A stretch of 53,654 bases of DNA from contig NZ_AOMC01000142.1 in assembly GCF_000336695.1 (NCBI RefSeq), positions 23,392-77,045 of the forward strand, written 5' to 3'. Under the pieces are notes generated by a model, which saw nothing but the letters and a program-made list of their open reading frames with translations, made no database searches and was not told where the DNA came from. Source of the stretch: Halococcus morrhuae DSM 1307 (GTDB taxonomy: Archaea; Halobacteriota; Halobacteria; Halobacteriales; Halococcaceae). A program made the translations under genes and the position numbers. This document shows positions 1 through 53,654 of the stretch, in pieces. The stretch's first letter is position 1; the number at the start of each line of letters is the position of its first letter.

Positions 1-534
1 TTGCTGACCGCCCGAAAGTTGGTCAGGTGTCCGCTCGCCGAACGATTCGAGACCGACGAGTTCGAGCAGTTCAGCCACGCGCTCGTCCGTTCGATCGCCG
101 TCGGCGTCGGTGAGGCCGAACGCGATGTTCTCCTCGACGGTCATGTGTGGGAACAGCGCGAAGTCCTGGAAAACGATGCCGACGTCGCGATCCTCGGGAT
201 CCACAGAACGAGTGTCGTCGGCGACGCGCTCATCGTCGAGAGTGATCGTTCCCGCCGTCGGGGTTTCGAGCCCCGCGATCAGCCGCAGCGTCGTCGTCTT
301 CCCACAGCCCGAGGGGCCGAGCAGCGTCAGTAGCTCCCCTTCGCGGACCGACAGCGAGAGCCCGTTTACTGCCGTTTCGGCCCCGAACTCCTTGCTCGCG
401 TCGGCGAGTTCGAGCACCACGTCGGCGGTGTCGGCGCTTCCCGGCGCGCTGTCGGGCGCATCGGCGCTGGCCTCGCGGGAGCGGTCGGTGGCGGCTTCGG
501 GATACGGTTCCTGGGTGGATTTACCGGACATCAT
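1..534 (-). CDS. Iron(III) ABC transporter ATP-binding protein, 3' end outside the window
   Basis: The gene reads leftward off the window edge, so only about the first 178 codons are visible. After an acidic N-terminal extension the translation shows a Walker A motif GPSGCGKT, a Q-loop region reading VFQDFALFPHMTVEENIAFGL, and the ABC signature LSGGQ at the very edge. It would energise the permease encoded just upstream. The start is ATGATG at 529-534, overlapping the permease stop codon (TAA at 521-523), which implies translational coupling. FbpC-like ATPase is the best reading because of the FutA/FbpA-like binding protein in the same operon. The Walker B and regulatory domain lie outside the window. 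Confidence 0.9.
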   Translation of the reverse strand, partial: MMSGKSTQEPYPEAATDRSREASADAPDSAPGSADTADVVLELADASKEFGAETAVNGLSLSVREGELLTLLGPSGCGKTTTLRLIAGLETPTAGTITLDDERVADDTRSVDPEDRDVGIVFQDFALFPHMTVEENIAFGLTDADGDRTDERVAELLELVGLESFGERTPDQLSGGQQ

Positions 535-2125
535 CGCCCTCCTGCGTGAGGATGACGAGCATCGAGAGTCCGGAGACGGCGACGAGCACGAGCGCCGGTA
601 CGGCGGCCGCCCCGTAATATCCTGCGTCTTGGACCTGCCAGATGTAGGTGACGAGCGTCTTGAACCCGGAGGGATGCAGGAGGAGCGTCGCGGGCAGCTC
701 CTTCATCGTCGTCAGGAAGACCAGCGCCGCGCCCGCGACGACGCCCGGCGCGATCAGCGGGAGCGTCACGCGCCGAAAGCTCGCGAGCGGCGAGTGGCCG
801 AGCGTGCGCGCGGCCTCGAGCAGCGATCGATCGACCTGGAGCACCGACGACTGGGTGGTGCCGACCGCCTGCGGGATGAAGCGGACGACGTAGCCGAAGA
901 TCAACAGGGGAAGCGTCTGATAGAGCCCCGGCAGATAGCGCACGCCGAAGTAGACGAGCGCGAAGCCGACGACGACGCCGGGTGCGGCGTAGCCGAGATA
1001 CGTCATCCGATCGAACAGATCCGTGAGCATACCGTCCGTCCGCGCCGAGAGATAGCCGACCGGCAGCGCCGCGAGCGTCGCGACGAGCGCCGCGAGCGCC
1101 GCGACGACGACGGAGTTCAGGCCGTAGGACCATTCGAAGGCGAACCCGCCGGCCGAGTAGCCCGGCCCGCCGCGGAACAGCCACAGCGCCAGCACGCCGA
1201 GCGGGACGATCAGACAGAGCGCGACGACCAGCGTACAGAAGGCAAGCGCCGGCCACTTCCAGGCTCCGAGCGAGATGGTGTAGCCACGCCGTCCGCCGGC
1301 GTAGGCGTTTCCGTCGTCGGCCGAGAGGCGCGACTCGATGCCGAGGATGGCGACAGTGAGCCCCAGCAAGAGCACCGAGAGCAGCGCCGCGCGGCCGCGG
1401 CCGAAGGCGTTGTACTCGACGAAGATCATGCGCGTGAACACGTCGTAATGCATGATCGACGGCGTCCCGAAATCAGAGAGCGTGTAGAGCCCCACCAGCA
1501 GCGCGCCGGCGGCGATCCCCGGGGCGATCTGAGGCAGGACGATGCGACGAAACGCGCCGAGATAGGAGTGGTTCAGGGTGCGCGCGGCCTCGATCTGACT
1601 GGCGTCGAAGGAGAGCAGCGCTGCGCGCGTGGTGAGGAAGACGTACGGGTAGACGAACAGTGTGAGGACCAGCACCGTGCCCTGAAGCCCGTAGATGGTC
1701 GGTATCGACTCGATTCCCAGCGGAGCGAGCAGATCGGCGAGCGTCCCCCGCGGGCCGAACGCCGAGACGAACGCGAACGCACCGATATAGCTCGGGACGA
1801 CGAGCGGGAGCGCCAGCAGGACGGTCCAGAACCGTCGGAAGGGGAGGTCGGTGCGTGCGGTCAACACCGCGAGCGGCACGCCGAGCAACACCGAACCCGC
1901 GGTAACCGCGGCCACGAGCAGCGCGCTGTTGATCGTGATCTGGACCGTCGAGGGCGACGACAGCAGCGCGAGTGCGCTCTCGATGCCCATATCGAACGCG
2001 CGGACGACGAGCCACGCGATCGGGGCGACGACCGCGAGCGCGATCGCGCCGGCGAGCGCGAGCAATCCCCCTCTGAGGACGGTCCCGCGATCGATATCGA
2101 TGCGACCGTCGCCGAGGGTACTCAT
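521..2125 (-). CDS. Iron(III) ABC transporter permease, fused two-half type (FbpB-like)
   Basis: The 534-residue membrane protein consists of two six-helix BPD_transp_1 halves in one chain, as in FbpB/FutB and ThiP. Each half has an EAA loop for contact with the ATPase: EAARTLNHSYLGAFRR in the first half and EAARTLGHSPLASFRR in the second. It starts one nucleotide after the stop of the binding-protein gene and overlaps the start of the ATPase gene, so the three form a tight operon. Substrate is inferred from the neighbours and the iron-type operator upstream of the operon; thiamine or another oxyanion cannot be excluded from the permease alone. Confidence 0.9.
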   Translation of the reverse strand: MSTLGDGRIDIDRGTVLRGGLLALAGAIALAVVAPIAWLVVRAFDMGIESALALLSSPSTVQITINSALLVAAVTAGSVLLGVPLAVLTARTDLPFRRFWTVLLALPLVVPSYIGAFAFVSAFGPRGTLADLLAPLGIESIPTIYGLQGTVLVLTLFVYPYVFLTTRAALLSFDASQIEAARTLNHSYLGAFRRIVLPQIAPGIAAGALLVGLYTLSDFGTPSIMHYDVFTRMIFVEYNAFGRGRAALLSVLLLGLTVAILGIESRLSADDGNAYAGGRRGYTISLGAWKWPALAFCTLVVALCLIVPLGVLALWLFRGGPGYSAGGFAFEWSYGLNSVVVAALAALVATLAALPVGYLSARTDGMLTDLFDRMTYLGYAAPGVVVGFALVYFGVRYLPGLYQTLPLLIFGYVVRFIPQAVGTTQSSVLQVDRSLLEAARTLGHSPLASFRRVTLPLIAPGVVAGAALVFLTTMKELPATLLLHPSGFKTLVTYIWQVQDAGYYGAAAVPALVLVAVSGLSMLVILTQEGDDVR

Positions 2126-2126
2126 C

Positions 2127-3395
2127 TCAGAGCACTCCGGTCTCGCGCATGAGCGTCAGGGTGGGTTCGAGGTTCGAGAGCTTCGCGAGATCGATCTCAG
2201 GCGGATTGAGTTCGTCGATCGTCGGCAGTCCGCCGACGGGCGGGACGCCCGGAATCATCGGGTAGGCGAACGTCCGCGTGGCGAAGAACTCCTGGGCCTC
2301 GGCGGTCAGGAGGTGTTTGATGAAATTCATAGCGAGCTGGCGGCGCTCGGTCCCTTTGATCACCTCGACGCCGGCGGCGTTGATGAGCGCGCCCGCGTCG
2401 CCCTTCGTGAACGCGAGCTCGATCGGCGCGTTCGGGCGGGCGGCCCGCACGCGCAGCGAGTAGTAGTGGTTGGCGAAGCCGGCCGCGAGCTCGCCGTCGG
2501 CGACGGCGTTCGAGACGAGGAACTCGTCGGGATACTCGGAGATGTTCTGTCCCTGCATCCCTTTCAGCCACTGCTTGGTCTGCTCTTTGCCGTGGAGCAG
2601 CCGCATCGCCGTGATGAACGACTGGAAGGCCCCGTAGGTCGGTGCCCAGCCCATCGATCCCTGTAGCTGCTTCGTATCGGTGAATTTCTGGACCTTGTTC
2701 GGGATCTGGTTCGCCGAGAGCTTGTTCGTGTTGTAGGGAACGCTCCGCGCGCGCCCGGCGACGCCGACCCACTGGTTGTTCGGGTGGAACGACTTGGGGA
2801 CGGGCTTGACGACCTTCTTCGGGAGCTTCATCGTCGCATCGTTGTTGGCGACGACGCCGAGCGCGCCGAGATCGACCGCCCAGAAGACGTCGGCCTTCGG
2901 CGAGCCACTCTCCACCTCGGTGATGAGCGTGTTCGCGAGCTGTGAGGAGGAAGCCGTCCGGAGCTTCACGTTGAACTTCGGATACATCTTCTGCAGCAGA
3001 TCGAGGAACTGAGTGTAGAGTCCGCCCTCGCCGCCGCCGAGATAGACGCTGAGCGTGCCCGAGAGATCGGGGAGATCGTCGATGCGCGGCCCCTTCAGCG
3101 GTGGGCGACTCTCGACGAGCGGGCCGGAGCCCCGGAACGATTTGATGCCGACCGAACCGTTCGTGCTCGCGTTGCCCGAGGCGTTGCCGACGGTGCCGTT
3201 CGCCCCGCCGCTGGCGTTGCTCGAAGCGTTGGAGCCGTTCGCGCTCGCGTTGGTCCCGCCGGACGAACAGCCGGCGACCAGCGCGCCGCCGGCCACGACG
3301 GCCGACGTGCGGAGGAATCGTCGCCGTCCCAGCCCGGAAGCACCGTGATCGTCGGAACCGTTCGTCGTTGGATCGTCACCAGCGCGTCGCGTCAT
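2127..3395 (-). CDS. Iron(III) ABC transporter substrate-binding lipoprotein
   Basis: This 422-residue protein has a twin-arginine signal (RRRFLR, residues 24-29) and a lipobox ending at Cys43 (LVAGC), so it should be exported folded and lipid-anchored. Residues 44-83 are a low-complexity linker holding eight N-X-S/T sequons. The rest looks like the FbpA/FutA family, including an ANHYY stretch comparable to the tyrosine cluster that binds ferric iron. The ATG at 3395 is preferred over an in-frame upstream start at 3455 because it sits directly before the Tat signal and 13 nt from the iron box at 3408-3423, as expected for a leaderless transcript. Confidence 0.9.
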   Translation of the reverse strand: MTRRAGDDPTTNGSDDHGASGLGRRRFLRTSAVVAGGALVAGCSSGGTNASANGSNASSNASGGANGTVGNASGNASTNGSVGIKSFRGSGPLVESRPPLKGPRIDDLPDLSGTLSVYLGGGEGGLYTQFLDLLQKMYPKFNVKLRTASSSQLANTLITEVESGSPKADVFWAVDLGALGVVANNDATMKLPKKVVKPVPKSFHPNNQWVGVAGRARSVPYNTNKLSANQIPNKVQKFTDTKQLQGSMGWAPTYGAFQSFITAMRLLHGKEQTKQWLKGMQGQNISEYPDEFLVSNAVADGELAAGFANHYYSLRVRAARPNAPIELAFTKGDAGALINAAGVEVIKGTERRQLAMNFIKHLLTAEAQEFFATRTFAYPMIPGVPPVGGLPTIDELNPPEIDLAKLSNLEPTLTLMRETGVL

Positions 3396-3407
3396 TGCCA
3401 CATATGA

Positions 3408-3423
3408 TTTAGGACAGCCTAAA
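3408..3423. promoter_or_regulatory. DtxR-type iron operator upstream of the binding-protein gene
   Basis: TTTAGGACAGCCTAAA is an inverted repeat TTTAGG-N4-CCTAAA. It lies 13-28 nt upstream of the ATG at 3395, over the expected TATA region of a leaderless gene, so binding would block transcription. DtxR/IdeR/SirR proteins recognise TTAGG...CCTAA dyads; the assignment is by that resemblance and by gene context. Confidence 0.8.
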
Positions 3424-3533
3424 AACCCTGTCGTTCCGCGATCGATCCATCGCATATAGCGACGCCGCTCGGCGGTATGTCGTTTGTGGTATCGGTGACG
3501 AAACCGCGATGCCCATGTCGTGGCTCGGCGTCG

Positions 3534-4043
3534 TTAGTTCGCGACCTCGATCGTCTCGTGCATGCCGAGTTTGTAGTGGTCCTCGGTCTCGCCGTCCTCT
3601 TTCTCGACGATGAGGCAGGCGAGCTCGTACGTGCCGGGTTCGAGCTTCATCTGCAGCTTCTTGCTCGTCCCCTTGCCGATGTCGTCGACCTCGTCGAGCT
3701 CCTCGTAGGCACCGTCGTCGCTGCGCTGTCTGACGACCAACTCGTGGACCTCGTGGCCCTTGTTGACGGCGTTGAACGTCACCTGACCCGACGGCACCGA
3801 CTTCGCGTCGGGTTTCACCTGCCACTCGTTGAGCACGACGCGCACCTTCCGGTCGTCGGAGGCACCCGGGGTCCCGCTGGCGTTGCTACCGTTGCCACCG
3901 CTGCCGTTCGCGCCGCCGCTGCCGTTGGCGCTGTCGTTTCCTGATTGTGCACCACCGGTGCAGCCGGCGAGTCCGGCCGCCGCGGCGAGGCTTGCCATAC
4001 CACCTTTCAGTACCGTCCGTCTGTCGAGATCGTGTCCTTTCAT
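3534..4043 (-). CDS. Tat-exported cupredoxin-fold lipoprotein
   Basis: The 169-residue protein begins with a Tat signal (DRRTVLKGG) and a lipobox ending at Cys28, followed by an N/G/S-rich linker with five N-X-S/T sequons (residues 36-55). The remaining domain is cupredoxin-like, with candidate type-1 copper ligands His97 or His100, Cys143, His156 and Met161 (HYKLGM). The Cys-to-His segment carries an insertion of about eight residues compared with plastocyanin. Its own iron-type box at 4061-4076 and its position between the iron importer and the GT75-like gene suggest a role in iron acquisition, perhaps redox handling of iron or copper at the cell surface; that role is inferred. Confidence 0.82.
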   Translation of the reverse strand: MKGHDLDRRTVLKGGMASLAAAAGLAGCTGGAQSGNDSANGSGGANGSGGNGSNASGTPGASDDRKVRVVLNEWQVKPDAKSVPSGQVTFNAVNKGHEVHELVVRQRSDDGAYEELDEVDDIGKGTSKKLQMKLEPGTYELACLIVEKEDGETEDHYKLGMHETIEVAN

Positions 4044-4060
4044 CGTTGATCACTGGCTGT

Positions 4061-4076
4061 TTTCGGCCAGCCTAAA
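4061..4076. promoter_or_regulatory. Imperfect DtxR-type iron operator upstream of the cupredoxin gene
   Basis: TTTCGGCCAGCCTAAA keeps the CCTAAA half and has one mismatch in the other half (TTTCGG). It lies 18-33 nt upstream of the ATG at 4043, the same place as the box before the gene at 5279. Confidence 0.65.
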
Positions 4077-4112
4077 AATTGGTGGTGGGTGGTAACCGTT
4101 ATACCTGCCGGT

Positions 4113-5279
4113 TCAGTCGTCGGCGCTGGCGGCGGCCGGCACGGCGATCGAGCCCGGATCAAGCGCGTCGAGACAGGCCAGCCAGTCGTGCATGTACTCG
4201 CCGACGTACGGGAGGAACTCGCCGTTCTCGCAGTCGCTCCAGTCGCGTTCGACGAGCGCGTCGGCCATCGCGGCGAAGGCACCGGCGTACGAATCGGCGT
4301 CCGCGGCCGCGTCGTCGACGGCCCGCCAGAGGCGTTCGTTGGCGTCGAGCGCGGGGAGTTCCGAGCGGAGGTCGTCGAACGTCGAGCGCTCGGCCTTGTT
4401 GTGCTTACAGAGCGGCCCGCCGGTGACGATCTCCGTGCCCAGCACGTCGCAGGCGCGCTTGAGGAAGACGCCGCTCCAGATGTCGTCGAACCGGCCGACG
4501 TCCCAGGGGTTGTCGTCCATCGGGAGCTGGTAGAACGCCGGGATCACCTCGCGCCGGAAGGCGAGGTTCATCGAGCAGACCGTGAGATACTGGCCCTCCG
4601 CGGCGACGAACGGCTCGCCGAAATCGTCGGCCGAGAGCCGTGTCTTGGCCTGTCCGCGGAGGTCGCCGTCGGCGAGAATGCGGGCGGCGTCGAGGTCGGG
4701 TACGTTCGTCCAGAGCCCCTGCGAGGCGACGACGTTCGTCACGCGCGTGCGGTCGGTCTCGACTTCCTCGCCCATCGCGGAGTAGGGGTAGCCGCGCGGG
4801 TAGAGACCGTGCTCGTCGGCGTTCTCGTGGAGGACGTTCACCCACTGCTCGTCCGAGCGGACGCGCTCGATCTCGTGTTCGCCGTTCAGGTTCGCGAGAT
4901 GCGTCCCGAAGAAGTCCTCGTCCATGTGCGGGCGGGTGTCGTCGTCGATGAAGACGCCGTAGTCGAACCCGTTCGCCCAGCAGTAGAGCAGCCCGAAGCT
5001 CGTCTGGGCGTGGCTCGCGGCGGGGACGAGATGCGAGAACTCCGTGACGGACTGTTCGTCGTACCACGCCTCGCGGGCAGCGCCGTCGAAGACCTCGCCG
5101 GCGAGACCGAGCTCGTCGAGCATCGTCGCCATCGCCTCGGTGTCACAGAAGTCCTCGGTCACGAGCACGACGTGGAGGCGGTCGGTGTCGAAGCCGTGCT
5201 TGCGGGCGTTTTCGGCGTAGGCTCGTACGCACTCGAACTCGCGTATCGTCGGAACGATCACACAGATGTCGGCCGTCAT
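4113..5279 (-). CDS. GT75/RGP-family protein (UDP-sugar mutase-like, 'alpha-1,4-glucan-protein synthase')
   Basis: The 388-residue cytosolic protein resembles the reversibly glycosylated polypeptide family, whose plant members are UDP-arabinopyranose mutases. Shared features are a DDD motif at residues 112-114 (FIDDDTRP), the PRGYPYS motif with the Arg that becomes glycosylated in plant enzymes (about Arg162), the following GLWTNVPDLDA stretch, and DDIWSGVFLKRACDVLG. Key residues are present, so the fold and nucleotide-sugar binding look intact. The substrate is unknown. Its presence beside an iron importer with an iron-type operator is unexpected for a sugar mutase. The start at 5279 is the first ATG after the operator. 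Confidence 0.8.
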   Translation of the reverse strand: MTADICVIVPTIREFECVRAYAENARKHGFDTDRLHVVLVTEDFCDTEAMATMLDELGLAGEVFDGAAREAWYDEQSVTEFSHLVPAASHAQTSFGLLYCWANGFDYGVFIDDDTRPHMDEDFFGTHLANLNGEHEIERVRSDEQWVNVLHENADEHGLYPRGYPYSAMGEEVETDRTRVTNVVASQGLWTNVPDLDAARILADGDLRGQAKTRLSADDFGEPFVAAEGQYLTVCSMNLAFRREVIPAFYQLPMDDNPWDVGRFDDIWSGVFLKRACDVLGTEIVTGGPLCKHNKAERSTFDDLRSELPALDANERLWRAVDDAAADADSYAGAFAAMADALVERDWSDCENGEFLPYVGEYMHDWLACLDALDPGSIAVPAAASADD

Positions 5280-5296
5280 TGCGATGTCGCGTGTTT

Positions 5297-5312
5297 TTTA
5301 GGACGCCCTAAA
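5297..5312. promoter_or_regulatory. DtxR-type iron operator upstream of the GT75-like gene
   Basis: TTTAGGACGCCCTAAA is a perfect TTTAGG-N4-CCTAAA dyad 18-33 nt upstream of the ATG at 5279. It has the same half-sites as the box at 3408-3423. Confidence 0.8.
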
Positions 5313-5344
5313 GAGTCTGTCGTTGTCACTCCGATAGATCCAGT

Positions 5345-5357
5345 ACCATTCAATGGT
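5345..5357. repeat. Short perfect palindrome in the divergent intergenic region
   Basis: ACCATTCAATGGT is a perfect 13-bp palindrome with one central base, followed at 5362-5367 by a further AATGGT. It lies between the iron-boxed GT75-like gene and the SDR remnant or pccB. It may be an operator for either side; no regulator can be assigned. Confidence 0.4.
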
Positions 5358-5447
5358 AACGAATGGTGAGAGTGTGTTCGCAGTCGCGACGGTGATCTAT
5401 CGTGGCACAGATTTAGGTAGCTACACGTAGAGCAACGACACAGAGAC

Positions 5448-5576
5448 ATGACGCTCGACACGCAGACCTGCGTGGTCACCGGCGCGTCCCGCGGGAGCGG
5501 CCAAACCGTCGCCGGGCCCGTACCGGGCTCTCTGACCGACCGAATTCTCGCCAGCAACGGCGGCATGGGGTGGTAG
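5448..5576 (+). pseudogene. Short-chain dehydrogenase remnant, internally deleted to 42 codons
   Basis: The frame opens with MTLDTQTCVVTGASRGSGQ, the typical first strand and glycine-rich TGxxxGxG cofactor motif of an SDR. Within a few codons it becomes LTDRILASNGGMGW, which looks like the C-terminal end of the same family. About 200 residues, including the catalytic Tyr-Lys region, are absent. The two ends are in frame, so a short peptide could still be made, but it cannot be a working oxidoreductase. It ends one nucleotide before the GTG of the pccB gene, suggesting that it was once the first gene of that operon. Confidence 0.65.
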
Positions 5577-5577
5577 C

Positions 5578-7164
5578 GTGGCGGCCGAAGACGACGCCAA
5601 CACCGGCGAGAGCGACGCACTAGACGAATCGGCGATCGAGGAGCTGCGGCGACGCCGCACCGAGGCGGCGCTTGGCGGGGGCCAGGCCCGCATCGACGCC
5701 CAGCACGATCGGGACAAACTGACCGCCCGCGAACGCATCGACTACCTCCTCGACGAGGACAGTTTCGAGGAGTTCGACCGGTTCGTCGAACACCAGTCGA
5801 CGAACTTCGGCATGGCCGAGAAGAAGTATGCCGGCGACGGCGTCGTGACTGGCTATGGCGAGGTCGACGGTCGGACCGTGTTCGTCTTCGCTCACGACTT
5901 CACCGTCCTGGGTGGGTCGGTCGGCGAAGCGGTCGCCGACAAGATCTGTAAGGTGATGGACAAGGCGATCGAAAATGGTGTTCCCATCGTCGGGTTGAAC
6001 GACTCCGGCGGTGCACGTATCCAGGAGGGGATCGCCTCGCTCACGGGGTTCGCCAAGATCTTCCAGCGGAACACGAAGGCGAGCGGGCTCGTGCCGCAGA
6101 TCTCGGCGATCATGGGGCCGTGTGCCGGCGGGGCGACCTACTCGCCGGCGCTGACGGATTTCACGTTCATGGTCGAGGACACCGCCCAGATGATGATCAC
6201 GGGGCCGGACGTGATCGAGACGGTCACCGGCGAGCAGATCACGATGGAGGAGTTGGGCGGTGCGAGCGCTCACGCCAATGAGAGCGGCGTCGCCCACCGA
6301 ACCGCCCCGACAGAGGAGGAGGTTCTCGACGACATCAAACGACTGCTCTCGTATCTCCCGCAGAACAACGTCGAGGACCCGCCGCGGGTCGACTCCTGGG
6401 ACGATCCCGATCGGCGCTGCGAGGTCGGCGAACTGGTCCCCGACGCACCGCGCAAACCCTACGACGTGACGAACGTGATCGGGAACATCGTCGACGACGG
6501 CTCCTTTTTCGAGACTCACGGCGGGTTCGCGCGCACGCTCGTGACCGGGCTTGCACGCATGGACGGCCGGCCGGTCGGGATCGTCGCCAACCAGCCATCG
6601 GTCAACGCCGGGACGCTCAACATCGAATCGAGCCAGAAGGGCGCGCGGTTCGTCCGCTTCTGCGATTCGTTCAACATCCCCGTCCTCACTTTCGTCGACG
6701 TGCCCGGGTTCATGCCCGGCACTGATCAGGAGCACAACGGGATCATCCGCCACGGCGCGAAGCTGATCTACGCCTACGCCGAGGCGACGGTCCCGCTCTC
6801 GACGGTGATCCTCCGGAAAGCGTACGGCGGAGCCTACATCGTCATGGGCTCGAAACTGCTGGGCGCGGACACGAACTACGCGTGGCCCGGTGCGGAGACC
6901 GCCGTGATGGGTCCACGCGGGGCGGTGGACGTCCTCTATCGGGACGAGCTCGCCGACGCGGACGATCCCGAGGCGACCCGCCAGGCGCTGATGGACGAGT
7001 ACCGCGAGGAGTTCGCCAACCCCTACTCGGCGGCCGAGCGCGGCTACGTCGACGACGTCATCGAGCCGAACGAAACTCGCAAACGTCTCATCCGCGACCT
7101 CGATGTCCTCGACCGCAAGCGCACCGACGGGCCACCGAAAGACCACGGTAACATCCAACTCTGA
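5578..7164 (+). CDS. pccB: Acyl-CoA (propionyl-CoA) carboxylase, carboxyltransferase beta subunit
   Basis: At 528 residues this has the usual length for the biotin-dependent carboxyltransferase beta chain. Visible family motifs are [17 protein letters not shown] near the N terminus, GGARIQEG, the N-lobe oxyanion segment [17 protein letters not shown], and the C-lobe segment [16 protein letters not shown]. It transfers carboxyl from carboxybiotin to propionyl-CoA (or acetyl-CoA) in the cytosol. The biotin carboxylase/BCCP subunit is not in the window. The start is GTG at 5578. The next gene overlaps its stop (ATGA), which supports a small third subunit made in step. Methylmalonyl-CoA decarboxylase alpha is an alternative reading of the same family. 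Confidence 0.88.
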
Positions 7165-7481
7165 TGACAGCGACATCGTTGCTGGCCGAAACCGACGATC
7201 CGGGCGACTCGGACGACGAGCAAGCGACCGCGAGCGAGGGGGTTCTCGACGAACTGAATCTGTCGGTGCCCGCGAGCGCCGACCGCGGCGAGGCCGCAGC
7301 CATTGCCGCTGCCATCGGTGCCCACCTCCGCGACCGCGCCGCGGCTGCCGCAAATGCCGACGAGGAAGGGTCGGAATCCTGTGATCGGTGGTCGCTCTGT
7401 GGCCGTCTCGACGGGCGGACGCCACCCCAGGGGGTCGCTCGCGGCGAGGAGTGGAAGACGGCGGGGCGACTCCGTCGGTAG
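7164..7481 (+). CDS. pccX: PccX-like small acyl-CoA carboxylase subunit
   Basis: The 105-residue acidic protein starts on the last base of pccB (TGATGA overlap). It has an acidic disordered N terminus, an alanine-rich helix ([20 protein letters not shown]), then RWSLCGRL and a C-terminal [10 protein letters not shown]. This layout fits the small haloarchaeal protein PccX, described as a third subunit needed for propionyl-CoA carboxylase activity, also annotated as 'acc operon protein'. The match is by organisation and motif memory, not alignment. Co-translation with pccB is the strongest support. Confidence 0.7.
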
Positions 7482-7524
7482 CGTCGAAACATCCATAACG
7501 GGGGCGGGAGACGACCCGGACGAA

Positions 7525-8682
7525 ATGAGCACGAACGTGGCCGTCATCGGCGCATCGATGACCCAGTTCGGACAGCGCGAAGCGTGGATTCAGGGGTTGC
7601 TCGCCGAAGCGGGCGCGGCCTGTCTCGACGATGCCGGCGTCGCGCCCGACGCCGTCGAGCATCTGTACGTCTCGAACATGGCCAGCGGCGAGTTCGAGGG
7701 CCAGACCGGCGTGCCGAACGCGTTGGCACACGACCTCGACTGCCTGCCGGCCTACACACAGCGCGTCGATCAGACATCCTCGTCCGGCGGTGCCGGCATG
7801 TACGCCGCCTGGCAGTCGGTCGCCTCGGGCGCGAGCGAGATGACACTGCTCGTGGGTGGCGAGAAGATGACGCATCGCTCGACGGGCGAGGCCACCGACG
7901 TGATCGCCTCGCTGACCCATCCCGTCGAGTACAAACACGGCGTGACGCTGCCGAGTTTCGCGGGGCTGACCGCGCGGCGCTATCTCGATCGCTACGATGC
8001 GCCGCGCGAGAGTCTCGGAAAGGTCGCGGTCAAAAATCACAGAAACGGCGTCGACAACCCGCACGCCCAGTTTCAGAAGGAGGTCGATCTCGACACCGTT
8101 CTGGAGAGTCCGGTCGTCGCCGACCCCCTTCGGTTGTACGATTTCTGTCCGATCACGGACGGGAGCGCGGCGCTGATGTTCTGTCCGGAATCAGTCGCGA
8201 AGGAGTACACCGACGAGTACGCGCTCGTGAGCGGCGTCGGCGGCGCGACCGACACCCACGTGGTCCACGAACGCGCGGAACCGACGGTGATGGGCGGCGT
8301 GGTCGAGTCGGGGAAAGAGGCCTACGAGATGAGCGGCTACGGTCCAGAGGACATCGACGTGGCCGAACTCCACGACATGTTCACGATCCTCGAATTCCTC
8401 CAGATGGAGGGACTCGATTTCGCCGAGCAGGGCGCTGCCTGGGAACTGATCGAGGAGGGAACGACCGAACACGACGGCGAGCTGCCGATCAACACCTCCG
8501 GTGGGCTGAAATCGAAGGGTCATCCCCTCGGCGCGAGCGGCGTCGCCCAGGGCTACGAGATCTACAAGCAGGTGCTCGGCGAGGCCGGTCCGCGACAGGT
8601 CGACGCCGACGTCGGACTCGCGTGTAACGTGGGTGGATTTGGCAACTGTGTCATCACCACCATCCTGGAGGCGGGCGCATGA
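7525..8682 (+). CDS. Haloarchaeal-type beta-ketothiolase, catalytic alpha subunit (Ser-His-His)
   Basis: This 385-residue thiolase-fold protein carries Ser85 where the nucleophilic Cys normally sits (RVDQTSSSGG instead of the CASGG pattern), while keeping the HDMF histidine and the GHPLGASG loop. A Ser-His-His triad is known from the two-subunit BktB and PhaA thiolases of Haloferax mediterranei, which condense acetyl-CoA with acetyl- or propionyl-CoA. The OB-fold beta subunit follows with a 4-nt overlap, matching that arrangement. I chose ATG 7525 over a longer frame from 7303, because the extra N terminus would overlap the previous gene and has no thiolase similarity. BktB and PhaA types cannot be told apart here. 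Confidence 0.87.
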   Translation: MSTNVAVIGASMTQFGQREAWIQGLLAEAGAACLDDAGVAPDAVEHLYVSNMASGEFEGQTGVPNALAHDLDCLPAYTQRVDQTSSSGGAGMYAAWQSVASGASEMTLLVGGEKMTHRSTGEATDVIASLTHPVEYKHGVTLPSFAGLTARRYLDRYDAPRESLGKVAVKNHRNGVDNPHAQFQKEVDLDTVLESPVVADPLRLYDFCPITDGSAALMFCPESVAKEYTDEYALVSGVGGATDTHVVHERAEPTVMGGVVESGKEAYEMSGYGPEDIDVAELHDMFTILEFLQMEGLDFAEQGAAWELIEEGTTEHDGELPINTSGGLKSKGHPLGASGVAQGYEIYKQVLGEAGPRQVDADVGLACNVGGFGNCVITTILEAGA

Positions 8683-9074
8683 GCCCCGAGAGCGATTCCG
8701 GCACTGGCGAGCCGCCGATGGAGGCGGCCCGCTACACGGACGGTTCGATCACCTACCCGCCACATCCGCTCGGTCCCGGTGGCACGGAGCGAACCGGCAC
8801 GGTGGATCTGAGCGAGCACACTGCGACGGTCGTCACGTGGACGACGAGCACCGCCACGCCGCCCGGCGTCCGCGAGCCGAACCACCTCGCGATCGTCGAA
8901 TTCGATATCGAGGGCGAATCGGTGCGCGCGCTCGGCCAGCTCACGACGGACGAGATCGATATCGGCGACGACGTGAAACCAGTCTATGCCGAGGAACTCC
9001 GCGATCCCGAGGCCGGCATCCGCGAACCCGCGAGTCAAGAGTGGGATGGCTATCGGTTCGAACCTATCGATTAG
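8679..9074 (+). CDS. Beta-ketothiolase beta subunit, DUF35 OB-fold protein without zinc ribbon
   Basis: The 131-residue protein starts in the stop of the thiolase gene (ATGA). Residues about 38-105 look like a DUF35 OB fold (GTVDLSEHTATVVTW ... LAIVEFDIEGESVRALGQL). It has no cysteines, so the N-terminal rubredoxin-like zinc ribbon of many DUF35 proteins is missing. In the characterised haloarchaeal thiolases the OB-fold subunit is essential for activity, so this is read as the obligate partner of the Ser-type alpha subunit. Confidence 0.8.
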   Translation: MSPESDSGTGEPPMEAARYTDGSITYPPHPLGPGGTERTGTVDLSEHTATVVTWTTSTATPPGVREPNHLAIVEFDIEGESVRALGQLTTDEIDIGDDVKPVYAEELRDPEAGIREPASQEWDGYRFEPID

Positions 9075-9574
9075 GGTGCGCCGACCGGCAGTTCCTCGCG
9101 CGTCGATTCCTCCGATCCCTCCGTCGTTTCGTCGCCTTCGAGCGCATCGAGCGCCTCACTGACGGTGTACGAGCGATCCTCGTCGGCGTGCGGGAAGACG
9201 GCGCTGAGTCGGTCGCCCTCGTAGACGGCGAGACTCATCACCGGCAGGACGAGCGCGGTGTGCGATTCGCCGGTAATCGACGAGTGACACTCGCGCGTGT
9301 CGAAAAACGGGGCGAGGCTGACGCCGTGTCTGCGCGCCCAGTCGTCGAACGTCGCGTGCATATGGTGTGTCTCGCGTTCGGAGCAGTCGGTGTCGACCGG
9401 CACCCGCTTCTCCCACGTTCGGACCGTCGCACCAGCGACCTCCCCGTCGGCGTCGAGCCACCGGAGTCGCTCGCGGACCCCCGACTGCGAATCGCGCGCG
9501 GCCGCCGGCACCGACGACCGTACGAACAGTTCGAGCTGTACGTTCCCCTCCGGCAGCGATCGTGCCCCCTCCAT
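9071..9574 (-). CDS. Conserved haloarchaeal hypothetical protein
   Basis: This 167-residue soluble protein has no family I can name with confidence. It begins with a beta-like segment (VQLELFVRSSVPAAA), contains a Cys/His-bearing middle (TDCSERETHHMHATFDDWARRHG), then a hydrophobic strand pair (TALVLPVMSLAVYEGDRLSAVFPH) and an acidic tail. The ORF extends to a GTG at 9577, but ATG at 9574 is a better start. The TATA-like GAGTTTATAG (reverse strand, about 9600-9609) is about 26 nt upstream, so the gene is probably leaderless. It converges with the thiolase operon, overlapping its stop by 4 nt. Confidence 0.65.
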   Translation of the reverse strand: MEGARSLPEGNVQLELFVRSSVPAAARDSQSGVRERLRWLDADGEVAGATVRTWEKRVPVDTDCSERETHHMHATFDDWARRHGVSLAPFFDTRECHSSITGESHTALVLPVMSLAVYEGDRLSAVFPHADEDRSYTVSEALDALEGDETTEGSEESTREELPVGAP

Positions 9575-9628
9575 CACATGCGAAGAGATGTAATCGAGAC
9601 TATAAACTCTTGTGGCCGCAGTGACCGT

Positions 9629-10243
9629 TTACTCCGCGTCTTCCTCGTCGTCGTCCTCGACCGCATCACGGATCGAATCGAGCTCGGCGTCGACATCGAT
9701 CGCGACGTCGTCATCCGATTCATCGCGTTCCTCGCGGGCGGGAACGGTCCGGTCGCGTGCGGAGCGGGTCTCCCGTCGGTCGCTCTCGGCGAGGCGATCG
9801 TCGATCTCGTCGCGGAGCGCGCGGGCCTCGTCGGCGAGCGTGCGCGCGGTCGGGTCCTGAGGTCGTCCGTCGAGCGCGCCCTGGAGATCGTCGAGCACGT
9901 CGTCGAGACGATCGAGCGCGTCCCGACCGAGACGCTCACCCTGTCGTCGCGTCTCGCGCCCGCGCTCGCTGACCTCCTCGCCGGCGCGTGCCAGTCGGAG
10001 GGCCGCCTGAAACGCTTCGAGCGCGCGGACGTTCGCTTCGAGAAACGCGATGAGCGCGGGGATCGCGAACTCGTCGGCGAGATCGAGCAGTTCGCCCGGC
10101 GTCGGCGGACGGGGCAGTCCCAGTGGTCCGCGGGGCGGTTCGCGTGGCCCGCGCGTTTCGAGTTCGTCGCGGAGCTCGGCGAGCGTCGACGAGAGATCCT
10201 CGGCGAGGCGTTCGAGTTCGGGGTCGCGTGGCGCGTCGCTCAT
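9629..10243 (-). CDS. Conserved haloarchaeal hypothetical protein, helical and acidic
   Basis: The 204-residue protein is rich in Arg, Asp and Glu. It has a proline-rich patch (PREPPRGPLGLPRPPTPGE), a segment EFAIPALIAFLEANVRALEAFQAALRLA that is probably an amphipathic helix, then long charged helices likely to form a coiled coil, and an acidic tail ending DDDEEDAE. No catalytic motif is visible. The start at 10243 was chosen because sequence further upstream reads as noncoding and contains the promoter of the divergent gene at 10392. Confidence 0.6.
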   Translation of the reverse strand: MSDAPRDPELERLAEDLSSTLAELRDELETRGPREPPRGPLGLPRPPTPGELLDLADEFAIPALIAFLEANVRALEAFQAALRLARAGEEVSERGRETRRQGERLGRDALDRLDDVLDDLQGALDGRPQDPTARTLADEARALRDEIDDRLAESDRRETRSARDRTVPAREERDESDDDVAIDVDAELDSIRDAVEDDDEEDAE

Positions 10244-10347
10244 ATCCGCAGTTCGGGGTCCAACGTGAAAAGGTCGGGTTCCCGTGTCGTTCCCAACCTC
10301 CGGCAGCGTTTCGAATATGGTGACAACGTTTATCACGATGTGGCCCC

Positions 10348-10369
10348 TCGGTGCAACTAGCGGCACCGA
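10348..10369 (+). ncRNA. Hairpin in the leader of a small-protein gene
   Basis: TCGGTGC (10348-10354) pairs perfectly with GCACCGA (10363-10369) around an 8-nt loop. It lies between the TATA-like GTTTATCA (about 10328-10335) and the ATG at 10392, so it would fall at the 5' end of the transcript. Most genes here are leaderless, so a structured leader is unusual. Confidence 0.4.
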
Positions 10370-10391
10370 AAACCGACACTACCCAAAACCA

Positions 10392-10565
10392 ATGAGCACG
10401 TCCCCACAGGAGTCGCCCTCCGACACCTCGGCGAGCGTACCGGCACGCGAAGAACGCCTCGTCGCCTTCGAGCGCGAGGACGGCGCAGTCGTCATCTACG
10501 ACGAGCGCGAACACACGGCGTGGCTCCAGTCGAGCGGTGCGGTCCCGATCGCCGACGCACGGTAG
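10392..10565 (+). CDS. Small conserved haloarchaeal protein (57 aa)
   Basis: The short soluble protein has a Ser/Pro-rich disordered N terminus followed by EERLVAFEREDGAVVIYDEREHTAWLQSSGAVPI, which looks like a compact beta domain. Short proteins with this kind of sequence are common in haloarchaea and have no known function. The ATG at 10392 is preferred because it begins the acidic coding-like stretch. A TATA-like box lies about 60 nt upstream, leaving a leader of roughly 30-40 nt with a hairpin. Confidence 0.6.
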   Translation: MSTSPQESPSDTSASVPAREERLVAFEREDGAVVIYDEREHTAWLQSSGAVPIADAR

Positions 10566-10603
10566 CCATCACCGTTTTTAGCCCGCTCGTTCTCACGCAC
10601 GAC

Positions 10604-11077
10604 ATGCATCGACGGGCAGCAGCCTTCGCCGAGCGGGCCGAGCAGGAGCACGGCATCGCGGTCGACGTCCACGAGTTCCCCGACGGAACCAGGACGGCGA
10701 GCGCCGCGGCCGCGGCCATCGGCTGCGACGTCGCCCAGATCGCGAGTTCGCTCGTGTTCGTGGCCCCGGAACCGGTCGTCGTGGTCACGAGCGGGGCCAA
10801 TCGCGTGAGTGAGAACAAACTCGCCACCGTTCGCGACGTCGACGAGAACGCGGTCGCGATGGCCGACGCCGACACGGTGCGCGAGACCGTCGGCTGGTCG
10901 ATCGGCGGCGTCCCGCCGTTCTGTCACGATACGTCCGTCCCGGTCTATCTCGACGAAACGCTCCAGACGTTCGACACCGTCTGGGCCGCCGCGGGCACGC
11001 CCGAGGCTGTCTTCCCGATCGCACCCGAGCGCCTCCGCGAACTCGCCGACGCACGGCCCGTCGACGTGGCCGAGTAG
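10604..11077 (+). CDS. YbaK/EbsC family aminoacyl-tRNA deacylase
   Basis: The 157-residue protein matches the YbaK/ProX editing-domain family. It shows a family-typical HEFPDGTRTASAAAAAIGCDVAQIASSLVF segment, followed by VVVVTSGANRVSENKLA and the G-rich TVGWSIGGVPPFCH loop. Members hydrolyse mischarged tRNA such as Cys-tRNA(Pro) or Ala-tRNA(Pro) in the cytosol. It is a free-standing editing domain, with no synthetase fused. ATG 10604 is the first methionine before the conserved region. A TTTTTA box about 25 nt upstream (near 10575) supports a leaderless transcript. Confidence 0.85.
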   Translation: MHRRAAAFAERAEQEHGIAVDVHEFPDGTRTASAAAAAIGCDVAQIASSLVFVAPEPVVVVTSGANRVSENKLATVRDVDENAVAMADADTVRETVGWSIGGVPPFCHDTSVPVYLDETLQTFDTVWAAAGTPEAVFPIAPERLRELADARPVDVAE

Positions 11078-11087
11078 GCCCGACGAG

Positions 11088-11344
11088 TCAGTCGGGCGGG
11101 TCCTCGATGTCGCCCGCGATGGCCTCGAAGGCGTCGGCGCGGTCACGAGCCCAACCACCTGTTCGCCGTCCGTATCGACGATGGGTGCACGTTCCCGATT
11201 TTCCTCCCGAAAGCGATCGACGAGCTCGCTGATCGGGATGTCGGACGGGACGGTCAACGGATCGGTGGCGAGCGTTTCGAGATCGGGATCGCCGTTCCGG
11301 GGGAGAGGAGAAGGGGGGGGGGAGACATCGACTTCCGAGAACAT
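11088..11344 (-). pseudogene. CBS-domain protein remnant with a frameshift
   Basis: The frame from ATG 11344 reads a low-complexity N terminus, then DLETLATDPLTVPSDIPISELVDRF and EQVVGLVTA, the typical strand-helix pattern of a CBS domain. It then shifts to PTPSRPSRA. One frame over, the expected ending DAFEAIAGDIEDPPD* appears and stops at 11088. A single frameshift near 11152 therefore separates two halves of one CBS unit. Only one CBS domain is left, so it may be the tail of a larger lost gene. A run of ten C (coding strand) at 11313-11322 lies near the N terminus and could be a second slippage site. Confidence 0.65.
11299..11325. repeat. Purine tract with a G10 run
   Basis: Twenty-seven consecutive purines on the plus strand include ten G at 11313-11322. 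The tract lies inside the CBS remnant. A similar tract of opposite polarity with a C10 run is at 37179-37263. Confidence 0.8.
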
Positions 11345-11387
11345 CGCGGGCCGACGGTTTTTACCCGCCGCCGACCTCGCCCGACGT

Positions 11388-12014
11388 ATGCGATCGACAG
11401 TTACTGCCGCATGTCTCGTCGTTCTGCTCTGTGGTGCGGGGATGGCCGTCGTCCCGGCAGCGGCCCAGTCCCAGCAGGCCCAGCCACAGCAGGGCGACGG
11501 CGTGCGGACGCCGAACGCGACGATGGTCTTCACCGACCAGACCACGAACGGGACGACCGTTCAACTCAACTCCGTCAACCTCTCACAGGGCGGGTTCGTG
11601 GCGATCCACGACGCGAACCTCACGGACGAGAACGACACCGTCGGCAGCGTCATCGGCGTCTCCGAGAAACTCGGTGCCGGCCCGCATCAGGACGTCCGGG
11701 TCCGGCTCTACGGGGTCGACGGACGCCAGTTCAACCAGTCGCGCCTGCGGACGAATGGCTCGCTGACCGCGATGGCGCACTTCGATTCGAACGGGAACGA
11801 CCGCTTCGACTTCGTCCGATCGAACGGCAGCGTCGACGGACCGTACGTCGCGGGAACGGGGACGATCACCGAGAGCGCCGTCGTCTCGGTCGAGCGCGAG
11901 GAGACGACCCCCGACAGCGCGCTCGATATCGGTCTCGTCCCGATCGTCGCCGCCGGGCTCGTGGTGGTCCTGCTGATCGTGCTTGCGGCGGTTGTAGTCC
12001 GGCGTCGGCGATAA
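11388..12014 (+). CDS. Secreted, C-terminally membrane-anchored protein (DUF7282-like)
   Basis: The 208-residue protein has a Sec-type signal peptide (residues 1-27, ending near AAAQS), an extracellular domain of about 140 residues, and a C-terminal transmembrane helix followed by VVRRRR. The ectodomain shows a pattern I associate with the haloarchaeal DUF7282 domain: FVAIHDANLTDENDTVGSVIGVSEKL, then VRVRLYG and TAMAHFDSNGNDRFDF. Several N-X-S/T sequons suggest glycosylation. Function is unknown; a cell-surface role is implied by topology. The TTTTTA box (about 11358-11363) is 25-30 nt before ATG 11388, consistent with a leaderless message. Confidence 0.75.
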   Translation: MRSTVTAACLVVLLCGAGMAVVPAAAQSQQAQPQQGDGVRTPNATMVFTDQTTNGTTVQLNSVNLSQGGFVAIHDANLTDENDTVGSVIGVSEKLGAGPHQDVRVRLYGVDGRQFNQSRLRTNGSLTAMAHFDSNGNDRFDFVRSNGSVDGPYVAGTGTITESAVVSVEREETTPDSALDIGLVPIVAAGLVVVLLIVLAAVVVRRRR

Positions 12015-12017
12015 CCC

Positions 12018-12575
12018 TCAGCTCTCCGACCCGCTTCGTTGCGATCGATACCAGCCGCGAAGCGCGCCGAGCCCCGGCCGACCGTCGCGCAGCCAGGCCA
12101 GCACCGCGAGCGCCACGAGGAGGAACTCGAACGCCACGAGCGGCGTGAGCTCGAAGTCGAGCAGGTGGATGGCGAACCCCATGCTCGTGTCGTAGGCGGG
12201 CTGGTCGAGCACCGGCCAGCCGAGATAGCGGACGTAGGCGTACTCGCCGCCGAGCAGCGGCGACAGCGCGTCGGCGAACGGGTGGGTGATGTAGCCGACG
12301 GCGAAGGCCAGCGCCGGCCGTGCCAGCCCGTGACGACGGGCGTAGGCGTAGATCAGCGTACAAATGATGGTCGCTGTGAGCAGTGAGTGAGCGAACGAGC
12401 GCCCGCTCGGCAGCACGTGAAACGTCCACGCGAGCGGTTTGTCGACGAGATCGGGAAACTGCGTACCGACGGCGACCGCGATTGCCGCGCCGGCGCTCGG
12501 CGTTCTCCCGAAGCGCCAACGCGAGAGCGCGGTGTAGACGAGATAGCCGACGGCGAGATGTCCCCACGGCCACAT
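12018..12575 (-). CDS. DUF457/YdjM-like membrane metal-dependent hydrolase family protein
   Basis: The 185-residue membrane protein begins MWPWGHLAVGYLVY, with the early His typical of the DUF457 family. It continues with GTQFPDLVDKP, SFAHSLLTA and VGYITHPFADALSPL, which supply the conserved Asp/His residues proposed to bind metal. Four or five transmembrane segments are visible. The family includes YdjM, an SOS-induced membrane protein of E. coli; the actual substrate is unknown. The ATG at 12575 is chosen because upstream sequence overlaps the promoter of the dgcN gene. It converges with the preceding secreted protein with 3 nt between stops. Confidence 0.8.
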   Translation of the reverse strand: MWPWGHLAVGYLVYTALSRWRFGRTPSAGAAIAVAVGTQFPDLVDKPLAWTFHVLPSGRSFAHSLLTATIICTLIYAYARRHGLARPALAFAVGYITHPFADALSPLLGGEYAYVRYLGWPVLDQPAYDTSMGFAIHLLDFELTPLVAFEFLLVALAVLAWLRDGRPGLGALRGWYRSQRSGSES

Positions 12576-12674
12576 ACACCCCGCTACCGCCGTCGACGCC
12601 TTACCCGCTTCGAAGCCGTCCGGCGCGCCCCTGGATGGTCGGCATTTAAATCCTCGCTCGCCCTCCCGGGAGAC

Positions 12675-13688
12675 ATGACCGTCGCACTGCTCGCCCACGA
12701 GAAGTTCCCGGAAGACGCGAAAACCGCCGTCAGCATGCTCCGGTACGCCGATGACGAGATCGTCGCGGTGCTCGACCGCGACCGCGCCGGCACGCGCGTC
12801 AGCGATCACCTCTCGGGTGTCCAGGACGCGCCGATCGTCGCCGGGATGGACGACGTCGACGACTGCGACGAACTGCTCGTCGGCATCGCGCCGATCGGCG
12901 GCGGCTTCGACGACTCGTGGCGACCCGACGTCCGAGCTGCGTTGGAACGTGGCTGTGACGTCACCGCCGGACTGCACTACTTCCTGAACGACGACGAGGA
13001 GTTCGCCGACCTCGCCGCGGCGAACGACTGCGAACTCCGCGACGTGCGCGAGCCGTCGCCCGATCTAACGGTGAGCGAGGGGGTCGCCGACGAGGTCGAC
13101 GCCGAGGTGATTCTCACTGTCGGAACGGACTGTTCGGTCGGGAAGATGACCGCGACGCTCGAACTCTACGAGGCCGCCCGCGAGCAGGGCGCGGACGCCG
13201 CGTTCATCCCGACGGGCCAGACGGGCATCATGATCGCGGGCTGGGGCAACCCGATCGATCGCGTCGTGAGCGACTTCACCGCGGGTGCGGTCGAGGAGAT
13301 GATTCTGGAGAAGGGGAACGACCACGACTACCTCTTCGTCGAGGGGCAGGGCTCGATCGTCCATCCGGCCTACTCGGCGGTGACCTGCGGTATCCTCCAC
13401 GGCGCGATGCCCGACGAGCTCGTGCTCTGTCACGAGGCGGGCCGCGAGGTGATCCACGGCTACGAGGACACCCCGCTCCCGGCGCTGCCCGAGTACGTCG
13501 ATCTCTACGAGAGTCTTGCCGGCCCGGTCCACGACGCCGACGTCGTCGCGGGCGCGCTCAACACCCGATCGCTCGACACCGACGAGGGCGCGCGCTCGGC
13601 GGTCGACGCCTACTCGCGAACGCTCTCGGTGCCGGCGAGCGATCCGATCCGCTTCGGCAGCGACGAGCTGCTGGAGGCGCTGTTGTGA
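12675..13688 (+). CDS. dgcN: DUF1611 protein, D-glutamate N-acetyltransferase DgcN
   Basis: The 337-residue protein belongs to the DUF1611 P-loop family. It has an N-terminal Rossmann-like part (residues 1-140), a P-loop GTDCSVGKMT at 150-159, then FIPTGQTGIMIAGWG and FVEGQGSIVHPAYS. DgcN, together with the enolase-superfamily racemase DgcA, makes up a D-glutamate catabolic pathway reported in marine Proteobacteria and halophilic archaea: DgcN acetylates D-Glu and DgcA racemises N-acetyl-D-Glu. Here dgcA follows with a GTGA overlap, the expected pairing. The start is ATG 12675 just after a TTTAAAT box (about 12645-12651). Confidence 0.85.
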   Translation: MTVALLAHEKFPEDAKTAVSMLRYADDEIVAVLDRDRAGTRVSDHLSGVQDAPIVAGMDDVDDCDELLVGIAPIGGGFDDSWRPDVRAALERGCDVTAGLHYFLNDDEEFADLAAANDCELRDVREPSPDLTVSEGVADEVDAEVILTVGTDCSVGKMTATLELYEAAREQGADAAFIPTGQTGIMIAGWGNPIDRVVSDFTAGAVEEMILEKGNDHDYLFVEGQGSIVHPAYSAVTCGILHGAMPDELVLCHEAGREVIHGYEDTPLPALPEYVDLYESLAGPVHDADVVAGALNTRSLDTDEGARSAVDAYSRTLSVPASDPIRFGSDELLEALL

Positions 13689-14725
13689 ATCTCGAAACGA
13701 GCTTCGAGCGGCTGACGCTCGACCTCGCCGACCCGTTCACGATCTCCAGGGGCACGCAGGAAACCGCCGAAAACGTCCTCGTGCGGATCGCCGACGGCGA
13801 ACACGAGGGTATCGGCGCGGCTGCCCCCTCCGAACACTACGGCGAGACCGCCGCGACCGTCGAGGCCGTCCTTCCCGATCTGCTTGCCGTCGTCGAAGAG
13901 GTCGGCGATCCGCACGCGCTGGAACGCATCGAACGCCGGATGGCCCACACCGTTCGGGACAACCCGGCTGCGCGCGTGGCGGTCTCGATCGCGCTCCACG
14001 ATCTCGCGGCGAAACGCCTCGACGTCCCGCTCCATCGCTACTGGGGGCTCGATCCCGAGGCTACGCCGGCGACCTCCTTCACGATCGGGCTCGACAGCAC
14101 CGAGCGGATGCGCGAGAAGACCGAAAGCGCGGTCGCGGCGGGTCACTCGGTGCTCAAGGTAAAGCTCGGTACCGAACGCGATCGCGAGATCATCGATGCG
14201 ATCCGTGACGTCGCCCCCGACATTCGCCTGCGTGTCGACGCCAACGAGGCCTGGACGCCCCACGAGGCGCTCGACAACATCGACGTGCTCGCCGACTTCG
14301 ACGTTGAGTTCGTCGAACAGCCTGTCTCGGCCGAGAATGGGACGGGGCTCGAATACGTCCACGAGCGCTCACCTCTCCCCATCGCCGCCGACGAGTCCTG
14401 CGTGACGCTCGCGGATATCCCCCGTGTCGCCGAGCACGCCGACATCGCCAACATCAAACTGATGAAATGTGGCGGGTTGCGCGAGGCGAAACGAATGATC
14501 CACGCGGCGCGCGCCCACGGGTTGGAGGTGATGTGTGGCTGCATGATCGAATCGAACGCCGCCATCGCCGCCGCCTGCCAGCTCGCGCCGCTGCTCGACT
14601 ACGCCGATCTCGACGGCTCGCTGCTGCTCGCCGACGATCCCTACGGGGGAGTGCCGATCGAGGGCGGCGAGATCGATCTCCACGGTGTCGAACGCTCCGG
14701 AACGGCTGCCCGGGCGCTCGACTGA
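13685..14725 (+). CDS. dgcA: N-acetyl-D-glutamate racemase DgcA / dipeptide epimerase family
   Basis: The 346-residue enolase-superfamily protein has the full active-site set of the dipeptide epimerase-like MLE group: KVK (Lys158, Lys160), metal ligands Asp185 (VDAN), Glu211 (EQP) and Asp236 (ADES), and a catalytic Lys in NIKLMKCGG (about Lys258). It starts at GTG 13685 inside the stop of dgcN, so the two are translationally coupled. On sequence alone it could be an L-Ala-D/L-Glu epimerase. The neighbouring dgcN makes N-acetyl-glutamate racemisation the better reading. No deacetylase or further pathway gene is adjacent. Confidence 0.85.
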   Translation: MNLETSFERLTLDLADPFTISRGTQETAENVLVRIADGEHEGIGAAAPSEHYGETAATVEAVLPDLLAVVEEVGDPHALERIERRMAHTVRDNPAARVAVSIALHDLAAKRLDVPLHRYWGLDPEATPATSFTIGLDSTERMREKTESAVAAGHSVLKVKLGTERDREIIDAIRDVAPDIRLRVDANEAWTPHEALDNIDVLADFDVEFVEQPVSAENGTGLEYVHERSPLPIAADESCVTLADIPRVAEHADIANIKLMKCGGLREAKRMIHAARAHGLEVMCGCMIESNAAIAAACQLAPLLDYADLDGSLLLADDPYGGVPIEGGEIDLHGVERSGTAARALD

Positions 14726-14862
14726 GCGGGTACACGGTCGGGAATCGTCGCGAAACGCCTCTTATCGGCTGCCTTCCAGCGATTCGATACAGTTCTGTGT
14801 ATGAATAGTGTGCAAAGATTTATACGACATGGCAGTATTTTAGCTAGTGGACGGTAGGAATT

Positions 14863-14876
14863 ACGACGAAAGTCGT
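14863..14876 (+). ncRNA. GAAA-tetraloop hairpin in the 5' leader of the Tat-exported protein gene
   Basis: ACGAC-GAAA-GTCGT forms a five-pair stem with a GNRA loop. The likely TATA box ATTTATACG is at 14818-14826, placing the start of transcription near 14850 and giving a leader of about 75 nt before ATG 14927. The hairpin is near the beginning of that leader. Confidence 0.4.
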
Positions 14877-14926
14877 GTGAATTGGGGCGACCCGAGATTC
14901 GACCCCGTCCACGAAACAGAGACAAA

Positions 14927-15583
14927 ATGGACGACAACAACACGTTTCTCAGTCGACGGCGCATCATCAAGGGAGCCGGCGTGGCTACCGGTATCGGTAT
15001 CATCGGCGGCGGCAGCCTGCTGTACTCCTCACAGCCCGCACTCGCCGCGGTCGGCAGCAGTCCGATATCAGCCTCCAACCTCTCGATCACGGCCAACAAC
15101 AACGCCGTGACCGAGGTGACTGTCGAGCCCGTGCTCTCGCTCAAGTGGTCGAGTTTCAGTTCGGGGATCTCCGGGTTCGATATCGATGTCACGGCCGGAC
15201 CGTCGGGCGGATCTCTCAGCTCGGCAGCGAATTTGACCGGTGTCAGCGACGGCACGACGGCCGGCGTTTCGAGCTACTCCGTCCAGAACACCGGGTCGAA
15301 CGGTGATTCGGAAGGGATCGCGGATATCTCGCTTGCCGGCATCGGCCTCGTGAGCAGCGGTGCGCTCACCCAGTCCGACCTCCCGAGCGGTGTCACTGAT
15401 GGGACGTCCGGCACGAAAACCGTCGACTTCGCGGTGACAGTGACTGCCAACAGCGCGAGCGGCAACGGTAGCGCCACCGACACGTCACCCGACCCGGCGG
15501 GATCGTTCGACGTGACGCTCAACAACGACGCCGGGACCACCAACGCGACCGGGAACATCAACACCAGCGGCACCAGCGGGTAA
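14927..15583 (+). CDS. Tat-exported secreted protein of unknown function
   Basis: The 218-residue protein starts with a twin-arginine signal (SRRRIIKGAGVATGIGIIGG) and a probable signal peptidase I site near ALAAV, with no lipobox. The mature chain is low in charge and rich in Ser, Gly, Asn and Thr, with alternating beta-prone segments (VTEVTVEPVLSLKWSSFSSG, VDFAVTVTA) and several N-X-S/T sequons. The C terminus ends in an N/T/S/G repeat (NATGNINTSGTSG). It looks like a secreted beta-sandwich, possibly a surface or pilus-like subunit. I do not recognise the family. Its unusually low acidity stands out from neighbours. Confidence 0.7.
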   Translation: MDDNNTFLSRRRIIKGAGVATGIGIIGGGSLLYSSQPALAAVGSSPISASNLSITANNNAVTEVTVEPVLSLKWSSFSSGISGFDIDVTAGPSGGSLSSAANLTGVSDGTTAGVSSYSVQNTGSNGDSEGIADISLAGIGLVSSGALTQSDLPSGVTDGTSGTKTVDFAVTVTANSASGNGSATDTSPDPAGSFDVTLNNDAGTTNATGNINTSGTSG

Positions 15584-15676
15584 CGCACTCCGCCGCGACC
15601 GACCCGGACGACGCGTTCGGACACTTTTTCGCATCGAGCGACCGATCATCCACGCGACCCGCAGCCACCATACCGC

Positions 15677-16153
15677 ATGACTCAGGACACGTCGGATCTC
15701 CACACACGCATCGACTCCCGATCGGCCTTCGCCAACGTGCTGGCGCTGTCGGGCTACGTCGGCCTCGCAGTCGGCCTCTGTCTCGAAGCCTACCGGCTCT
15801 ATCTCGTCGACTCGGCGATCGGGATGGGTAGTGCACCCGAGTGGGTCACGCTGAGTGGCTCCTCGCTGCTCGTCGGCTCGGTCGTCGTCCTGCTCTACGC
15901 GCGCGTTCTCGACGAGATCTTCGCGGGCTGGCTCGATATCGCCGTGATCGGGCTGCTGGTCGGCCAGTGGGGGGTTGCTCTGGCGTCGTATCTCGATGCG
16001 ATGGTCGGCGGTCCCGGCAGCCCGTACGGCTTCTTCATCATCGCCGCCGCCGGCGTGTACGCCCTCGTCGCGGTCGCTGCGGCGCTCAACTATCTGCGTC
16101 GGTGCTGGCCGACGATCGGTGGCGTCGCGAGCCGGCGCTCTCAGGAGGAGTGA
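15677..16153 (+). CDS. Hypothetical membrane protein, four transmembrane segments
   Basis: The 158-residue protein has four hydrophobic helices (about residues 19-45, 58-76, 83-104 and 116-137) and a basic C-terminal tail (RRCWPTIGGVASRRSQEE). No conserved polar residues within the helices point to transport. It stands alone between the secreted protein and a Usp gene, all on the same strand but with separate spacings. No family is recognised. Confidence 0.6.
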   Translation: MTQDTSDLHTRIDSRSAFANVLALSGYVGLAVGLCLEAYRLYLVDSAIGMGSAPEWVTLSGSSLLVGSVVVLLYARVLDEIFAGWLDIAVIGLLVGQWGVALASYLDAMVGGPGSPYGFFIIAAAGVYALVAVAAALNYLRRCWPTIGGVASRRSQEE

Positions 16154-16209
16154 GGGACAGCCGCTGCTCGCGCCCATAGAACTATGTAAGAGCTCGTGAA
16201 TGTGTGGGT

Positions 16210-16668
16210 ATGGCACTTGAAACCGTTCTCCTGGCGCTCGGACCGGGTGACGCCGAGCGCGTCGACAGGCTGGCCGAGGAGACGATCGACATCGCCGGTC
16301 CATCCGGGGCGACGGTCGTTCTGGGTCACGTCTTCACCGAGTCCGAGTACGAGCGCGCCATCGACCAGTTGGGGTTCGACCCCACGGCCACCGAGGTGTC
16401 GCCACAGGAGGTGGCGGGTCGTCACGCGACGGTTCGCGAACTCGCCGAGCGGCTCGAAGCGGCGGACGTCGCCGTCGCCGTCGGTGGCGCGATCGGCGAA
16501 CACGGCGAGAGCATCGTCGGCTTGGCCGAGGAGTCGGGGGCCGACATGGTCATCGTCGGCGGGCGACAGCGCTCGCCGGCCGGGAAGGCGGTGTTCGGCT
16601 CGACGGCCCAGACGGTGATGCTCTCGGCACCCTGCCCGGTGACGTTCGTCCGGGCGGATACGTCGTGA
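16210..16668 (+). CDS. Universal stress protein, single domain
   Basis: The 152-residue UspA-fold protein has the nucleotide-binding motif GGRQRSPAGKAVFGSTAQTV near the C terminus, followed by APCPVTFVR, the standard last strand. Residues 1-60 carry the first beta-alpha units, although the opening strand reads LLALGPGDAERV rather than the usual VPxDGS form, so ATP binding may be altered. GTG 16204 would add two residues; ATG 16210 is chosen. It is separated by 84 nt from the sugar transporter operon and probably transcribed on its own. Confidence 0.8.
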   Translation: MALETVLLALGPGDAERVDRLAEETIDIAGPSGATVVLGHVFTESEYERAIDQLGFDPTATEVSPQEVAGRHATVRELAERLEAADVAVAVGGAIGEHGESIVGLAEESGADMVIVGGRQRSPAGKAVFGSTAQTVMLSAPCPVTFVRADTS

Positions 16669-16718
16669 TGGGGCCGATCCCTCCGTCGGATGGCGATTGC
16701 TTGCCTGTGCCTCCAGTA

Positions 16719-16732
16719 GATATAAGTATATG
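16719..16732 (+). promoter_or_regulatory. TATA box of the sugar ABC transporter operon
   Basis: GATATAAGTATATG is an extended AT-rich box centred about 29 nt upstream of the ATG at 16753. This favours that start over the in-frame GTG at 16732, which would lie inside the promoter. Confidence 0.6.
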
Positions 16733-16752
16733 TGCAGTTTCATTTCAGGACG

Positions 16753-18198
16753 ATGCGTGAGTCTATCACACATGGAGGTGGCGACCGCTCCCGTCGCACC
16801 TTCTTGCGGACCGCGGGCGCGTCGGGGGCTGCGGTCGCGCTCGCCGGCTGTATCGCCGGCGGCAGTCAAACGGATGCGAACACCGTCCGGTGGGTGACCG
16901 ATTCGACCGGGGCGGACAACGCGGGTGCGATACGGAAGGCGCTCTGGAACGCGGGGCTGTCGAAGGACATCTATCTCGACGTCATCGCCGGGCCCCAGAA
17001 CACGGGTACGCGCCAGTCGCAGTACACCCGGTGGCTCTCGGCCGGACTCGAAGATCCCGACCTCCTGATGATGGACAACGGCTGGGCGCTCAACTTCATC
17101 AACCGCGACCAGCTGCTCAACCTCAGCGATAACCTGCCCGAGCGCGTCCTGAAGAAGGTCAACAACGACTACTTCCAGGCCAGCGTCGAGACCGCCAAGG
17201 GTGACGACGGCGATCTCTATGCGGTGCCGCTGTTTCCGGACTTCCCCGTCATGCTCTACCGGAAGGACCTGGTGAAACAGGCGGGCTACAACCCGAAACA
17301 GGAGAACTGGGCGACGAAGTCGATGCGCTGGAAGAAGTTCTCGAAGGTCGTCGCCGACGCGAAGCAACAGGCGGGCCTCCAGTACGGCTTCTCCTTCCAG
17401 GGCAACCTCTACGAAGGGCTCGCCTGCTGTGACTTCAACGAGTTCATGACGAGCTGGGGCGGGGCATACTTCGGCGGTCGGGACACCCTGTTCGGTCCGA
17501 TCGGCAAGCGGCCGGTGACGGTGGGCGAGAAGCCCGTCGTCGATGCGGTGAAGATGGTGCGGACGTTCATCTTCGGGTCGAACGCGCCGCATACGCTGGA
17601 CGGCTACGAGCAGATCTCGCCCAACGCGGTGCTCGGCTGGATCGAGGACTCCTCACTGGGCCCGTTCTCCGGCGGGAACGCGGTCGCGCTGCGCAACTGG
17701 CCGTACGCGATCGCGACCGCCGGTGCCGACGACGCGCTCGGCACGCAGAAACTCGGTGTGATGCCGATCCCCTACGCCGTTTCCGAGAACAAATCGAAAT
17801 ACAAGAACATCGGCGGGCCGGTGGCCGCCCTCGGCGGCTGGCATATGACCGTCAATCCGAACTCGTCCCAGCGCGGGAAGGCGCTTCAGGTCATCGAGGC
17901 GATGACCCAGCCGTCCTTCCAGCTCAAACTGTTCGAGCTCACCGGCTGGCTCCCGCCGAACCAGACGGTGCTCGCCTCACGGCAGGCGAAGCAGGTGCCG
18001 ATCGTCGGTAACTACATCGAACAGCTGCGCGTCGCCGGCGAGAATGCGATTCCACGCCCAGTAAGCGTCGTCTGGCCACAACAGTCCGGCCAGATCGCCC
18101 AGCAGGTCCACGCGGGTCTCTCCGGCGACAAGCCACCGAAACAGGCGATGAACGAACTGAAAGACCAGCTCGTGGCGATCGAGAACTACAACCGATAA
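16753..18198 (+). CDS. Sugar ABC transporter substrate-binding lipoprotein
   Basis: The 481-residue family 1 solute-binding protein has a Tat motif (SRRTFLRTAG) and a lipobox ending AGC about 25 residues from the start, so it should be anchored outside the membrane. The mature protein has the typical order of this family: a first lobe with NRDQLLNLSDNLPERV, DLYAVPLFPDFPVMLYRKDLVKQAGY, and a C-terminal helical lobe ending with NELKDQLVAIENY. It is the first gene of a four-gene importer: stop and start of the next gene overlap at 18198. Substrate is probably a sugar or polyol, as judged by the CUT1-type permeases and MsmK-like ATPase. The exact sugar is not determinable. Confidence 0.9.
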   Translation: MRESITHGGGDRSRRTFLRTAGASGAAVALAGCIAGGSQTDANTVRWVTDSTGADNAGAIRKALWNAGLSKDIYLDVIAGPQNTGTRQSQYTRWLSAGLEDPDLLMMDNGWALNFINRDQLLNLSDNLPERVLKKVNNDYFQASVETAKGDDGDLYAVPLFPDFPVMLYRKDLVKQAGYNPKQENWATKSMRWKKFSKVVADAKQQAGLQYGFSFQGNLYEGLACCDFNEFMTSWGGAYFGGRDTLFGPIGKRPVTVGEKPVVDAVKMVRTFIFGSNAPHTLDGYEQISPNAVLGWIEDSSLGPFSGGNAVALRNWPYAIATAGADDALGTQKLGVMPIPYAVSENKSKYKNIGGPVAALGGWHMTVNPNSSQRGKALQVIEAMTQPSFQLKLFELTGWLPPNQTVLASRQAKQVPIVGNYIEQLRVAGENAIPRPVSVVWPQQSGQIAQQVHAGLSGDKPPKQAMNELKDQLVAIENYNR

Positions 18199-19178
18199 TG
18201 GCAACTGAACGATCGACCGAGGCCGAACGACGCTCCGGCGTATATGCGAGCGCGGTCCGCTGGCTCGAAAACCTGAGCGAGACGGCGTTCGCCTACCTGC
18301 TCCTGGCACCGGCCTTCCTCCTGCTCGCGGTGATCGCCTTCTGGCCGCTGTTGAGCACCTTCCGGATGTCGCTCTTCGCCGACAGCATCAGCGGCGCGGC
18401 CCAGCTCGGCGAGTTCGTCGGTCTGGAGAACTACGTCAACCTGCTCACGGGACAGCTCGACACCGTGGCGCTGCCACAGCCGTTTTTCGACCTGAGTGCA
18501 CCGTTCCAGAGCGCGCTCATCGTGACGTTCATCTTCACCATCGTCAGCGTCTTTTTCGAGACGATCATCGGGCTCGGCCAGGCGCTGGTGCTCGATCAGA
18601 AGTTCCGGGGCCGGCGCTGGGTTCGCGTCGCCATCATCATCCCGTGGGCGGTGCCGATCGTCATCCAGGGAATGATGTTCTACCTGCTGTTCCGGTCGGG
18701 GATCGGCCCCGGCGTCGCCGTCGTCGAGGCGCTCGGCGGATCGACGTCGCCACTGGTCAACAGCGCCGAGGCGTTGCCGATCATCATCCTCGCCGACGTC
18801 TGGAAGACGACCGCGTTCATGGCGCTGTTGATCCTCGCGGGGCTCCAGAGCGTCGATCGCAGCCTCTACGACGTGGCGAAGGTCGCCGGCGCAACGAAGT
18901 GGCAGCAGTTCAAGACGATCACGTTCCCGCTGGTGTTGCCGACGGTGCTGGTCGCGATGCTGTTCCGGACCATCGCCGCGATGCGGATCTACGGGCTGAT
19001 CGAGACGACGGCGAGCTGTACGACGGTCCCCTCGTTGTCGTGTCTGGTCGTCACGACCTTCAGCACCCGACGGTACGGGACCGCCTCGGCGGTGGCGTTC
19101 GTGACGGCAGCGATCATCGGCATCGTCGTCTCGATCTACATCGTCAGATACTGGCAGGGCTCACAGGGGGCTGCCTGA
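18198..19178 (+). CDS. Sugar ABC transporter permease (MalF/UgpA-like)
   Basis: The 326-residue integral membrane protein has six transmembrane helices and an EAA loop DVAKVAGATKWQQFKTITFPL at about residues 226-246, the contact site for the ATPase. The N terminus is a short acidic cytosolic segment before the first helix (TAFAYLLLAPAFLLLAVIAF). It forms a heterodimer with the permease encoded next, one nucleotide downstream of its stop. Confidence 0.9.
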   Translation: MATERSTEAERRSGVYASAVRWLENLSETAFAYLLLAPAFLLLAVIAFWPLLSTFRMSLFADSISGAAQLGEFVGLENYVNLLTGQLDTVALPQPFFDLSAPFQSALIVTFIFTIVSVFFETIIGLGQALVLDQKFRGRRWVRVAIIIPWAVPIVIQGMMFYLLFRSGIGPGVAVVEALGGSTSPLVNSAEALPIIILADVWKTTAFMALLILAGLQSVDRSLYDVAKVAGATKWQQFKTITFPLVLPTVLVAMLFRTIAAMRIYGLIETTASCTTVPSLSCLVVTTFSTRRYGTASAVAFVTAAIIGIVVSIYIVRYWQGSQGAA

Positions 19179-19179
19179 G

Positions 19180-20112
19180 ATGGCGGGCGCACAGGCGAGC
19201 GAGACGAGCGACGACGACGCCGGCCCGTTCACCCGTTGGGTACAGAAGTCGATCCGCAACCCCGATCGGACCTACCGGGCGATGTTCTACGTCGTGACGA
19301 TCTTCTTCCTGATCACGACGCTGTTCCCGTTCTACTGGCTGCTGGTGCTCGCGCTCACCCCGACCGATCTCGTCGATCAGGCGGGACTGCTCCCGGCGGG
19401 GTTCAACCCCGAGGCGTTCATCACCATCTTCGAGCAGCTGCCGTTCCACGTCTACCTGTTCAACAGCTTCGTCATCGCGCTCGGGACCACGGCCGTCGTC
19501 CTCGTGCTGGCGAGCCTCGTCGGTTACGTCTTCGGCCGGCTGGAGTTCCCCGGACGAGGAATCCTGATGATCCTCGTGCTCGCCATCTCCTATTTCCCGC
19601 CGGCGGCGTTCCTCCTGCCGCTGTTCCGGCTCTTCACCGGCAACGTCGAGATCCTGGGGCTGAGCAGTCCGTTCGTGTTCAACTCGCCGATCGGCATCGG
19701 CCTGCCGCTCAGCGCGCTGTTCATGCCGTTATCGATCTTCATTCTGACGACGTTCTACGGCCAGATCCCCGACGGGCTGGAGGACGCCGCGCGCGTCGAG
19801 GGCACGACTCGGCTTGGTGCGCTCGTGCGCGTCATCATCCCGCTGTCGGCACCCGGCGTTGCGACCGCGGGCGTACTCACCTTCATCAACGTCTACAGCG
19901 AGTTCTTCTTCTCGTATCTGATGACCGACGGACAGGCACAGAACTGGGGCCCGCTCGTCTGGGGGATTCTCGGCTATCAGACCCAGTACGCGGCATCGTA
20001 CAACCTGATGGCGGCCGCGAGCATCATCGGCGTGTTGCCGGTGGCGATCCTCGTGGTGATCGCCCAGGAGCGAATCGTCAGCGGCCTCACCAGCGGCGCA
20101 CTCAAGGAGTAA
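19180..20112 (+). CDS. Sugar ABC transporter permease (MalG/UgpE-like)
   Basis: The 310-residue partner permease has six helices and an EAA loop EDAARVEGTTRLGALVRVIIPL. A motif LFPFYWLLVLALTPTDL near the first helix is characteristic of MalG-type subunits. The C terminus ends QERIVSGLTSGALKE, the usual MalG-like tail (GLTxGAxKG). It lies between the MalF-like gene (1-nt gap) and the ATPase gene (5-nt gap). Confidence 0.9.
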   Translation: MAGAQASETSDDDAGPFTRWVQKSIRNPDRTYRAMFYVVTIFFLITTLFPFYWLLVLALTPTDLVDQAGLLPAGFNPEAFITIFEQLPFHVYLFNSFVIALGTTAVVLVLASLVGYVFGRLEFPGRGILMILVLAISYFPPAAFLLPLFRLFTGNVEILGLSSPFVFNSPIGIGLPLSALFMPLSIFILTTFYGQIPDGLEDAARVEGTTRLGALVRVIIPLSAPGVATAGVLTFINVYSEFFFSYLMTDGQAQNWGPLVWGILGYQTQYAASYNLMAAASIIGVLPVAILVVIAQERIVSGLTSGALKE

Positions 20113-20117
20113 TCACC

Positions 20118-21299
20118 ATGGCAAACGTCACGCTCGAAGGAGTCACGAAACGGTACGACGACGTCGTCGCGGTCGACGACATGAACCTCGAGATCCCTGA
20201 CGGCGAGTTCGTCACGCTCGTCGGCCCCTCGGGCTGTGGGAAATCGACGACGATGGAGACCGTCGCCGGTCTCACGATGCCCACCGAGGGGACGATCTCC
20301 ATCGGCGATCGGGAGGTGACGGATCTGCCGCCGAAGGACCGCGGGATCGCGATGGTGTTCCAGAACATCGCGCTGTTCCCGCATATGGACGTCTACGACA
20401 ACATCTCGTTCGGGCTGCGACTCCGGAACTTCGACGAGGACGAGACCGATCGCCGCGTCGAGAACGCTGCCGAGATCGTCCAGATGCAGGGGATGCTCGA
20501 TCGGATGCCGAGCGAGATGAGCGGCGGCCAGCGCCAGCGCGTCGCGATCGCGCGGGCGCTGGTGCGCGAGCCCGACGTCTTCCTCATGGACGAGCCGCTG
20601 GCGAATCTGGATGCGAAACTCAGGGTGCACATGCGCACGGAGCTCCAGCGCATCCACCGGGAGCTCGATACGACCGTCATCTACGTCACCCACGACCAGG
20701 CCGAAGCGATGACGATGTCCGATCGGATCGCCGTCATCGATGGCGGCCGACTCCAGCAGATCGATCCGCCGCTGGTCTGTTACAACGAACCGGACAACCT
20801 CTTCGTTGCGGGGTTCATCGGCTCTCCGAGCATGAACTTCGTCGAGGGAACGGTGAGTTCGGACGGCTTCGATTCCGAGTACGTCGATGTCGCGTTCGAC
20901 GCCGGACCGATGGCGCTCGGCGAAGGTGATGCGGTCACGCTCGGCATCAGGCCGGAGGACATCTATCCAGCCGGGGAGGCCGGCTCCGTTTCCCATTCCA
21001 CGGCCGAGATCGAGACGACCGTCGACGTGCTCGAACCGATGGGCGACGAGATCTTCGTCTATCTCCTGCTCGCCGAGGACGCCGAAAGCGATCTCGAAGA
21101 TCCCGAGGCCGGCGATCAGCTCCAGATGAGCGTCGATCCGGCTTCGGATATCGAGGCCGGTGACAGCGTCTCCGTCGTGTTCGACCGCGAGAAACTCCAT
21201 CTGTTCGATACGGACTCCGGACAGGCGCTCGAACACGGGCTTGTCCAGCCGACGCAGGCCGAGGGAACGACCGGAACGGGGGCCGAGACGGACGATTGA
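20118..21299 (+). CDS. Sugar ABC transporter ATP-binding protein (MsmK/UgpC-like)
   Basis: The 393-residue ATPase has Walker A GPSGCGKST (36-44), Q-loop Gln82 (VFQNIALFPHM), signature MSGGQ (134-138) and Walker B VFLMDEP (154-160), with the H-loop histidine in YVTHDQAEAMTMSDR. Residues beyond about 235 form the MalK-type regulatory TOBE/OB region, including GIRPEDIYP. An acidic insert (LAEDAESDLEDPEAGD) suits a halophile. It powers the two upstream permeases. The ATG at 20118 follows the preceding stop by 5 nt. Confidence 0.92.
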   Translation: MANVTLEGVTKRYDDVVAVDDMNLEIPDGEFVTLVGPSGCGKSTTMETVAGLTMPTEGTISIGDREVTDLPPKDRGIAMVFQNIALFPHMDVYDNISFGLRLRNFDEDETDRRVENAAEIVQMQGMLDRMPSEMSGGQRQRVAIARALVREPDVFLMDEPLANLDAKLRVHMRTELQRIHRELDTTVIYVTHDQAEAMTMSDRIAVIDGGRLQQIDPPLVCYNEPDNLFVAGFIGSPSMNFVEGTVSSDGFDSEYVDVAFDAGPMALGEGDAVTLGIRPEDIYPAGEAGSVSHSTAEIETTVDVLEPMGDEIFVYLLLAEDAESDLEDPEAGDQLQMSVDPASDIEAGDSVSVVFDREKLHLFDTDSGQALEHGLVQPTQAEGTTGTGAETDD

Positions 21300-21300
21300 G

Positions 21301-21504
21301 ATGGTTACCGATATCGGACTGCTCTACGTCGGCGGGATGTCGCTGCTGTTCGTCTTCTGGGCCTACGGGCTGGTGTCGTTCGTCCTCGACGTGAAGAACA
21401 CGTTCATCCCGTTGACCCGGCAGTATCTGCGCGGGCGACGGCGGGAGCAAGAGGAGGCGGAACGTGAGGCCGAGCGCGAGGAGCGCGAGGAGCAGTTGTA
21501 CTGA
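21301..21504 (+). CDS. Small membrane protein in the sugar ABC operon (67 aa)
   Basis: The protein has one transmembrane helix (about residues 5-30, IGLLYVGGMSLLFVFWAYGLVSFVL), a short link, and a highly charged C-terminal helix (RGRRREQEEAEREAEREEREE) that would form a coiled coil in the cytosol. It starts one nucleotide after the ATPase stop, so it is in the operon. I do not recognise the family. Its position suggests an accessory subunit that contacts the importer, or a small regulator of it. Confidence 0.65.
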   Translation: MVTDIGLLYVGGMSLLFVFWAYGLVSFVLDVKNTFIPLTRQYLRGRRREQEEAEREAEREEREEQLY

Positions 21505-21568
21505 GAGCATCCCTCGAAGCCGGTCGAGAGCGGTATTCTTACAACGAGCGCCCCCATAGCTAGTGGAT

Positions 21569-22657
21569 ATGCCCTCCTCTTCTCCGACCATCGGAATCAT
21601 CGGACTCGGGAACATCGGGCGATTTCACGCCGACCGACTCGTCGACAACGGGGCCGATATCATCGGCAGCGACATCGACCCCGACGCCCGCAGCCGCTTC
21701 GCCGACTCGTACGCGACCAACGCCTACGCCGACGTCACCGACCTGTTCGACGACGCCGACGGCGTGATCGTCGCGACGCCGAACCGCTTCCACGAGGAGT
21801 ACGCCATCGCGGCGCTCGACGCGGGACTGGACGTCCTGCTCGAAAAGCCGGTCGCCCACTCGCTCGAAAGCGCCGAGGCGATCGCCGCCGCCGCCGAGAG
21901 TAGTGATGGATTCGTCATGACGGGGTTCAAAAACCGGTTCTCGAACCCCGTCGAGGTGCTCAAGAGCTTTCAGGAGGAGGGTCGTTTCGGCACCCCTCGC
22001 CACGTCGAGGCGAACTACATCCGTCGGCGCGGCATCCCGGGGCGTGGCTCGTGGTTCACCAGCCAGTCGGCTTCTGGTGGTGGGTCGCTCATCGACATCG
22101 GCGTCCACGCGATCGATCTCGCCCTGTTCTTCCTCGATTTCCCGGAGGTCGTCGAGGTGTCGGCGACGACGCGCTCGGCGTTCGGCTCGCGCGAGGACTA
22201 CGCCTATCTCGAAATGCTCGGCGAGGATCTCGGCCCCTCGGAGTTCAACGTCGACGACTCGGTGAGCGCGTTCATCCGGTGTGCCGACGGGGCGACGGTG
22301 AGCCTCGAAGCCGCGTGGGCGACCAACCGCCCGACCAACCACGAGTTCCTCCTCCGGGGAACCGAGGCGGGCGCGCTGTTCGACCGCAACGAGAACACGC
22401 TGACGGTCTACGAGAGCAGCAACGCCGGCGTCGACCATCTCACCGACACAACGGTGACGACGCGTCCGAACGACGACATGCTGGCCGAACAGGCCGCGTT
22501 CATCGAGGGCATCGAGAGCGGGACGCCGCCCGAACGGAACACGATCGCCGAGGGGCTGACCGTCCAGCGCGTCATCGACGCCATCTACCGATCGGCCGAC
22601 GCCGGGCGTGCCGTGCGCCTCGACCGGACACAGGACGCCACGGTCGAACTCGACTGA
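21569..22657 (+). CDS. Gfo/Idh/MocA family oxidoreductase
   Basis: The 362-residue protein has an N-terminal Rossmann fold with GLGNIGRFH (residues 10-18) for NAD(P), followed by ATPNRFHEEYAIAALDAGLDVLLEKPVA containing the catalytic-type EKP lysine. Residues about 125-330 form the alpha/beta substrate domain with GGGSLIDIGVHAIDLALFF (the DxxxH segment). It would oxidise or reduce a sugar or inositol-like ring. It lies 64 nt after the sugar importer and has its own TATA-like TATTCTTA box (about 21534), so it is probably a separate leaderless transcript that works on the imported sugar. ATG 21569 is preferred to GTG 21563. Confidence 0.85.
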   Translation: MPSSSPTIGIIGLGNIGRFHADRLVDNGADIIGSDIDPDARSRFADSYATNAYADVTDLFDDADGVIVATPNRFHEEYAIAALDAGLDVLLEKPVAHSLESAEAIAAAAESSDGFVMTGFKNRFSNPVEVLKSFQEEGRFGTPRHVEANYIRRRGIPGRGSWFTSQSASGGGSLIDIGVHAIDLALFFLDFPEVVEVSATTRSAFGSREDYAYLEMLGEDLGPSEFNVDDSVSAFIRCADGATVSLEAAWATNRPTNHEFLLRGTEAGALFDRNENTLTVYESSNAGVDHLTDTTVTTRPNDDMLAEQAAFIEGIESGTPPERNTIAEGLTVQRVIDAIYRSADAGRAVRLDRTQDATVELD

Positions 22658-22772
22658 ACCGGCCGCAACGCGACGTTTTTCGTTCTCTCCGCCAGCATCG
22701 GAATCACGATCGGCTCTCCCTGCCTCTCGCCGTGTGCCATACGTGGGACACAAACTATAACCGAACGACTGG

Positions 22773-22788
22773 CTAACTAGATAGTTAG
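22773..22788. promoter_or_regulatory. Perfect palindromic operator at the start of the TetR-family gene
   Basis: CTAACTAGATAGTTAG is a perfect 16-bp palindrome whose last base is the first base of the GTG start codon (22788). A TATA-like AACTATAAC is at 22753-22761. A repressor bound here would cover the transcription start, so autorepression by the TetR-family protein is the simplest reading. Confidence 0.7.
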
Positions 22789-23435
22789 TGAGCGAGACGA
22801 ACGCGGACGACATCGATACGGCGGACGGTGCTGCGGAGCAGGCGGAGTCGGGGACGGCAAACGAGGCGATCATGGAGGCGACCTATCGGGCGCTCTGTAC
22901 GCATGGGGCGGCCGATCTCTCCGTTCAGGCGATCGCCGACGAGTTCGACAAGAGCAAATCGCTGATCTTCTATCACTACGACTCGCGCGAGGACCTCCTC
23001 TCGTCGTTTCTCGCCTATCTCCTGGAGAACTTCAAGAACCGGGTCGCGGCCAGCGAGATCACGGATCCGGTGACGCAGCTCGACGGGCTGATCGACAGCC
23101 TGCTGTACGGGCCCGACGACAACGAATCCTTCCAGATCGCGATGCTCGAACTCCGCTCACAGGCCCCGTTCAACGAGGCCTACCGCGAGCAGTTCCGCCG
23201 GAATCGTGCGCACGTCCACCGGCTGACCGCGCGGGTGATCGACTGTGGGATCGACGACGGCGTCTTCGCACCCGTCGATCCCGACTACATCGCGACGCTG
23301 CTGTTGACGATGATCGACGGCGCGCGCCTGCAGCTGGTGGTACTCGGCGACGAGACGATCCTCGATACCACGCGTGCAGCGATCGACGACCGACTTGACG
23401 CGACGCTATTCGCCGAGCAAAGACCTTCCGATTGA
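22788..23435 (+). CDS. TetR/AcrR-family transcriptional regulator
   Basis: The 215-residue protein has an acidic leader, then a TetR-type HTH at about residues 25-72: IMEATYRALCTHGAADLSVQAIADEFDKSKSLIFYHYDSREDLL, with the diagnostic FYHYxSREDLL. The remaining helices form the ligand and dimerisation domain. It starts with GTG 22788. There is no ATG alternative upstream, and the TATA box sits about 30 nt before it. It could control the sugar cluster upstream or its own gene only. No second copy of the palindrome is obvious elsewhere in the window. Confidence 0.85.
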   Translation: MSETNADDIDTADGAAEQAESGTANEAIMEATYRALCTHGAADLSVQAIADEFDKSKSLIFYHYDSREDLLSSFLAYLLENFKNRVAASEITDPVTQLDGLIDSLLYGPDDNESFQIAMLELRSQAPFNEAYREQFRRNRAHVHRLTARVIDCGIDDGVFAPVDPDYIATLLLTMIDGARLQLVVLGDETILDTTRAAIDDRLDATLFAEQRPSD

Positions 23436-23515
23436 TACGGTGTGCACCCGTCTACCGGCGTCAGTATCGTTCACGACACGATTTTCCACACAGCAGCGAG
23501 ACGCGTGTGATTTAT

Positions 23516-23612
23516 ACTGTCGGACAGAAGTACGTGAAGATTCGATTCCGAGAACCCATTGCAACGAGCTGATTTTCGCGTCACAGGTTCTTGATCAGAT
23601 CTGTCCGACAGT
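23516..23612. promoter_or_regulatory. Two inverted copies of a CTGTCSGACAG dyad upstream of a Usp gene
   Basis: ACTGTCGGACAGA (23516-23528) and TCTGTCCGACAGT (23600-23612) are perfect reverse complements. Each is itself a near-perfect dyad around CTGTC-S-GACAG. Centres are 84 bp apart, about eight helical turns. The second copy overlaps the AGTATTAA box preceding ATG 23652; the first overlaps a TTTATA box. Confidence 0.6.
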
Positions 23613-23651
23613 ATTAACCACCGCAGGCGAAATACTCGTCGAGAACGCTCG

Positions 23652-24518
23652 ATGTACGACACCATCTTGGTCCCGACCGACGGCAGTGAGGGAGCAGAAG
23701 CGGCTGCACGACACGCATTGGCGCTCGCGAACGCGTTCGACAGCGACCTGCGCTTCCTGAGCATCGTCGACGATCGCTCGTCGAGCAGCGGTTTCGCCGG
23801 ACTCGATTCGCTCGCCGACGAGCAACGCGACGCGCTCGACGAGGGCGCAGCCGAGAACCTCCGATCGCTCGAAGATCTCGCGACCGACGCCGCCATCCCG
23901 TTCGAGTCGACCGTCGAACACGGGATTCCCCACCGGACGATCCTCGATCATGCCGACAAGCACGACGCCGATCTCGTCGCGATGGGCACACACGGCCGAA
24001 CTGGCCTCCAGCGCGTGTTCGTAGGTAGCGTCACCGAGCGCGTCGTCAGAACGGGCGACGTCCCCGTCTTCACGACGCGTGCAGCACCGGACGAGGACGC
24101 CGGCTATGGCGACGTGCTGATCCCGACCGACGGCAGCGACGCCGCGAGCGCCGCCGTCGAACACGGGCTCGCCGTCGCCGATCGCTACGACGGCACCGTC
24201 CACGCGCTCTCGGTCGTGGATCTGAGTTCGATCACCGGCTCCTACGATACTGGCTCGATCGTCAAAGCCTGGAAAAGCGATTGCGAGCAGGCGGTCGCCG
24301 AGATCGCCGACGCGGCCGAGGATCGCGGGATCGACGTCGTCACCGAAGTCGGGCAGAGCACCCCCTACCGCGCGATCGAACGATACGTCAACGACCAGGG
24401 AATCGACCTCGTCACGATGGGCACGCACGGCCGAACCGGACTCGAACGCTATCTCGTCGGGAGCGTGACCGCCCGCACGGTCAGAACGAGCGACGTTCCG
24501 GTGCTCACGACCCGATAG
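23652..24518 (+). CDS. Tandem-domain universal stress protein
   Basis: The 288-residue protein contains two UspA folds. Domain 1 runs from MYDTILVPTDGSEGAEAA to MGTHGRTGLQRVFVGSVTERVV; domain 2 from GDVLIPTDGSDAASAA to MGTHGRTGLERYLVGSVTARTV. Both keep the PTDGS opening and the GxHGRxG-9x-GS ATP-binding motif, so both are of the ATP-binding type. The two domains are close paralogues, indicating internal duplication. ATG 23652 is the first methionine of the fold. The paired dyads upstream suggest regulated expression. Confidence 0.9.
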   Translation: MYDTILVPTDGSEGAEAAARHALALANAFDSDLRFLSIVDDRSSSSGFAGLDSLADEQRDALDEGAAENLRSLEDLATDAAIPFESTVEHGIPHRTILDHADKHDADLVAMGTHGRTGLQRVFVGSVTERVVRTGDVPVFTTRAAPDEDAGYGDVLIPTDGSDAASAAVEHGLAVADRYDGTVHALSVVDLSSITGSYDTGSIVKAWKSDCEQAVAEIADAAEDRGIDVVTEVGQSTPYRAIERYVNDQGIDLVTMGTHGRTGLERYLVGSVTARTVRTSDVPVLTTR

Positions 24519-25238
24519 CTACCAGTACCGACCCGATCACAACGAGATCGCTCGGAAATAGCAACTCCCTCGTACTGTTCAGTAAGCCTCCTCTCGTTTA
24601 CGAATCTTCACAACTCAAAGTATAGGTCCTCATATATTTGCAAATTCTGACTGTTTCTGAATACGACCAAAATAGTGACACAACTGAGATTCTGGTTGTG
24701 CGATAAGCGCTCGACAACCATTCTCTTCGCACCGGTAGTGGCATCACGGATGCTTCGATTGATAGTCGTTGACCACCTCCGACTCTACACCATCGAGCAT
24801 GCCGCGATCTACGTCCCTCTCCAATCCAACATCTCGGCCAAATAACGCTGTAAAGACTGTCCGCACGCCTCTCACCATGTTCACAAGCCATTGGTCTAAC
24901 CGTTGTTTCGGACGCATTGCGTCAAAAATGTTGTCCTTAATCGGATCGCATACAGTACCAACAACATGTTCTACGAGGATGATCTCTGGAGATCTTCCAC
25001 ATTCGAACCAACGAAACAATCTCTCATCACGTGCTGCTTGAAAGCGTATTCATCACCCAAAAAACATTCTATATAGACGACTGAAAACGGGAAAAGACAT
25101 TTTTCAGTTATAGTCAGATTCTATATGTATGGAAGACTGTAAGACAGAATCGTCATCCGGATGATCCTGGAAAACAGCTTCGTATAATCGGCGATCGATT
25201 CTCGCCGAATCGATAACGGCGTTGCTCCTCTCGCTCTC
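24519..25238. other. AT-rich intergenic stretch with an unrecognised ORF fragment
   Basis: These 720 nt have clearly lower GC than the flanks and no gene I recognise. On the minus strand, one open stretch (stop at 24744, open to about 25055) translates as FQAARDERLFRWFECGRS and then EIILVEHVVGTVCDPIKDNIFD, which reads like real protein rather than antisense noise. It has no good start and no known family. A remnant of a transferred gene is the likeliest explanation. No insertion-sequence ends were identified. Confidence 0.35.
25080..25108. terminator. Hairpin downstream of etfA
   Basis: ACTGAAAA (25080-25087) and TTTTCAGT (25101-25108) are perfect inverted repeats around a 13-nt loop, in an AT-rich stretch about 130 nt beyond the etfA stop. 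Reading leftward it could end the etf transcript; this is weakly supported. Confidence 0.3.
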
Positions 25239-26210
25239 TCAGAGTGCGGGTGGTTCGCCACCGAATTCCTCGATAAGCGCGGGAACGACATCGAAGAGAT
25301 CGTCGGCGACACCGTAGTCGGCGAGATCGTAGATGGGGGCGCTCGCGTCGGTGTTGATGGCGACGATGGTGTCGGCACCTTTCATGCCGGCGACGTGCTG
25401 AACGGCTCCCGAGATCCCGATGGCGATGTAGACGTCGGGCGTCACGACCTTCCCGCTCTGCCCCACCTGCCGATTTTTGGGCAGCCAGCCGTTGTCGACG
25501 ATCGGTCTCGATGAAGAGAGCGTCGCGCCGAGGGTATCGGCCAGCGCTTCGACGAGCGCGATGTTCTCCTCTTCCTCGATACCACGACCGACGGAGACGA
25601 GCACGTCAGCGTCAGTGATATCGACGTCACCGCCGCCGACCTCTTGGTAGCCCGTGACCGTCGAGCGGACGGCCGATTCGTCGATATCCACGTCGAACTG
25701 ACTGATTTCGGCATCACCAGTACCCTCGGCGGGTGGCCACTCGCCGGGACGGATCGTCAGCGCCACTCGATCGGCGTCGACCTCGACCACTGTCTCGACC
25801 TTCGAGCCGTACATCTCGCGGGTGACGGCCGGTTCGTCGCCGTACTCGACGTCGATGGCGTCGGTCACCAGCGGGAGCGACAGTGCGTTGGCAACGGCGG
25901 GCGCGTAGTCGAGTCCATTGACCGTGTTGGGCAGCACGAGCAGTTCGGGATCGATCTCGTCGGCGAGCGCTTCGACGGACTGGGTATAGATGTCGTGGTT
26001 GAACTCCTCGCCCTCGCTGACGGTGTGAACCATATCGACTCCCTCCCGATTGAGTTCGTCGGCAAACCCGTCGACATCGCCGCCGATGACGGCCACGTGG
26101 AGGTCGCCATCGGCGGCGTCGGCGAGTTCGCGCCCGGCAGTCACGAGTTCGAAGCTGACGTCACGAAGATCACCGCGGCGGTGTTCGGCGACGGCCAGAA
26201 TATCGCTCAT
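25239..26210 (-). CDS. etfA: Electron transfer flavoprotein alpha subunit
   Basis: The 323-residue protein shows the ETF alpha pattern: an N-terminal AAANH-like domain (LAVAEHRRGDLRDVSFELV), then the FAD-binding C-terminal domain with VSVGRGIEEEENIALVEALADTLGA, SRPIVDNGWLPKNRQVGQSGK and AIGISGAVQHVAGMKGADTIVAINTD. It carries electrons from acyl-CoA dehydrogenases to the membrane quinone pool. It overlaps the etfB stop by 4 nt. The two ACAD pairs downstream in the window are natural electron donors. An ETF:quinone oxidoreductase is not present here. Confidence 0.93.
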   Translation of the reverse strand: MSDILAVAEHRRGDLRDVSFELVTAGRELADAADGDLHVAVIGGDVDGFADELNREGVDMVHTVSEGEEFNHDIYTQSVEALADEIDPELLVLPNTVNGLDYAPAVANALSLPLVTDAIDVEYGDEPAVTREMYGSKVETVVEVDADRVALTIRPGEWPPAEGTGDAEISQFDVDIDESAVRSTVTGYQEVGGGDVDITDADVLVSVGRGIEEEENIALVEALADTLGATLSSSRPIVDNGWLPKNRQVGQSGKVVTPDVYIAIGISGAVQHVAGMKGADTIVAINTDASAPIYDLADYGVADDLFDVVPALIEEFGGEPPAL

Positions 26211-26998
26211 GCTTCGACCCCCTCGTCGCGGAGGAGGTCGGCGAGTTGGTCGGCCTCCTCGTCGGGGCTGCCCTCGAAGAGGGTGGCATCGCTTTCGGTC
26301 TCGGGCTCGTAGAGCTGCGTCAACGAGACGTCACTGTCGGTGACGCTGGCGTCGAGACCCAGCTCGTCGAGGGTTTTGGGGGCGATCTCCTTGGACTGGG
26401 CCTGCCGGATCCCACGTAGACTGGCGTAGCGCGGTTCGTTGATCCCCGTCTGGATCGTGAGCACGGCAGGGAGTTCGACGTCAGTGAACTCCTCGACGCC
26501 ACCTTCGAGTTCGCGATGAACCGACGCGGTCTCATTCCCCGGTTCGTATTCGAGATCGTTGACGACGGCGGCCCACTCGAAGCCGACTTCCTCGGCCAAG
26601 GCAACACCCGTCGCGCCGAAGGCGGTATCGTCCGATTGGACACCCGTGAGAACGAGATCGGGCTGTTCGTCCTCGACGACAGCTGCCAGAACGTCGGCTT
26701 TGGTCTCGCTGTCGAGGTACTCCGTTCCCTCCAGGTTCTCGTCCCAGACACGAATGGAACGGTCGACGCCCTTGGCGAGTGCCATCCGGATGGTCTCGTC
26801 GGCGCGCTCGGGCCCGATCGTCACCGAAACCACTTCGACGTCCTCGCCGGCTTCCTGGAGCTGGACGCCCGCCTCGACGGCGTAGTCGTCCCATTCATTG
26901 AGGTCGTAGTTCAGGTACTGCTCGTCGATGGCCAGCCCGTCGATTTCGAACTCGTCCTCGACGTCGGCCACCTCCGCCACTGCCACCAGAACCTTCAT
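26207..26998 (-). CDS. etfB: Electron transfer flavoprotein beta subunit
   Basis: The 263-residue protein has the ETF beta layout: MKVLVAVAEVADVEDEFEIDG at the start, LNEWDDYAVEAGVQLQEAG, then VLTGVQSDDTAFGATGVALAEEVGFEWA for AMP binding and a C-terminal arm (IRQAQSKEIAPKTLDELG) that wraps around EtfA. It is first in the etfBA operon. The upstream region is shared with the divergent IclR-family gene, about 218 nt, which makes that regulator a candidate controller. Confidence 0.93.
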   Translation of the reverse strand: MKVLVAVAEVADVEDEFEIDGLAIDEQYLNYDLNEWDDYAVEAGVQLQEAGEDVEVVSVTIGPERADETIRMALAKGVDRSIRVWDENLEGTEYLDSETKADVLAAVVEDEQPDLVLTGVQSDDTAFGATGVALAEEVGFEWAAVVNDLEYEPGNETASVHRELEGGVEEFTDVELPAVLTIQTGINEPRYASLRGIRQAQSKEIAPKTLDELGLDASVTDSDVSLTQLYEPETESDATLFEGSPDEEADQLADLLRDEGVEA

Positions 26999-27216
26999 AC
27001 AGTCGTTCGTTTCCTCTCGCTATTAACGATACCGGTGTGTGCGACTTCTTGCAGTCCGGCACGCGCTCGCGATCAGCATTTCGGATGTAAACACCATCGT
27101 TGCATCAATTGTCGATGTGGCTGTAACAGCACTGCCGATCCTCGGGCATCGCTCCCCTACTGCGCTGCTTTCGATATACACGAAACATTGATGTGGAATC
27201 GCCGACCCGTTGCTGT

Positions 27217-27999
27217 ATGGATGCATCCGACACCGTGCCGATACAGTCGCTCAGGACCGCGAAGGACATCGTCGACTTCTTGGTCGAAAACGACGGCGCA
27301 GGCGTGACCGAGACCGCCGAACGGATCGACAGACCGCTGAGCACGACCCACGAATATCTCAATACGTTGACTGAAATCGGCTACCTCATCCGTGGCGACG
27401 ACGGCTACTACGTCAGCTCGCTCCATCTCTCGGTCGGCACGGAGGTACGGAGCCAGGACCCATTGTACGCGGCGGCGAAACCGGAGATCGACAAGTTCGC
27501 CGCCGAGACCGACAACAACATCGTCCTGTTGAAGGAGGAGAGCGGTTATGGCGTCACGCTCTACAGCGTCGAGAACGACGATTCGATGCGGATCCAGCCA
27601 CGGGCGGGCAACCGCAACTACCTCCACATCAACGCGGGCGGCAAGGCCATCCTGGCGAGTCTCCCGCACGAGCGAGTCGAGGCGATCGTCGAAAACGTTG
27701 GGCTCGACGCAGTCACCGAGAACACGATCACCGATCGGGAGACGCTGTTCGAGGAGCTCGAAACGATCCGAGAGGTCGGCTACGCCGTCTCGCGCGAGGA
27801 GGATATCGTCGGCATCCACGAGATCGCGATCCCGATCCTCGTCGAGGACGCCCGCAACATCGGCTCGATCCTCGTCTACGGCCCGGCGAGCGAGTTCACC
27901 GACGAACGCCTCACCGAAGAACTCCCCGAAGCGCTCCGCAGACTCAAGAACGTCCTGGAGTTCAATCTCACGTACGCACAGTACAGTACGACTCAGTGA
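27217..27999 (+). CDS. IclR-family transcriptional regulator
   Basis: The 260-residue protein has an N-terminal winged helix (about residues 8-65: IQSLRTAKDIVDFLVENDGAGVTETAERIDRPLSTTHEYLNTLTEIGYL) and a C-terminal IclR effector domain with YLHINAGGKAILASLPHERVEAIV and GIHEIAIPIL. An upstream GTG at 27193 is in frame, but ATG 27217 begins the conserved region. It is divergent from etfBA and upstream of an MBL-fold gene. In haloarchaea, IclR regulators often sit next to catabolic genes, so it may sense an acyl or aromatic intermediate of this island. Confidence 0.87.
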   Translation: MDASDTVPIQSLRTAKDIVDFLVENDGAGVTETAERIDRPLSTTHEYLNTLTEIGYLIRGDDGYYVSSLHLSVGTEVRSQDPLYAAAKPEIDKFAAETDNNIVLLKEESGYGVTLYSVENDDSMRIQPRAGNRNYLHINAGGKAILASLPHERVEAIVENVGLDAVTENTITDRETLFEELETIREVGYAVSREEDIVGIHEIAIPILVEDARNIGSILVYGPASEFTDERLTEELPEALRRLKNVLEFNLTYAQYSTTQ

Positions 28000-28049
28000 A
28001 GACAGAGGGGCTCCCCGATCGACGGCGACGGCTGCGCATCGGAATCCGT

Positions 28050-28092
28050 TTATTTCACTGCCACGATCGACCCCGTAACGTTATTTCACTGC
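28050..28092 (+). repeat. 12-bp direct repeat before the MBL-fold gene
   Basis: TTATTTCACTGC occurs at 28050-28061 and again, identically, at 28081-28092. The period is 31 bp, about three helical turns. The second copy covers the -28 to -17 region before GTG 28109, where the promoter of a leaderless gene should lie. Confidence 0.65.
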
Positions 28093-28108
28093 ACTCCGAA
28101 CTCGCTCC

Positions 28109-29077
28109 GTGACCAGCATCGATCGAATACGGCTGCCGACGCCCTTCGGCGTCGGGGACGTCAACTGTTACCTGCTACCGACGGCCGAACTCACCGTTAT
28201 CGATCCCGGGCCGGAGACGGCCGACGCTCGGGAGGCACTCCGCTCGGGTCTGAACGAGCGTGGCTACTCCGTCGAAGACGTTGCGAACGTCCTCATCACG
28301 CACCCGCACATGGACCACTTCGGCGGTGCACGGCGGCTCGCCGACGAGGCGGATGCGCGCGTCATCGCTCACGGGGACGCGGTCGAGCGCCTCGTGGCCC
28401 CGACCGGCCAGTTCGAGGACGAACAGGCGTTCTTCCACGGGTTTTTGCGCTCGATGGGGATGCCCGAAGACACCGTCGAAACGCTTCTCACGCTTCCCGA
28501 ATCGTACACGGATTTCCAGAGTCCGGTCACGCCGGATCGGACGGTCGCCGACGGCGAGCGACTCGATCTCGGCGTCGTCCTCGACTGCGTTCACACGCCG
28601 GGCCACGCCGTCGGTTCGGTCTGCTATCGGCTCCGGAGCGAGAACGCCGTCTTCACCGGCGATCACGTACTTCCGGACATCACGCCGAACCCGACGCTCA
28701 CGACGCTTCCCGGGAGAAGTGACGAGCGAACGCGAAGCCTCCCGACCTATCTCGCGTCGCTCGAAAAACTCCGCACGGTCGACGAGACGGTCGGCTACGG
28801 CGGTCATGGGGATCGACTGAGATCTCTCCAGAAACGTATCGACGAGACGATTGCCCACCATCACGAGCGAAAGGAACACATCGCGGGGATGATCCCTGAT
28901 TCGGAGCCGGGAACGACGGCCTATCGACTCATGAACGAGCTGTTTCCGGAACTGCCCGCAACGGAAGGGTTCGTCGGCATCTCCGAGATCGTCGGCCACC
29001 TCGATCTGCTGGACGACGAGGGCCGACTCGACTGGCACGAAACCGACGGCGTCAGGAAATGCGTGCTCGCCGGCTGA
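28109..29077 (+). CDS. MBL-fold metallohydrolase with C-terminal winged-helix-like domain
   Basis: The 322-residue protein has the metallo-beta-lactamase signature HPHMDHFGG (about residues 66-74), an early Asp in IDPGPE, a later HTPGHAVGSV and FTGDHVLP, giving a full set of di-metal ligands. Residues from about 245 (RKEHIAGMIPDSEPGTTAYRLMNELFPEL ... HLDLLDDEGRLDW) form the winged-helix-like tail seen in LACTB2 and similar hydrolases. It is probably a thioesterase or other ester hydrolase acting on CoA-linked or related substrates; this is inferred from the island. The start is GTG 28109. Confidence 0.83.
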   Translation: MTSIDRIRLPTPFGVGDVNCYLLPTAELTVIDPGPETADAREALRSGLNERGYSVEDVANVLITHPHMDHFGGARRLADEADARVIAHGDAVERLVAPTGQFEDEQAFFHGFLRSMGMPEDTVETLLTLPESYTDFQSPVTPDRTVADGERLDLGVVLDCVHTPGHAVGSVCYRLRSENAVFTGDHVLPDITPNPTLTTLPGRSDERTRSLPTYLASLEKLRTVDETVGYGGHGDRLRSLQKRIDETIAHHHERKEHIAGMIPDSEPGTTAYRLMNELFPELPATEGFVGISEIVGHLDLLDDEGRLDWHETDGVRKCVLAG

Positions 29078-29086
29078 GTAGCTGTT

Positions 29087-29512
29087 TCAGGACGGACGAA
29101 ACAGCGGGACCGTCGTATCTTCGTTGACGTCCTCCCAGACCACTTCGACCGGCATGCCGATCTCGACCGATTCGGGATCGATGTCGACGACCTGCGTGAT
29201 GAGACGGATGTCCTCGGTCCCATCGAGCAGGACGATGGAGACGTTGTAGGGGGTGTGATCCTCGTGGGCGGGGCTGGCGGCGTAGTGGGTCGTCGTGTAC
29301 GTGTAGATCTCGCCGGTGCCGGGAACGTCGGCCCAGTCGACCTCGTACGACCGGCAGTCGGGACAGACCGGCGTGGGTGGGTGTCTGAGCGCGCCACAGT
29401 CCGCACACTGCTGGACGACGAGCTCGTGTCGGTTACACGCCTCCCAGAACGGGGCGGTGTCGATCCCCTTCTCCGGGAGCGGGAAGATCTCCTCTCTGGT
29501 AGTACCTCTCAT
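29087..29512 (-). CDS. Zinc-ribbon OB-fold protein (DUF35), partner of the Ltp2-like aldolase
   Basis: The 141-residue protein has an N-terminal amphipathic helix (TAPFWEACNRHELVVQQC), a rubredoxin-like zinc ribbon with Cys36, Cys39, Cys50 and Cys53, and a C-terminal OB fold (GEIYTYTTTHYA ... RLITQVVDID). This matches the DUF35 part of ChsH2, which binds the Ltp2 aldolase in actinobacterial steroid side-chain degradation. Here the DUF35 module is a separate gene following the MaoC-like gene, rather than fused to it. It is last in the operon 31882 to 29087. Confidence 0.85.
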   Translation of the reverse strand: MRGTTREEIFPLPEKGIDTAPFWEACNRHELVVQQCADCGALRHPPTPVCPDCRSYEVDWADVPGTGEIYTYTTTHYAASPAHEDHTPYNVSIVLLDGTEDIRLITQVVDIDPESVEIGMPVEVVWEDVNEDTTVPLFRPS

Positions 29513-29617
29513 TGTCCTCGTCCTCTCCTTCCGGCCACCGTGGAATAAACGTTCCGTCCGTTCGTCCGCCCGTGGTTCGACGGCATCGATATCCGGCTAT
29601 CGTATCCCATCATCGGG

Positions 29618-30685
29618 CTATTTCACCCCGTCTCTGACGAGCGTGACCGACGACGGGCAGACGTCCCGGCCGTCGTTGTCCATCGTCACGCCGAGCTCGA
29701 TCCGACCCTCGTTCTCGTCGACGTCCGTGACCTCGGCTCCGACGGAGAGTTTGTCGCCGGCATAGGCCGTTCCCTGGATCGCGATCTCGCGTTCGGCGAT
29801 CCGCCACTCCGGGCCGGCCCACTGCACCGCCACCCGATCGGCCAACCCTTGAAGCGCCATCGTGTTGAGGAAGATCGTCTCGTTGCCCCGCGAACGGGTG
29901 TACTCGGGATCGTGGTGATGACCCGAGAAGTCCCGCGTCGCGGCCGCGTTGTGAACGACCTTCGTGTACGTGACGGGGAATTCGAACCCGTCGACCCCGT
30001 CACCCGGCGAAACCTCGTCGATGTCGATCGACGCGTACGGATCGTCGGGTCCCTGTCCATCCGGCACATCGACTGCACGACGACCCTCGGCGAAGGGCGT
30101 CTCGAACGATTCCGTACGTTCCTCCTCGTCGTCGGCGCTGTAGCGGAGCATCACGTTCGACTCCTCGGCAACGAGTTCGCCACCGCCGTCGCGATAGGTC
30201 GTCTTCTCGGTGACGAAGTTACCTGTCCCGACCCGCGTCTCCTTCTCCTCGCTCACGGATTCGATCGAGGTCTGCCAGTTCAGCTGCGTGCCGACCAGCA
30301 GCGGTCGATGGATCGTGGTCTTCGACTGCGTGTTGATGATGGTGTCCTTTCCGCCCGGCAACGGTACGTCCGTCACCGAGACGTCCTCGCCGTCGGCCCC
30401 CTCGGCATCCGGCCCGGGCGTCCACTCCGGATCCATCTTCCAGGTCCAGAACAGACCTGGCGGGCTCCGGATGGCTCCCCAGTGGTTCGCCGCGAAGCGC
30501 TCGTCCCAAAAGGAGGGGTTCGCGTCCTCGATCAGTTCGGCGTAGAACTGGATCATCGAGCGGTTGACCGGCTCGGCCGCGAAGAACGTGTCTCCCGATC
30601 GGCCGACCCACTCCTGTGCCTCCTCGAACGATCCCGTCGCTACGTCGATCGCCGTGACGTCGTCGTTGCTGTTGTCTGAACTCAT
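29618..30685 (-). CDS. MaoC-like double hot-dog acyl-CoA hydratase/dehydratase
   Basis: The 355-residue protein contains two hot-dog units. The first (about residues 25-190) is a FAS1-like dehydratase domain (RSMIQFYAELIEDANPSFWDERFA). The second (about 230-350) carries DFSGHHHDPEYTRSRG, with the Asp/His pair expected of an (R)-hydratase, followed by TIFLNTMALQGL. It would add water to an enoyl-CoA, making the 3-hydroxyacyl-CoA on which the adjacent aldolase could act. It starts 15 nt after the aldolase stop, and the DUF35 gene follows after 105 nt. ChsH1/ChsH2-type hydratase is the closest functional model. Confidence 0.82.
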   Translation of the reverse strand: MSSDNSNDDVTAIDVATGSFEEAQEWVGRSGDTFFAAEPVNRSMIQFYAELIEDANPSFWDERFAANHWGAIRSPPGLFWTWKMDPEWTPGPDAEGADGEDVSVTDVPLPGGKDTIINTQSKTTIHRPLLVGTQLNWQTSIESVSEEKETRVGTGNFVTEKTTYRDGGGELVAEESNVMLRYSADDEEERTESFETPFAEGRRAVDVPDGQGPDDPYASIDIDEVSPGDGVDGFEFPVTYTKVVHNAAATRDFSGHHHDPEYTRSRGNETIFLNTMALQGLADRVAVQWAGPEWRIAEREIAIQGTAYAGDKLSVGAEVTDVDENEGRIELGVTMDNDGRDVCPSSVTLVRDGVK

Positions 30686-30700
30686 GTTTGTGCTGTGTAA

Positions 30701-31882
30701 CTACGCGGGCGAGAGGATCAGCCCGCTGTGGGGGGTCACGCCGGGACCGCTGGCGACCAGGCTGTACTCGACGTCGTCGACCTGTGTCGGCGAAGTTCCT
30801 CTGACCTGTCGGGCAGCCTCGACGACCAGATTGAACCCGTGGATATACGCCTCCGAGAGGTTGCCGCCCGAGGTGTTGATCGGGAGATCGGCGTCGGGCC
30901 CGATGGCGTTGCCGTCGACGAACAGTTCGCCGGCCTCACCGCGGGGCGCGAAGCCGTAGTCCTCGGCGGTCATCAGCACCATCCCGGTGAAGTTCTCGTA
31001 CAACTGTGCGACGTCGATGTCGTCGGGCGTGAGCCCGGCGCTCTCGAACAGCCGATCGGCGACCCGCGCGGCGTTCGAGGTCGGATAGTCCTCAAGCGGC
31101 ATGTTGTGCGAAGAGAGGACGCCGCTGCCCCAACCAGGCCCACCGCCCTGCGCGGCCGACGTGATCTCGACGGCCGGCTGTGGCAGGTCGGCGGCGTTCT
31201 CGGCGGAGGTGACGAGCACGGCACAGGCCCCATCGCTCTCCAGACAGCAGTCGTAGAGCTTGTACGGGTCGGTGATGGGTGGCGAGTCCATGTACTCTTC
31301 CATCGTCATCTCGCGGTCGGACATCACGGCCCGCGGGTTGCGGTTCGCGTGGGCGCGCGAGGTGAGCGCGACGTGACCCAAATGCTCCTGTGGGACGTCG
31401 TACTCGTGCATGTAGCGCTGTGCGGGCAGCGCGTACATCTGCGGCGGCGTTTCGAGCCCCAGCGAGTGGGCGAATGCGTCGGTGCCCTCCGCGTAATCGA
31501 TCCCTTGGGTCTGGCCACGACGGCCGAACTGGCCCTGGCAGAGCGCGCGGTAGGCGACGACGTACTCCGCCGCGCCCGATTCGACGGCCATCGCGGCGTT
31601 CATCACCGCGGCGGAGCCGCCACAGCCACCGCCGCCCCAGACCTTGTTCGAGAACTTCACTTCAGGGATGCCGAGCGCGTCGGCGACGAGCGAGCCCTTG
31701 TTCCGGTCGTTCGCGTACGACGAGAAGCCGTCGACGTCCTCGATGTCGACGCCGGCGTCCCCGGCGGCGTTCTCGATCGCCTCACAGGCGAGTTCGAACT
31801 CGCTGCGGTCGGTCATCTCGCCCTGTTTCACGTATTCGGTCTCGCCGAGTCCGACGATACATGCGTCTGAATTCCACGGCAT
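30701..31882 (-). CDS. Thiolase-fold Ltp2-like (retro-)aldolase candidate
   Basis: The 393-residue protein belongs to the SCP-x/lipid-transfer thiolase group but lacks thiolase chemistry. The GHPxGA loop is replaced by NTSGGNLSEAYIHGF, and the HDxF motif by QLYENFTGM. Tyr295 and Tyr346 fall in these segments, closely matching the two catalytic tyrosines reported for Ltp2, which cleaves the CoA side chain of steroid intermediates by retro-aldol reaction. The KVWGGGGCGG segment sits where the thiolase nucleophile loop would be. It is first in an operon with MaoC-like and DUF35 genes, as Ltp2 is with ChsH1/ChsH2. Substrate is unknown. Confidence 0.82.
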   Translation of the reverse strand: MPWNSDACIVGLGETEYVKQGEMTDRSEFELACEAIENAAGDAGVDIEDVDGFSSYANDRNKGSLVADALGIPEVKFSNKVWGGGGCGGSAAVMNAAMAVESGAAEYVVAYRALCQGQFGRRGQTQGIDYAEGTDAFAHSLGLETPPQMYALPAQRYMHEYDVPQEHLGHVALTSRAHANRNPRAVMSDREMTMEEYMDSPPITDPYKLYDCCLESDGACAVLVTSAENAADLPQPAVEITSAAQGGGPGWGSGVLSSHNMPLEDYPTSNAARVADRLFESAGLTPDDIDVAQLYENFTGMVLMTAEDYGFAPRGEAGELFVDGNAIGPDADLPINTSGGNLSEAYIHGFNLVVEAARQVRGTSPTQVDDVEYSLVASGPGVTPHSGLILSPA

Positions 31883-31896
31883 ACCAACTCATCCAT

Positions 31897-31953
31897 GGTC
31901 CGAGTAATAAATCCCCCGGACGTGCCGGGAGCAGTAGGTTTAATACTCCGACC
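31897..31953. promoter_or_regulatory. Mirrored divergent promoters of the aldolase operon and the SDR gene
   Basis: GGTTTAATACTCCGACC (31937-31953, plus strand) and GATTTATTACTCGGACC (reverse strand of 31897-31913) agree at 14 of 17 positions. Each contains the TATA box about 25-30 nt before its start codon (31972 and 31882). The match extends downstream of the TATA box (TACTCSGACC), so both may be bound by one regulator. Confidence 0.55.
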
Positions 31954-31971
31954 TCGGAATTGCTGTTCGCA

Positions 31972-32748
31972 ATGGATCTCGGAATCAGCGACAAGACCGC
32001 CGTCGTCACCGGCGGCGGTGGCCGGATCGGCAGCGCCGACTGTGAGATACTCGCCGACGAAGGCGCGGACGTCTACTGTCTCGACGTCGACCTGGAGGGT
32101 GCCGAGTCGGTCGCGGCCGACCTCGACGACCTCGCCGGCAGCGTCGAACCGATCGAGTGCGATCTCACCGACCGCGATGGCGTCGCCTCGACGATCGAGG
32201 CGATCCGCGAGGAGAGCGGCGGCGTCGACATCCTCGTCAACAACGCGGCGGCGGTCGACGCACGCTCGAAGCTCGAAAACTACGACGACGATCTCTGGGA
32301 CCGCGACGTGGCGGTCAACCTCACCGGGACGTACAACGTCACCCGCGAGGTGTTCCCCGCGATGTGCGAGCGTGGCTGGGGTCGGGTCGTGAACATGACG
32401 TCGATCGCGGGCTGGCTCGGCGGGTTCGGCCAGGCCTCTTACTCGGCGACGAAATCCGCGCTCATCGGCTTCGGCAAGACGCTCGCGCTCGAAGGCGCAC
32501 AGTCGGGCGTCACCGCGAACATCGTCGCGCCGAGCCTCGCGGCGAGCGAGCTCGCCGATCTGGAGCTGGAGGAGATCGAGGCGATGGACGAGCACATGCA
32601 CCGGATCGTGGAGATGATCCCGATGCGGCGGGCCGGCCGCGAGGAAGACGTCGCGAACCTCATCGCCTACCTGTCGAGCGAGCAGGCGAACTACGTCACC
32701 GGCCAGCTCGTCGGTGTCACCGGCGGTGCGGATCTGTTCGCGTTCTAA
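31972..32748 (+). CDS. Short-chain dehydrogenase/reductase, probable 3-hydroxyacyl-CoA dehydrogenase
   Basis: The 258-residue SDR has the cofactor motif TGGGGRIGSA (about residues 14-23), DVDLEG at the end of strand 2 (NAD preference suggested by the Asp), NNAA, the catalytic Ser in NMTSIAG, and YSATK (Tyr-x3-Lys). The C terminus ends GQLVGVTGGADLFAF. It is complete. Given the divergent aldolase operon with a matching promoter, oxidation of a 3-hydroxyacyl-CoA in the same pathway is the likely role. A FabG-like reductase direction is possible. Confidence 0.85.
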   Translation: MDLGISDKTAVVTGGGGRIGSADCEILADEGADVYCLDVDLEGAESVAADLDDLAGSVEPIECDLTDRDGVASTIEAIREESGGVDILVNNAAAVDARSKLENYDDDLWDRDVAVNLTGTYNVTREVFPAMCERGWGRVVNMTSIAGWLGGFGQASYSATKSALIGFGKTLALEGAQSGVTANIVAPSLAASELADLELEEIEAMDEHMHRIVEMIPMRRAGREEDVANLIAYLSSEQANYVTGQLVGVTGGADLFAF

Positions 32749-33521
32749 GGCCAGACTACGGTACAGCGGACGATTCGATCGCGGCCGAACGCCGCGACCT
32801 CCTTTCGTTTCACGATCGTCCGATCAGCGTCGCGTGAGATGGCGCATGGGACCGGCTCGATGCGGACGAATGCCTCGATGTGTTTCGATACTTTCGAAAA
32901 TGTAGTATGGTAATCTTCCATCCCCGTTTTGTGGACTGTGCAATCCGAATTGATACTGGGACCTCGATCGTTTGGCCGGCGACTGCGAAGACATGGACGG
33001 TCCTGTCCCGGTTTGCGGCCCAGTAGCAGTACGTACGTTTTACATTCGACAATGTCGAAGTCAACTCTTCAGCGTATTCGTGGAGCATCCAGAACACCAC
33101 GTCGCAGTCGAGCACTATTCGTGATCCGCTCGATCGCGAGAACGGTATCGGCCGGGGGCTATCACAGACTGAATAACAGAAGTAACACTGTTATTCTTGG
33201 AAAGGCTGATCACTTCTGCTCGGTATGTCTTGTGTAGAACCCGGCAGCTCGAATCGGGAAACGAATGAGAGGAAGAGTGGCGTGTGGTTAGAAATGGTCG
33301 ATAATTACCAACTGATTCGACGATAACGAAATATTTCCAGTCACTAACATCGAGAATACCCCTCACGTACCGCGCTTTCTGCCTAATTTCGATACTGTCG
33401 GATTTTCTGTGTGAGACGCGAGGATGATTCGCCGGTTGGCACCGACATCGATCGAATCGTTTCGCTCACATCGCCAAAACATTCAAGCGTTCCCGAAGCG
33501 TTCGATGGAACAGCATTCCCA
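32749..33521. other. AT-rich intergenic stretch of 773 nt with no recognisable gene
   Basis: Short minus-strand open frames (32810-33115 and 33115-33366) have atypical composition with few acidic residues and no family resemblance, so I do not call them genes. The stretch holds a strong inverted repeat at 33171-33196. At 33395-33404 there is a TACTGTCGGA sequence, identical to half of the dyad upstream of the Usp gene at 23652 apart from its first base. Confidence 0.4.
33171..33196. repeat. 9-bp perfect inverted repeat
   Basis: GAATAACAG (33171-33179) and CTGTTATTC (33188-33196) flank an 8-nt loop (AAGTAACA). It lies in the intergenic stretch between the SDR and thiolase genes, 325 nt from the latter, so it is not an obvious operator for it. 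Confidence 0.5.
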
Positions 33522-34679
33522 ATGAACGATCCTGTTATCGTCGACTGCGTCAGAACGCCGTTCGGGGCTGACGGGGGCGTGTTCCGCGACACGCACCCCC
33601 AAGACCTCGCGGCCGCACCGCTGCGCGCGCTCGAAGAACGGGTCGGGTTCGATCCCGCGTCCACTGTCGACGACGCCGCGATCGGCTGTGTCACCGCCAT
33701 CGACAAGCAGGGGAGCAACATCGGCCGGCACGCGACGATGGTCGCCGGCTGGGGCGACGCGGTCCCGGGCTTCCAGCTCAACCGGATGTGCGGTTCGGGC
33801 CAGACGACACTCAATCTCGCCGCCGCGAGCGTGAAGTCGGGCTATCGAGACGTGATGATCGCCGGCGGCGTCGAGCACATGACCGACCACGCCATCGGAG
33901 ACGACGCGGGCGAACGTAGCGAGACCTACCACGAGCAGTTCCCGGTCGGCAGCCAGACCAACCAGTTCCAGGGAGCCGAACTCATCGCCGATCGCTGGGA
34001 CATCACCCGCGAGGACGTCGATTCGATCGCCCTCGACTCACAACGCCGCTGGAAGGAGGCCTGGGATGCCGGCCACTACGACAGTCAGGTGACGCCCGTC
34101 GAGACCGAACTCGATGGCGAGGACATTACTGTGGAGGTCGACGAACACCCCCGGCCGGAGACGGACAGGGAGACGCTCTCGAACCTGCCGGTAATCGCGC
34201 GGGAGGAGGGCGACGGCGTCATCCACGCGGGCAACTCCTCGGGCGTCGTCGACGGCTCGGCAGCGCTACTGGTCGCGGACCCCGACGTCGCCGACGATCG
34301 CGGCTGGGATCCGATGGCCCGCATCGTCGACACGCACATCGTCGGGGTTTCGCCCGAGACGATCCTCACTGGTCCCTTACCGGCGACCAACGAGATCCTC
34401 GCGGCGAACGACATGACCGGGGCCGATATCGACCTGTTCGAGTGCAACGAGGCGTTCGCGTCGGTCGTCGCGGCGTGGCTCCAGGACACCGACGCCGAGT
34501 GGGATCGAACCAACGTCTGGGGCGGCGCGATCGCCCACGGCCACCCGCTCGGCGCGACCGGCAGCATGCTCGTGACGAAACTCGCCCACCAGCTCCAAGA
34601 GACCGGCCAGCGCTACGGGCTCTCGACGATGTGTATCGGGCTCGGCATGGGCGTCGCCACCATCATCGAGCGCGTGTAG
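33522..34679 (+). CDS. Acetyl-CoA C-acyltransferase (classical Cys-type thiolase)
   Basis: The 385-residue thiolase keeps the classical catalytic set: Cys90 (NRMCGSG), the His in GHPLGATG and the second Cys in STMCIGLGMG, with NEAF in between. It removes acetyl-CoA (or propionyl-CoA) from 3-ketoacyl-CoA, the last step of beta-oxidation. This contrasts with the Ser-type thiolase at 7525 and the Ltp2-like protein at 30701. ATG 33522 begins the conserved NDPVIVDCVRTPFG. It converges with the ACAD operon that ends at 34786. Confidence 0.92.
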   Translation: MNDPVIVDCVRTPFGADGGVFRDTHPQDLAAAPLRALEERVGFDPASTVDDAAIGCVTAIDKQGSNIGRHATMVAGWGDAVPGFQLNRMCGSGQTTLNLAAASVKSGYRDVMIAGGVEHMTDHAIGDDAGERSETYHEQFPVGSQTNQFQGAELIADRWDITREDVDSIALDSQRRWKEAWDAGHYDSQVTPVETELDGEDITVEVDEHPRPETDRETLSNLPVIAREEGDGVIHAGNSSGVVDGSAALLVADPDVADDRGWDPMARIVDTHIVGVSPETILTGPLPATNEILAANDMTGADIDLFECNEAFASVVAAWLQDTDAEWDRTNVWGGAIAHGHPLGATGSMLVTKLAHQLQETGQRYGLSTMCIGLGMGVATIIERV

Positions 34680-34785
34680 CGCGCGATACCGGTCGAAGCC
34701 GTTGTTTTTCGGTAAATCAGGCTCGAGAGATGACGGCCAAATCAGTTCTCGATTCCGATCGAAAAGGAACGAATCGTGGTCGACG

Positions 34786-35907
34786 CTACAGCCGGATGTC
34801 GGCGATCCGTCGGCGGTGTTCCGTCGGCGAGCCAAGGAGGTTCGCCCAGGTCTTCGCCTGTTTGAGGAAGATGTGGCCGTCGTGATCCCACGTGTAGCCC
34901 GTCGCGCCGTGGTTGAAGATATCGTCCTCGAAGAGCTCGCCACAGCGCTCGGTGCAGTACCAGGTCGCCCTTGAAACGGCCTGGCGTGCGTCGTCCTCGT
35001 CGTTCGCGATCGCCCACGCCGCGTAGTAGGTGAGCGATCGCGCGGCCTCCGTGTCGAGCCACATATCGGCGATGCGGTGTTTGACCGCCTGGAACTGCCC
35101 GATCGGTTTGTCGAACTGTTCGCGCTGCTTGCCGTACTCGACCGAGCGGTCGACCGCCTCGTCGGCCCCGCCGACGAGCATCGCACACATCGAGACGTTG
35201 AGGCGGTCGATGGCGCGCTTGAGCGCGTCCCCGCCGCCGTCAACCGGGCCGAGCCGCGCGCCGGAAACCTCGACCGCGTCGAAGGTCAGTTCGTACAGCG
35301 GTCGAGTCTTGTCGAGCGTGTCGAGCTGCTCTGCCTCCGCCGCCGCGGGATCGACGAAGAACAGCGTGATGCCATCGTAACCGGTGTCCTGGCGGGTTCG
35401 GGCGGGCACGACCACCCGATCGACGCTTTCGGCGTAGGGCACGAGCGTTTTCGTCCCGTCGAGACGATAGCCGTCGTCCGTGGGTTCGGCCTCCATCCGG
35501 ATGGCCCCGGGGAGCGATTCGGTGGCGTCGTCGTAGAGCGCGACGCTCGCACGGAGATCGCCGTCGGCGATCGCCGGCAGGAACTGCTCTTTCTGTTCGT
35601 CGGTACCGAGTTCCGCGAGCAACGGAACGGTGAACCCGAGCGTCTCGGGCAGCGGTCCCGGGAGCGCGACCCGGCCGGCCTCCTCGAACAGCAGCGAGAG
35701 GTAGAGCAGATCGTCACCCAGGCCACCGTATTCGAGCGGGACGCTCAGTGCCGGATAGTCCATCTCGGCGAGACCGTCCCAGACCTCGTCGACGACGTCC
35801 TCGCCGTCCATCTGTCGGCGGGCGAGCTCGATGCCGCCTTCCGATTCGAGGTAGTCGCGCACCGATTCCTGCATCTGATTCTGTTCGTCCGAGAGCGTGA
35901 AATCCAT
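34786..35907 (-). CDS. Acyl-CoA dehydrogenase, smaller subunit of a heteromeric pair
   Basis: The 373-residue ACAD has an N-terminal helical domain (MDFTLSDEQNQMQESVRDYLE), a middle beta domain with YRLDGTKTLVPYAESVDRVVV, and a C-terminal domain with REQFDKPIGQFQAVKHRIADMW and the family's closing segment GATGYTWDHDGHIFLKQAK. It starts 3 nt after the stop of the larger ACAD gene. Paired, diverged ACAD genes of this kind form alpha2beta2 enzymes in steroid degradation (ChsE1/ChsE2). The protein is a close paralogue of the one at 42945. Confidence 0.88.
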   Translation of the reverse strand: MDFTLSDEQNQMQESVRDYLESEGGIELARRQMDGEDVVDEVWDGLAEMDYPALSVPLEYGGLGDDLLYLSLLFEEAGRVALPGPLPETLGFTVPLLAELGTDEQKEQFLPAIADGDLRASVALYDDATESLPGAIRMEAEPTDDGYRLDGTKTLVPYAESVDRVVVPARTRQDTGYDGITLFFVDPAAAEAEQLDTLDKTRPLYELTFDAVEVSGARLGPVDGGGDALKRAIDRLNVSMCAMLVGGADEAVDRSVEYGKQREQFDKPIGQFQAVKHRIADMWLDTEAARSLTYYAAWAIANDEDDARQAVSRATWYCTERCGELFEDDIFNHGATGYTWDHDGHIFLKQAKTWANLLGSPTEHRRRIADIRL

Positions 35908-35910
35908 CGT

Positions 35911-37092
35911 TTACTCCTGATCTCCCTTCGGCAGCCCGAGCACTCGTTCGCCGATGATGTTGCGCTGGATGTCCGACGTCCCACCGCCGATCCGGATCGA
36001 GATGTTCGCGAGCGAGTCCTTCGCCGCCCCGTTCGGCGAGTCGTCGCCCCAGAGCGCGGCTTTCGGCCCGCCGAGTTTCACTCTGAACCGGTGGAGATCG
36101 GCGGCGACCTCGCTGTCGTACAGTTTGCCGAACGAGGCCTCGGCACCGAGATCGCCGTTCATCTGCTTGCTCACGTTGCGGAAGTAGGTCAGCTTCGCCG
36201 CCTGAATCCGGGTGTCGAACTCGGCGAGTTTCTCGCGGATGTGTGGGTCCTCCACCAGCGGTGTGCCGCCGCGCGTCTCGTTCTTGCAGAACTCGACGAG
36301 CTCGTCGAAGCGCCGTTCGAGATCGAGCGACTGCGAGAGCGAGATCCGCTCGAAGGAGAGCTGTCGCATGGCGACCTCCCAGCCCTCGTCGACTTCGTTG
36401 AGGACGTTCTCCTTCGGGGTCGTCGCGTCGTCGAAGTAGACCTGATTGAACTCGCGCTCGTCGGTGATCTGGCGGATGCGCTCGTTCGTCACACCCTCTT
36501 GGTCCATGTCGACGATGAGAGCGGTGATGCCGTGGTGTTTCGGCCCGGAATCGTCCGTCCGGGTGAACATGTAACACCAGTCGGCCTTGTGGGCGTGCGT
36601 CGTCCAGATCTTCTGGCCGTTGATGCGGAACTGGTCGCCCTCGTCGACCGCCTTGCACTGGAGACTCGCGAGGTCGGAGCCGACGTCCGGTTCGGAGTAG
36701 CCGATACACCAGAGCTCCTCACCGTTCAGGATCTTCGGCAGGAAGCGTTCCTTCTGTTCTTCGGTGCCGAACCCCTCGATCGCCGGGCCGACGAGGTCGA
36801 CGCCGATCTCGCTGCGCTCGGGCGGCGGGTTCACACGGGCCTTCTCCTGTTGGTAGATCAACTGCTGCATCAGGCTCGCATCACGACCGCCGTACTCCTC
36901 GGGCCAGTGGATCGCCGCCCAGCCACCCTCGTGGAGTTTCCGCTGCCACTCCCGGAGGAACTGTTCGCGTTCGTCCTCGTCGTCCGGCAGGTCGCGATCG
37001 CCCTCGATCCAGCCGTCGGGGAGGTTCTCTTCGTACCACTCCCGGATCTCGCGGCGGAACGCCTCCTGCTCGTCAGTATAGTCGAAGTTCAT
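35911..37092 (-). CDS. Acyl-CoA dehydrogenase, larger subunit of a heteromeric pair
   Basis: The 393-residue ACAD has WPEEYGGRDAS, the substrate/FAD segment CIGYSEPDVGSDLASL, INGQKIWTTHAHKADW, and a C-terminal end GGGTSDIQRNIIGERVLGLPK, which matches the classical FAD-binding end of the family. FADH2 electrons would go to EtfAB. The ORF can be extended to 37365, but that would run through a polypurine/polypyrimidine tract and the promoter; ATG 37092 begins the conserved MNFDYTDEQE. It is first in the two-gene operon and divergent from the acyl-CoA ligase. Confidence 0.9.
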   Translation of the reverse strand: MNFDYTDEQEAFRREIREWYEENLPDGWIEGDRDLPDDEDEREQFLREWQRKLHEGGWAAIHWPEEYGGRDASLMQQLIYQQEKARVNPPPERSEIGVDLVGPAIEGFGTEEQKERFLPKILNGEELWCIGYSEPDVGSDLASLQCKAVDEGDQFRINGQKIWTTHAHKADWCYMFTRTDDSGPKHHGITALIVDMDQEGVTNERIRQITDEREFNQVYFDDATTPKENVLNEVDEGWEVAMRQLSFERISLSQSLDLERRFDELVEFCKNETRGGTPLVEDPHIREKLAEFDTRIQAAKLTYFRNVSKQMNGDLGAEASFGKLYDSEVAADLHRFRVKLGGPKAALWGDDSPNGAAKDSLANISIRIGGGTSDIQRNIIGERVLGLPKGDQE

Positions 37093-37105
37093 GCGTGGTT
37101 TTGCA

Positions 37106-37122
37106 ACCGTCGATACGTCGGT
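37106..37122. promoter_or_regulatory. Imperfect dyad upstream of the ACAD operon
   Basis: ACCGTCGATACGTCGGT has dyad symmetry at 12 of 17 positions (ACCGNCG...CGNCGGT). It lies 14-30 nt upstream of ATG 37092, just downstream of an ATTTATC box on the reverse strand, where a repressor of a leaderless operon would bind. No regulator is assigned. Confidence 0.4.
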
Positions 37123-37178
37123 AGTTATCTTTGATAAATGTTTTCCCTCCCACCATCGCGTTCCGATTTTCAGGTCGG

Positions 37179-37263
37179 TCTCCTCCCCCCCCCCTCTCCC
37201 CTCCTTCTCTTTCCTCCCTTTTCCTCGCCTTCTCCCCCTTCCTTCGTCCCTTTCCGCTCCCCC
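37179..37263. repeat. Polypyrimidine tract, 85 nt with three purines
   Basis: The first 48 nt (37179-37226) are pyrimidines without a break, including C10 at 37185-37194. The whole 85 nt has only three G (37227, 37246, 37256). It lies between the divergent ACAD operon and acyl-CoA ligase gene. Such tracts can form triplex or other non-B DNA under negative supercoiling. Confidence 0.9.
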
Positions 37264-37316
37264 ACAATCGCCGGCCGCGGAAAACGATAACAATCTATGG
37301 GAAAGAACTAAGACAT

Positions 37317-38999
37317 ATGGTTTCAAACGTGACGGATCGAAGGATGAAGTTTCACCAACGGACACCGCTCCGACATCTCGGGGATCTCCCGTCGATGGGG
37401 GCCGAGCGATACGGGGAGAAGACGGCGATGCATCACCAAGAAGACGAACTGAGCTACGCGGAGCTCGAAGCCACGGCCAACAGGGTCGCGAACGGGCTCG
37501 TCGACGCGGGCGTCGAACCGGGCGATCGGGTCGCCATCGCGATGGAGAACAACCTCACGTACATGCCGGTCGCGTTCGGCATCTGCAAGGTGGGGGCGGT
37601 GGCCGTACCGCTCAACGTCCAGCTGGCACACGACCGGCTCGTCTACGTGCTCGAAGACGCCGGTGTCGACGTCCTGTTCGGCTCCGAACGGCTGGGCGAG
37701 CTGGTCGCCGGGCTCAACGAGGCGCTCGATCTCGAACACGCGTTCGTCCCGGGCGGCGAAGCGGGGGGCGTCACGGACTACGACGAGTGGGTCGCGGACC
37801 GCGCCACGGAGTTCGAGACCGTCGACCGCGACTACGAGTCCGACGCCTGTTTCCAGGGCTATACGAGCGGGACCACGGGCAACCCGAAGGGCGTCCCGAT
37901 GACCCACCGCAACATCCTCACGACGCTGCAGGCGTTCGCCGAAACGCAGGCGATCGACCCGGAGGAGGACTCGATACTGCTGATCACGCCGATGTACCAC
38001 ATCATCGGGCTGATCGGCAGTACGCTGTTTACGCTGTACAGCGGGCGGTCGGTCGTGCTCCAGAATCAGGTCAGGCCGGACGTCCTGCTCGAAACGATCG
38101 ACCGCCGCGGGATCACCGACTTCACCGGCGTTCCGGCGCTGTACATCAGCATGGTGCAGGAGCTCGAAGCCAACCCCGAGCAGTACGACGTCTCCTCGAT
38201 CAAGACCCTGGGGATCGGCGCGGCACCGCTGGCAGCCGACACCCGCAACCGTATCGAGGATGGCTTCGGCGTCGCGCTCGTCGAGGGCTGGGGGATGACC
38301 GAGACCACGGCCGGCACGGCCGCATCCGCGAGGGGCGTCCAGAAGGGCGCGGGCTGTATCGGCCAGCCGATGCCGGGCGTCGAGATGAAGCTGGTCGATC
38401 CGGTGACCCGCGAGACGCGCGTCCCGCCCGAACATCTCGATCCGACCGCACCGGCCGGCCTCACCGGCTACGAACCGGATTTCGACGACGAACCGAGCTA
38501 CACGGGCGAGATCGCGATCCGCGGCCCGCCGGTCTTCGAGGGTTACTACAACCTGCCCGAGAAGAACGAGGAGGTGTTCGACGACGAGGACTGGTTCTAC
38601 ACCAAGGACATCGCGCGCGTCGACGAGGATCGCTTCCTTTGGATGGTCGACCGCAGCGACGACATGCTCGTCGTCGGCGGCGAGAACGTCTATCCCGCCG
38701 AAATCGAGGACGAACTGTTCTTCCATCCCGACGTCGAGGAGGCGGCGGTCGTCGCCGCCGATCACGAGGTGAAGGGCGAGGCACCGGTCGCCTACGTCGT
38801 CTGCGAGGAGGGGGCGACCGTCACCGAGAACGAAATCCGTCGGTTCGCCCTGGAGAACGTCGCGGCATACGCCCACCCGCGGCGAGTGTTCTTCGTCGAC
38901 GAACTCCCCAAAAGCGCGACCCAGAAGGTCCAACGGTACAAGCTCGAAGAGCGTGTCGAGTCGGAGGTCGGAACGCTCGAACCGAGCGAGGAGCTGTAA
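37317..38999 (+). CDS. Long-chain acyl-CoA ligase (AMP-forming), FadD-like
   Basis: The 560-residue ANL-superfamily enzyme has the AMP-binding P-loop YTSGTTGNPKG, the GWGMTET motif, YTKDIARVDEDRFLWMVDR and a C-terminal lysine in ATQKVQRYKLEE. It activates a carboxylic acid to its CoA thioester, the entry step for the acyl-CoA pathway encoded around it. The start ATG 37317 (MVSNVTDRRMKFHQRTPLR) was chosen because the longer frame translates the polypyrimidine tract. Length and motifs are complete. Chain length or ring specificity cannot be predicted. Confidence 0.9.
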   Translation: MVSNVTDRRMKFHQRTPLRHLGDLPSMGAERYGEKTAMHHQEDELSYAELEATANRVANGLVDAGVEPGDRVAIAMENNLTYMPVAFGICKVGAVAVPLNVQLAHDRLVYVLEDAGVDVLFGSERLGELVAGLNEALDLEHAFVPGGEAGGVTDYDEWVADRATEFETVDRDYESDACFQGYTSGTTGNPKGVPMTHRNILTTLQAFAETQAIDPEEDSILLITPMYHIIGLIGSTLFTLYSGRSVVLQNQVRPDVLLETIDRRGITDFTGVPALYISMVQELEANPEQYDVSSIKTLGIGAAPLAADTRNRIEDGFGVALVEGWGMTETTAGTAASARGVQKGAGCIGQPMPGVEMKLVDPVTRETRVPPEHLDPTAPAGLTGYEPDFDDEPSYTGEIAIRGPPVFEGYYNLPEKNEEVFDDEDWFYTKDIARVDEDRFLWMVDRSDDMLVVGGENVYPAEIEDELFFHPDVEEAAVVAADHEVKGEAPVAYVVCEEGATVTENEIRRFALENVAAYAHPRRVFFVDELPKSATQKVQRYKLEERVESEVGTLEPSEEL

Positions 39000-39202
39000 G
39001 CCAGGTCGTTCTCGTCGTCTCCGTACGATCACCTGCCGTTTGGATGTGCTGGCGTCGTCAGTATTGATGGCGCTCGCAACGATATCGTCATTCGAAGCTG
39101 TGCGTCCGAACCAGTCGCTGCCTAGTTTAGTGTCGATCGAAACCACGGATCATGATAACAGTAGGCATAAACTATATACGTAGCGGGCTGAATCGATAGG
39201 TG

Positions 39203-40663
39203 ATGCCCGAGGCTAGCTTCGAGATCCCCGACCAGAAAATCGGTCTCACCGGCGCAACGGCGCTCGCAATCGGCAATGCGATCGCAGCAACGACGTTCAT
39301 CGTCCCTGCCGAACTCCTGGCGACCGGAGTTGGTCCGAGCATGGCGCTGGCTGCCCTCCTGGTGGTGATTCCGACGGTGGTGCTGTTCGTGTTCATGCTC
39401 CAGCTCGGCGGTGCGATGCCGACGTCCGGCGGCGGCTACGTGTACAACTCCGTACTCTTGAGCCCGTTCTGGGGGTTCGCCAGACCGTGGGTTTCGCTGC
39501 CGGCGATCTGGTTCGGGTTGCCGTTCACTGCGCAGGCGTTCGCCCAGTATCTCCGCTTTTATCTCCCACTCGACGTGACGCTGGGATCGACGATCGCGTT
39601 CACGATCCCGACCGTTTCGACGGAACTGCTCGTCGGGGGTCTGATCTTCGCGTTCATGATCATCAACATCCTCGGCATTCGGGCGACGGCGCTGATCCAG
39701 TACGGACTGGTCACGATCATCATCGTCGCCTCGGCGCTGTTCGTCGGCGTTGGACTGTTCCACATCAGTCCCGGGAACTTCACGCCGGTGTTTCCGGGTG
39801 AAGCGATCGATCCCTTCGTCGCGGCCGTGATCACGCTGTTCCTCGGGATGACGGGGTTCAGTCTTCCCCTGCAACTCGGTGAGGAAATCGAGAATCCGAT
39901 ACGGAACATTCCCCGATCGATCGCGCTCAGTACGGTTATCGGAATGACGCTTCTCACGGGGCTCATCGTCGTGGCCATCGGCGTCGTTCACTGGACCGAA
40001 TGGGCGGGTGCCGAGGCGGGTATCGCGGTCGTCGCCCGGGAGTTCCTCCCGTGGTGGGGCGTGTTCCTGATCGTGGCCGCGGCGATAGTCGGCGGTCTCA
40101 CGACGGTGAACGCAGTGTTCGTGAACGTCTCCCGGATCGTCATGCGGGCGGCTCGCGACGGCGTCATCCCCAATCAGCTCGCGCACATCAACGAGCGCTG
40201 GGGGAGCCCGGATGCCGCCATTCTCGCGATGGGCATCCCGGCACTCGTCATCGTCCCGTTCGCGCCGGGGTTGCTCGAACTCGCGTTCGTGCTCTCGCTG
40301 TCCTTTCTGATGGACATGGTCTTTCTCGCGCTCGGGGCGCTCCAGCTCACCCGTCGCTTCCCCGAGCGCTACGAGAAGTCCACCTACCGCGTTCCCAAAG
40401 CGCTGCTCTACCCGCTGGTGGCCATCGGCGTCGTCATCCCCGTCGGTCTGTGGATCCTGCTGGGACTCGGGGAAGGTTCGGGGCTTATCATCGCGACCGC
40501 GGTTCCCGTCTGGCTCGGGGTGGGATACGCCGTCTATCGCTATCGTGTGTGGCGCTACGCACAACGCGGCATCGACCTCCCCGAGCGGATGCGCCACCTC
40601 CACGAACACGAAGCCGAGATGGCATCCGACTTCGACGGTACCGCCACGGCCGACGACGACTGA
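39203..40663 (+). CDS. APC-family amino acid/organocation permease
   Basis: The 486-residue membrane protein has about 12 transmembrane helices with the APC opening GLTGATALAIGNAIAATTFIVPAELLA and TSGGGYVYNSVLLSPFWGF. The cytosolic tail is acidic. A TATA box AACTATATACG (about 39169-39179) precedes ATG 39203 by 25-30 nt. The reading frame continues in frame for 43 coding-like codons after its TGA (see 40664-40795), so the annotated C terminus may be a recent truncation. Substrate is unknown. Confidence 0.87.
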   Translation: MPEASFEIPDQKIGLTGATALAIGNAIAATTFIVPAELLATGVGPSMALAALLVVIPTVVLFVFMLQLGGAMPTSGGGYVYNSVLLSPFWGFARPWVSLPAIWFGLPFTAQAFAQYLRFYLPLDVTLGSTIAFTIPTVSTELLVGGLIFAFMIINILGIRATALIQYGLVTIIIVASALFVGVGLFHISPGNFTPVFPGEAIDPFVAAVITLFLGMTGFSLPLQLGEEIENPIRNIPRSIALSTVIGMTLLTGLIVVAIGVVHWTEWAGAEAGIAVVAREFLPWWGVFLIVAAAIVGGLTTVNAVFVNVSRIVMRAARDGVIPNQLAHINERWGSPDAAILAMGIPALVIVPFAPGLLELAFVLSLSFLMDMVFLALGALQLTRRFPERYEKSTYRVPKALLYPLVAIGVVIPVGLWILLGLGEGSGLIIATAVPVWLGVGYAVYRYRVWRYAQRGIDLPERMRHLHEHEAEMASDFDGTATADDD

Positions 40664-40795
40664 CGCGATGACACGCACATCGACGACCCCTACGACAGCC
40701 ATCCGGTCGCCTCGACGACGCTGATCGAAGACATCGATGTTCCAAAATCACTGATGGGCGTCGGCGAACCGTTGCGATCGGAACGGGATGGGTAG
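40664..40795 (+). pseudogene. In-frame C-terminal extension of the APC permease beyond its TGA
   Basis: Directly after the TGA at 40661-40663 the same frame stays open for 43 codons to TAG at 40793-40795. The translation is halophile-like (DDTHIDDPYDSHPVAS, then VPKSLMGVGEPLRSERDG), and most third positions are G or C, as expected of a real coding sequence. It ends exactly where the convergent enoyl-CoA hydratase gene stops (40796). A nonsense mutation in a once longer permease is the simplest reading. Stop readthrough, or a fragment of an unrelated gene, are alternatives. Confidence 0.5.
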
Positions 40796-41596
40796 TTATT
40801 TGCCTTCGAACTCCGGTTCGCGCTGCTCGGAGAAGGCGGCCATCCCCTCGGCGAGATCGTCGGTGTCGAGGAGATGGCCGAGACTGCTCGCCTCGACTTC
40901 GAGGCCGGCGTCGATGCTTTCGGCGGCGGCGTGGATCGCACGCTTCGTGTACCGCTGGGCGATCGGCGGCCCTTCGGCGATCGACTGGGCGAAGTCGATG
41001 GCTCGCTCGTCGAACTCGTCGTCGGGGTAGATTTCGTGGACGTACTGCCATTCCTGCATCCGTTCGGCCGAAAAGCGGTCGGCGGTGAAGATGATGTATT
41101 TCGCCGTGCTCTCGCCGACGAGCTGCTGGAGGCGGGCAGAGCCACCCCAGCCAGGCAGGAGACCGAGGTTGTGTTCCGGGAGGCCGAACTCCGCGCTCTC
41201 GGACGCGACGCGCAGATCGGCACACATCGTGAGCTCCATGCCGGCTCCAAGGGCGAACCCGTCCACGGCGGCGATCACAGGAAGTGGTGATTCGCGGAAC
41301 TGTCCGAACACCGACTGGCCGTGGCGCGACGATTCGACGCCGGATCGCGTCGGATCGTCACCGCCGTCGTCCATCCCGTCGCCGACGTCCGCGCCGGCCG
41401 AGAACGCCCGTCCCTCGCCCGTGATGACGATCGCGCGAGTGCTGTCGTCGTCTTCGAGCTCCGAGAGCGCGTCGGTGAGTTCTTCGGCCATCGCGGGCGA
41501 GAAGGTGTTCATCTCCTCGGGTCGGTCCAGCACGATGTGGCCGAGCGTGTCGGATTCCCGTTCAACTCGGATCGAAGTGTAGGTGTGCTCGCTCAT
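40796..41596 (-). CDS. Enoyl-CoA hydratase/isomerase (crotonase family)
   Basis: The 266-residue protein has the crotonase signature: GRAFSAGADV for the CoA pocket, DGFALGAGMELTMCADLRVAS and FGLPEHNLGLLPGWGGSARL. Both catalytic glutamates are present (in GMEL and LPEH). It hydrates trans-2-enoyl-CoA to (S)-3-hydroxyacyl-CoA, the classical beta-oxidation step, while the MaoC-like protein at 29618 probably gives the (R) form or handles a different substrate. It is divergent from the second ACAD pair. Confidence 0.92.
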   Translation of the reverse strand: MSEHTYTSIRVERESDTLGHIVLDRPEEMNTFSPAMAEELTDALSELEDDDSTRAIVITGEGRAFSAGADVGDGMDDGGDDPTRSGVESSRHGQSVFGQFRESPLPVIAAVDGFALGAGMELTMCADLRVASESAEFGLPEHNLGLLPGWGGSARLQQLVGESTAKYIIFTADRFSAERMQEWQYVHEIYPDDEFDERAIDFAQSIAEGPPIAQRYTKRAIHAAAESIDAGLEVEASSLGHLLDTDDLAEGMAAFSEQREPEFEGK

Positions 41597-41604
41597 GGAG
41601 TGTG

Positions 41605-41649
41605 CCAGCGTCGACTCCGGCGCTGGTTCGGCGGGGGTTCGCCCCCGCC
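41605..41649. repeat. Two adjacent strong hairpins between divergent genes
   Basis: CCAGCG-N10-CGCTGG (41605-41626) is followed after 3 nt by GGCGGGGGTTCGCCCCCGCC (41630-41649), an eight-pair perfect stem with a TTCG loop. They lie just upstream of the enoyl-CoA hydratase start (41596), about 115 nt from the ACAD start. They could sit in the hydratase leader or act as a boundary element. Confidence 0.7.
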
Positions 41650-41764
41650 CCTAATCCGTGTTTCCCTTCCACACGCCGACGGCGGCCGTGAGTCCCGCGC
41701 TTTTTCGATCACTGCACAAGGTATATGTGGAGCTGTCCCGTCCGATAGCCCGTCGAGACAGACA

Positions 41765-42943
41765 ATGGATTTCGAGTACACCGAGGACCAAGAACGGTTC
41801 CGGCAGGAGCTCCGCGAGTGGCTCCGCGAGAACCTGCCGGACGGGTGGCAAGCGGGTGAACGCCCGGGAACGGACGATCCCGAAGAGAACGTCGAGTTCC
41901 TGCTGGACTGGCAGCGGACGCTCAACGACGGTGGCTGGGCGGGGCTCCACTGGCCCGAGGAGTACGGGGGTGCGGACGCCTCGCTGCTTGAACAGGTCAT
42001 CTACAATCAGGAGACGGCGCGCGTCGACGCGCCGGCACGCATCAACGCCGTCGGCATCGACTTCGTCGGCCCGACGCTGATGGAGCTCGGCACCGACGAG
42101 CAGAAAGAGCGGTTCCTGCCGAAGATCATCAGCGGCGAGGAACTCTGGTGTCAGGGCTACTCGGAGCCGGATGCCGGTTCCGATCTCGCGAGTCTCTCGC
42201 TGTCGGCCGAACGGAACGGTGACGAGTTCCTGCTCAACGGGCAGAAGGTCTGGACGAGCTACGCGCACGTCGCCGACTGGTGTTTCTTGCTGACCCGGAC
42301 GGACGATTCCGGCCCGAAACACCACGGCATCACCGTCTTCCTGGTCGATATGGACCAGGAGGGCATCCAGACCGAGCCGATCCACCAGATCACCGACGAG
42401 ACGGATTTCAACGAGGTGTTCTTCGACGACGCCGTGGCGCGCGAAGAGCACATCGTCGGCGAGATCGACGAGGGCTGGGAGGTCGCGATGACGCTCTCGG
42501 CGTTCGAGCACAGCATGTCGGACGTGTTCTCGATCGAACAGCGCTGGCGCTCGCTCGTCGAGTTCTGTCAGGAGCACGAACGCGACGGCACACCGCTCGC
42601 CGAGCACACCCACGTGCGCCGGGAACTCGCCCGGCTCCACACTCGCATTCAGGCGGGCAAGCTCACCCACTACCGGAACGTGAGCAAGCAGATGGAGACC
42701 GGTGTGCCCGGTCCGGAGGGGTCGATGGACAAGGTGTTCAACAACCAGACCGAGAAGAAGTTGGAGAACTTCGCGCGGCGGTTGCTCGGGGCGAACAACG
42801 CTCTCTGGACCGACGGACCGGACGACGGCCAGTGGGTGACGGACCTGCTGATGCCCTACGGGAAGATGATCGCCGGCGGGACGAAGGACGTCCAGCGAAA
42901 CATCATCGCCGAGCGCGTGCTCGGGCTGCCGAAGGACGACTGA
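41765..42943 (+). CDS. Acyl-CoA dehydrogenase, larger subunit of the second pair
   Basis: The 392-residue ACAD is a paralogue of the protein at 35911, sharing HWPEEYGGADASL, GYSEPDAGSDLASL, RTDDSGPKHHGIT and GGTKDVQRNIIAERVLGLPK. The full ACAD domain order is present. A TATA-like GGTATATG box (about 41721) lies some 40 nt upstream of ATG 41765. It is followed by the smaller subunit after 1 nt. Presence of two complete pairs suggests successive oxidation of two different acyl-CoA substrates. Confidence 0.9.
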   Translation: MDFEYTEDQERFRQELREWLRENLPDGWQAGERPGTDDPEENVEFLLDWQRTLNDGGWAGLHWPEEYGGADASLLEQVIYNQETARVDAPARINAVGIDFVGPTLMELGTDEQKERFLPKIISGEELWCQGYSEPDAGSDLASLSLSAERNGDEFLLNGQKVWTSYAHVADWCFLLTRTDDSGPKHHGITVFLVDMDQEGIQTEPIHQITDETDFNEVFFDDAVAREEHIVGEIDEGWEVAMTLSAFEHSMSDVFSIEQRWRSLVEFCQEHERDGTPLAEHTHVRRELARLHTRIQAGKLTHYRNVSKQMETGVPGPEGSMDKVFNNQTEKKLENFARRLLGANNALWTDGPDDGQWVTDLLMPYGKMIAGGTKDVQRNIIAERVLGLPKDD

Positions 42944-42944
42944 T

Positions 42945-44072
42945 ATGGACTTCAGAATCAACGACGAACAACGACAGATGCGCGAGACGGCACAGGAGTT
43001 CTTCGAGGATCGGGAAGTCCTCGAACGCGCGCGGGAACGGATCGACGGTGAGGACGTCGTCGACGACCTCTGGGACGATCTGTCCGAGATGGACTACCCG
43101 GCGCTGACGGTGCCGCTCGAACACGGTGGACTGGGCGACGACGTGCTCTACCTCTCGCTGTTGCTCGAAGAGGCCGGCCGGGTCGCGCTGCCAGCCCCGC
43201 TGCCCGAGACGCTCGCGTTCGGCGCGTTCGTGCTCGACGAACTCGGATCGGATGCACAGAAGGAGCAGTTCCTGCCGGCGATCGCCGATGGTGACCAACG
43301 GTTGAGCTTCGCGCTCTACGAGTCCGGTCAGGAGTCGCTGCCGCGCGACATCCAGCTCGCCGCCACACCGACCGACGACGGCTATCGCCTCGACGGGACG
43401 AAGACCCTCGTGCCGTTCGGCGAGCAGGTCGATACGATCGTCGTCGCCGCGCGGACGGGCTCCGGCACCGGGATGGACGGCGTGAGCCTGTTTCTGGTGG
43501 ATGCCGAGCGCGTCGACAGCGAACCGCAGGACACCCTCGATCGGACGCGCCCGGCGGCGAAACTCCACTTCGACGACTTCGAGATCGGCGAGAACGCGCT
43601 GCTCGGGACTGAAGGCGAAGCCGGGCCGACCCTCCAGAAAGCGATGGATCGTTACACCGTCGCCACCTGTGCGATGACCGTCGGCGCAGCGAGCCGCGCC
43701 GTGGAGATGTCGTCCGACTACGGCAGCCAGCGCGAGCAGTTCGACAAACCGATCGGACAGTTCCAGGCGGTCAAACACCGCATCGCCGATATGTGGATGG
43801 CCACGCAGGCCGCGCGATCGCTCACCTACTACGCGGCGTGGGCGCTCGAAAACGACGAGCCGGATGCCGCACGTGCGGTCTCGGAGGCCAAACTGTTCTG
43901 TTCGGAGCAGCTCACGCAGGTCTTCGCCGACGACATCCACAACCACGGCGGGATGGGCTTTACCTCGGAACACGACGGTCACATCTACTTCAAGCAGGCG
44001 AAGGCGTGGGAGACGTTCCTCGGCACGCCGACCGAGCATCTCGACCGGATCGCCGACAGCCACGAACTGTAG
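42945..44072 (+). CDS. Acyl-CoA dehydrogenase, smaller subunit of the second pair
   Basis: The 375-residue protein parallels the one at 34786 (MDFRINDEQRQMRETAQEFFED; REQFDKPIGQFQAVKHRIADMW; HGGMGFTSEHDGHIYFKQAK). It starts 1 nt after the larger subunit, keeping the same large-then-small order as the first pair. It would form an alpha2beta2 enzyme with its partner and pass electrons to ETF. Confidence 0.88.
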   Translation: MDFRINDEQRQMRETAQEFFEDREVLERARERIDGEDVVDDLWDDLSEMDYPALTVPLEHGGLGDDVLYLSLLLEEAGRVALPAPLPETLAFGAFVLDELGSDAQKEQFLPAIADGDQRLSFALYESGQESLPRDIQLAATPTDDGYRLDGTKTLVPFGEQVDTIVVAARTGSGTGMDGVSLFLVDAERVDSEPQDTLDRTRPAAKLHFDDFEIGENALLGTEGEAGPTLQKAMDRYTVATCAMTVGAASRAVEMSSDYGSQREQFDKPIGQFQAVKHRIADMWMATQAARSLTYYAAWALENDEPDAARAVSEAKLFCSEQLTQVFADDIHNHGGMGFTSEHDGHIYFKQAKAWETFLGTPTEHLDRIADSHEL

Positions 44073-44149
44073 CCGTCACGTCGACGTTTCGACGCGACTT
44101 TTCACGATCGAGCGCCGTCGGCAATACGAAAAACGGCATCAGCACCGAT

Positions 44150-45068
44150 TCACTCGGTCGCCGCGGGGAACGGTTCGCCGCCCATCACCGTCCCCCAGAC
44201 CGGGACGTCCCTGAGCGCCGCCGGATCGACGGCGGTCGGATCGTCTTCGAGCACGGCGAAGTCGGCCCGCTTGCCGGCCTCGATGGTGCCGACCTCGTCG
44301 TCCATCCCGAGCAAGTAGGCGGCGTCGACAGTGATGGTTCTGAGTGCTTCGTCGACCGAGATGCGCTCGTCCTCGCCGAGCACGCGATCGCTGGCGGTGA
44401 CGCGGTTGACGGCGCTCCAGGCCGTGTGTAGCGGCGCAAGCGGCGTGACCGGCGCGTCCGAGTGGACACTGAAGGGGACGCCGGCGCGCTTGGCGCTCGC
44501 GCAGGCGTTCATCCGCTCGGCGCGCTCCGGGCCGACTGTCACCTCGTAGTGTTGGTCGCCGTAGTAGTAGAGGTGATTGCTGAAGAGGTTGACACAGAGG
44601 CCGAGCGCCGCCATCCGGCGGTACTGGTCGGCCGTGGCCAGCTGGCAGTGCTGGACGGTGTGACGGTGATCGAACCGCGGCGACTCGCGTTGGAGCAGCT
44701 CAACGGCGTCGACGAACAGCCCGCTGGCCTCGTCGCCGTTGCAGTGACAGTCGATCGAGCACGTCGGCGACGCTCCGACAGCCCGGCCAGTGCGTCCCGT
44801 CCGGGCTGTCGCGGCCGTAGTAGCCGAGGTAGGGGTACGACCAGAGCGCGCCGGCCATCGAGTGGGCGTGGGCCTCGACGAAGCCCGGCAGCAACACGTG
44901 GTCCGCGAAGCGCTCGTCGATCGTGGCGTTCCCCCAGCCCTCGAGCTCCGCGACGCTGCCGACGCCGAGCACGCGACCGTCGCGGACGGCGACGGCGCTC
45001 GCTTCCGGTCGGCTCGGATTCATCGTGACGATTCGATCGGCGACGTAGATCGTGGTTTCTTCGGACAT
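44150..45068 (-). pseudogene. YtcJ-like amidohydrolase, internally deleted and frameshifted
   Basis: The N-terminal part (45068 to about 44750) reads a typical start, MSEETTIYVADRIVTMNPSR, and the metal-binding GFVEAHAHS. The C-terminal part (about 44755 to 44150, other frame) has IDCHCNGDEASGLFVDAVELL, HRHTVQHCQL, SDAPVTPLAPL and GTIEAGKRADFAVLEDDP. Full-length relatives are about 540 residues; here only about 305 codons remain. Roughly 230 codons between DVLDRL and IDCHCNGD are missing, and the join is out of frame. It is therefore a pseudogene. It would have hydrolysed an amide substrate, perhaps one imported by the APC permease upstream (10 nt away). Confidence 0.87.
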
Positions 45069-45078
45069 GGTGTATCTG

Positions 45079-46476
45079 TCAGTCGGAGCGATTTATTTGT
45101 TCGCCTCCGTCGCTCTGCACGGTGCGAAAGCCGACGCCGGAGCTCATGAGGCGGCTGCTGTCGCCGACCTGCCACCATCGAAGACCGTAGACGAGAACGC
45201 TGACCGCGACGAGGCCGAGATACGCGACGAACGCCTGTGGCTGCGTGACGACGAGAAAGACAGTCATGACGGCCAGGATGACGAACAGCCCCAGCGCTGA
45301 CCAGCGGACGACGCGCGGGCGGAGCAGGCGTGAGTTCGCCACGCTCTCGGCGTCAAAGATGCCGGGGAACGTCGACGGGAGCCGAAAGCCGACGATCGAG
45401 TGGATCATGAGAGGGACGACGAACAGGAAGGAGAAACTGGCCGCCAGCGCACCGAAGGAGACGTCGACGAACGTGAGTGCCACCGACAGCACGTAGAGAA
45501 AGAGAAGGAAGTAGACGGGTTCGCCGTGATCGTTCTCGCGGCCGACCCACTCGGGGAAGAGGTTGTCGTCGACGAGCACCGAGAAGATCCGGGTGAAGAC
45601 GGCGACCGAGGCGATGTTCGTCGTGAACCCCGCGACGAGCGCACCGATGCCGGTCACGACGACGAGATTGCCCGAGAGATACTGACCGACGACGAACCCG
45701 AGCGTCTGGCCTTCGAGCTGTGCGTACGAGACGACGCCGACGGCGACGAACAACACGACCGTCGAGATGAGGATGTCGACGATGGCGCTCGTGACGATGA
45801 TGCCGCCGATCGTGTTCTCGACGTCCTCGATCTCCTCGCCGAAGTTGATGATCTTGATCGCGCCACCGCCCAGGGTGAGGAGGACCGCGTACGCCGGGAG
45901 CGCGCCGATGAACCCTTCCGGCATGACTGGCGTCAGATTCCCCATCTCGACGTTGAGTAGCCCGCCACCGACGATCACGCCGATCGACAGCAACAAGACC
46001 GCATCGAGCACGATCTCGGCCACGCCGGTCGCGCGGATGCCGAACCAGACCACCGCGAACGAGATCGTCAGCAGGAGCACGGTGAACAGTTCGGTCGAGA
46101 TCGTGGGCACGATCGCGTTGAGAAAGGACGCACCGCCGAGCAGCATGTATCGCAGATAGATCAGCCCGCCGAGCATGAGCCCCGAAAAGGAGATCGTGAA
46201 GCCGACGAGCTTGCTCAGATTCTTGCGTTCCGGGAGCAACATTCTCGTCGTGTAGTAGTAGCTGCCGGCCGTCTTCGGCCACGCCTTCGTCAGCGTGAGA
46301 TACGTCGGGAGCGCAAGGAAGGTCGGAACAGCCACCAGCATCATGATGAGCACGGTGATCGGACCGCCCATCGCCCCCGCGATCACCGGGGTAGCCCACA
46401 GTCCGCCACCGACGCTACTTCCGATGGCGATGGCGACCCCGCCGACGAAGCCGATCTTCGCGTTCTCCGAGACCAT
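45079..46476 (-). CDS. APC-superfamily permease
   Basis: The 465-residue membrane protein has about 12 helices, beginning KIGFVGGVAIAIGSSVGGGLWATPVIAGAMGGP, with the glycine-rich first helix typical of APC transporters. KTAGSYYYTTRMLLPERKNL follows helix 2. The tail is cytosolic. It is only distantly similar to the permease at 39203. It lies 10 nt upstream of the broken amidohydrolase gene, so the two probably formed an uptake-and-hydrolysis unit that has lost its enzyme. Substrate is unknown. Confidence 0.85.
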   Translation of the reverse strand: MVSENAKIGFVGGVAIAIGSSVGGGLWATPVIAGAMGGPITVLIMMLVAVPTFLALPTYLTLTKAWPKTAGSYYYTTRMLLPERKNLSKLVGFTISFSGLMLGGLIYLRYMLLGGASFLNAIVPTISTELFTVLLLTISFAVVWFGIRATGVAEIVLDAVLLLSIGVIVGGGLLNVEMGNLTPVMPEGFIGALPAYAVLLTLGGGAIKIINFGEEIEDVENTIGGIIVTSAIVDILISTVVLFVAVGVVSYAQLEGQTLGFVVGQYLSGNLVVVTGIGALVAGFTTNIASVAVFTRIFSVLVDDNLFPEWVGRENDHGEPVYFLLFLYVLSVALTFVDVSFGALAASFSFLFVVPLMIHSIVGFRLPSTFPGIFDAESVANSRLLRPRVVRWSALGLFVILAVMTVFLVVTQPQAFVAYLGLVAVSVLVYGLRWWQVGDSSRLMSSGVGFRTVQSDGGEQINRSD

Positions 46477-46966
46477 CGCTCGTCACCGGAGCCCCGGAAC
46501 GGGAGCGACGATTGCGTCACCCTCCCGTTCGACGCGACGTTCTCGATTCTCGTTCAACCTCATCGCCTGTTGATCGGTAACTACTGTCACAAACGACAGT
46601 TGGATTGGATATACATAGTTGTTTTGCACGCATACCAACACGAATATGGTGAAAGATGGAATTGAATCGGATATAGTTCGATATATTCGAATACATTGGA
46701 AAAATAGAACTGGTTTTCTACTCGCGTGTCCGGGACCATCACGGCCGGGAACGTGGTTTTGATGGTGGAGTTCCAGCTCGACCGTCTACTGCTTCCGTCG
46801 TATCTGAGAGCGATCGTTGATAACGAGCCTGTCCTTCGAGGCTCCGAACCACTGATCTTCGAGAGTGGCGAATACGGCCGTCGAGAACCCGCGATCGTCC
46901 GTTCTCGTTTCGCCCTCCGGACGACGAGCACAAAAGAGCTATTGGAGCCGCCAGCCGAGGAGCCAT
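46477..46966. other. AT-rich intergenic region with two inverted repeats
   Basis: This 490-nt divergent region between the permease and rdfA is AT-rich in its centre (46580-46710). ACTGTC-N6-GACAGT is at 46583-46600 and TTCGA-N5-TCGAA at 46677-46691. Several TATA-like sequences (GGATATACATAG, GATATAG) are present. No gene was seen. Confidence 0.5.
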
Positions 46967-47599
46967 ATGGCCGACGCAGACGAGAGCACGGGGGCGACGG
47001 GGCGACGAAGCAAGGTTGCCCGGCTGATCGACGAGTACGACCTCGACGGGATCGGCGTGGAGATGGAACGCCGCTGGACCGCACCCGACGACGAACGGAC
47101 GAGTTTGCGTGATCTCGCGACCGTTTTCAACCAGCGACTGCTGGCGGCGGCGATGGCTGCGGCAGGCATGCAGCCGCTCGCGGGCGAAATCGAGAACACG
47201 TACCAACTGCTCACCGACGCGGAGACCAGCAGCGCCGATCGGACCCAGACCCGGCGACAGCTCGAACGTGACGGCGTCCCGGTCGAGGAACTCCAATCGG
47301 ATTTCGTCACCTATCAGGCGATCCGGAGCTACCTCACCGAGCATCGGGGAGCCGAATACACCGCCGACGATCGGGACCGAACCGTCGTCGAGGCCGAGAA
47401 CGTCCAGCGACTCCGGGGGCGCGTCGAGACCGTCACCGAGGAGAAACTCGACCGGCTCCGTCGGAACACAGAGTTCGATCTCGGCGAGTTCATGCTGTTC
47501 GTCGACGTGAGCGTTCTCTGTGAGGACTGCGGGCAGCGCTACGGAATCGACGAACTGCTCGAACAAGGTGGCTGTGACTGTGCGACCTCCACGTCCTGA
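46967..47599 (+). CDS. rdfA: Rod-determining factor RdfA family protein
   Basis: The 210-residue protein follows the RdfA pattern that I recognise: SKVARLIDEYDLDGIGVEMERRW near the N terminus, SLRDLATVFNQRLLAAAMAAAGMQPLAGEIENTYQLLTDAETSSADRTQTRRQLERDGVPVEELQSDFVTYQAIRSYL in the middle, with a Cys-rich C-terminal end (CEDCGQRYG ... CDC) that may bind zinc. RdfA is a factor needed for rod shape in Haloferax volcanii; many haloarchaea carry several paralogues, so this copy's role may differ. ATG 46967 begins the conserved protein, although the frame is open further upstream. Confidence 0.72.
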   Translation: MADADESTGATGRRSKVARLIDEYDLDGIGVEMERRWTAPDDERTSLRDLATVFNQRLLAAAMAAAGMQPLAGEIENTYQLLTDAETSSADRTQTRRQLERDGVPVEELQSDFVTYQAIRSYLTEHRGAEYTADDRDRTVVEAENVQRLRGRVETVTEEKLDRLRRNTEFDLGEFMLFVDVSVLCEDCGQRYGIDELLEQGGCDCATSTS

Positions 47600-47690
47600 T
47601 CATCCAACGTTCCATTCGGCGAAACTGCTGTCCCGATTCGACTATATATCGGAAAATATGTAGCACGGATCTCTCTCTTCCGTCGACGAT

Positions 47691-47746
47691 CGATTGATCG
47701 GGGCATAGATTAAGATAACATCTGCAATCTATTGTCCGATCAATCG
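47691..47746. terminator. Long composite hairpin between convergent genes
   Basis: CGATTGATCGG (47691-47701) pairs with CCGATCAATCG (47736-47746). Inside, ATAGATT (47705-47711) pairs with AATCTAT (47726-47732), leaving a 14-nt loop. GTCGAC occurs outside both arms. It overlaps the stop codon of the HTH gene (47740-47742) and lies downstream of rdfA, so it may end both transcripts. Confidence 0.5.
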
Positions 47747-48303
47747 TCCTTGTCGACGACCCATCGTCGCCCCATATCTCGCTCGTGGGAACCACGCGAC
47801 GGTTCTGCCTCGTCGGATGCTTCCCCATCGTCTTCGCCGACCGCCTCCGCTCGCTTCCTCGGCCGATCGGAGGCGTTCGCCGGCGATTTCACGGTGGAGA
47901 GACCGAGATTTCGAAGGAACGTTCCGAGATAGTTCGAGTGGTATTCGACGCCGAACTCGTCGTCGAGAAGCCGATCGATCTCCTGTGCTTGCCACGGCTG
48001 GCCCTTTCGGAGCAGGTCGAGCAGTTCTTCTTTTTCCGTGTCGTCGAGTTTCGCGGGTCGTCCGCCTCCAAAATCCGGCATGAGTTCGTCGAATCCGCCC
48101 TCGTTCCAGGCGCTCGCCCACCGGGTTCCGGTCGCCGGCGAGCGTCCCTCCCGGTCGGCCGCTTCGGGGATGGTGTCGCCCCGATAGAGGTTTTTAATGA
48201 ATCCAATTCGCCGCAGACGGTGATCGTCATCGGCCGCCCGCAGCAGCTCGTCGATCTCCTCCTCGGGCAGATGCCGTTCGATCTCCGTTCGACGTGTTCC
48301 CAT
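47740..48303 (-). CDS. IS630-type winged-helix protein, stand-alone HTH
   Basis: The 187-residue protein has two HTH units. The first (about residues 15-85) reads DHRLRRIGFIKNLYRGDTIPEAADREGRSPATGTRWASAWNEGGFDELMPDFGGGRP. The second (about 88-140) reads LDDTEKEELLDLLRKGQPWQAQEIDRLLDDEFGVEYHSNYLGTFLRNLGL. These match the N-terminal part of IS630-family transposases, but the DDE domain is missing and an acidic tail follows. Stand-alone versions are common in haloarchaea and probably serve as regulators. ATG 48303 was chosen over TTG 48330. Confidence 0.72.
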   Translation of the reverse strand: MGTRRTEIERHLPEEEIDELLRAADDDHRLRRIGFIKNLYRGDTIPEAADREGRSPATGTRWASAWNEGGFDELMPDFGGGRPAKLDDTEKEELLDLLRKGQPWQAQEIDRLLDDEFGVEYHSNYLGTFLRNLGLSTVKSPANASDRPRKRAEAVGEDDGEASDEAEPSRGSHERDMGRRWVVDKDD

Positions 48304-48349
48304 CGACTGTCGTTCGCCCTCTACTTTCAAAAGTTTTCGTATTATTTAG

Positions 48350-48377
48350 ATCGGGACCGCGACAGACTGTTCCCGAT
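48350..48377. repeat. 7-bp inverted repeat upstream of the HTH gene
   Basis: ATCGGGA (48350-48356) and TCCCGAT (48371-48377) flank 14 nt. It is about 47 nt upstream of the HTH gene start and downstream of mutS, so it may be an operator or a mutS terminator. Confidence 0.35.
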
Positions 48378-48467
48378 TCTTCTCTCTGAACCAGGAACTG
48401 CGCTGGTCGATCGACTGCTGGATTCTCTATCCTCGTCGATGAGATTCCACGAATGTCGGTGGGCTGG

Positions 48468-51122
48468 CTATTCCGAGGCGTCGTCGGACAGTCGCTGCTG
48501 CCACTTCTCGACGGTGCTCATGAGTTCGACCGGCGACGTCTCCGCGACGTTCGTCTCGCGTACTGCCTCCAGCACGGCCTCAGTTTCGGGGTCGAGCGAC
48601 GAGTCGGGATCGTCGTCCGGAGTGGTCTCGGATTCACCATCTCGGGACTGCCGACCGCCGTCGGCGCTGGTGGAGCCACGGAACGCTTCGCTATCGAGAT
48701 CGAAGACGGCTTGAACCGACTCGCCAGACGAGCCGCGCGCCTCGATGGCTTTCTCTGCACGGAGCTTCGCGAGGACGTCCCGCGATCGGTCGACGACAGG
48801 TTCGGGGACACCAGCGAGATCGGCGACGTGAACCCCGTAGGAGCGATCGGTCGCACCCTCTCGCACCGTGCGGAGGAAGGTCACGTCGTCCCCCTGCTCC
48901 TCGACCGCGACGTGGACGTTCGCCACGCGATCGAGATGTTCTGCGAGACCCGTGAGTTCGTGGTAGTGGGTCGCGAACAGTGTCTTCGCGCGCACCTCGT
49001 TGTGGAGATACTCGGTCGCGGCCCACGCGATCGAGATGCCGTCGTACGTCGCCGTTCCGCGTCCCACCTCGTCGAGGATCACCAGCGAGTCCTCGGTCGC
49101 CGAATGGAGGATGTTGGCGAGCTCGCTCATCTCGACCATGAACGTCGAGCGCCCCTGCGCGAGCTCGTCAAGCGCGCCCACGCGCGTGTAGATCCCGTCG
49201 ACGGGGTCGATCCGTGCACTCCTGGCGGGCACGAAACTCCCGATCTGAGCGAGCAGTGTGATCAGCGCGCTCTGGCGCATATAGGTGGACTTCCCGCTCA
49301 TATTTGGCCCGGTGACGACGAGAAAGCCACGCCCGTCGGAGAGTTCGAGATCGTTCGGGACGAACTCGACTTCGCGTTCGACGACCGGGTGCCGGCCCGC
49401 CTCGATGTCGATGCCCGACTCCACCAGCGCTGGACGTGTCCAGTCGTTTTCGACCGCGTGGACCGCGAGACTCGACAGACAGTCACAGTCGGCGAGCGCG
49501 CGACCCACGTCCTGGAGGAGCTCGGCGCGCTCGGCGACGCGCTCCCTGAGATCGACGAACAGCTCGTGTTCGAGTTCGCCACGGCGCTCCTCAAACCGGA
49601 ATATCTCGCGCTCGCGCTCGCTCAGTTTTTCGGTGGTGTAGCGCCTCGCGTTCTTCAGCGACTTGATCTCGTCGTACTCCTCGGGGACTTCGCCGGTCTC
49701 GGAGTTGCCGACCTGGATGTAGTAGCCGTCGGTCTTGTTGCGACCGGTGCTCAGATGGGTGATGCCGAGCCGGGATTGCTCGCGCTCGGCGAGCCCGTCC
49801 ATCCAGTCGAGCGCTTCCTCGTGGCCCTCGATCAGCTCGTCCAGTTCGTCGTGGTAGCCCTGCCGGATGAGACCGCCCTCGCGGGTGCTCGCGGGCGGCT
49901 CCTCGGCGAGCGCGTCGGCGAGTTCGTCAACCAGTTCCGCCGCAGCCGCTCGATCCGGCTGCGAGACGACGTCGGCGAGCGGGGAGTCGGCGAGCGCAGA
50001 ACCCTCGATCACGCCAGCGACCTCGTCGAGCACCGAAAGCGTGTCGCGTACCCGGAGCAGGTCGCGCGCGTCGGCGCTGCCCGAAACCGCTTTGCTCGCC
50101 AGCCGGGCGACGTCGTAACCGTCGCCGAGCGTCTCGCGGAGTCGTTCGCGCGCGAGCGCCTCGCCCGCGAGCGCGTCCACGCAGTCCGCGCGCCGCGTGA
50201 GCTCGCCTTCGTCCTGGATCGGCCGACAGAGCCGCTCGCGGAGGGTCCGCCCGCCGGCGCTCGTCACGGTGTGGTCGACGACGTCGACCAGCGAGCGCCC
50301 GCCCTCGCCCATCGTCTCGACGAGTTCGAGGTTGCGCTGCGTCGTCGCGTCGAGCGCGACGCTCTCGCCCGTGTCGTACGGCTGCAGTCGTGTCATCGAC
50401 GCCAGCACGCCCAGTCCCGTCTCGTCGACGTACGACAGCAGCCCGCCGGCCGCTCGGATCGCTCCAGGAGCGTCGTCGAGCCCCACGCTCGAAACCGTCG
50501 TCGCGCCGAACTGCTCGTCGACCGTCTGTCGCGCCCGTCCCGGTGCGAACGCGTCGGTCGCGTGCAGCGAGAGCGTCGCGTCGGTCGCGCGGAACTCCGT
50601 GAGCAGGTCGTCGTCCGCGCGCACGTCGGGCCCGGGCAGGATCTCCGCGGGACCGAACCGATATAGTTCAGTAAGCAGTTCATCACCGTCGAGTTCGGTG
50701 GCGTGAAAACGACCCGTGGTGACGTCGGCGACGGCGAAGCCGTAGCCCCCGCTCTCCGCGACGATCGCCGCGAGATAGCGCGCCTCGCTGTCGGTGCTTT
50801 CGAGCAACGTGCCCGGCGTGACGACGCGCTCGATGGCCCGCTTGTGCCCGCCGTCGACTTCGTACTGATCGGCGACGGCGACGCGATAGCCGCGCTCGAC
50901 GAGCACCTTCAGATAGGCCGTGAGTTCGCTGAGAGGCACGCCCGCCATCGGATAGGACGAGCCGTGCGAGGATTTCTGTGATACCTTGAGATCGAGCTCC
51001 TCGCCGACGAACTCGGCGTCGTCGGCGAAGAACTCGTAGAAATCGCCACACTGCATCGCCAGCAAGTCGGCGTCGGTCTCGTCTTTGAGGGCGAGGAACT
51101 CCCCGACGATTCCCTCGGTCAT
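48468..51122 (-). CDS. mutS: DNA mismatch repair protein MutS
   Basis: The 884-residue protein has the MutS1 mismatch-binding motif GDFYEF (26-31; Phe28 and Glu30), a connector, lever and clamp region, and the ABC ATPase with P-loop GPNMSGKST (605-613), the Walker B segment LVILDEVGRGTATYDG and the FATHYHEL switch. It recognises mismatches and insertion-deletion loops as a dimer. The C terminus has an acidic, disordered segment (ESETTPDDDPDSSLDPETE) before a final helix, typical of haloarchaeal MutS. Start ATG 51122 is preferred over the longer frame to 51248, because it begins at the conserved N-terminal helix and leaves room for the divergent promoter. No mutL is adjacent. Confidence 0.93.
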   Translation of the reverse strand: MTEGIVGEFLALKDETDADLLAMQCGDFYEFFADDAEFVGEELDLKVSQKSSHGSSYPMAGVPLSELTAYLKVLVERGYRVAVADQYEVDGGHKRAIERVVTPGTLLESTDSEARYLAAIVAESGGYGFAVADVTTGRFHATELDGDELLTELYRFGPAEILPGPDVRADDDLLTEFRATDATLSLHATDAFAPGRARQTVDEQFGATTVSSVGLDDAPGAIRAAGGLLSYVDETGLGVLASMTRLQPYDTGESVALDATTQRNLELVETMGEGGRSLVDVVDHTVTSAGGRTLRERLCRPIQDEGELTRRADCVDALAGEALARERLRETLGDGYDVARLASKAVSGSADARDLLRVRDTLSVLDEVAGVIEGSALADSPLADVVSQPDRAAAAELVDELADALAEEPPASTREGGLIRQGYHDELDELIEGHEEALDWMDGLAEREQSRLGITHLSTGRNKTDGYYIQVGNSETGEVPEEYDEIKSLKNARRYTTEKLSEREREIFRFEERRGELEHELFVDLRERVAERAELLQDVGRALADCDCLSSLAVHAVENDWTRPALVESGIDIEAGRHPVVEREVEFVPNDLELSDGRGFLVVTGPNMSGKSTYMRQSALITLLAQIGSFVPARSARIDPVDGIYTRVGALDELAQGRSTFMVEMSELANILHSATEDSLVILDEVGRGTATYDGISIAWAATEYLHNEVRAKTLFATHYHELTGLAEHLDRVANVHVAVEEQGDDVTFLRTVREGATDRSYGVHVADLAGVPEPVVDRSRDVLAKLRAEKAIEARGSSGESVQAVFDLDSEAFRGSTSADGGRQSRDGESETTPDDDPDSSLDPETEAVLEAVRETNVAETSPVELMSTVEKWQQRLSDDASE

Positions 51123-51205
51123 GGCTCCGTTCGGGGCACACCGCGCTAAAACCTGTGGGTTCCGAAAGGCAACGCCGAAGTCCCCACAGCGGAACGATCC
51201 GAACG

Positions 51206-51877
51206 ATGTTCGCCGGTATCGAGGGGACGGCGACGGCGCTGCTCGCACAGTACGGCTTCCTCGCGCTGTTCGTCTTCGCCTTCCTCGAAACCTCGTTGCT
51301 CTTCCCGTTCGTCCCGAGCGAGCTCGTCGTCCCCGTGGCGGCCGCGCTGCTCGTCACCGGCCCGGCGAGCTTTCTCGCGTTCGTGCTCGCCCTGACGGTC
51401 GGCGCGACGGTCGGCAGCCTGTTCCTCTATTTCGTCTTCGACACGGCCCACCAGCCCGTCATCGACCGCTATGGAGGCTTCGTCAGCGTCTCGGCTGACG
51501 ATGTCGAGCGCGCGAGCGGCTGGTTCCGTCGCTGGGGCGAATCATCCGTCTTCTGGGGCCGGCTGCTGCCGGTGCTCCGCTCGATCATCTCGATTCCCGC
51601 CGGCATCGCCGGCATGGGTGTCGGGAGATTCGCTATCTACTCCGCCGGGGGTAGCGGGCTGTTCGCGGCTGCCGTCGCGGGGCTCGTCCTCACCGGCCGC
51701 GAGGTGCTCCCCTCGCAGGTGCTGTTCGCGTGGCTCACGACCGGATTCCGGCGGGCGACGGAGATGGTACTCTCGAACCCCGTTCTCGCGGTCGCAGCCC
51801 TCGGTCTGGGGCTGTTCGTCGCCCTGCTCATCCGCAATGTCGTGGCCGAGCATATCGATTCGCCGACCGGTGGCTAG
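51206..51877 (+). CDS. DedA-family membrane protein
   Basis: The 223-residue membrane protein has the DedA/SNARE-associated pattern: an early FLETSLLFPFVPSELVVPVAAAL (the E-x-PxPxE-like motif), a G-rich helix TVGATVGSLFLYFVF, and the Arg-containing FWGRLLPVLRSIISIPAGIAGM. Related proteins in bacteria and eukaryotes act as lipid scramblases or flippases. It is divergent from mutS over 83 nt. ATG 51206 is the first methionine of the conserved region. Confidence 0.87.
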   Translation: MFAGIEGTATALLAQYGFLALFVFAFLETSLLFPFVPSELVVPVAAALLVTGPASFLAFVLALTVGATVGSLFLYFVFDTAHQPVIDRYGGFVSVSADDVERASGWFRRWGESSVFWGRLLPVLRSIISIPAGIAGMGVGRFAIYSAGGSGLFAAAVAGLVLTGREVLPSQVLFAWLTTGFRRATEMVLSNPVLAVAALGLGLFVALLIRNVVAEHIDSPTGG

Positions 51878-52040
51878 ACGGCCTATAACAACCCTCGATC
51901 GCTTTTCGAGCGATGGTCGAACGCGATGTGGCCCCGTCGAGGACGTGGCACTCCTCACGGGCCGCGGCACGGCATGCTGCTCGGCCCCTCTCGATGGCTC
52001 TGCTGGCATTCCTCCTCACCCGACAGGTCTAGCCGCTGAC

Positions 52041-52682
52041 TCACCCCTCGACGAGTCGTTCGAGCTGCGCGGGCGGCACAGCGCCGCGGGCGGCGTAGCC
52101 CTCGTAGGCGAACGTCGGGACGCCCGTGACGCCCGTCTGCTTGGCCTCGGCAAACCGCTCTTCGAGCGCCGCCTCGCGCTCGTCGGCGTCGATCGCTGCC
52201 CGGAGATCGTCGGCGTCGATCCCCAGTTCCGTGGCGATGTCGGCCAGCACGTCGGGATCGCCGATGTCGCGTTCGTCCTGCCAGAGCGCGTCGAACACCG
52301 CTTCGTGGAAGGTTGCGAACTTCTCGGGATGGGCCTCGCGGACGTAGAGCGCGGCCTGTTGGGCGTTCTTCGAGTCCACATCGGTGGCGATCGATAGCGA
52401 CATCTCGACGCCGTACTCCTCTTGGAGGCGCTCGATGTTCTCCTTCGCCTGCGCGTAGTAGTCCTCGTCCTTGCCGTCGTCCGCGGTCGAGTCGAGTTCT
52501 CCGTCGGGGCCGCGCTGGTCGCTCTGGAGATCGAATGGATGCCACTCGACGGCGAGCGGTTCGTCACGACGTTCCCGGTACTGTTCCAATGAGGCTTCGC
52601 CGAGATAGCAGAACGGACAGACGTAGTCGGCGTACATCGTGAGCGTCTCCGATCCCGCTTCCGTTTGAGTATCGTGACTCAT
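52041..52682 (-). CDS. DsbA-family oxidoreductase (FrnE-like)
   Basis: The 213-residue thioredoxin-fold protein has the active-site CPFC (Cys22-Cys25) after a short acidic leader, a helical insertion (residues about 70-160) and the cis-proline region GVTGVPTFAYEGYAARG. There is no signal peptide, so it is cytosolic, like 2-hydroxychromene-2-carboxylate isomerase/FrnE relatives. It may be a dithiol-disulfide isomerase or a glutathione-independent isomerase. An in-frame upstream start (52709) is less likely than ATG 52682. Confidence 0.85.
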   Translation of the reverse strand: MSHDTQTEAGSETLTMYADYVCPFCYLGEASLEQYRERRDEPLAVEWHPFDLQSDQRGPDGELDSTADDGKDEDYYAQAKENIERLQEEYGVEMSLSIATDVDSKNAQQAALYVREAHPEKFATFHEAVFDALWQDERDIGDPDVLADIATELGIDADDLRAAIDADEREAALEERFAEAKQTGVTGVPTFAYEGYAARGAVPPAQLERLVEG

Positions 52683-52720
52683 TGAGAAACGTAGACGCTC
52701 GTGGCTCAAGAAAGGTCGGC

Positions 52721-53311
52721 TTACTTCCCGCGGCCGCGGTCGCTGTGGACGCTCGGGCGAGTGTGCTCGGACCCCTTGCCCTTCTCGTTGAGCCCGCGTC
52801 CGCTCGTGCCGGCGCTCGTGAGCCCGCGGAACGCCCGGCCACGGTGGGTGTCGTCACAGATCCAGTTCAGATCGTCGTCGTTCTCGATGGCCGGATGTTC
52901 GGGGTCGATGAGGACGACTTCGAACCACTTCTGCGAGCCGTCCTCGCCGACGGGGTAGGAGTTGAGCACGCGGAGGTTCTTGAATTTCCGACTGGAGCGC
53001 TCCTCAGAGATACGCTGGACGGATTTCCGCCGGGTGACGCGGTTGACGCCCTGGCGTTTCGTCCGTCGGCCGGCCTTGTGGCGCACCTTGCGCGCGGTAC
53101 CTTTCCGGACCGCGACGCGGGCGAGGACGACGCCCTGTTTCGCTTTGTAGCCGAGTGAGCGCGCCCGGTCGAGACGGGTCGGGCGCTCGATGCGCTCGAT
53201 TGCGCCCTGTTCACGCCACTCCTGGAGTCGTCGCCACTGGAGGTCGGCGTGTTTCTCGTTCTCTGCATCGTGCCACGCGTCGCCGATGTGTGCGTAGAAG
53301 CTTCGTGCCAT
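52721..53311 (-). CDS. rpl15e: 50S ribosomal protein L15e
   Basis: The 196-residue protein begins MARSFYAHIGDAWHDAENEKHADLQWRRLQEWR and continues with the basic core ARSLGYKAKQGVVLARVAVRKGTARKVRHKAGRRTKRQGVNR and WFEVVLIDPEHPAI, the standard archaeal L15e. It is a large-subunit protein shared with eukaryotes. It is unusually basic for this proteome, as ribosomal core proteins are. ATG 53311 is the universal start of the family. A likely TATA (reverse strand CTTAAC near 53440-53445) would give a leader of over 100 nt. Confidence 0.96.
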   Translation of the reverse strand: MARSFYAHIGDAWHDAENEKHADLQWRRLQEWREQGAIERIERPTRLDRARSLGYKAKQGVVLARVAVRKGTARKVRHKAGRRTKRQGVNRVTRRKSVQRISEERSSRKFKNLRVLNSYPVGEDGSQKWFEVVLIDPEHPAIENDDDLNWICDDTHRGRAFRGLTSAGTSGRGLNEKGKGSEHTRPSVHSDRGRGK

Positions 53312-53654
53312 GGTTGTCTGCGGGCGTTGAGGGTTCAGCCCGTGAGGGCCACATACCGACCCGCTGCGTGGGTTCACGCGAGCAGGTGCCCGCCGGTGCC
53401 CGGTACCAGCGAGTTACCGATCCTTCCGCGCAATCGCTGTTAAGGCCTTCGAAACCCACCGCCGGGCTCGCCCGCTTGCCACCGCTCTTCCTGCTCCATG
53501 ATTTAACGACCCGTCTTCTGCAAGCCACACCGTGAGGGATGGATCCGGCTATGGGTGAACGTGATGAGCCTGTCCAAGAAACATCGGCAGGGAAATCAGA
53601 TTCTACGGGTTCCGAGTTCACATGACGTAGATTTTATCTAGCGGAAACTCCTGT
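53312..53654. other. Noncoding region upstream of rpl15e to the window edge
   Basis: These 343 nt hold no gene I can support. The part next to rpl15e is GC-rich and could be a structured leader. The last about 90 nt become AT-richer. Open frames here look like antisense or chance. Confidence 0.5.

Follow-up and report, generated by a model that had tools for sequence, protein, structure and literature searches.

So far, steroid-degrading bacteria are the only organisms in which the retro-aldol cleavage of acyl-CoA side chains has been elucidated. The Ltp2 aldolase of Thermomonospora curvata (TcLtp2) has a thiolase fold and was solved with the DUF35 domain of ChsH2 (PDB: 6ok1). Tyr294 of TcLtp2 acts as the base and Tyr344 as the acid (PMC12329534, the 2025 Sal paper, from which the catalytic residue numbering of TcLtp2 is taken). 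The ChsH1-ChsH2MaoC hydratase of Mycobacterium tuberculosis (PDB: 4w78, 4wnb) is built from an inert and an active MaoC unit, and ChsH2 has a tyrosine at the position that corresponds to the catalytic histidine (PMC11321319). The bile-acid aldolase Sal of Comamonas testosteroni, which pairs with the DUF35 protein Shy (PDB: 9myr), is also a thiolase-fold retro-aldolase. The genes for the two-subunit dehydrogenase, hydratase, DUF35 protein and aldolase lie together in the ChsE1-E2-H1-H2-Ltp2 operon (igr; ORF40-44 in Comamonas).

We analysed a window of 53,654 nucleotides (contig NZ_AOMC01000142.1, positions 23,392-77,045) from the genome of Halococcus morrhuae DSM 1307 (2.99 Mb, 167 contigs, about 95% complete), in which genes for a thiolase-fold protein, a double hot-dog MaoC hydratase and a DUF35 protein are separated by 15 bases (aldolase to hydratase) and 105 bases (hydratase to DUF35). 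The positions, gene types and residue numbers given for these three genes in the first-pass annotation are all correct. They are part of a cluster that spans about 25.2-44.1 kb of the window (Table 1). As in the igr operon, a two-subunit dehydrogenase, hydratase, DUF35 protein and aldolase are encoded together, whereas the Halococcus cluster is read in several transcription directions and additionally contains a second dehydrogenase pair, a thiolase, a short-chain dehydrogenase (SDR), a ligase and EtfAB.

Table 1. Features of the Halococcus morrhuae cluster, in window coordinates
Feature	Position	Strand	Remarks
Electron transfer flavoprotein alpha subunit	25239..26210	-	
Electron transfer flavoprotein beta subunit	26207..26998	-	
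IclR-family regulator	27217..27999	+	candidate cluster regulator
MBL-fold hydrolase	28109..29077	+	convergent with DUF35; also near several bacterial and putative Natrialbaceae relatives
Stand-alone DUF35 protein (zinc ribbon + OB fold), 141 aa	29087..29512	-	ChsH2 DUF35 type
Double hot-dog MaoC hydratase, 355 aa	29618..30685	-	N half ChsH2MaoC-like, putatively inert (Phe59 for His); C half ChsH1-like, putatively active (D252/H257)
Putative Ltp2-like Tyr/Tyr aldolase, 393 aa	30701..31882	-	Tyr295 (YENF), Tyr346 (EAYIHG), Gly86 at thiolase nucleophile position
Divergent promoter region, aldolase/SDR	31883..31971	.	TATA-like boxes on both strands
SDR dehydrogenase, 258 aa	31972..32748	+	candidate 3-hydroxyacyl-CoA dehydrogenase
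Classical thiolase (Thiolase_N/C)	33522..34679	+	candidate 3-ketoacyl-CoA thiolase
Acyl-CoA dehydrogenase beta-type subunit, pair 1	34786..35907	-	best solved match Tcur3481
Acyl-CoA dehydrogenase alpha-type subunit, pair 1	35911..37092	-	best solved matches 4x28_A, Tcur3483
AMP-forming acyl-CoA ligase, 551 aa	37344..38999	+	
Crotonase-type enoyl-CoA hydratase, 266 aa	40796..41596	-	top NCBIfam model EchA19, under cut-off
Acyl-CoA dehydrogenase alpha-type subunit, pair 2	41765..42943	+	best solved matches Tcur3483, 4x28_A
Acyl-CoA dehydrogenase beta-type subunit, pair 2	42945..44072	+	Tcur3481 second-best

The best match of the 393-residue protein among solved structures is TcLtp2 (6ok1_A, E 1.8e-80; runner-up 4u4e, 1e-46), with which it shares about 44% identity. 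An alignment of 105 sequences places Tyr295 and Tyr346 in the same columns as Tyr294 and Tyr344 of TcLtp2, so that the tyrosines proposed in the first-pass annotation match the catalytic pair exactly. The loss of the HDxF and GHP motifs, also described there, was borne out by a comparison with three SCP-x-type thiolases from the same genome: Tyr295 takes the place of the histidine of HDxF, Tyr346 that of the GHP-loop histidine, and Gly86 that of the nucleophilic cysteine. Each mark of SCP-x/SCP2 thiolases is thus replaced, the cysteine by Gly86, HDxF by YENF and GHP by EAYIHG. Because both thiolase histidine positions are occupied by tyrosines and the nucleophile position by a glycine, thiolase chemistry is, as judged from these residues, very unlikely. 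A set of 28 diverse homologues shows no variation at E344, Y346, H348 or G349, and at least 90% of them retain Y295.

The AlphaFold model of the protein has a pLDDT of 84 and a pTM of 0.88. When the model was used as a Foldseek query, 6ok1 was the top match, with an E value of 4e-41 and a TM score of 0.89 (second match, 7e-32). The confidence of the model is lowest at residues 121-131 and 249-267. The first of these segments is near the position of loop 118-127 of TcLtp2, whose disorder has been associated with a pocket open to bulky substrates (PMC12329534).

In a maximum-likelihood tree of aldolases and thiolases (43 rows), the HDxF thiolases, including the SCP-x thiolases of the same genome, form a separate clade on one side of the root (support 100/99), and the Tyr/Tyr aldolases, including the Halococcus proteins, are united in another (100/100). 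The grouping with ordinary SCP-x thiolases that the first-pass annotation had named as refuting its interpretation was not found, and joining the Halococcus aldolase to the HDxF thiolases was rejected (AU p 2.5e-71). The steroid Ltp2s, which carry YDHF and are about 60-72% identical to TcLtp2, form one subclade (100/99). The Halococcus proteins belong to a different subclade, amid sequences from Chloroflexi, betaproteobacteria and alphaproteobacteria (97/91, 95/86), and a position within the steroid YDHF clade was rejected (AU p 4e-53). Among named relatives, that of Halococcus thailandensis JCM 13552 comes closest to the aldolase (99%).

The Halococcus protein shares with TcLtp2 the fold, both tyrosines, the EAYIHG motif, the missing thiolase Cys and His, and the type of the putative DUF35 partner. 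It differs from TcLtp2 in having YENF instead of YDHF, a separate DUF35 gene, an archaeal host and a place outside the steroid clade. In YENF, Asn297 replaces the oxyanion-hole His296 of Ltp2, and the NCBIfam model NF005892 scores the protein at 397.6 bits, under its curated cut-off of 469 (TcLtp2, 705 bits; the L081 protein, 700 bits); we count both the asparagine and the score against the aldolase reading. Sal has in common with the Halococcus protein a DUF35-linked thiolase-fold architecture and the first tyrosine, but employs a Tyr302/Cys304 dyad and has Gln at the second tyrosine position, where the Halococcus protein has Asn297 and Tyr346; the Sal signature is therefore absent. The missing cysteine, the tyrosines at both histidine positions and the clade place the protein among the Tyr/Tyr DUF35-linked thiolase-fold aldolases. 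By these sequence characters it is a putative Ltp2-type Tyr/Tyr aldolase in mechanism class. It does not qualify as an Ltp2 orthologue, since it has YENF in place of YDHF, scores below the NCBIfam cut-off and branches apart from the steroid Ltp2s. The earlier label "Ltp2-like" therefore holds for the tyrosine pair and the fold, and fails for orthology.

The 355-residue hydratase was previously described as a double hot-dog protein of the ChsH1/ChsH2 kind followed by a zinc-ribbon OB protein, and the matches agree with this description. Its C-terminal half matches ChsH1 (E 2e-10) and contains an Asp/His dyad, D252/H257, that is invariant in ten haloarchaeal homologues. Its N-terminal half matches ChsH2 (E 4e-9), and alignment with ChsH2 shows Phe59 at the histidine position. 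The hydratase thus has one unit with the histidine replaced and one with the dyad, as do ChsH1 and ChsH2. The matches of the two halves, the dyad in one and Phe59 in the other identify the protein, at the level of sequence, as a putative fused ChsH2MaoC-ChsH1. Like the M. tuberculosis enzyme, it combines a predicted inert and a predicted active MaoC unit, with Asp/His in the ChsH1-like half; in contrast to that enzyme, a single chain carries both units, with the inert one first and without a DUF35 domain, and the identity is low. The predicted structure of the hydratase is of low confidence (pLDDT 39, from a ten-row alignment).

The 141-residue protein matches the DUF35 domain of ChsH2 with an E value of 2.7e-31, and its ChsH2-type gene is in the same strand block as the aldolase gene. 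For all three proteins, the matches are well above what chance would give. The fusion of DUF35 to the inert MaoC unit is absent in Halococcus. The first-pass annotation was right about the separate gene, but the arrangement is not peculiar to this organism: of 71 Tyr/Tyr aldolase genes, 61 are accompanied on the same strand by a DUF35 match no more than 600 bp away, and the loci of the remaining ten include several with short flanks. Bacterial relatives are usually organised in this way, and the separate gene can therefore be dismissed as a special feature. It is also no obstacle to function, because the MaoC and DUF35 parts of the Comamonas protein keep both activities when expressed separately (PMC12502768).

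Both dehydrogenase pairs of the cluster consist of adjacent unlike subunits, each of which matches its own partner type in the two-subunit (alpha2beta2) steroid enzymes; a literature search found no published work on Tcur3481/3483. The divergent promoter, 89 bases long, shares 95-98% identity with those of two sister genomes. It contains TATA-like sequences TTTATTA on the minus strand (31911-31905) and TTTAATA on the plus strand (31939-31945), each 23-29 bp from a start codon, and this spacing suggests that the transcripts may be leaderless. Scans for sigma-70 promoters and terminators gave nothing above shuffled sequences, as expected for an archaeon.

At a threshold of E 1e-60, a search of 392 Halobacteria recovered the aldolase from three genomes, all of them among the ten of Halococcus. 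Conserved synteny, which had been proposed as a check, is seen in these three genomes: the three-gene set is intact and the clusters are collinear. Two further Halococcus genomes lack the cluster at the site beside mutS. The dN/dS of the aldolase is 0.025-0.035 across the three genomes, and that of the hydratase and DUF35 genes is about 0.1, so all three genes are under purifying selection. The dS of the genes from IclR through the second dehydrogenase pair is 0.14-0.31, comparable to the 0.24 of the neighbouring mutS, which indicates that they have been inherited with the genome within these species; that of EtfAB is higher (0.45-0.54). The simplest reading is that the cluster was gained from bacteria before the three Halococcus species diverged.

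Four genomes of another haloarchaeal family, putatively Natrialbaceae, harbour a second cluster (L174-L177) with the same kinds of genes as that of Halococcus. In varying order, it comprises genes for an MBL-fold protein, a ligase, an Ltp-like protein adjoining DUF35, and a MaoC protein, and in three of the four genomes also IclR and acyl-CoA dehydrogenase genes. Its aldolase-like protein keeps the first tyrosine (YDSF), lacks the second (SYCHPGHFG) and falls into another clade. A single archaeal lineage for all haloarchaeal relatives, uniting Halococcus and the putative Natrialbaceae, was rejected (AU p 9e-13).

We infer, with a probability of about three in four, that the products of the three genes form a hydratase-aldolase complex with the same mode of action as ChsH1-ChsH2-Ltp2, within the following pathway. 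The CoA ligase would activate a carboxylic acid, which would pass through one conventional round of beta-oxidation by dehydrogenase pair 2, the enoyl-CoA hydratase, the SDR and the thiolase. Dehydrogenase pair 1 would then desaturate the product between C2 and C3. The new double bond would be hydrated by the fused MaoC protein, whose C-terminal half would be catalytic and whose inert N-terminal half would leave space for a bulky group, to give a 3-hydroxyacyl-CoA that is not oxidised, or not oxidisable, to the 3-ketone. The aldolase, its cleft shaped by DUF35, would cut the C2-C3 bond: Tyr295 would take the proton of the 3-hydroxyl and Tyr346 would protonate the enolate thioester. The products would be a ketone or aldehyde together with acetyl- or propionyl-CoA. 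The electrons from the dehydrogenases would pass to EtfAB. The gene content suffices for one round of beta-oxidation followed by dehydrogenation, hydration and a retro-aldol cut, in the order proposed here. The retro-aldol reading is supported by every available computational test. That the 393-residue protein is a thiolase instead would agree with its fold and with the lower-scoring matches to DUF35-linked thiolases of archaea and bacteria (6esq, BbsAB), but the protein is without the nucleophilic Cys, HDxF and GHP, the HDxF/GHP thiolases of the same genome are in a clade that it could not be joined to, and the cluster already has a classical thiolase, which together make this reading highly improbable.

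The proposed retro-aldol pathway most likely acts on a bulky acid of cyclic or isoprenoid type, because the dehydrogenase pairs resemble steroid alpha2beta2 enzymes and one half of the hydratase pocket is predicted to be inert. In its fullest form, which we offer tentatively, a complete pathway derived from bacteria and refitted in Halococcus would use a beta-oxidation round and a retro-aldol cut to remove a C5-type side chain from a bulky acid of cyclic terpenoid or steroid-like nature, leaving a ring ketone. No earlier case of retro-aldol side-chain cleavage would be known from Archaea, and the Tyr/Tyr aldolases would gain a new substrate branch. The alternative of a true locus for steroids or bile acids, by which a sterol or bile-acid side chain is removed and the ring is degraded, would explain why the gene content parallels the C5-to-C3-to-C0 side-chain route of actinobacteria and proteobacteria and why the dehydrogenase pairs are closest to the solved alpha2beta2 enzymes of Thermomonospora and Mycobacterium. 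H. thailandensis, one of the carriers of the cluster, comes from fermented fish, in which bile and cholesterol are present. However, the markers of ring degradation were not found: a family search gave no KshA C-terminal domain in the H. morrhuae genome as assembled (about 95% complete), HsaC-type dioxygenase scores were about 23 bits in the three Halococcus genomes versus 309-329 in two bacterial genomes, and in place of KstD the full-length FAD_binding_2 proteins are SdhA, NadB and GlpB. The aldolase is also outside the steroid YDHF clade, and archaea were not among the aerobic steroid degraders identified in a survey of more than 8,000 genomes (PMC4810484). Our literature search likewise found no work on steroid side chains in haloarchaea. 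We consider a steroid locus improbable and, in view of the missing markers of aerobic steroid-ring degradation, leave the substrate broader than steroids. The aerobic steroid (9,10-seco) route is probably not used to break down the ring; Halococcus may remove the side chain alone or may act on a different acid of the cyclic or isoprenoid kind, and we favour neither. A variant of the proposed pathway that differs only in substrate, in which simpler branched or cycloalkyl 3-hydroxyacyl-CoAs (for example, from 3-methyl-branched isoprenoid or cycloalkyl-acetic acids) are cleaved, appears somewhat unlikely. It follows the same chemical logic: a tertiary alcohol would block beta-oxidation, and a ketone and acetyl-CoA would be released. 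Most bacterial Tyr/Tyr relatives are not steroid Ltp2s; inspection by eye of the sister locus L008 revealed methylmalonyl-CoA mutase-like and acetone-carboxylase-like genes in the vicinity of the aldolase; and Halococcus is reportedly mentioned in reviews of hydrocarbon degradation, which we count in favour of simpler substrates. Against these, the predicted inert pocket half and the alpha2beta2-type dehydrogenases favour a bulky substrate, and no paper on a cyclohexylacetyl-CoA lyase gene was found in the literature search. The neighbourhoods of the nearest bacterial relatives (L008-L014) indicate no common substrate, a point that we count against the proposed pathway itself.

If the retro-aldol reading is true, a conserved, laterally acquired haloarchaeal version that is kept under selection would mean that this chemistry is wider than steroids and workable in high salt. 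The Tyr/Tyr class is large and is mostly outside the steroid Ltp2 clade, and one characterised member would aid the annotation of many bacterial genes that are now called "lipid-transfer protein" or "acetyl-CoA acetyltransferase". The Halococcus cluster provides concrete candidates for the ketone-forming breakdown of cyclic and branched acids in hypersaline settings.

The cluster of Halococcus morrhuae is collinear with those of the two sister Halococcus genomes, except for an APC-family permease gene, which is missing from both. The long polypyrimidine (C/T-rich) stretch between dehydrogenase pair 1 and the CoA ligase is found in this genome only, without a counterpart in the two sisters. The amidohydrolase-like gene is split into two short pieces, similar pieces of which are present in both sister genomes, and is probably a decayed gene. 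The tRNA-Ala (anticodon cgc) called by ARAGORN within the MBL gene is probably false.

Features discussed, with coordinates
Feature	Location	Coordinates	Strand
SCP-x-type thiolase (L004) with the DUF35-like OB gene after it	window	7525-9074	
tRNA-Ala call	window	28234-28318	minus
Polypyrimidine stretch	window	~37180-37270	
APC-family permease gene	window	39200-40663	
Amidohydrolase-like gene	window	44150-45068	
Fused hydratase	L052 (Pseudofrankia)	11600-12667	

The window also encodes a separate SCP-x-type thiolase (motifs HDMF and GHP), which has Ser instead of Cys in the thiolase nucleophile column; the next gene after it codes for a DUF35-like OB protein.

The aldolases of a large proteobacterial clade (bacterial loci L017-L080) contain YDCF and EAYIHG, combining the Sal-type Cys with the Ltp2-type second Tyr, and the gene order crotonase-aldolase-DUF35 is kept. 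In Pseudofrankia, a fused hydratase adjoins an Ltp2, and its units are in reversed order, ChsH1-like and then ChsH2-like.

A parallel cluster in four haloarchaeal genomes (L174-L177; G042, G022, G045, and G080) comprises genes for IclR, ACAD, MBL, an LLM-type oxidoreductase, a CoA ligase, and MaoC, as well as an Ltp-like gene paired with DUF35. Its aldolase-like protein, with the motifs YDSF and SYCHPGHFG, may represent a second retro-aldolase or an SLP-like type.

Follow-up and report, generated by a model that had tools for sequence, protein, structure and literature searches.

The stretch from 25239 to 44072 (perhaps to 46476) of the window, by which we mean the whole 53,654-nucleotide piece of Halococcus morrhuae DSM 1307 DNA that was analysed, is probably a catabolic island specific to the Halococcus thailandensis group, one that would activate a carboxylic acid and trim its side chain through cycles of two kinds. 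Its acyl-CoA dehydrogenases (ACADs), ligase, crotonase and Ltp2-type operon, taken together with an SDR, a thiolase and a second ETF, would be enough for one cycle ending in thiolysis and one ending in retro-aldol cleavage.

Heteromeric ACAD, ChsH and Ltp2 have been described together in bacteria that degrade steroids. Finding the set intact in Halococcus would extend this chemistry to a second domain and free it from its tie to steroids, would provide salt-stable retro-aldolases, and would make the use of branched or cyclic acids by halophiles testable. In searches of open-licence papers, no title or abstract opening that was listed describes a haloarchaeal cluster of this kind. The genes concerned are as follows:

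25239–26210, minus strand: etfA
26207–26998, minus: etfB, second copy, 97% identical to a copy elsewhere in the genome
27193–27999, plus: IclR-family regulator, candidate local regulator
28109–29077, plus: MBL-fold hydrolase, conserved in the cluster
29087–29512, minus: stand-alone DUF35 protein (zf-ChsH2 and OB_ChsH2_C); best PDB match 6ok1_B, the ChsH2(DUF35) component of the Ltp2 complex
29618–30685, minus: MaoC2, in which an inert, ChsH2-like half that lacks the catalytic His is fused to a ChsH1-like half with an Asp/His dyad
30701–31882, minus: Ltp2-type retro-aldolase; Y295 (YENF) and Y346 (SEAY) correspond to Y294 and Y344 of TcLtp2
31972–32748, plus: SDR, probable 3-hydroxyacyl-CoA dehydrogenase
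33522–34679, plus: thiolase with both Cys motifs (MCGSG, MCIGLGMG)
34786–35907, minus: S1, small ACAD subunit; best PDB match 6wy8_A (Tcur3481); no catalytic Glu, RxxFxxPxGxFQ and HGxxG kept (motif alignment)
35911–37092, minus: L1, large ACAD subunit (Pfam, motif alignment, tree); best PDB match 4x28_A; catalytic Glu E248 at the position of ChsE4 E247
37344–38999, plus (reading frame opens at 37131): FadD-like acyl-CoA ligase; Pfam AMP-binding, NCBIfam PRK06187 at 442 bits (cutoff 476)
39200–40663, plus: amino acid permease of the APC family, at a position that varies between strains
40796–41596, minus: crotonase-type enoyl-CoA hydratase; best model EchA19, below cutoff
41765–42943, plus: L2, large ACAD subunit; best PDB match 6wy9_A/6wy8_B (Tcur3483); catalytic Glu E248 (motif alignment)
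42945–44072, plus: S2, small ACAD subunit (Pfam, motif alignment); no catalytic Glu
44150–45068, minus: decayed amidohydrolase; C-terminal part Pfam Amidohydro_3, internally deleted relative to its relatives
45079–46476, minus: APC-family permease that occurs with the cluster

Two ACAD pairs with divided motifs

As the preliminary description held, two pairs of a large and a small ACAD gene lie on opposite strands with the ligase and crotonase genes between them (Pfam, coordinates), and the SDR, thiolase, etfAB and Ltp2-like genes that it placed nearby occupy 25239–34679, along with genes for MaoC, DUF35 and IclR proteins. The members of both pairs are side by side, 3 bp apart in L1–S1 and 1 bp in L2–S2, and identity between the pairs is 57% for L1/L2 and 62% for S1/S2. 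All four proteins have the N- and C-terminal ACAD domains, with the middle domain above the Pfam cutoff in L1 and L2 and below it in S1 and S2.

An alignment of 96 ACADs divides the family motifs between the two subunits. A Glu occupies the column of ChsE4 E247 in 13/13 haloarchaeal L sequences, and none of the 13 haloarchaeal S sequences has a Glu either there or at the site of ordinary ACADs; among these same sequences SEPxxG is confined to L, and RxxFxxPxGxFQ and HGxxG are confined to S. A catalytic Glu in one subunit only defines the ChsE type in an extract of PMC8399759, and the present pairs conform to that type, with an FAD site predicted to draw on complementary motifs from both subunits. 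Such a split would be the signature of obligate heteromers: family assignments, complementary motifs and catalytic residues are read directly from the sequences, and we infer that the heteromers form. Because the motifs are split between L and S, a duplication of ACADs serving fatty acids only is rejected.

A tree of 80 of these sequences, built by a quick method with SH-aLRT as its one measure of support (of the 96, 16 were left out: the rows from genomes G134 and G157, plus ordinary ACADs encoded at other loci), places the large-type and small-type subunits in two clades separate from ordinary ACADs, with 11/11 haloarchaeal L rows in one clade and 11/11 S rows in another. Because motifs, tree and PDB matches (4x28_A, 6wy8/6wy9) all identify the four proteins as heteromeric-type rather than homomeric fatty acyl-CoA dehydrogenases, the grouping with straight-chain enzymes that had been named as a refuting outcome did not occur. 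The proposal that paired ACADs signify steroid oxidation holds as far as their heteromeric type is concerned, but not as to steroid specificity, PimCD being heteromeric as well. In the quick tree, ChsE4 and Tcur3483 are sisters outside a clade that contains the haloarchaea, PimC and others, and no specific grouping of the haloarchaeal pairs with steroid-active ACADs was found. L1 is 37.7% identical to bona fide PimC, 33.2% to ChsE4 and 31.9% to Tcur3483. From the tree, the assignment of one pair to ChsE1/2 and the other to ChsE4/5 as orthologues is rejected, the two being paralogues within one haloarchaeal clade.

Like the alpha2beta2 enzymes ChsE4-ChsE5 of M. tuberculosis and Tcur3481-Tcur3483 of Thermomonospora curvata, the haloarchaeal pairs have adjacent subunit genes, a Glu in one subunit and complementary loss of FAD-site motifs, and they fall in the same two clades; they differ in being only 32–33% identical to these enzymes and in forming a clade of their own that is no nearer to them than to PimCD. 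The pimeloyl-CoA dehydrogenase PimC/PimD is likewise a heteromer of large and small ACADs from the same clades, and its models (TIGR03204/TIGR03203) are the top NCBIfam match for L1, L2 and S2 and the second for S1, but the scores are far under the cutoffs (265 and 250 against 624; 127 and 162 against 653). In fact, no NCBIfam equivalog cutoff was reached by the ACADs, the crotonase or the aldolase.

The aldolase operon and two proposed cycles

The operon described earlier as Ltp2-like is indeed of the ChsH/Ltp2 kind by its sequence and PDB matches, its catalytic Tyr residues and its MaoC halves. The aldolase is 44% identical to TcLtp2 and has both of the Tyr residues that are catalytic there (Y294 and Y344, according to PMC12329534); a retro-aldol role is predicted. 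It shares with the Ltp2-ChsH2(DUF35) retro-aldolase the thiolase fold family and a neighbouring DUF35 gene that matches ChsH2(DUF35) best, but it departs from that enzyme in reading YENF in place of YDHF, the motif with the oxyanion His (its nearest relative has YDAF). Replacing this His in TcLtp2 lowered efficiency 14-fold and did not abolish activity, and Sal aldolase has YDCY, with a Cys acid, and a Gln at Y344 (both likewise from PMC12329534); given YENF and Tyr here, Sal aldolase is ruled out.

The DUF35 partner expected of an Ltp2 aldolase is present as a separate gene (29087–29512) scoring 111 bits to ChsH2(DUF35) against 58 to the partner of the archaeal acetoacetyl-CoA thiolase, and it is unlike the known partner in lacking the fusion to a ChsH2 MaoC domain. 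The two halves of MaoC2 match ChsH2 and ChsH1 separately and weakly (39–43 bits), with the Asp/His dyad in the C half only; the C half reads DFSGHHHD, and the N half reads DANPSF where ChsH2 has DRNPIY. One inert MaoC half and one with the dyad is also the arrangement of the heteromeric ChsH1-ChsH2 hydratase (roles of the halves as given in a section of PMC11321319). The PDB chain names are swapped between 4w78 and 4wnb, and the short chain was taken as ChsH1; an AlphaFold model of MaoC2 alone had a mean pLDDT of 34 and was set aside.

In the scheme that we favour, L1–S1 and L2–S2 would each constitute one enzyme whose subunits share the flavin site and the catalytic Glu, and would probably serve different intermediates. 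One cycle would run from the ligase through a heteromeric ACAD (L/S), the crotonase and the SDR to the thiolase; in the other, after a heteromeric ACAD (L/S), a double-hotdog hydratase would install a tertiary hydroxyl at the beta carbon, and the Ltp2/DUF35 aldolase would then cleave the product by a retro-aldol reaction, releasing acetyl- or propionyl-CoA together with a ketone (or aldehyde). The dedicated ETF would accept the electrons. This order of reactions is what we infer, as would be any allotment of a given pair to a given cycle. The Igr-type C3 side-chain cluster of Actinobacteria and Proteobacteria (chsE1-chsE2-chsH1-chsH2-ltp2) has the same set of activities, whereas the present cluster is archaeal, has ligase, crotonase, SDR, thiolase and ETF in addition, and was found without the ring-degradation markers KshA and KstD. 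The chemistry suggests as substrate an acid with a fully substituted beta carbon (ring-attached or methyl-branched); bile-acid-like, terpenoid and isoprenoid acids are examples.

Across six promoter regions, shared 9- to 11-mers were no better than in 20 shuffles, and 12-mers common to three of the regions also arose in some shuffles, so that no motif pointing to a common regulon was found.

Candidate substrates

One explanation is that the island degrades the side chain of bile acids or other steroids, removing a C5 or C8 chain and leaving the rings or passing them on. H. thailandensis reportedly comes from fish sauce, in which bile acids are plausible, and its cluster has an amidase adjoining the ligase that could free conjugated acids; the amidase, however, is of a broad family, and as proof of conjugated bile acids we reject amidase and amidohydrolase, which are only suggestive. 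Full steroid catabolism is also rejected: KshA (PF19298, KshA_C) was found in 0/8 genomes, the window's own being about 95% complete, and the PF00890 matches examined in the window's genome include no KstD candidate, the full-length ones presumably being SdhA, NadB and GlpB. Module by module, the island does match the steroid side-chain set of PMC8399759 and PMC12502768, but an HMM survey for steroid-ring genes in 8,277 genomes of bacteria, archaea and fungi recorded no steroid-degrading Archaea, as far as an excerpt of PMC4810484 goes. In addition, neither ACAD pair is an orthologue of ChsE1/2 or ChsE4/5, and the nearest plasmid-borne relatives of the aldolase, rather than being steroid-type enzymes, are those of Paraburkholderia (49%) and Simplicispira (46%), in clusters that carry no steroid-pathway annotation. 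We regard this explanation as unlikely. Because the steroid-ring genes looked for (KshA, KstD) were not found, the side-chain module is probably used, with the same chemistry, on another branched or ring-bearing acid. Of the earlier suggestion of steroid or bile-acid-like catabolism, the heteromeric ACADs and the ChsH/Ltp2-like operon stand, and the specificity of such ACADs for steroids does not; its caution that steroid use was unproven, and that the acid could be branched, cyclic or isoprenoid, was well placed.

In brines, archaeal lipids offer an obvious source of carbon, and isoprenoid or other beta-methyl-branched acids (phytanate-like archaeal lipid chains, terpene acids) are a possible, if tentative, alternative. 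The hydroxyl would be placed on the methyl-bearing carbon and the Ltp2/DUF35 cut would yield a methyl ketone plus acetyl-CoA, so that neither alpha-oxidation nor carboxylation would be needed. An aldolase fits a beta-methyl acid because the tertiary alcohol formed from it is not oxidisable to the ketone needed for thiolysis, a point made for the steroid case in a passage of PMC8399759. In Mycolicibacterium chubuense, one of MaoC2's closest relatives sits next to an acyclic terpene gene of the AtuA type, but the M. chubuense gene is only about 33–36% identical; moreover, a module present in 3 of 391 Halobacteria genomes is patchy for so common a substrate, and no gene for ether-lipid cleavage or phytanol oxidation is evident in the cluster. 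A bolder version, which we offer as speculation and think improbable, is that haloarchaea recycle the phytanyl chains of archaeal lipids aldolytically: ChsE-like heteromers would dehydrogenate them, hydration would make a tertiary alcohol, and a retro-aldol cut would split this into acetyl-CoA and a methyl ketone, the steroid side-chain machinery being a cousin.

Distribution and selection

L1 (E at most 1e-60) occurs in 3 of 18 genomes of the family, Ltp2 in 3 of 391 genomes of Halobacteria and MaoC2 in 3 of 10 genomes of Halococcus, and the three genomes are the same in each case: the window's own, G003 and G009. A second etfB is complete in the first two and in pieces in G009, and the other seven Halococcus genomes have one copy only. 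Gene order in the cluster is the same in G003 and G009, and all 16 of the genes tested are under purifying selection (dN/dS 0.02–0.16), with dS in the cluster approximating that of most flanking genes. Chance alone thus does not account for the clustering of ACADs, ligase and Ltp2. The three genomes, being closely related, are not independent witnesses.

These patterns bear on the alternative that the ACADs belong to an ordinary or dicarboxylic fatty acid pathway of the PimCD kind, adjoined by chance by an unrelated aldolase operon. It has on its side the NCBIfam rankings and the heteromeric architecture of bona fide PimCD, as well as L–S pairs, with Ltp2 not found at the threshold used, in at least five more of the 391 haloarchaeal genomes (two separate loci in one of them) and on a Halomarina plasmid; this survey scored at most four candidates per genome, and one search for relatives finds only those with one of two peptide patterns. 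Yet the PimC/PimD scores are far too low, and Ltp2, MaoC2, DUF35 and the extra ETF share their three Halococcus genomes with L1. To our knowledge, pim operons have no Ltp2/ChsH module. We consider this alternative decidedly unlikely.

Among cluster-less relatives, G007, G001 and G004 retain the left flank as far as the Gfo gene (window 22657), and G007 and G001 the right flank from MutS (48468). No empty insertion site was found in them, the two flanks lying on different contigs.

That the island is a decaying, non-functional acquisition might be argued from the internal deletion of the flanking amidohydrolase in the window and from the frameshifts in the cluster etfB/etfA of the H. thailandensis assembly. 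In the window, however, every catabolic gene has an open reading frame, and given the low dN/dS we hold such decay to be very improbable. The permease at 39200–40663, which lies between the ACAD pairs and went unmentioned in the preliminary description, is absent from the two cluster-bearing relatives.

Gene layout and retention of the island

The window forms part of contig C142 in a genome assembly of 2.99 Mb and 167 contigs. Its two pairs of large- and small-subunit acyl-CoA dehydrogenase (ACAD) genes are translationally close, with the large-subunit gene first in each, and the span under study (34786-44072) is bounded precisely by the ends of S1 and S2:

29087-29512, minus strand, DUF35 gene
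29618-30685, minus strand, MaoC2
30701-31882, minus strand, Ltp2-type aldolase
34786-35907, minus strand, S1, small ACAD subunit
35911-37092, minus strand, L1, large ACAD subunit
41765-42943, plus strand, L2, large ACAD subunit
42945-44072, plus strand, S2, small ACAD subunit

Because this layout was found as claimed, the observation in the preliminary description (two large/small pairs in the same internal order on opposite strands, with ligase and crotonase between them) is confirmed: a CoA ligase, an amino acid permease, and a crotonase separate L1-S1 from L2-S2. The etfAB, SDR, thiolase, and aldolase/MaoC/DUF35 (Ltp2-like) genes reported nearby are all present left of the pairs, together with an MBL hydrolase and an IclR regulator. 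A tRNA-Ala predicted antisense within the MBL hydrolase gene (28234-28318) is probably a false call, and the crotonase/L2 intergenic region holds a perfect 8-bp G+C hairpin (41630-41649).

Screening of 391 Halobacteria genomes at E ≤ 1e-50 turned up large-subunit homologs in eight, spread over 5 of 86 genera, and L1 has its nearest relative in H. thailandensis JCM 13552 (98%). The Ltp2 protein (E ≤ 1e-70) is confined to three of the 391, i.e., H. morrhuae, H. thailandensis, and a third Halococcus (G003), and MaoC2 (E ≤ 1e-20) to the same three among ten Halococcus genomes. A second etfB is full in H. morrhuae and G003 and in pieces in H. thailandensis, the other seven Halococcus genomes being single-copy; both relatives with the cluster share the right-flank permease (45079-46476), which is missing from three tested genomes that lack the cluster. 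Gene order is identical in the two relatives, and dN/dS is 0.02-0.16 in all 16 genes. Cluster genes have dS of 0.14-0.31 (except 0.45-0.54 for etfA/etfB), compared with 0.12-0.31 for seven of the flanking genes; one further flanking gene, an ABC ATPase, was set aside for its odd alignment (dS 0.02-0.04). The island has therefore persisted in all three lineages since they diverged, and it is a real, intact, specialised catabolic unit. In the H. thailandensis assembly (L021; G009:C173:169752-170530), the cluster's etfA and its fragmented etfB look frameshifted, through either decay or assembly error.

Heteromeric-type dehydrogenases and the steroid label

All 13 haloarchaeal large subunits in an alignment of 96 ACADs retain SEPxxG, a flavin motif, and align a Glu with E247 of ChsE4; Gly or Ala occupies their ordinary ACAD Glu site (YEGT), and RxxFG..FQ and HGGxG are gone. 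All 13 haloarchaeal small subunits retain RxxF..PxGxFQ and HGxxG and have lost SEPxxG and both Glu positions; judged from these motifs, a full active site would be out of reach for either subunit by itself. ChsE4 and Tcur3483 share the large-subunit pattern, Tcur3481 has the main small-subunit features, and an EP pair survives at the first motif in certain of the aligned small subunits from bacteria. One catalytic Glu per heterodimer, with the FAD site at the interface, is the hallmark of alpha2beta2 enzymes (PMC8399759).

In a quick 80-row tree, large-type and small-type subunits form two supported clades, separate from ordinary ACADs, which include six encoded outside the cluster in H. morrhuae. 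The four proteins thus do not group with straight-chain fatty acyl-CoA dehydrogenases, and motif split and tree together uphold their heteromeric type. Since the haloarchaeal large rows (11/11) form a single clade and the small rows (11/11) another, the two pairs of Halococcus are related to each other as paralogues inside the haloarchaea. L2 clusters with the pairs of other haloarchaea (support 98), whereas on the small-subunit side it is S1, rather than S2, that joins them (support 88), a discord that may reflect either partner swapping or weak signal.

Paired heteromeric ACADs, previously taken as a mark of steroid side-chain oxidation, prove not to be specific to it. L1 is nearer to Bradyrhizobium PimC (37.7% identity; the reference passes its NCBIfam cutoff, 890 bits vs. 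624) than to ChsE4 (33.2%) or Tcur3483 (31.9%), and the latter two branch jointly, outside a group holding the haloarchaeal rows and PimC. Beyond the haloarchaea, large-subunit relatives come from Binatia (46%), Chloroflexota, Bradyrhizobium, Marinobacter, and elsewhere. As for ring degradation, KshA_C was found in none of eight genomes searched, and H. morrhuae has three full-length FAD_binding_2 proteins, which we take to be SdhA, NadB, and GlpB. No steroid-degrading Archaea emerged from a published HMM survey (PMC4810484). The class of mechanism rests on good evidence; the same cannot be said of the steroid label.

Doubling of heteromeric ACADs is seen independently on a Sphingopyxis macrogoltabida plasmid (L124), which carries two L-S pairs along with ligases, MaoC, and SDRs. 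At two Candidatus Binatia loci (L024, L027), an L-type ACAD for which tblastn revealed no S partner lies close to a Sal-like aldolase (YDCY + Gln).

The aldolase operon and a probable route

The aldolase shares 44% identity with TcLtp2, both catalytic tyrosines included (Y295, Y346; residue roles in PMC12329534); its counterpart of the YDHF motif reads YENF. At the thiolase nucleophile column, where the alignment is ambiguous, it has Gly, with Cys just after. MaoC2 combines two hotdog folds: the inert MaoC domain of ChsH2 is the match for its N half, and ChsH1 for its C half, which bears an Asp/His dyad (roles of the halves in PMC11321319). DUF35 is a separate gene with ChsH2(DUF35) as top match (111 bits vs. 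58 for an archaeal thiolase partner); the split is no obstacle, because a Comamonas TA441 mutant expressing MaoC and DUF35 separately kept both activities (PMC12502768). Elsewhere in the window, an SCP2-thiolase-like gene (7525-8682) with a DUF35 partner (8679-9074) has Ser/Met at both thiolase Cys sites (SSSGG, HDMF).

With enzymes assigned by sequence, we infer the most likely reaction order, partner use, and substrate as follows. The ligase would make the CoA ester, and one ACAD heteromer would yield the enoyl-CoA, after which crotonase, SDR, and thiolase would complete a normal cycle. The second heteromer would handle substrates with a fully substituted beta carbon; hydration by MaoC2 would give a tertiary alcohol, from which oxidation cannot yield the ketone that thiolysis needs, and Ltp2/DUF35 would cleave this alcohol through retro-aldol reaction. 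ETF would gather the electrons.

Clues to the substrate

As particular forms of this reading, isoprenoid or beta-methyl acids are a tentative and somewhat unlikely choice, and bile-acid-like substrates are improbable. None of the available clues (slot genes, fish sauce, terpene neighbour, plasmid relatives) is strong. Between ligase and crotonase, a variable slot (39000-40795) holds an APC amino acid permease in the window, 172 bp alone in G003, and an amidase-signature-family enzyme in H. thailandensis (L103:676-2124), a species reportedly from fish sauce. An amidohydrolase and a permease flank the island, the former (44150-45068) broken by a ~730-bp internal deletion relative to the longer H. 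thailandensis copy; amidase and flanking genes hint weakly at amide-linked acids. The nearest plasmid Ltp2 relatives lie in Paraburkholderia and Simplicispira clusters not assigned to a purpose, and in M. chubuense a MaoC2 relative adjoins an acyclic-terpene gene.
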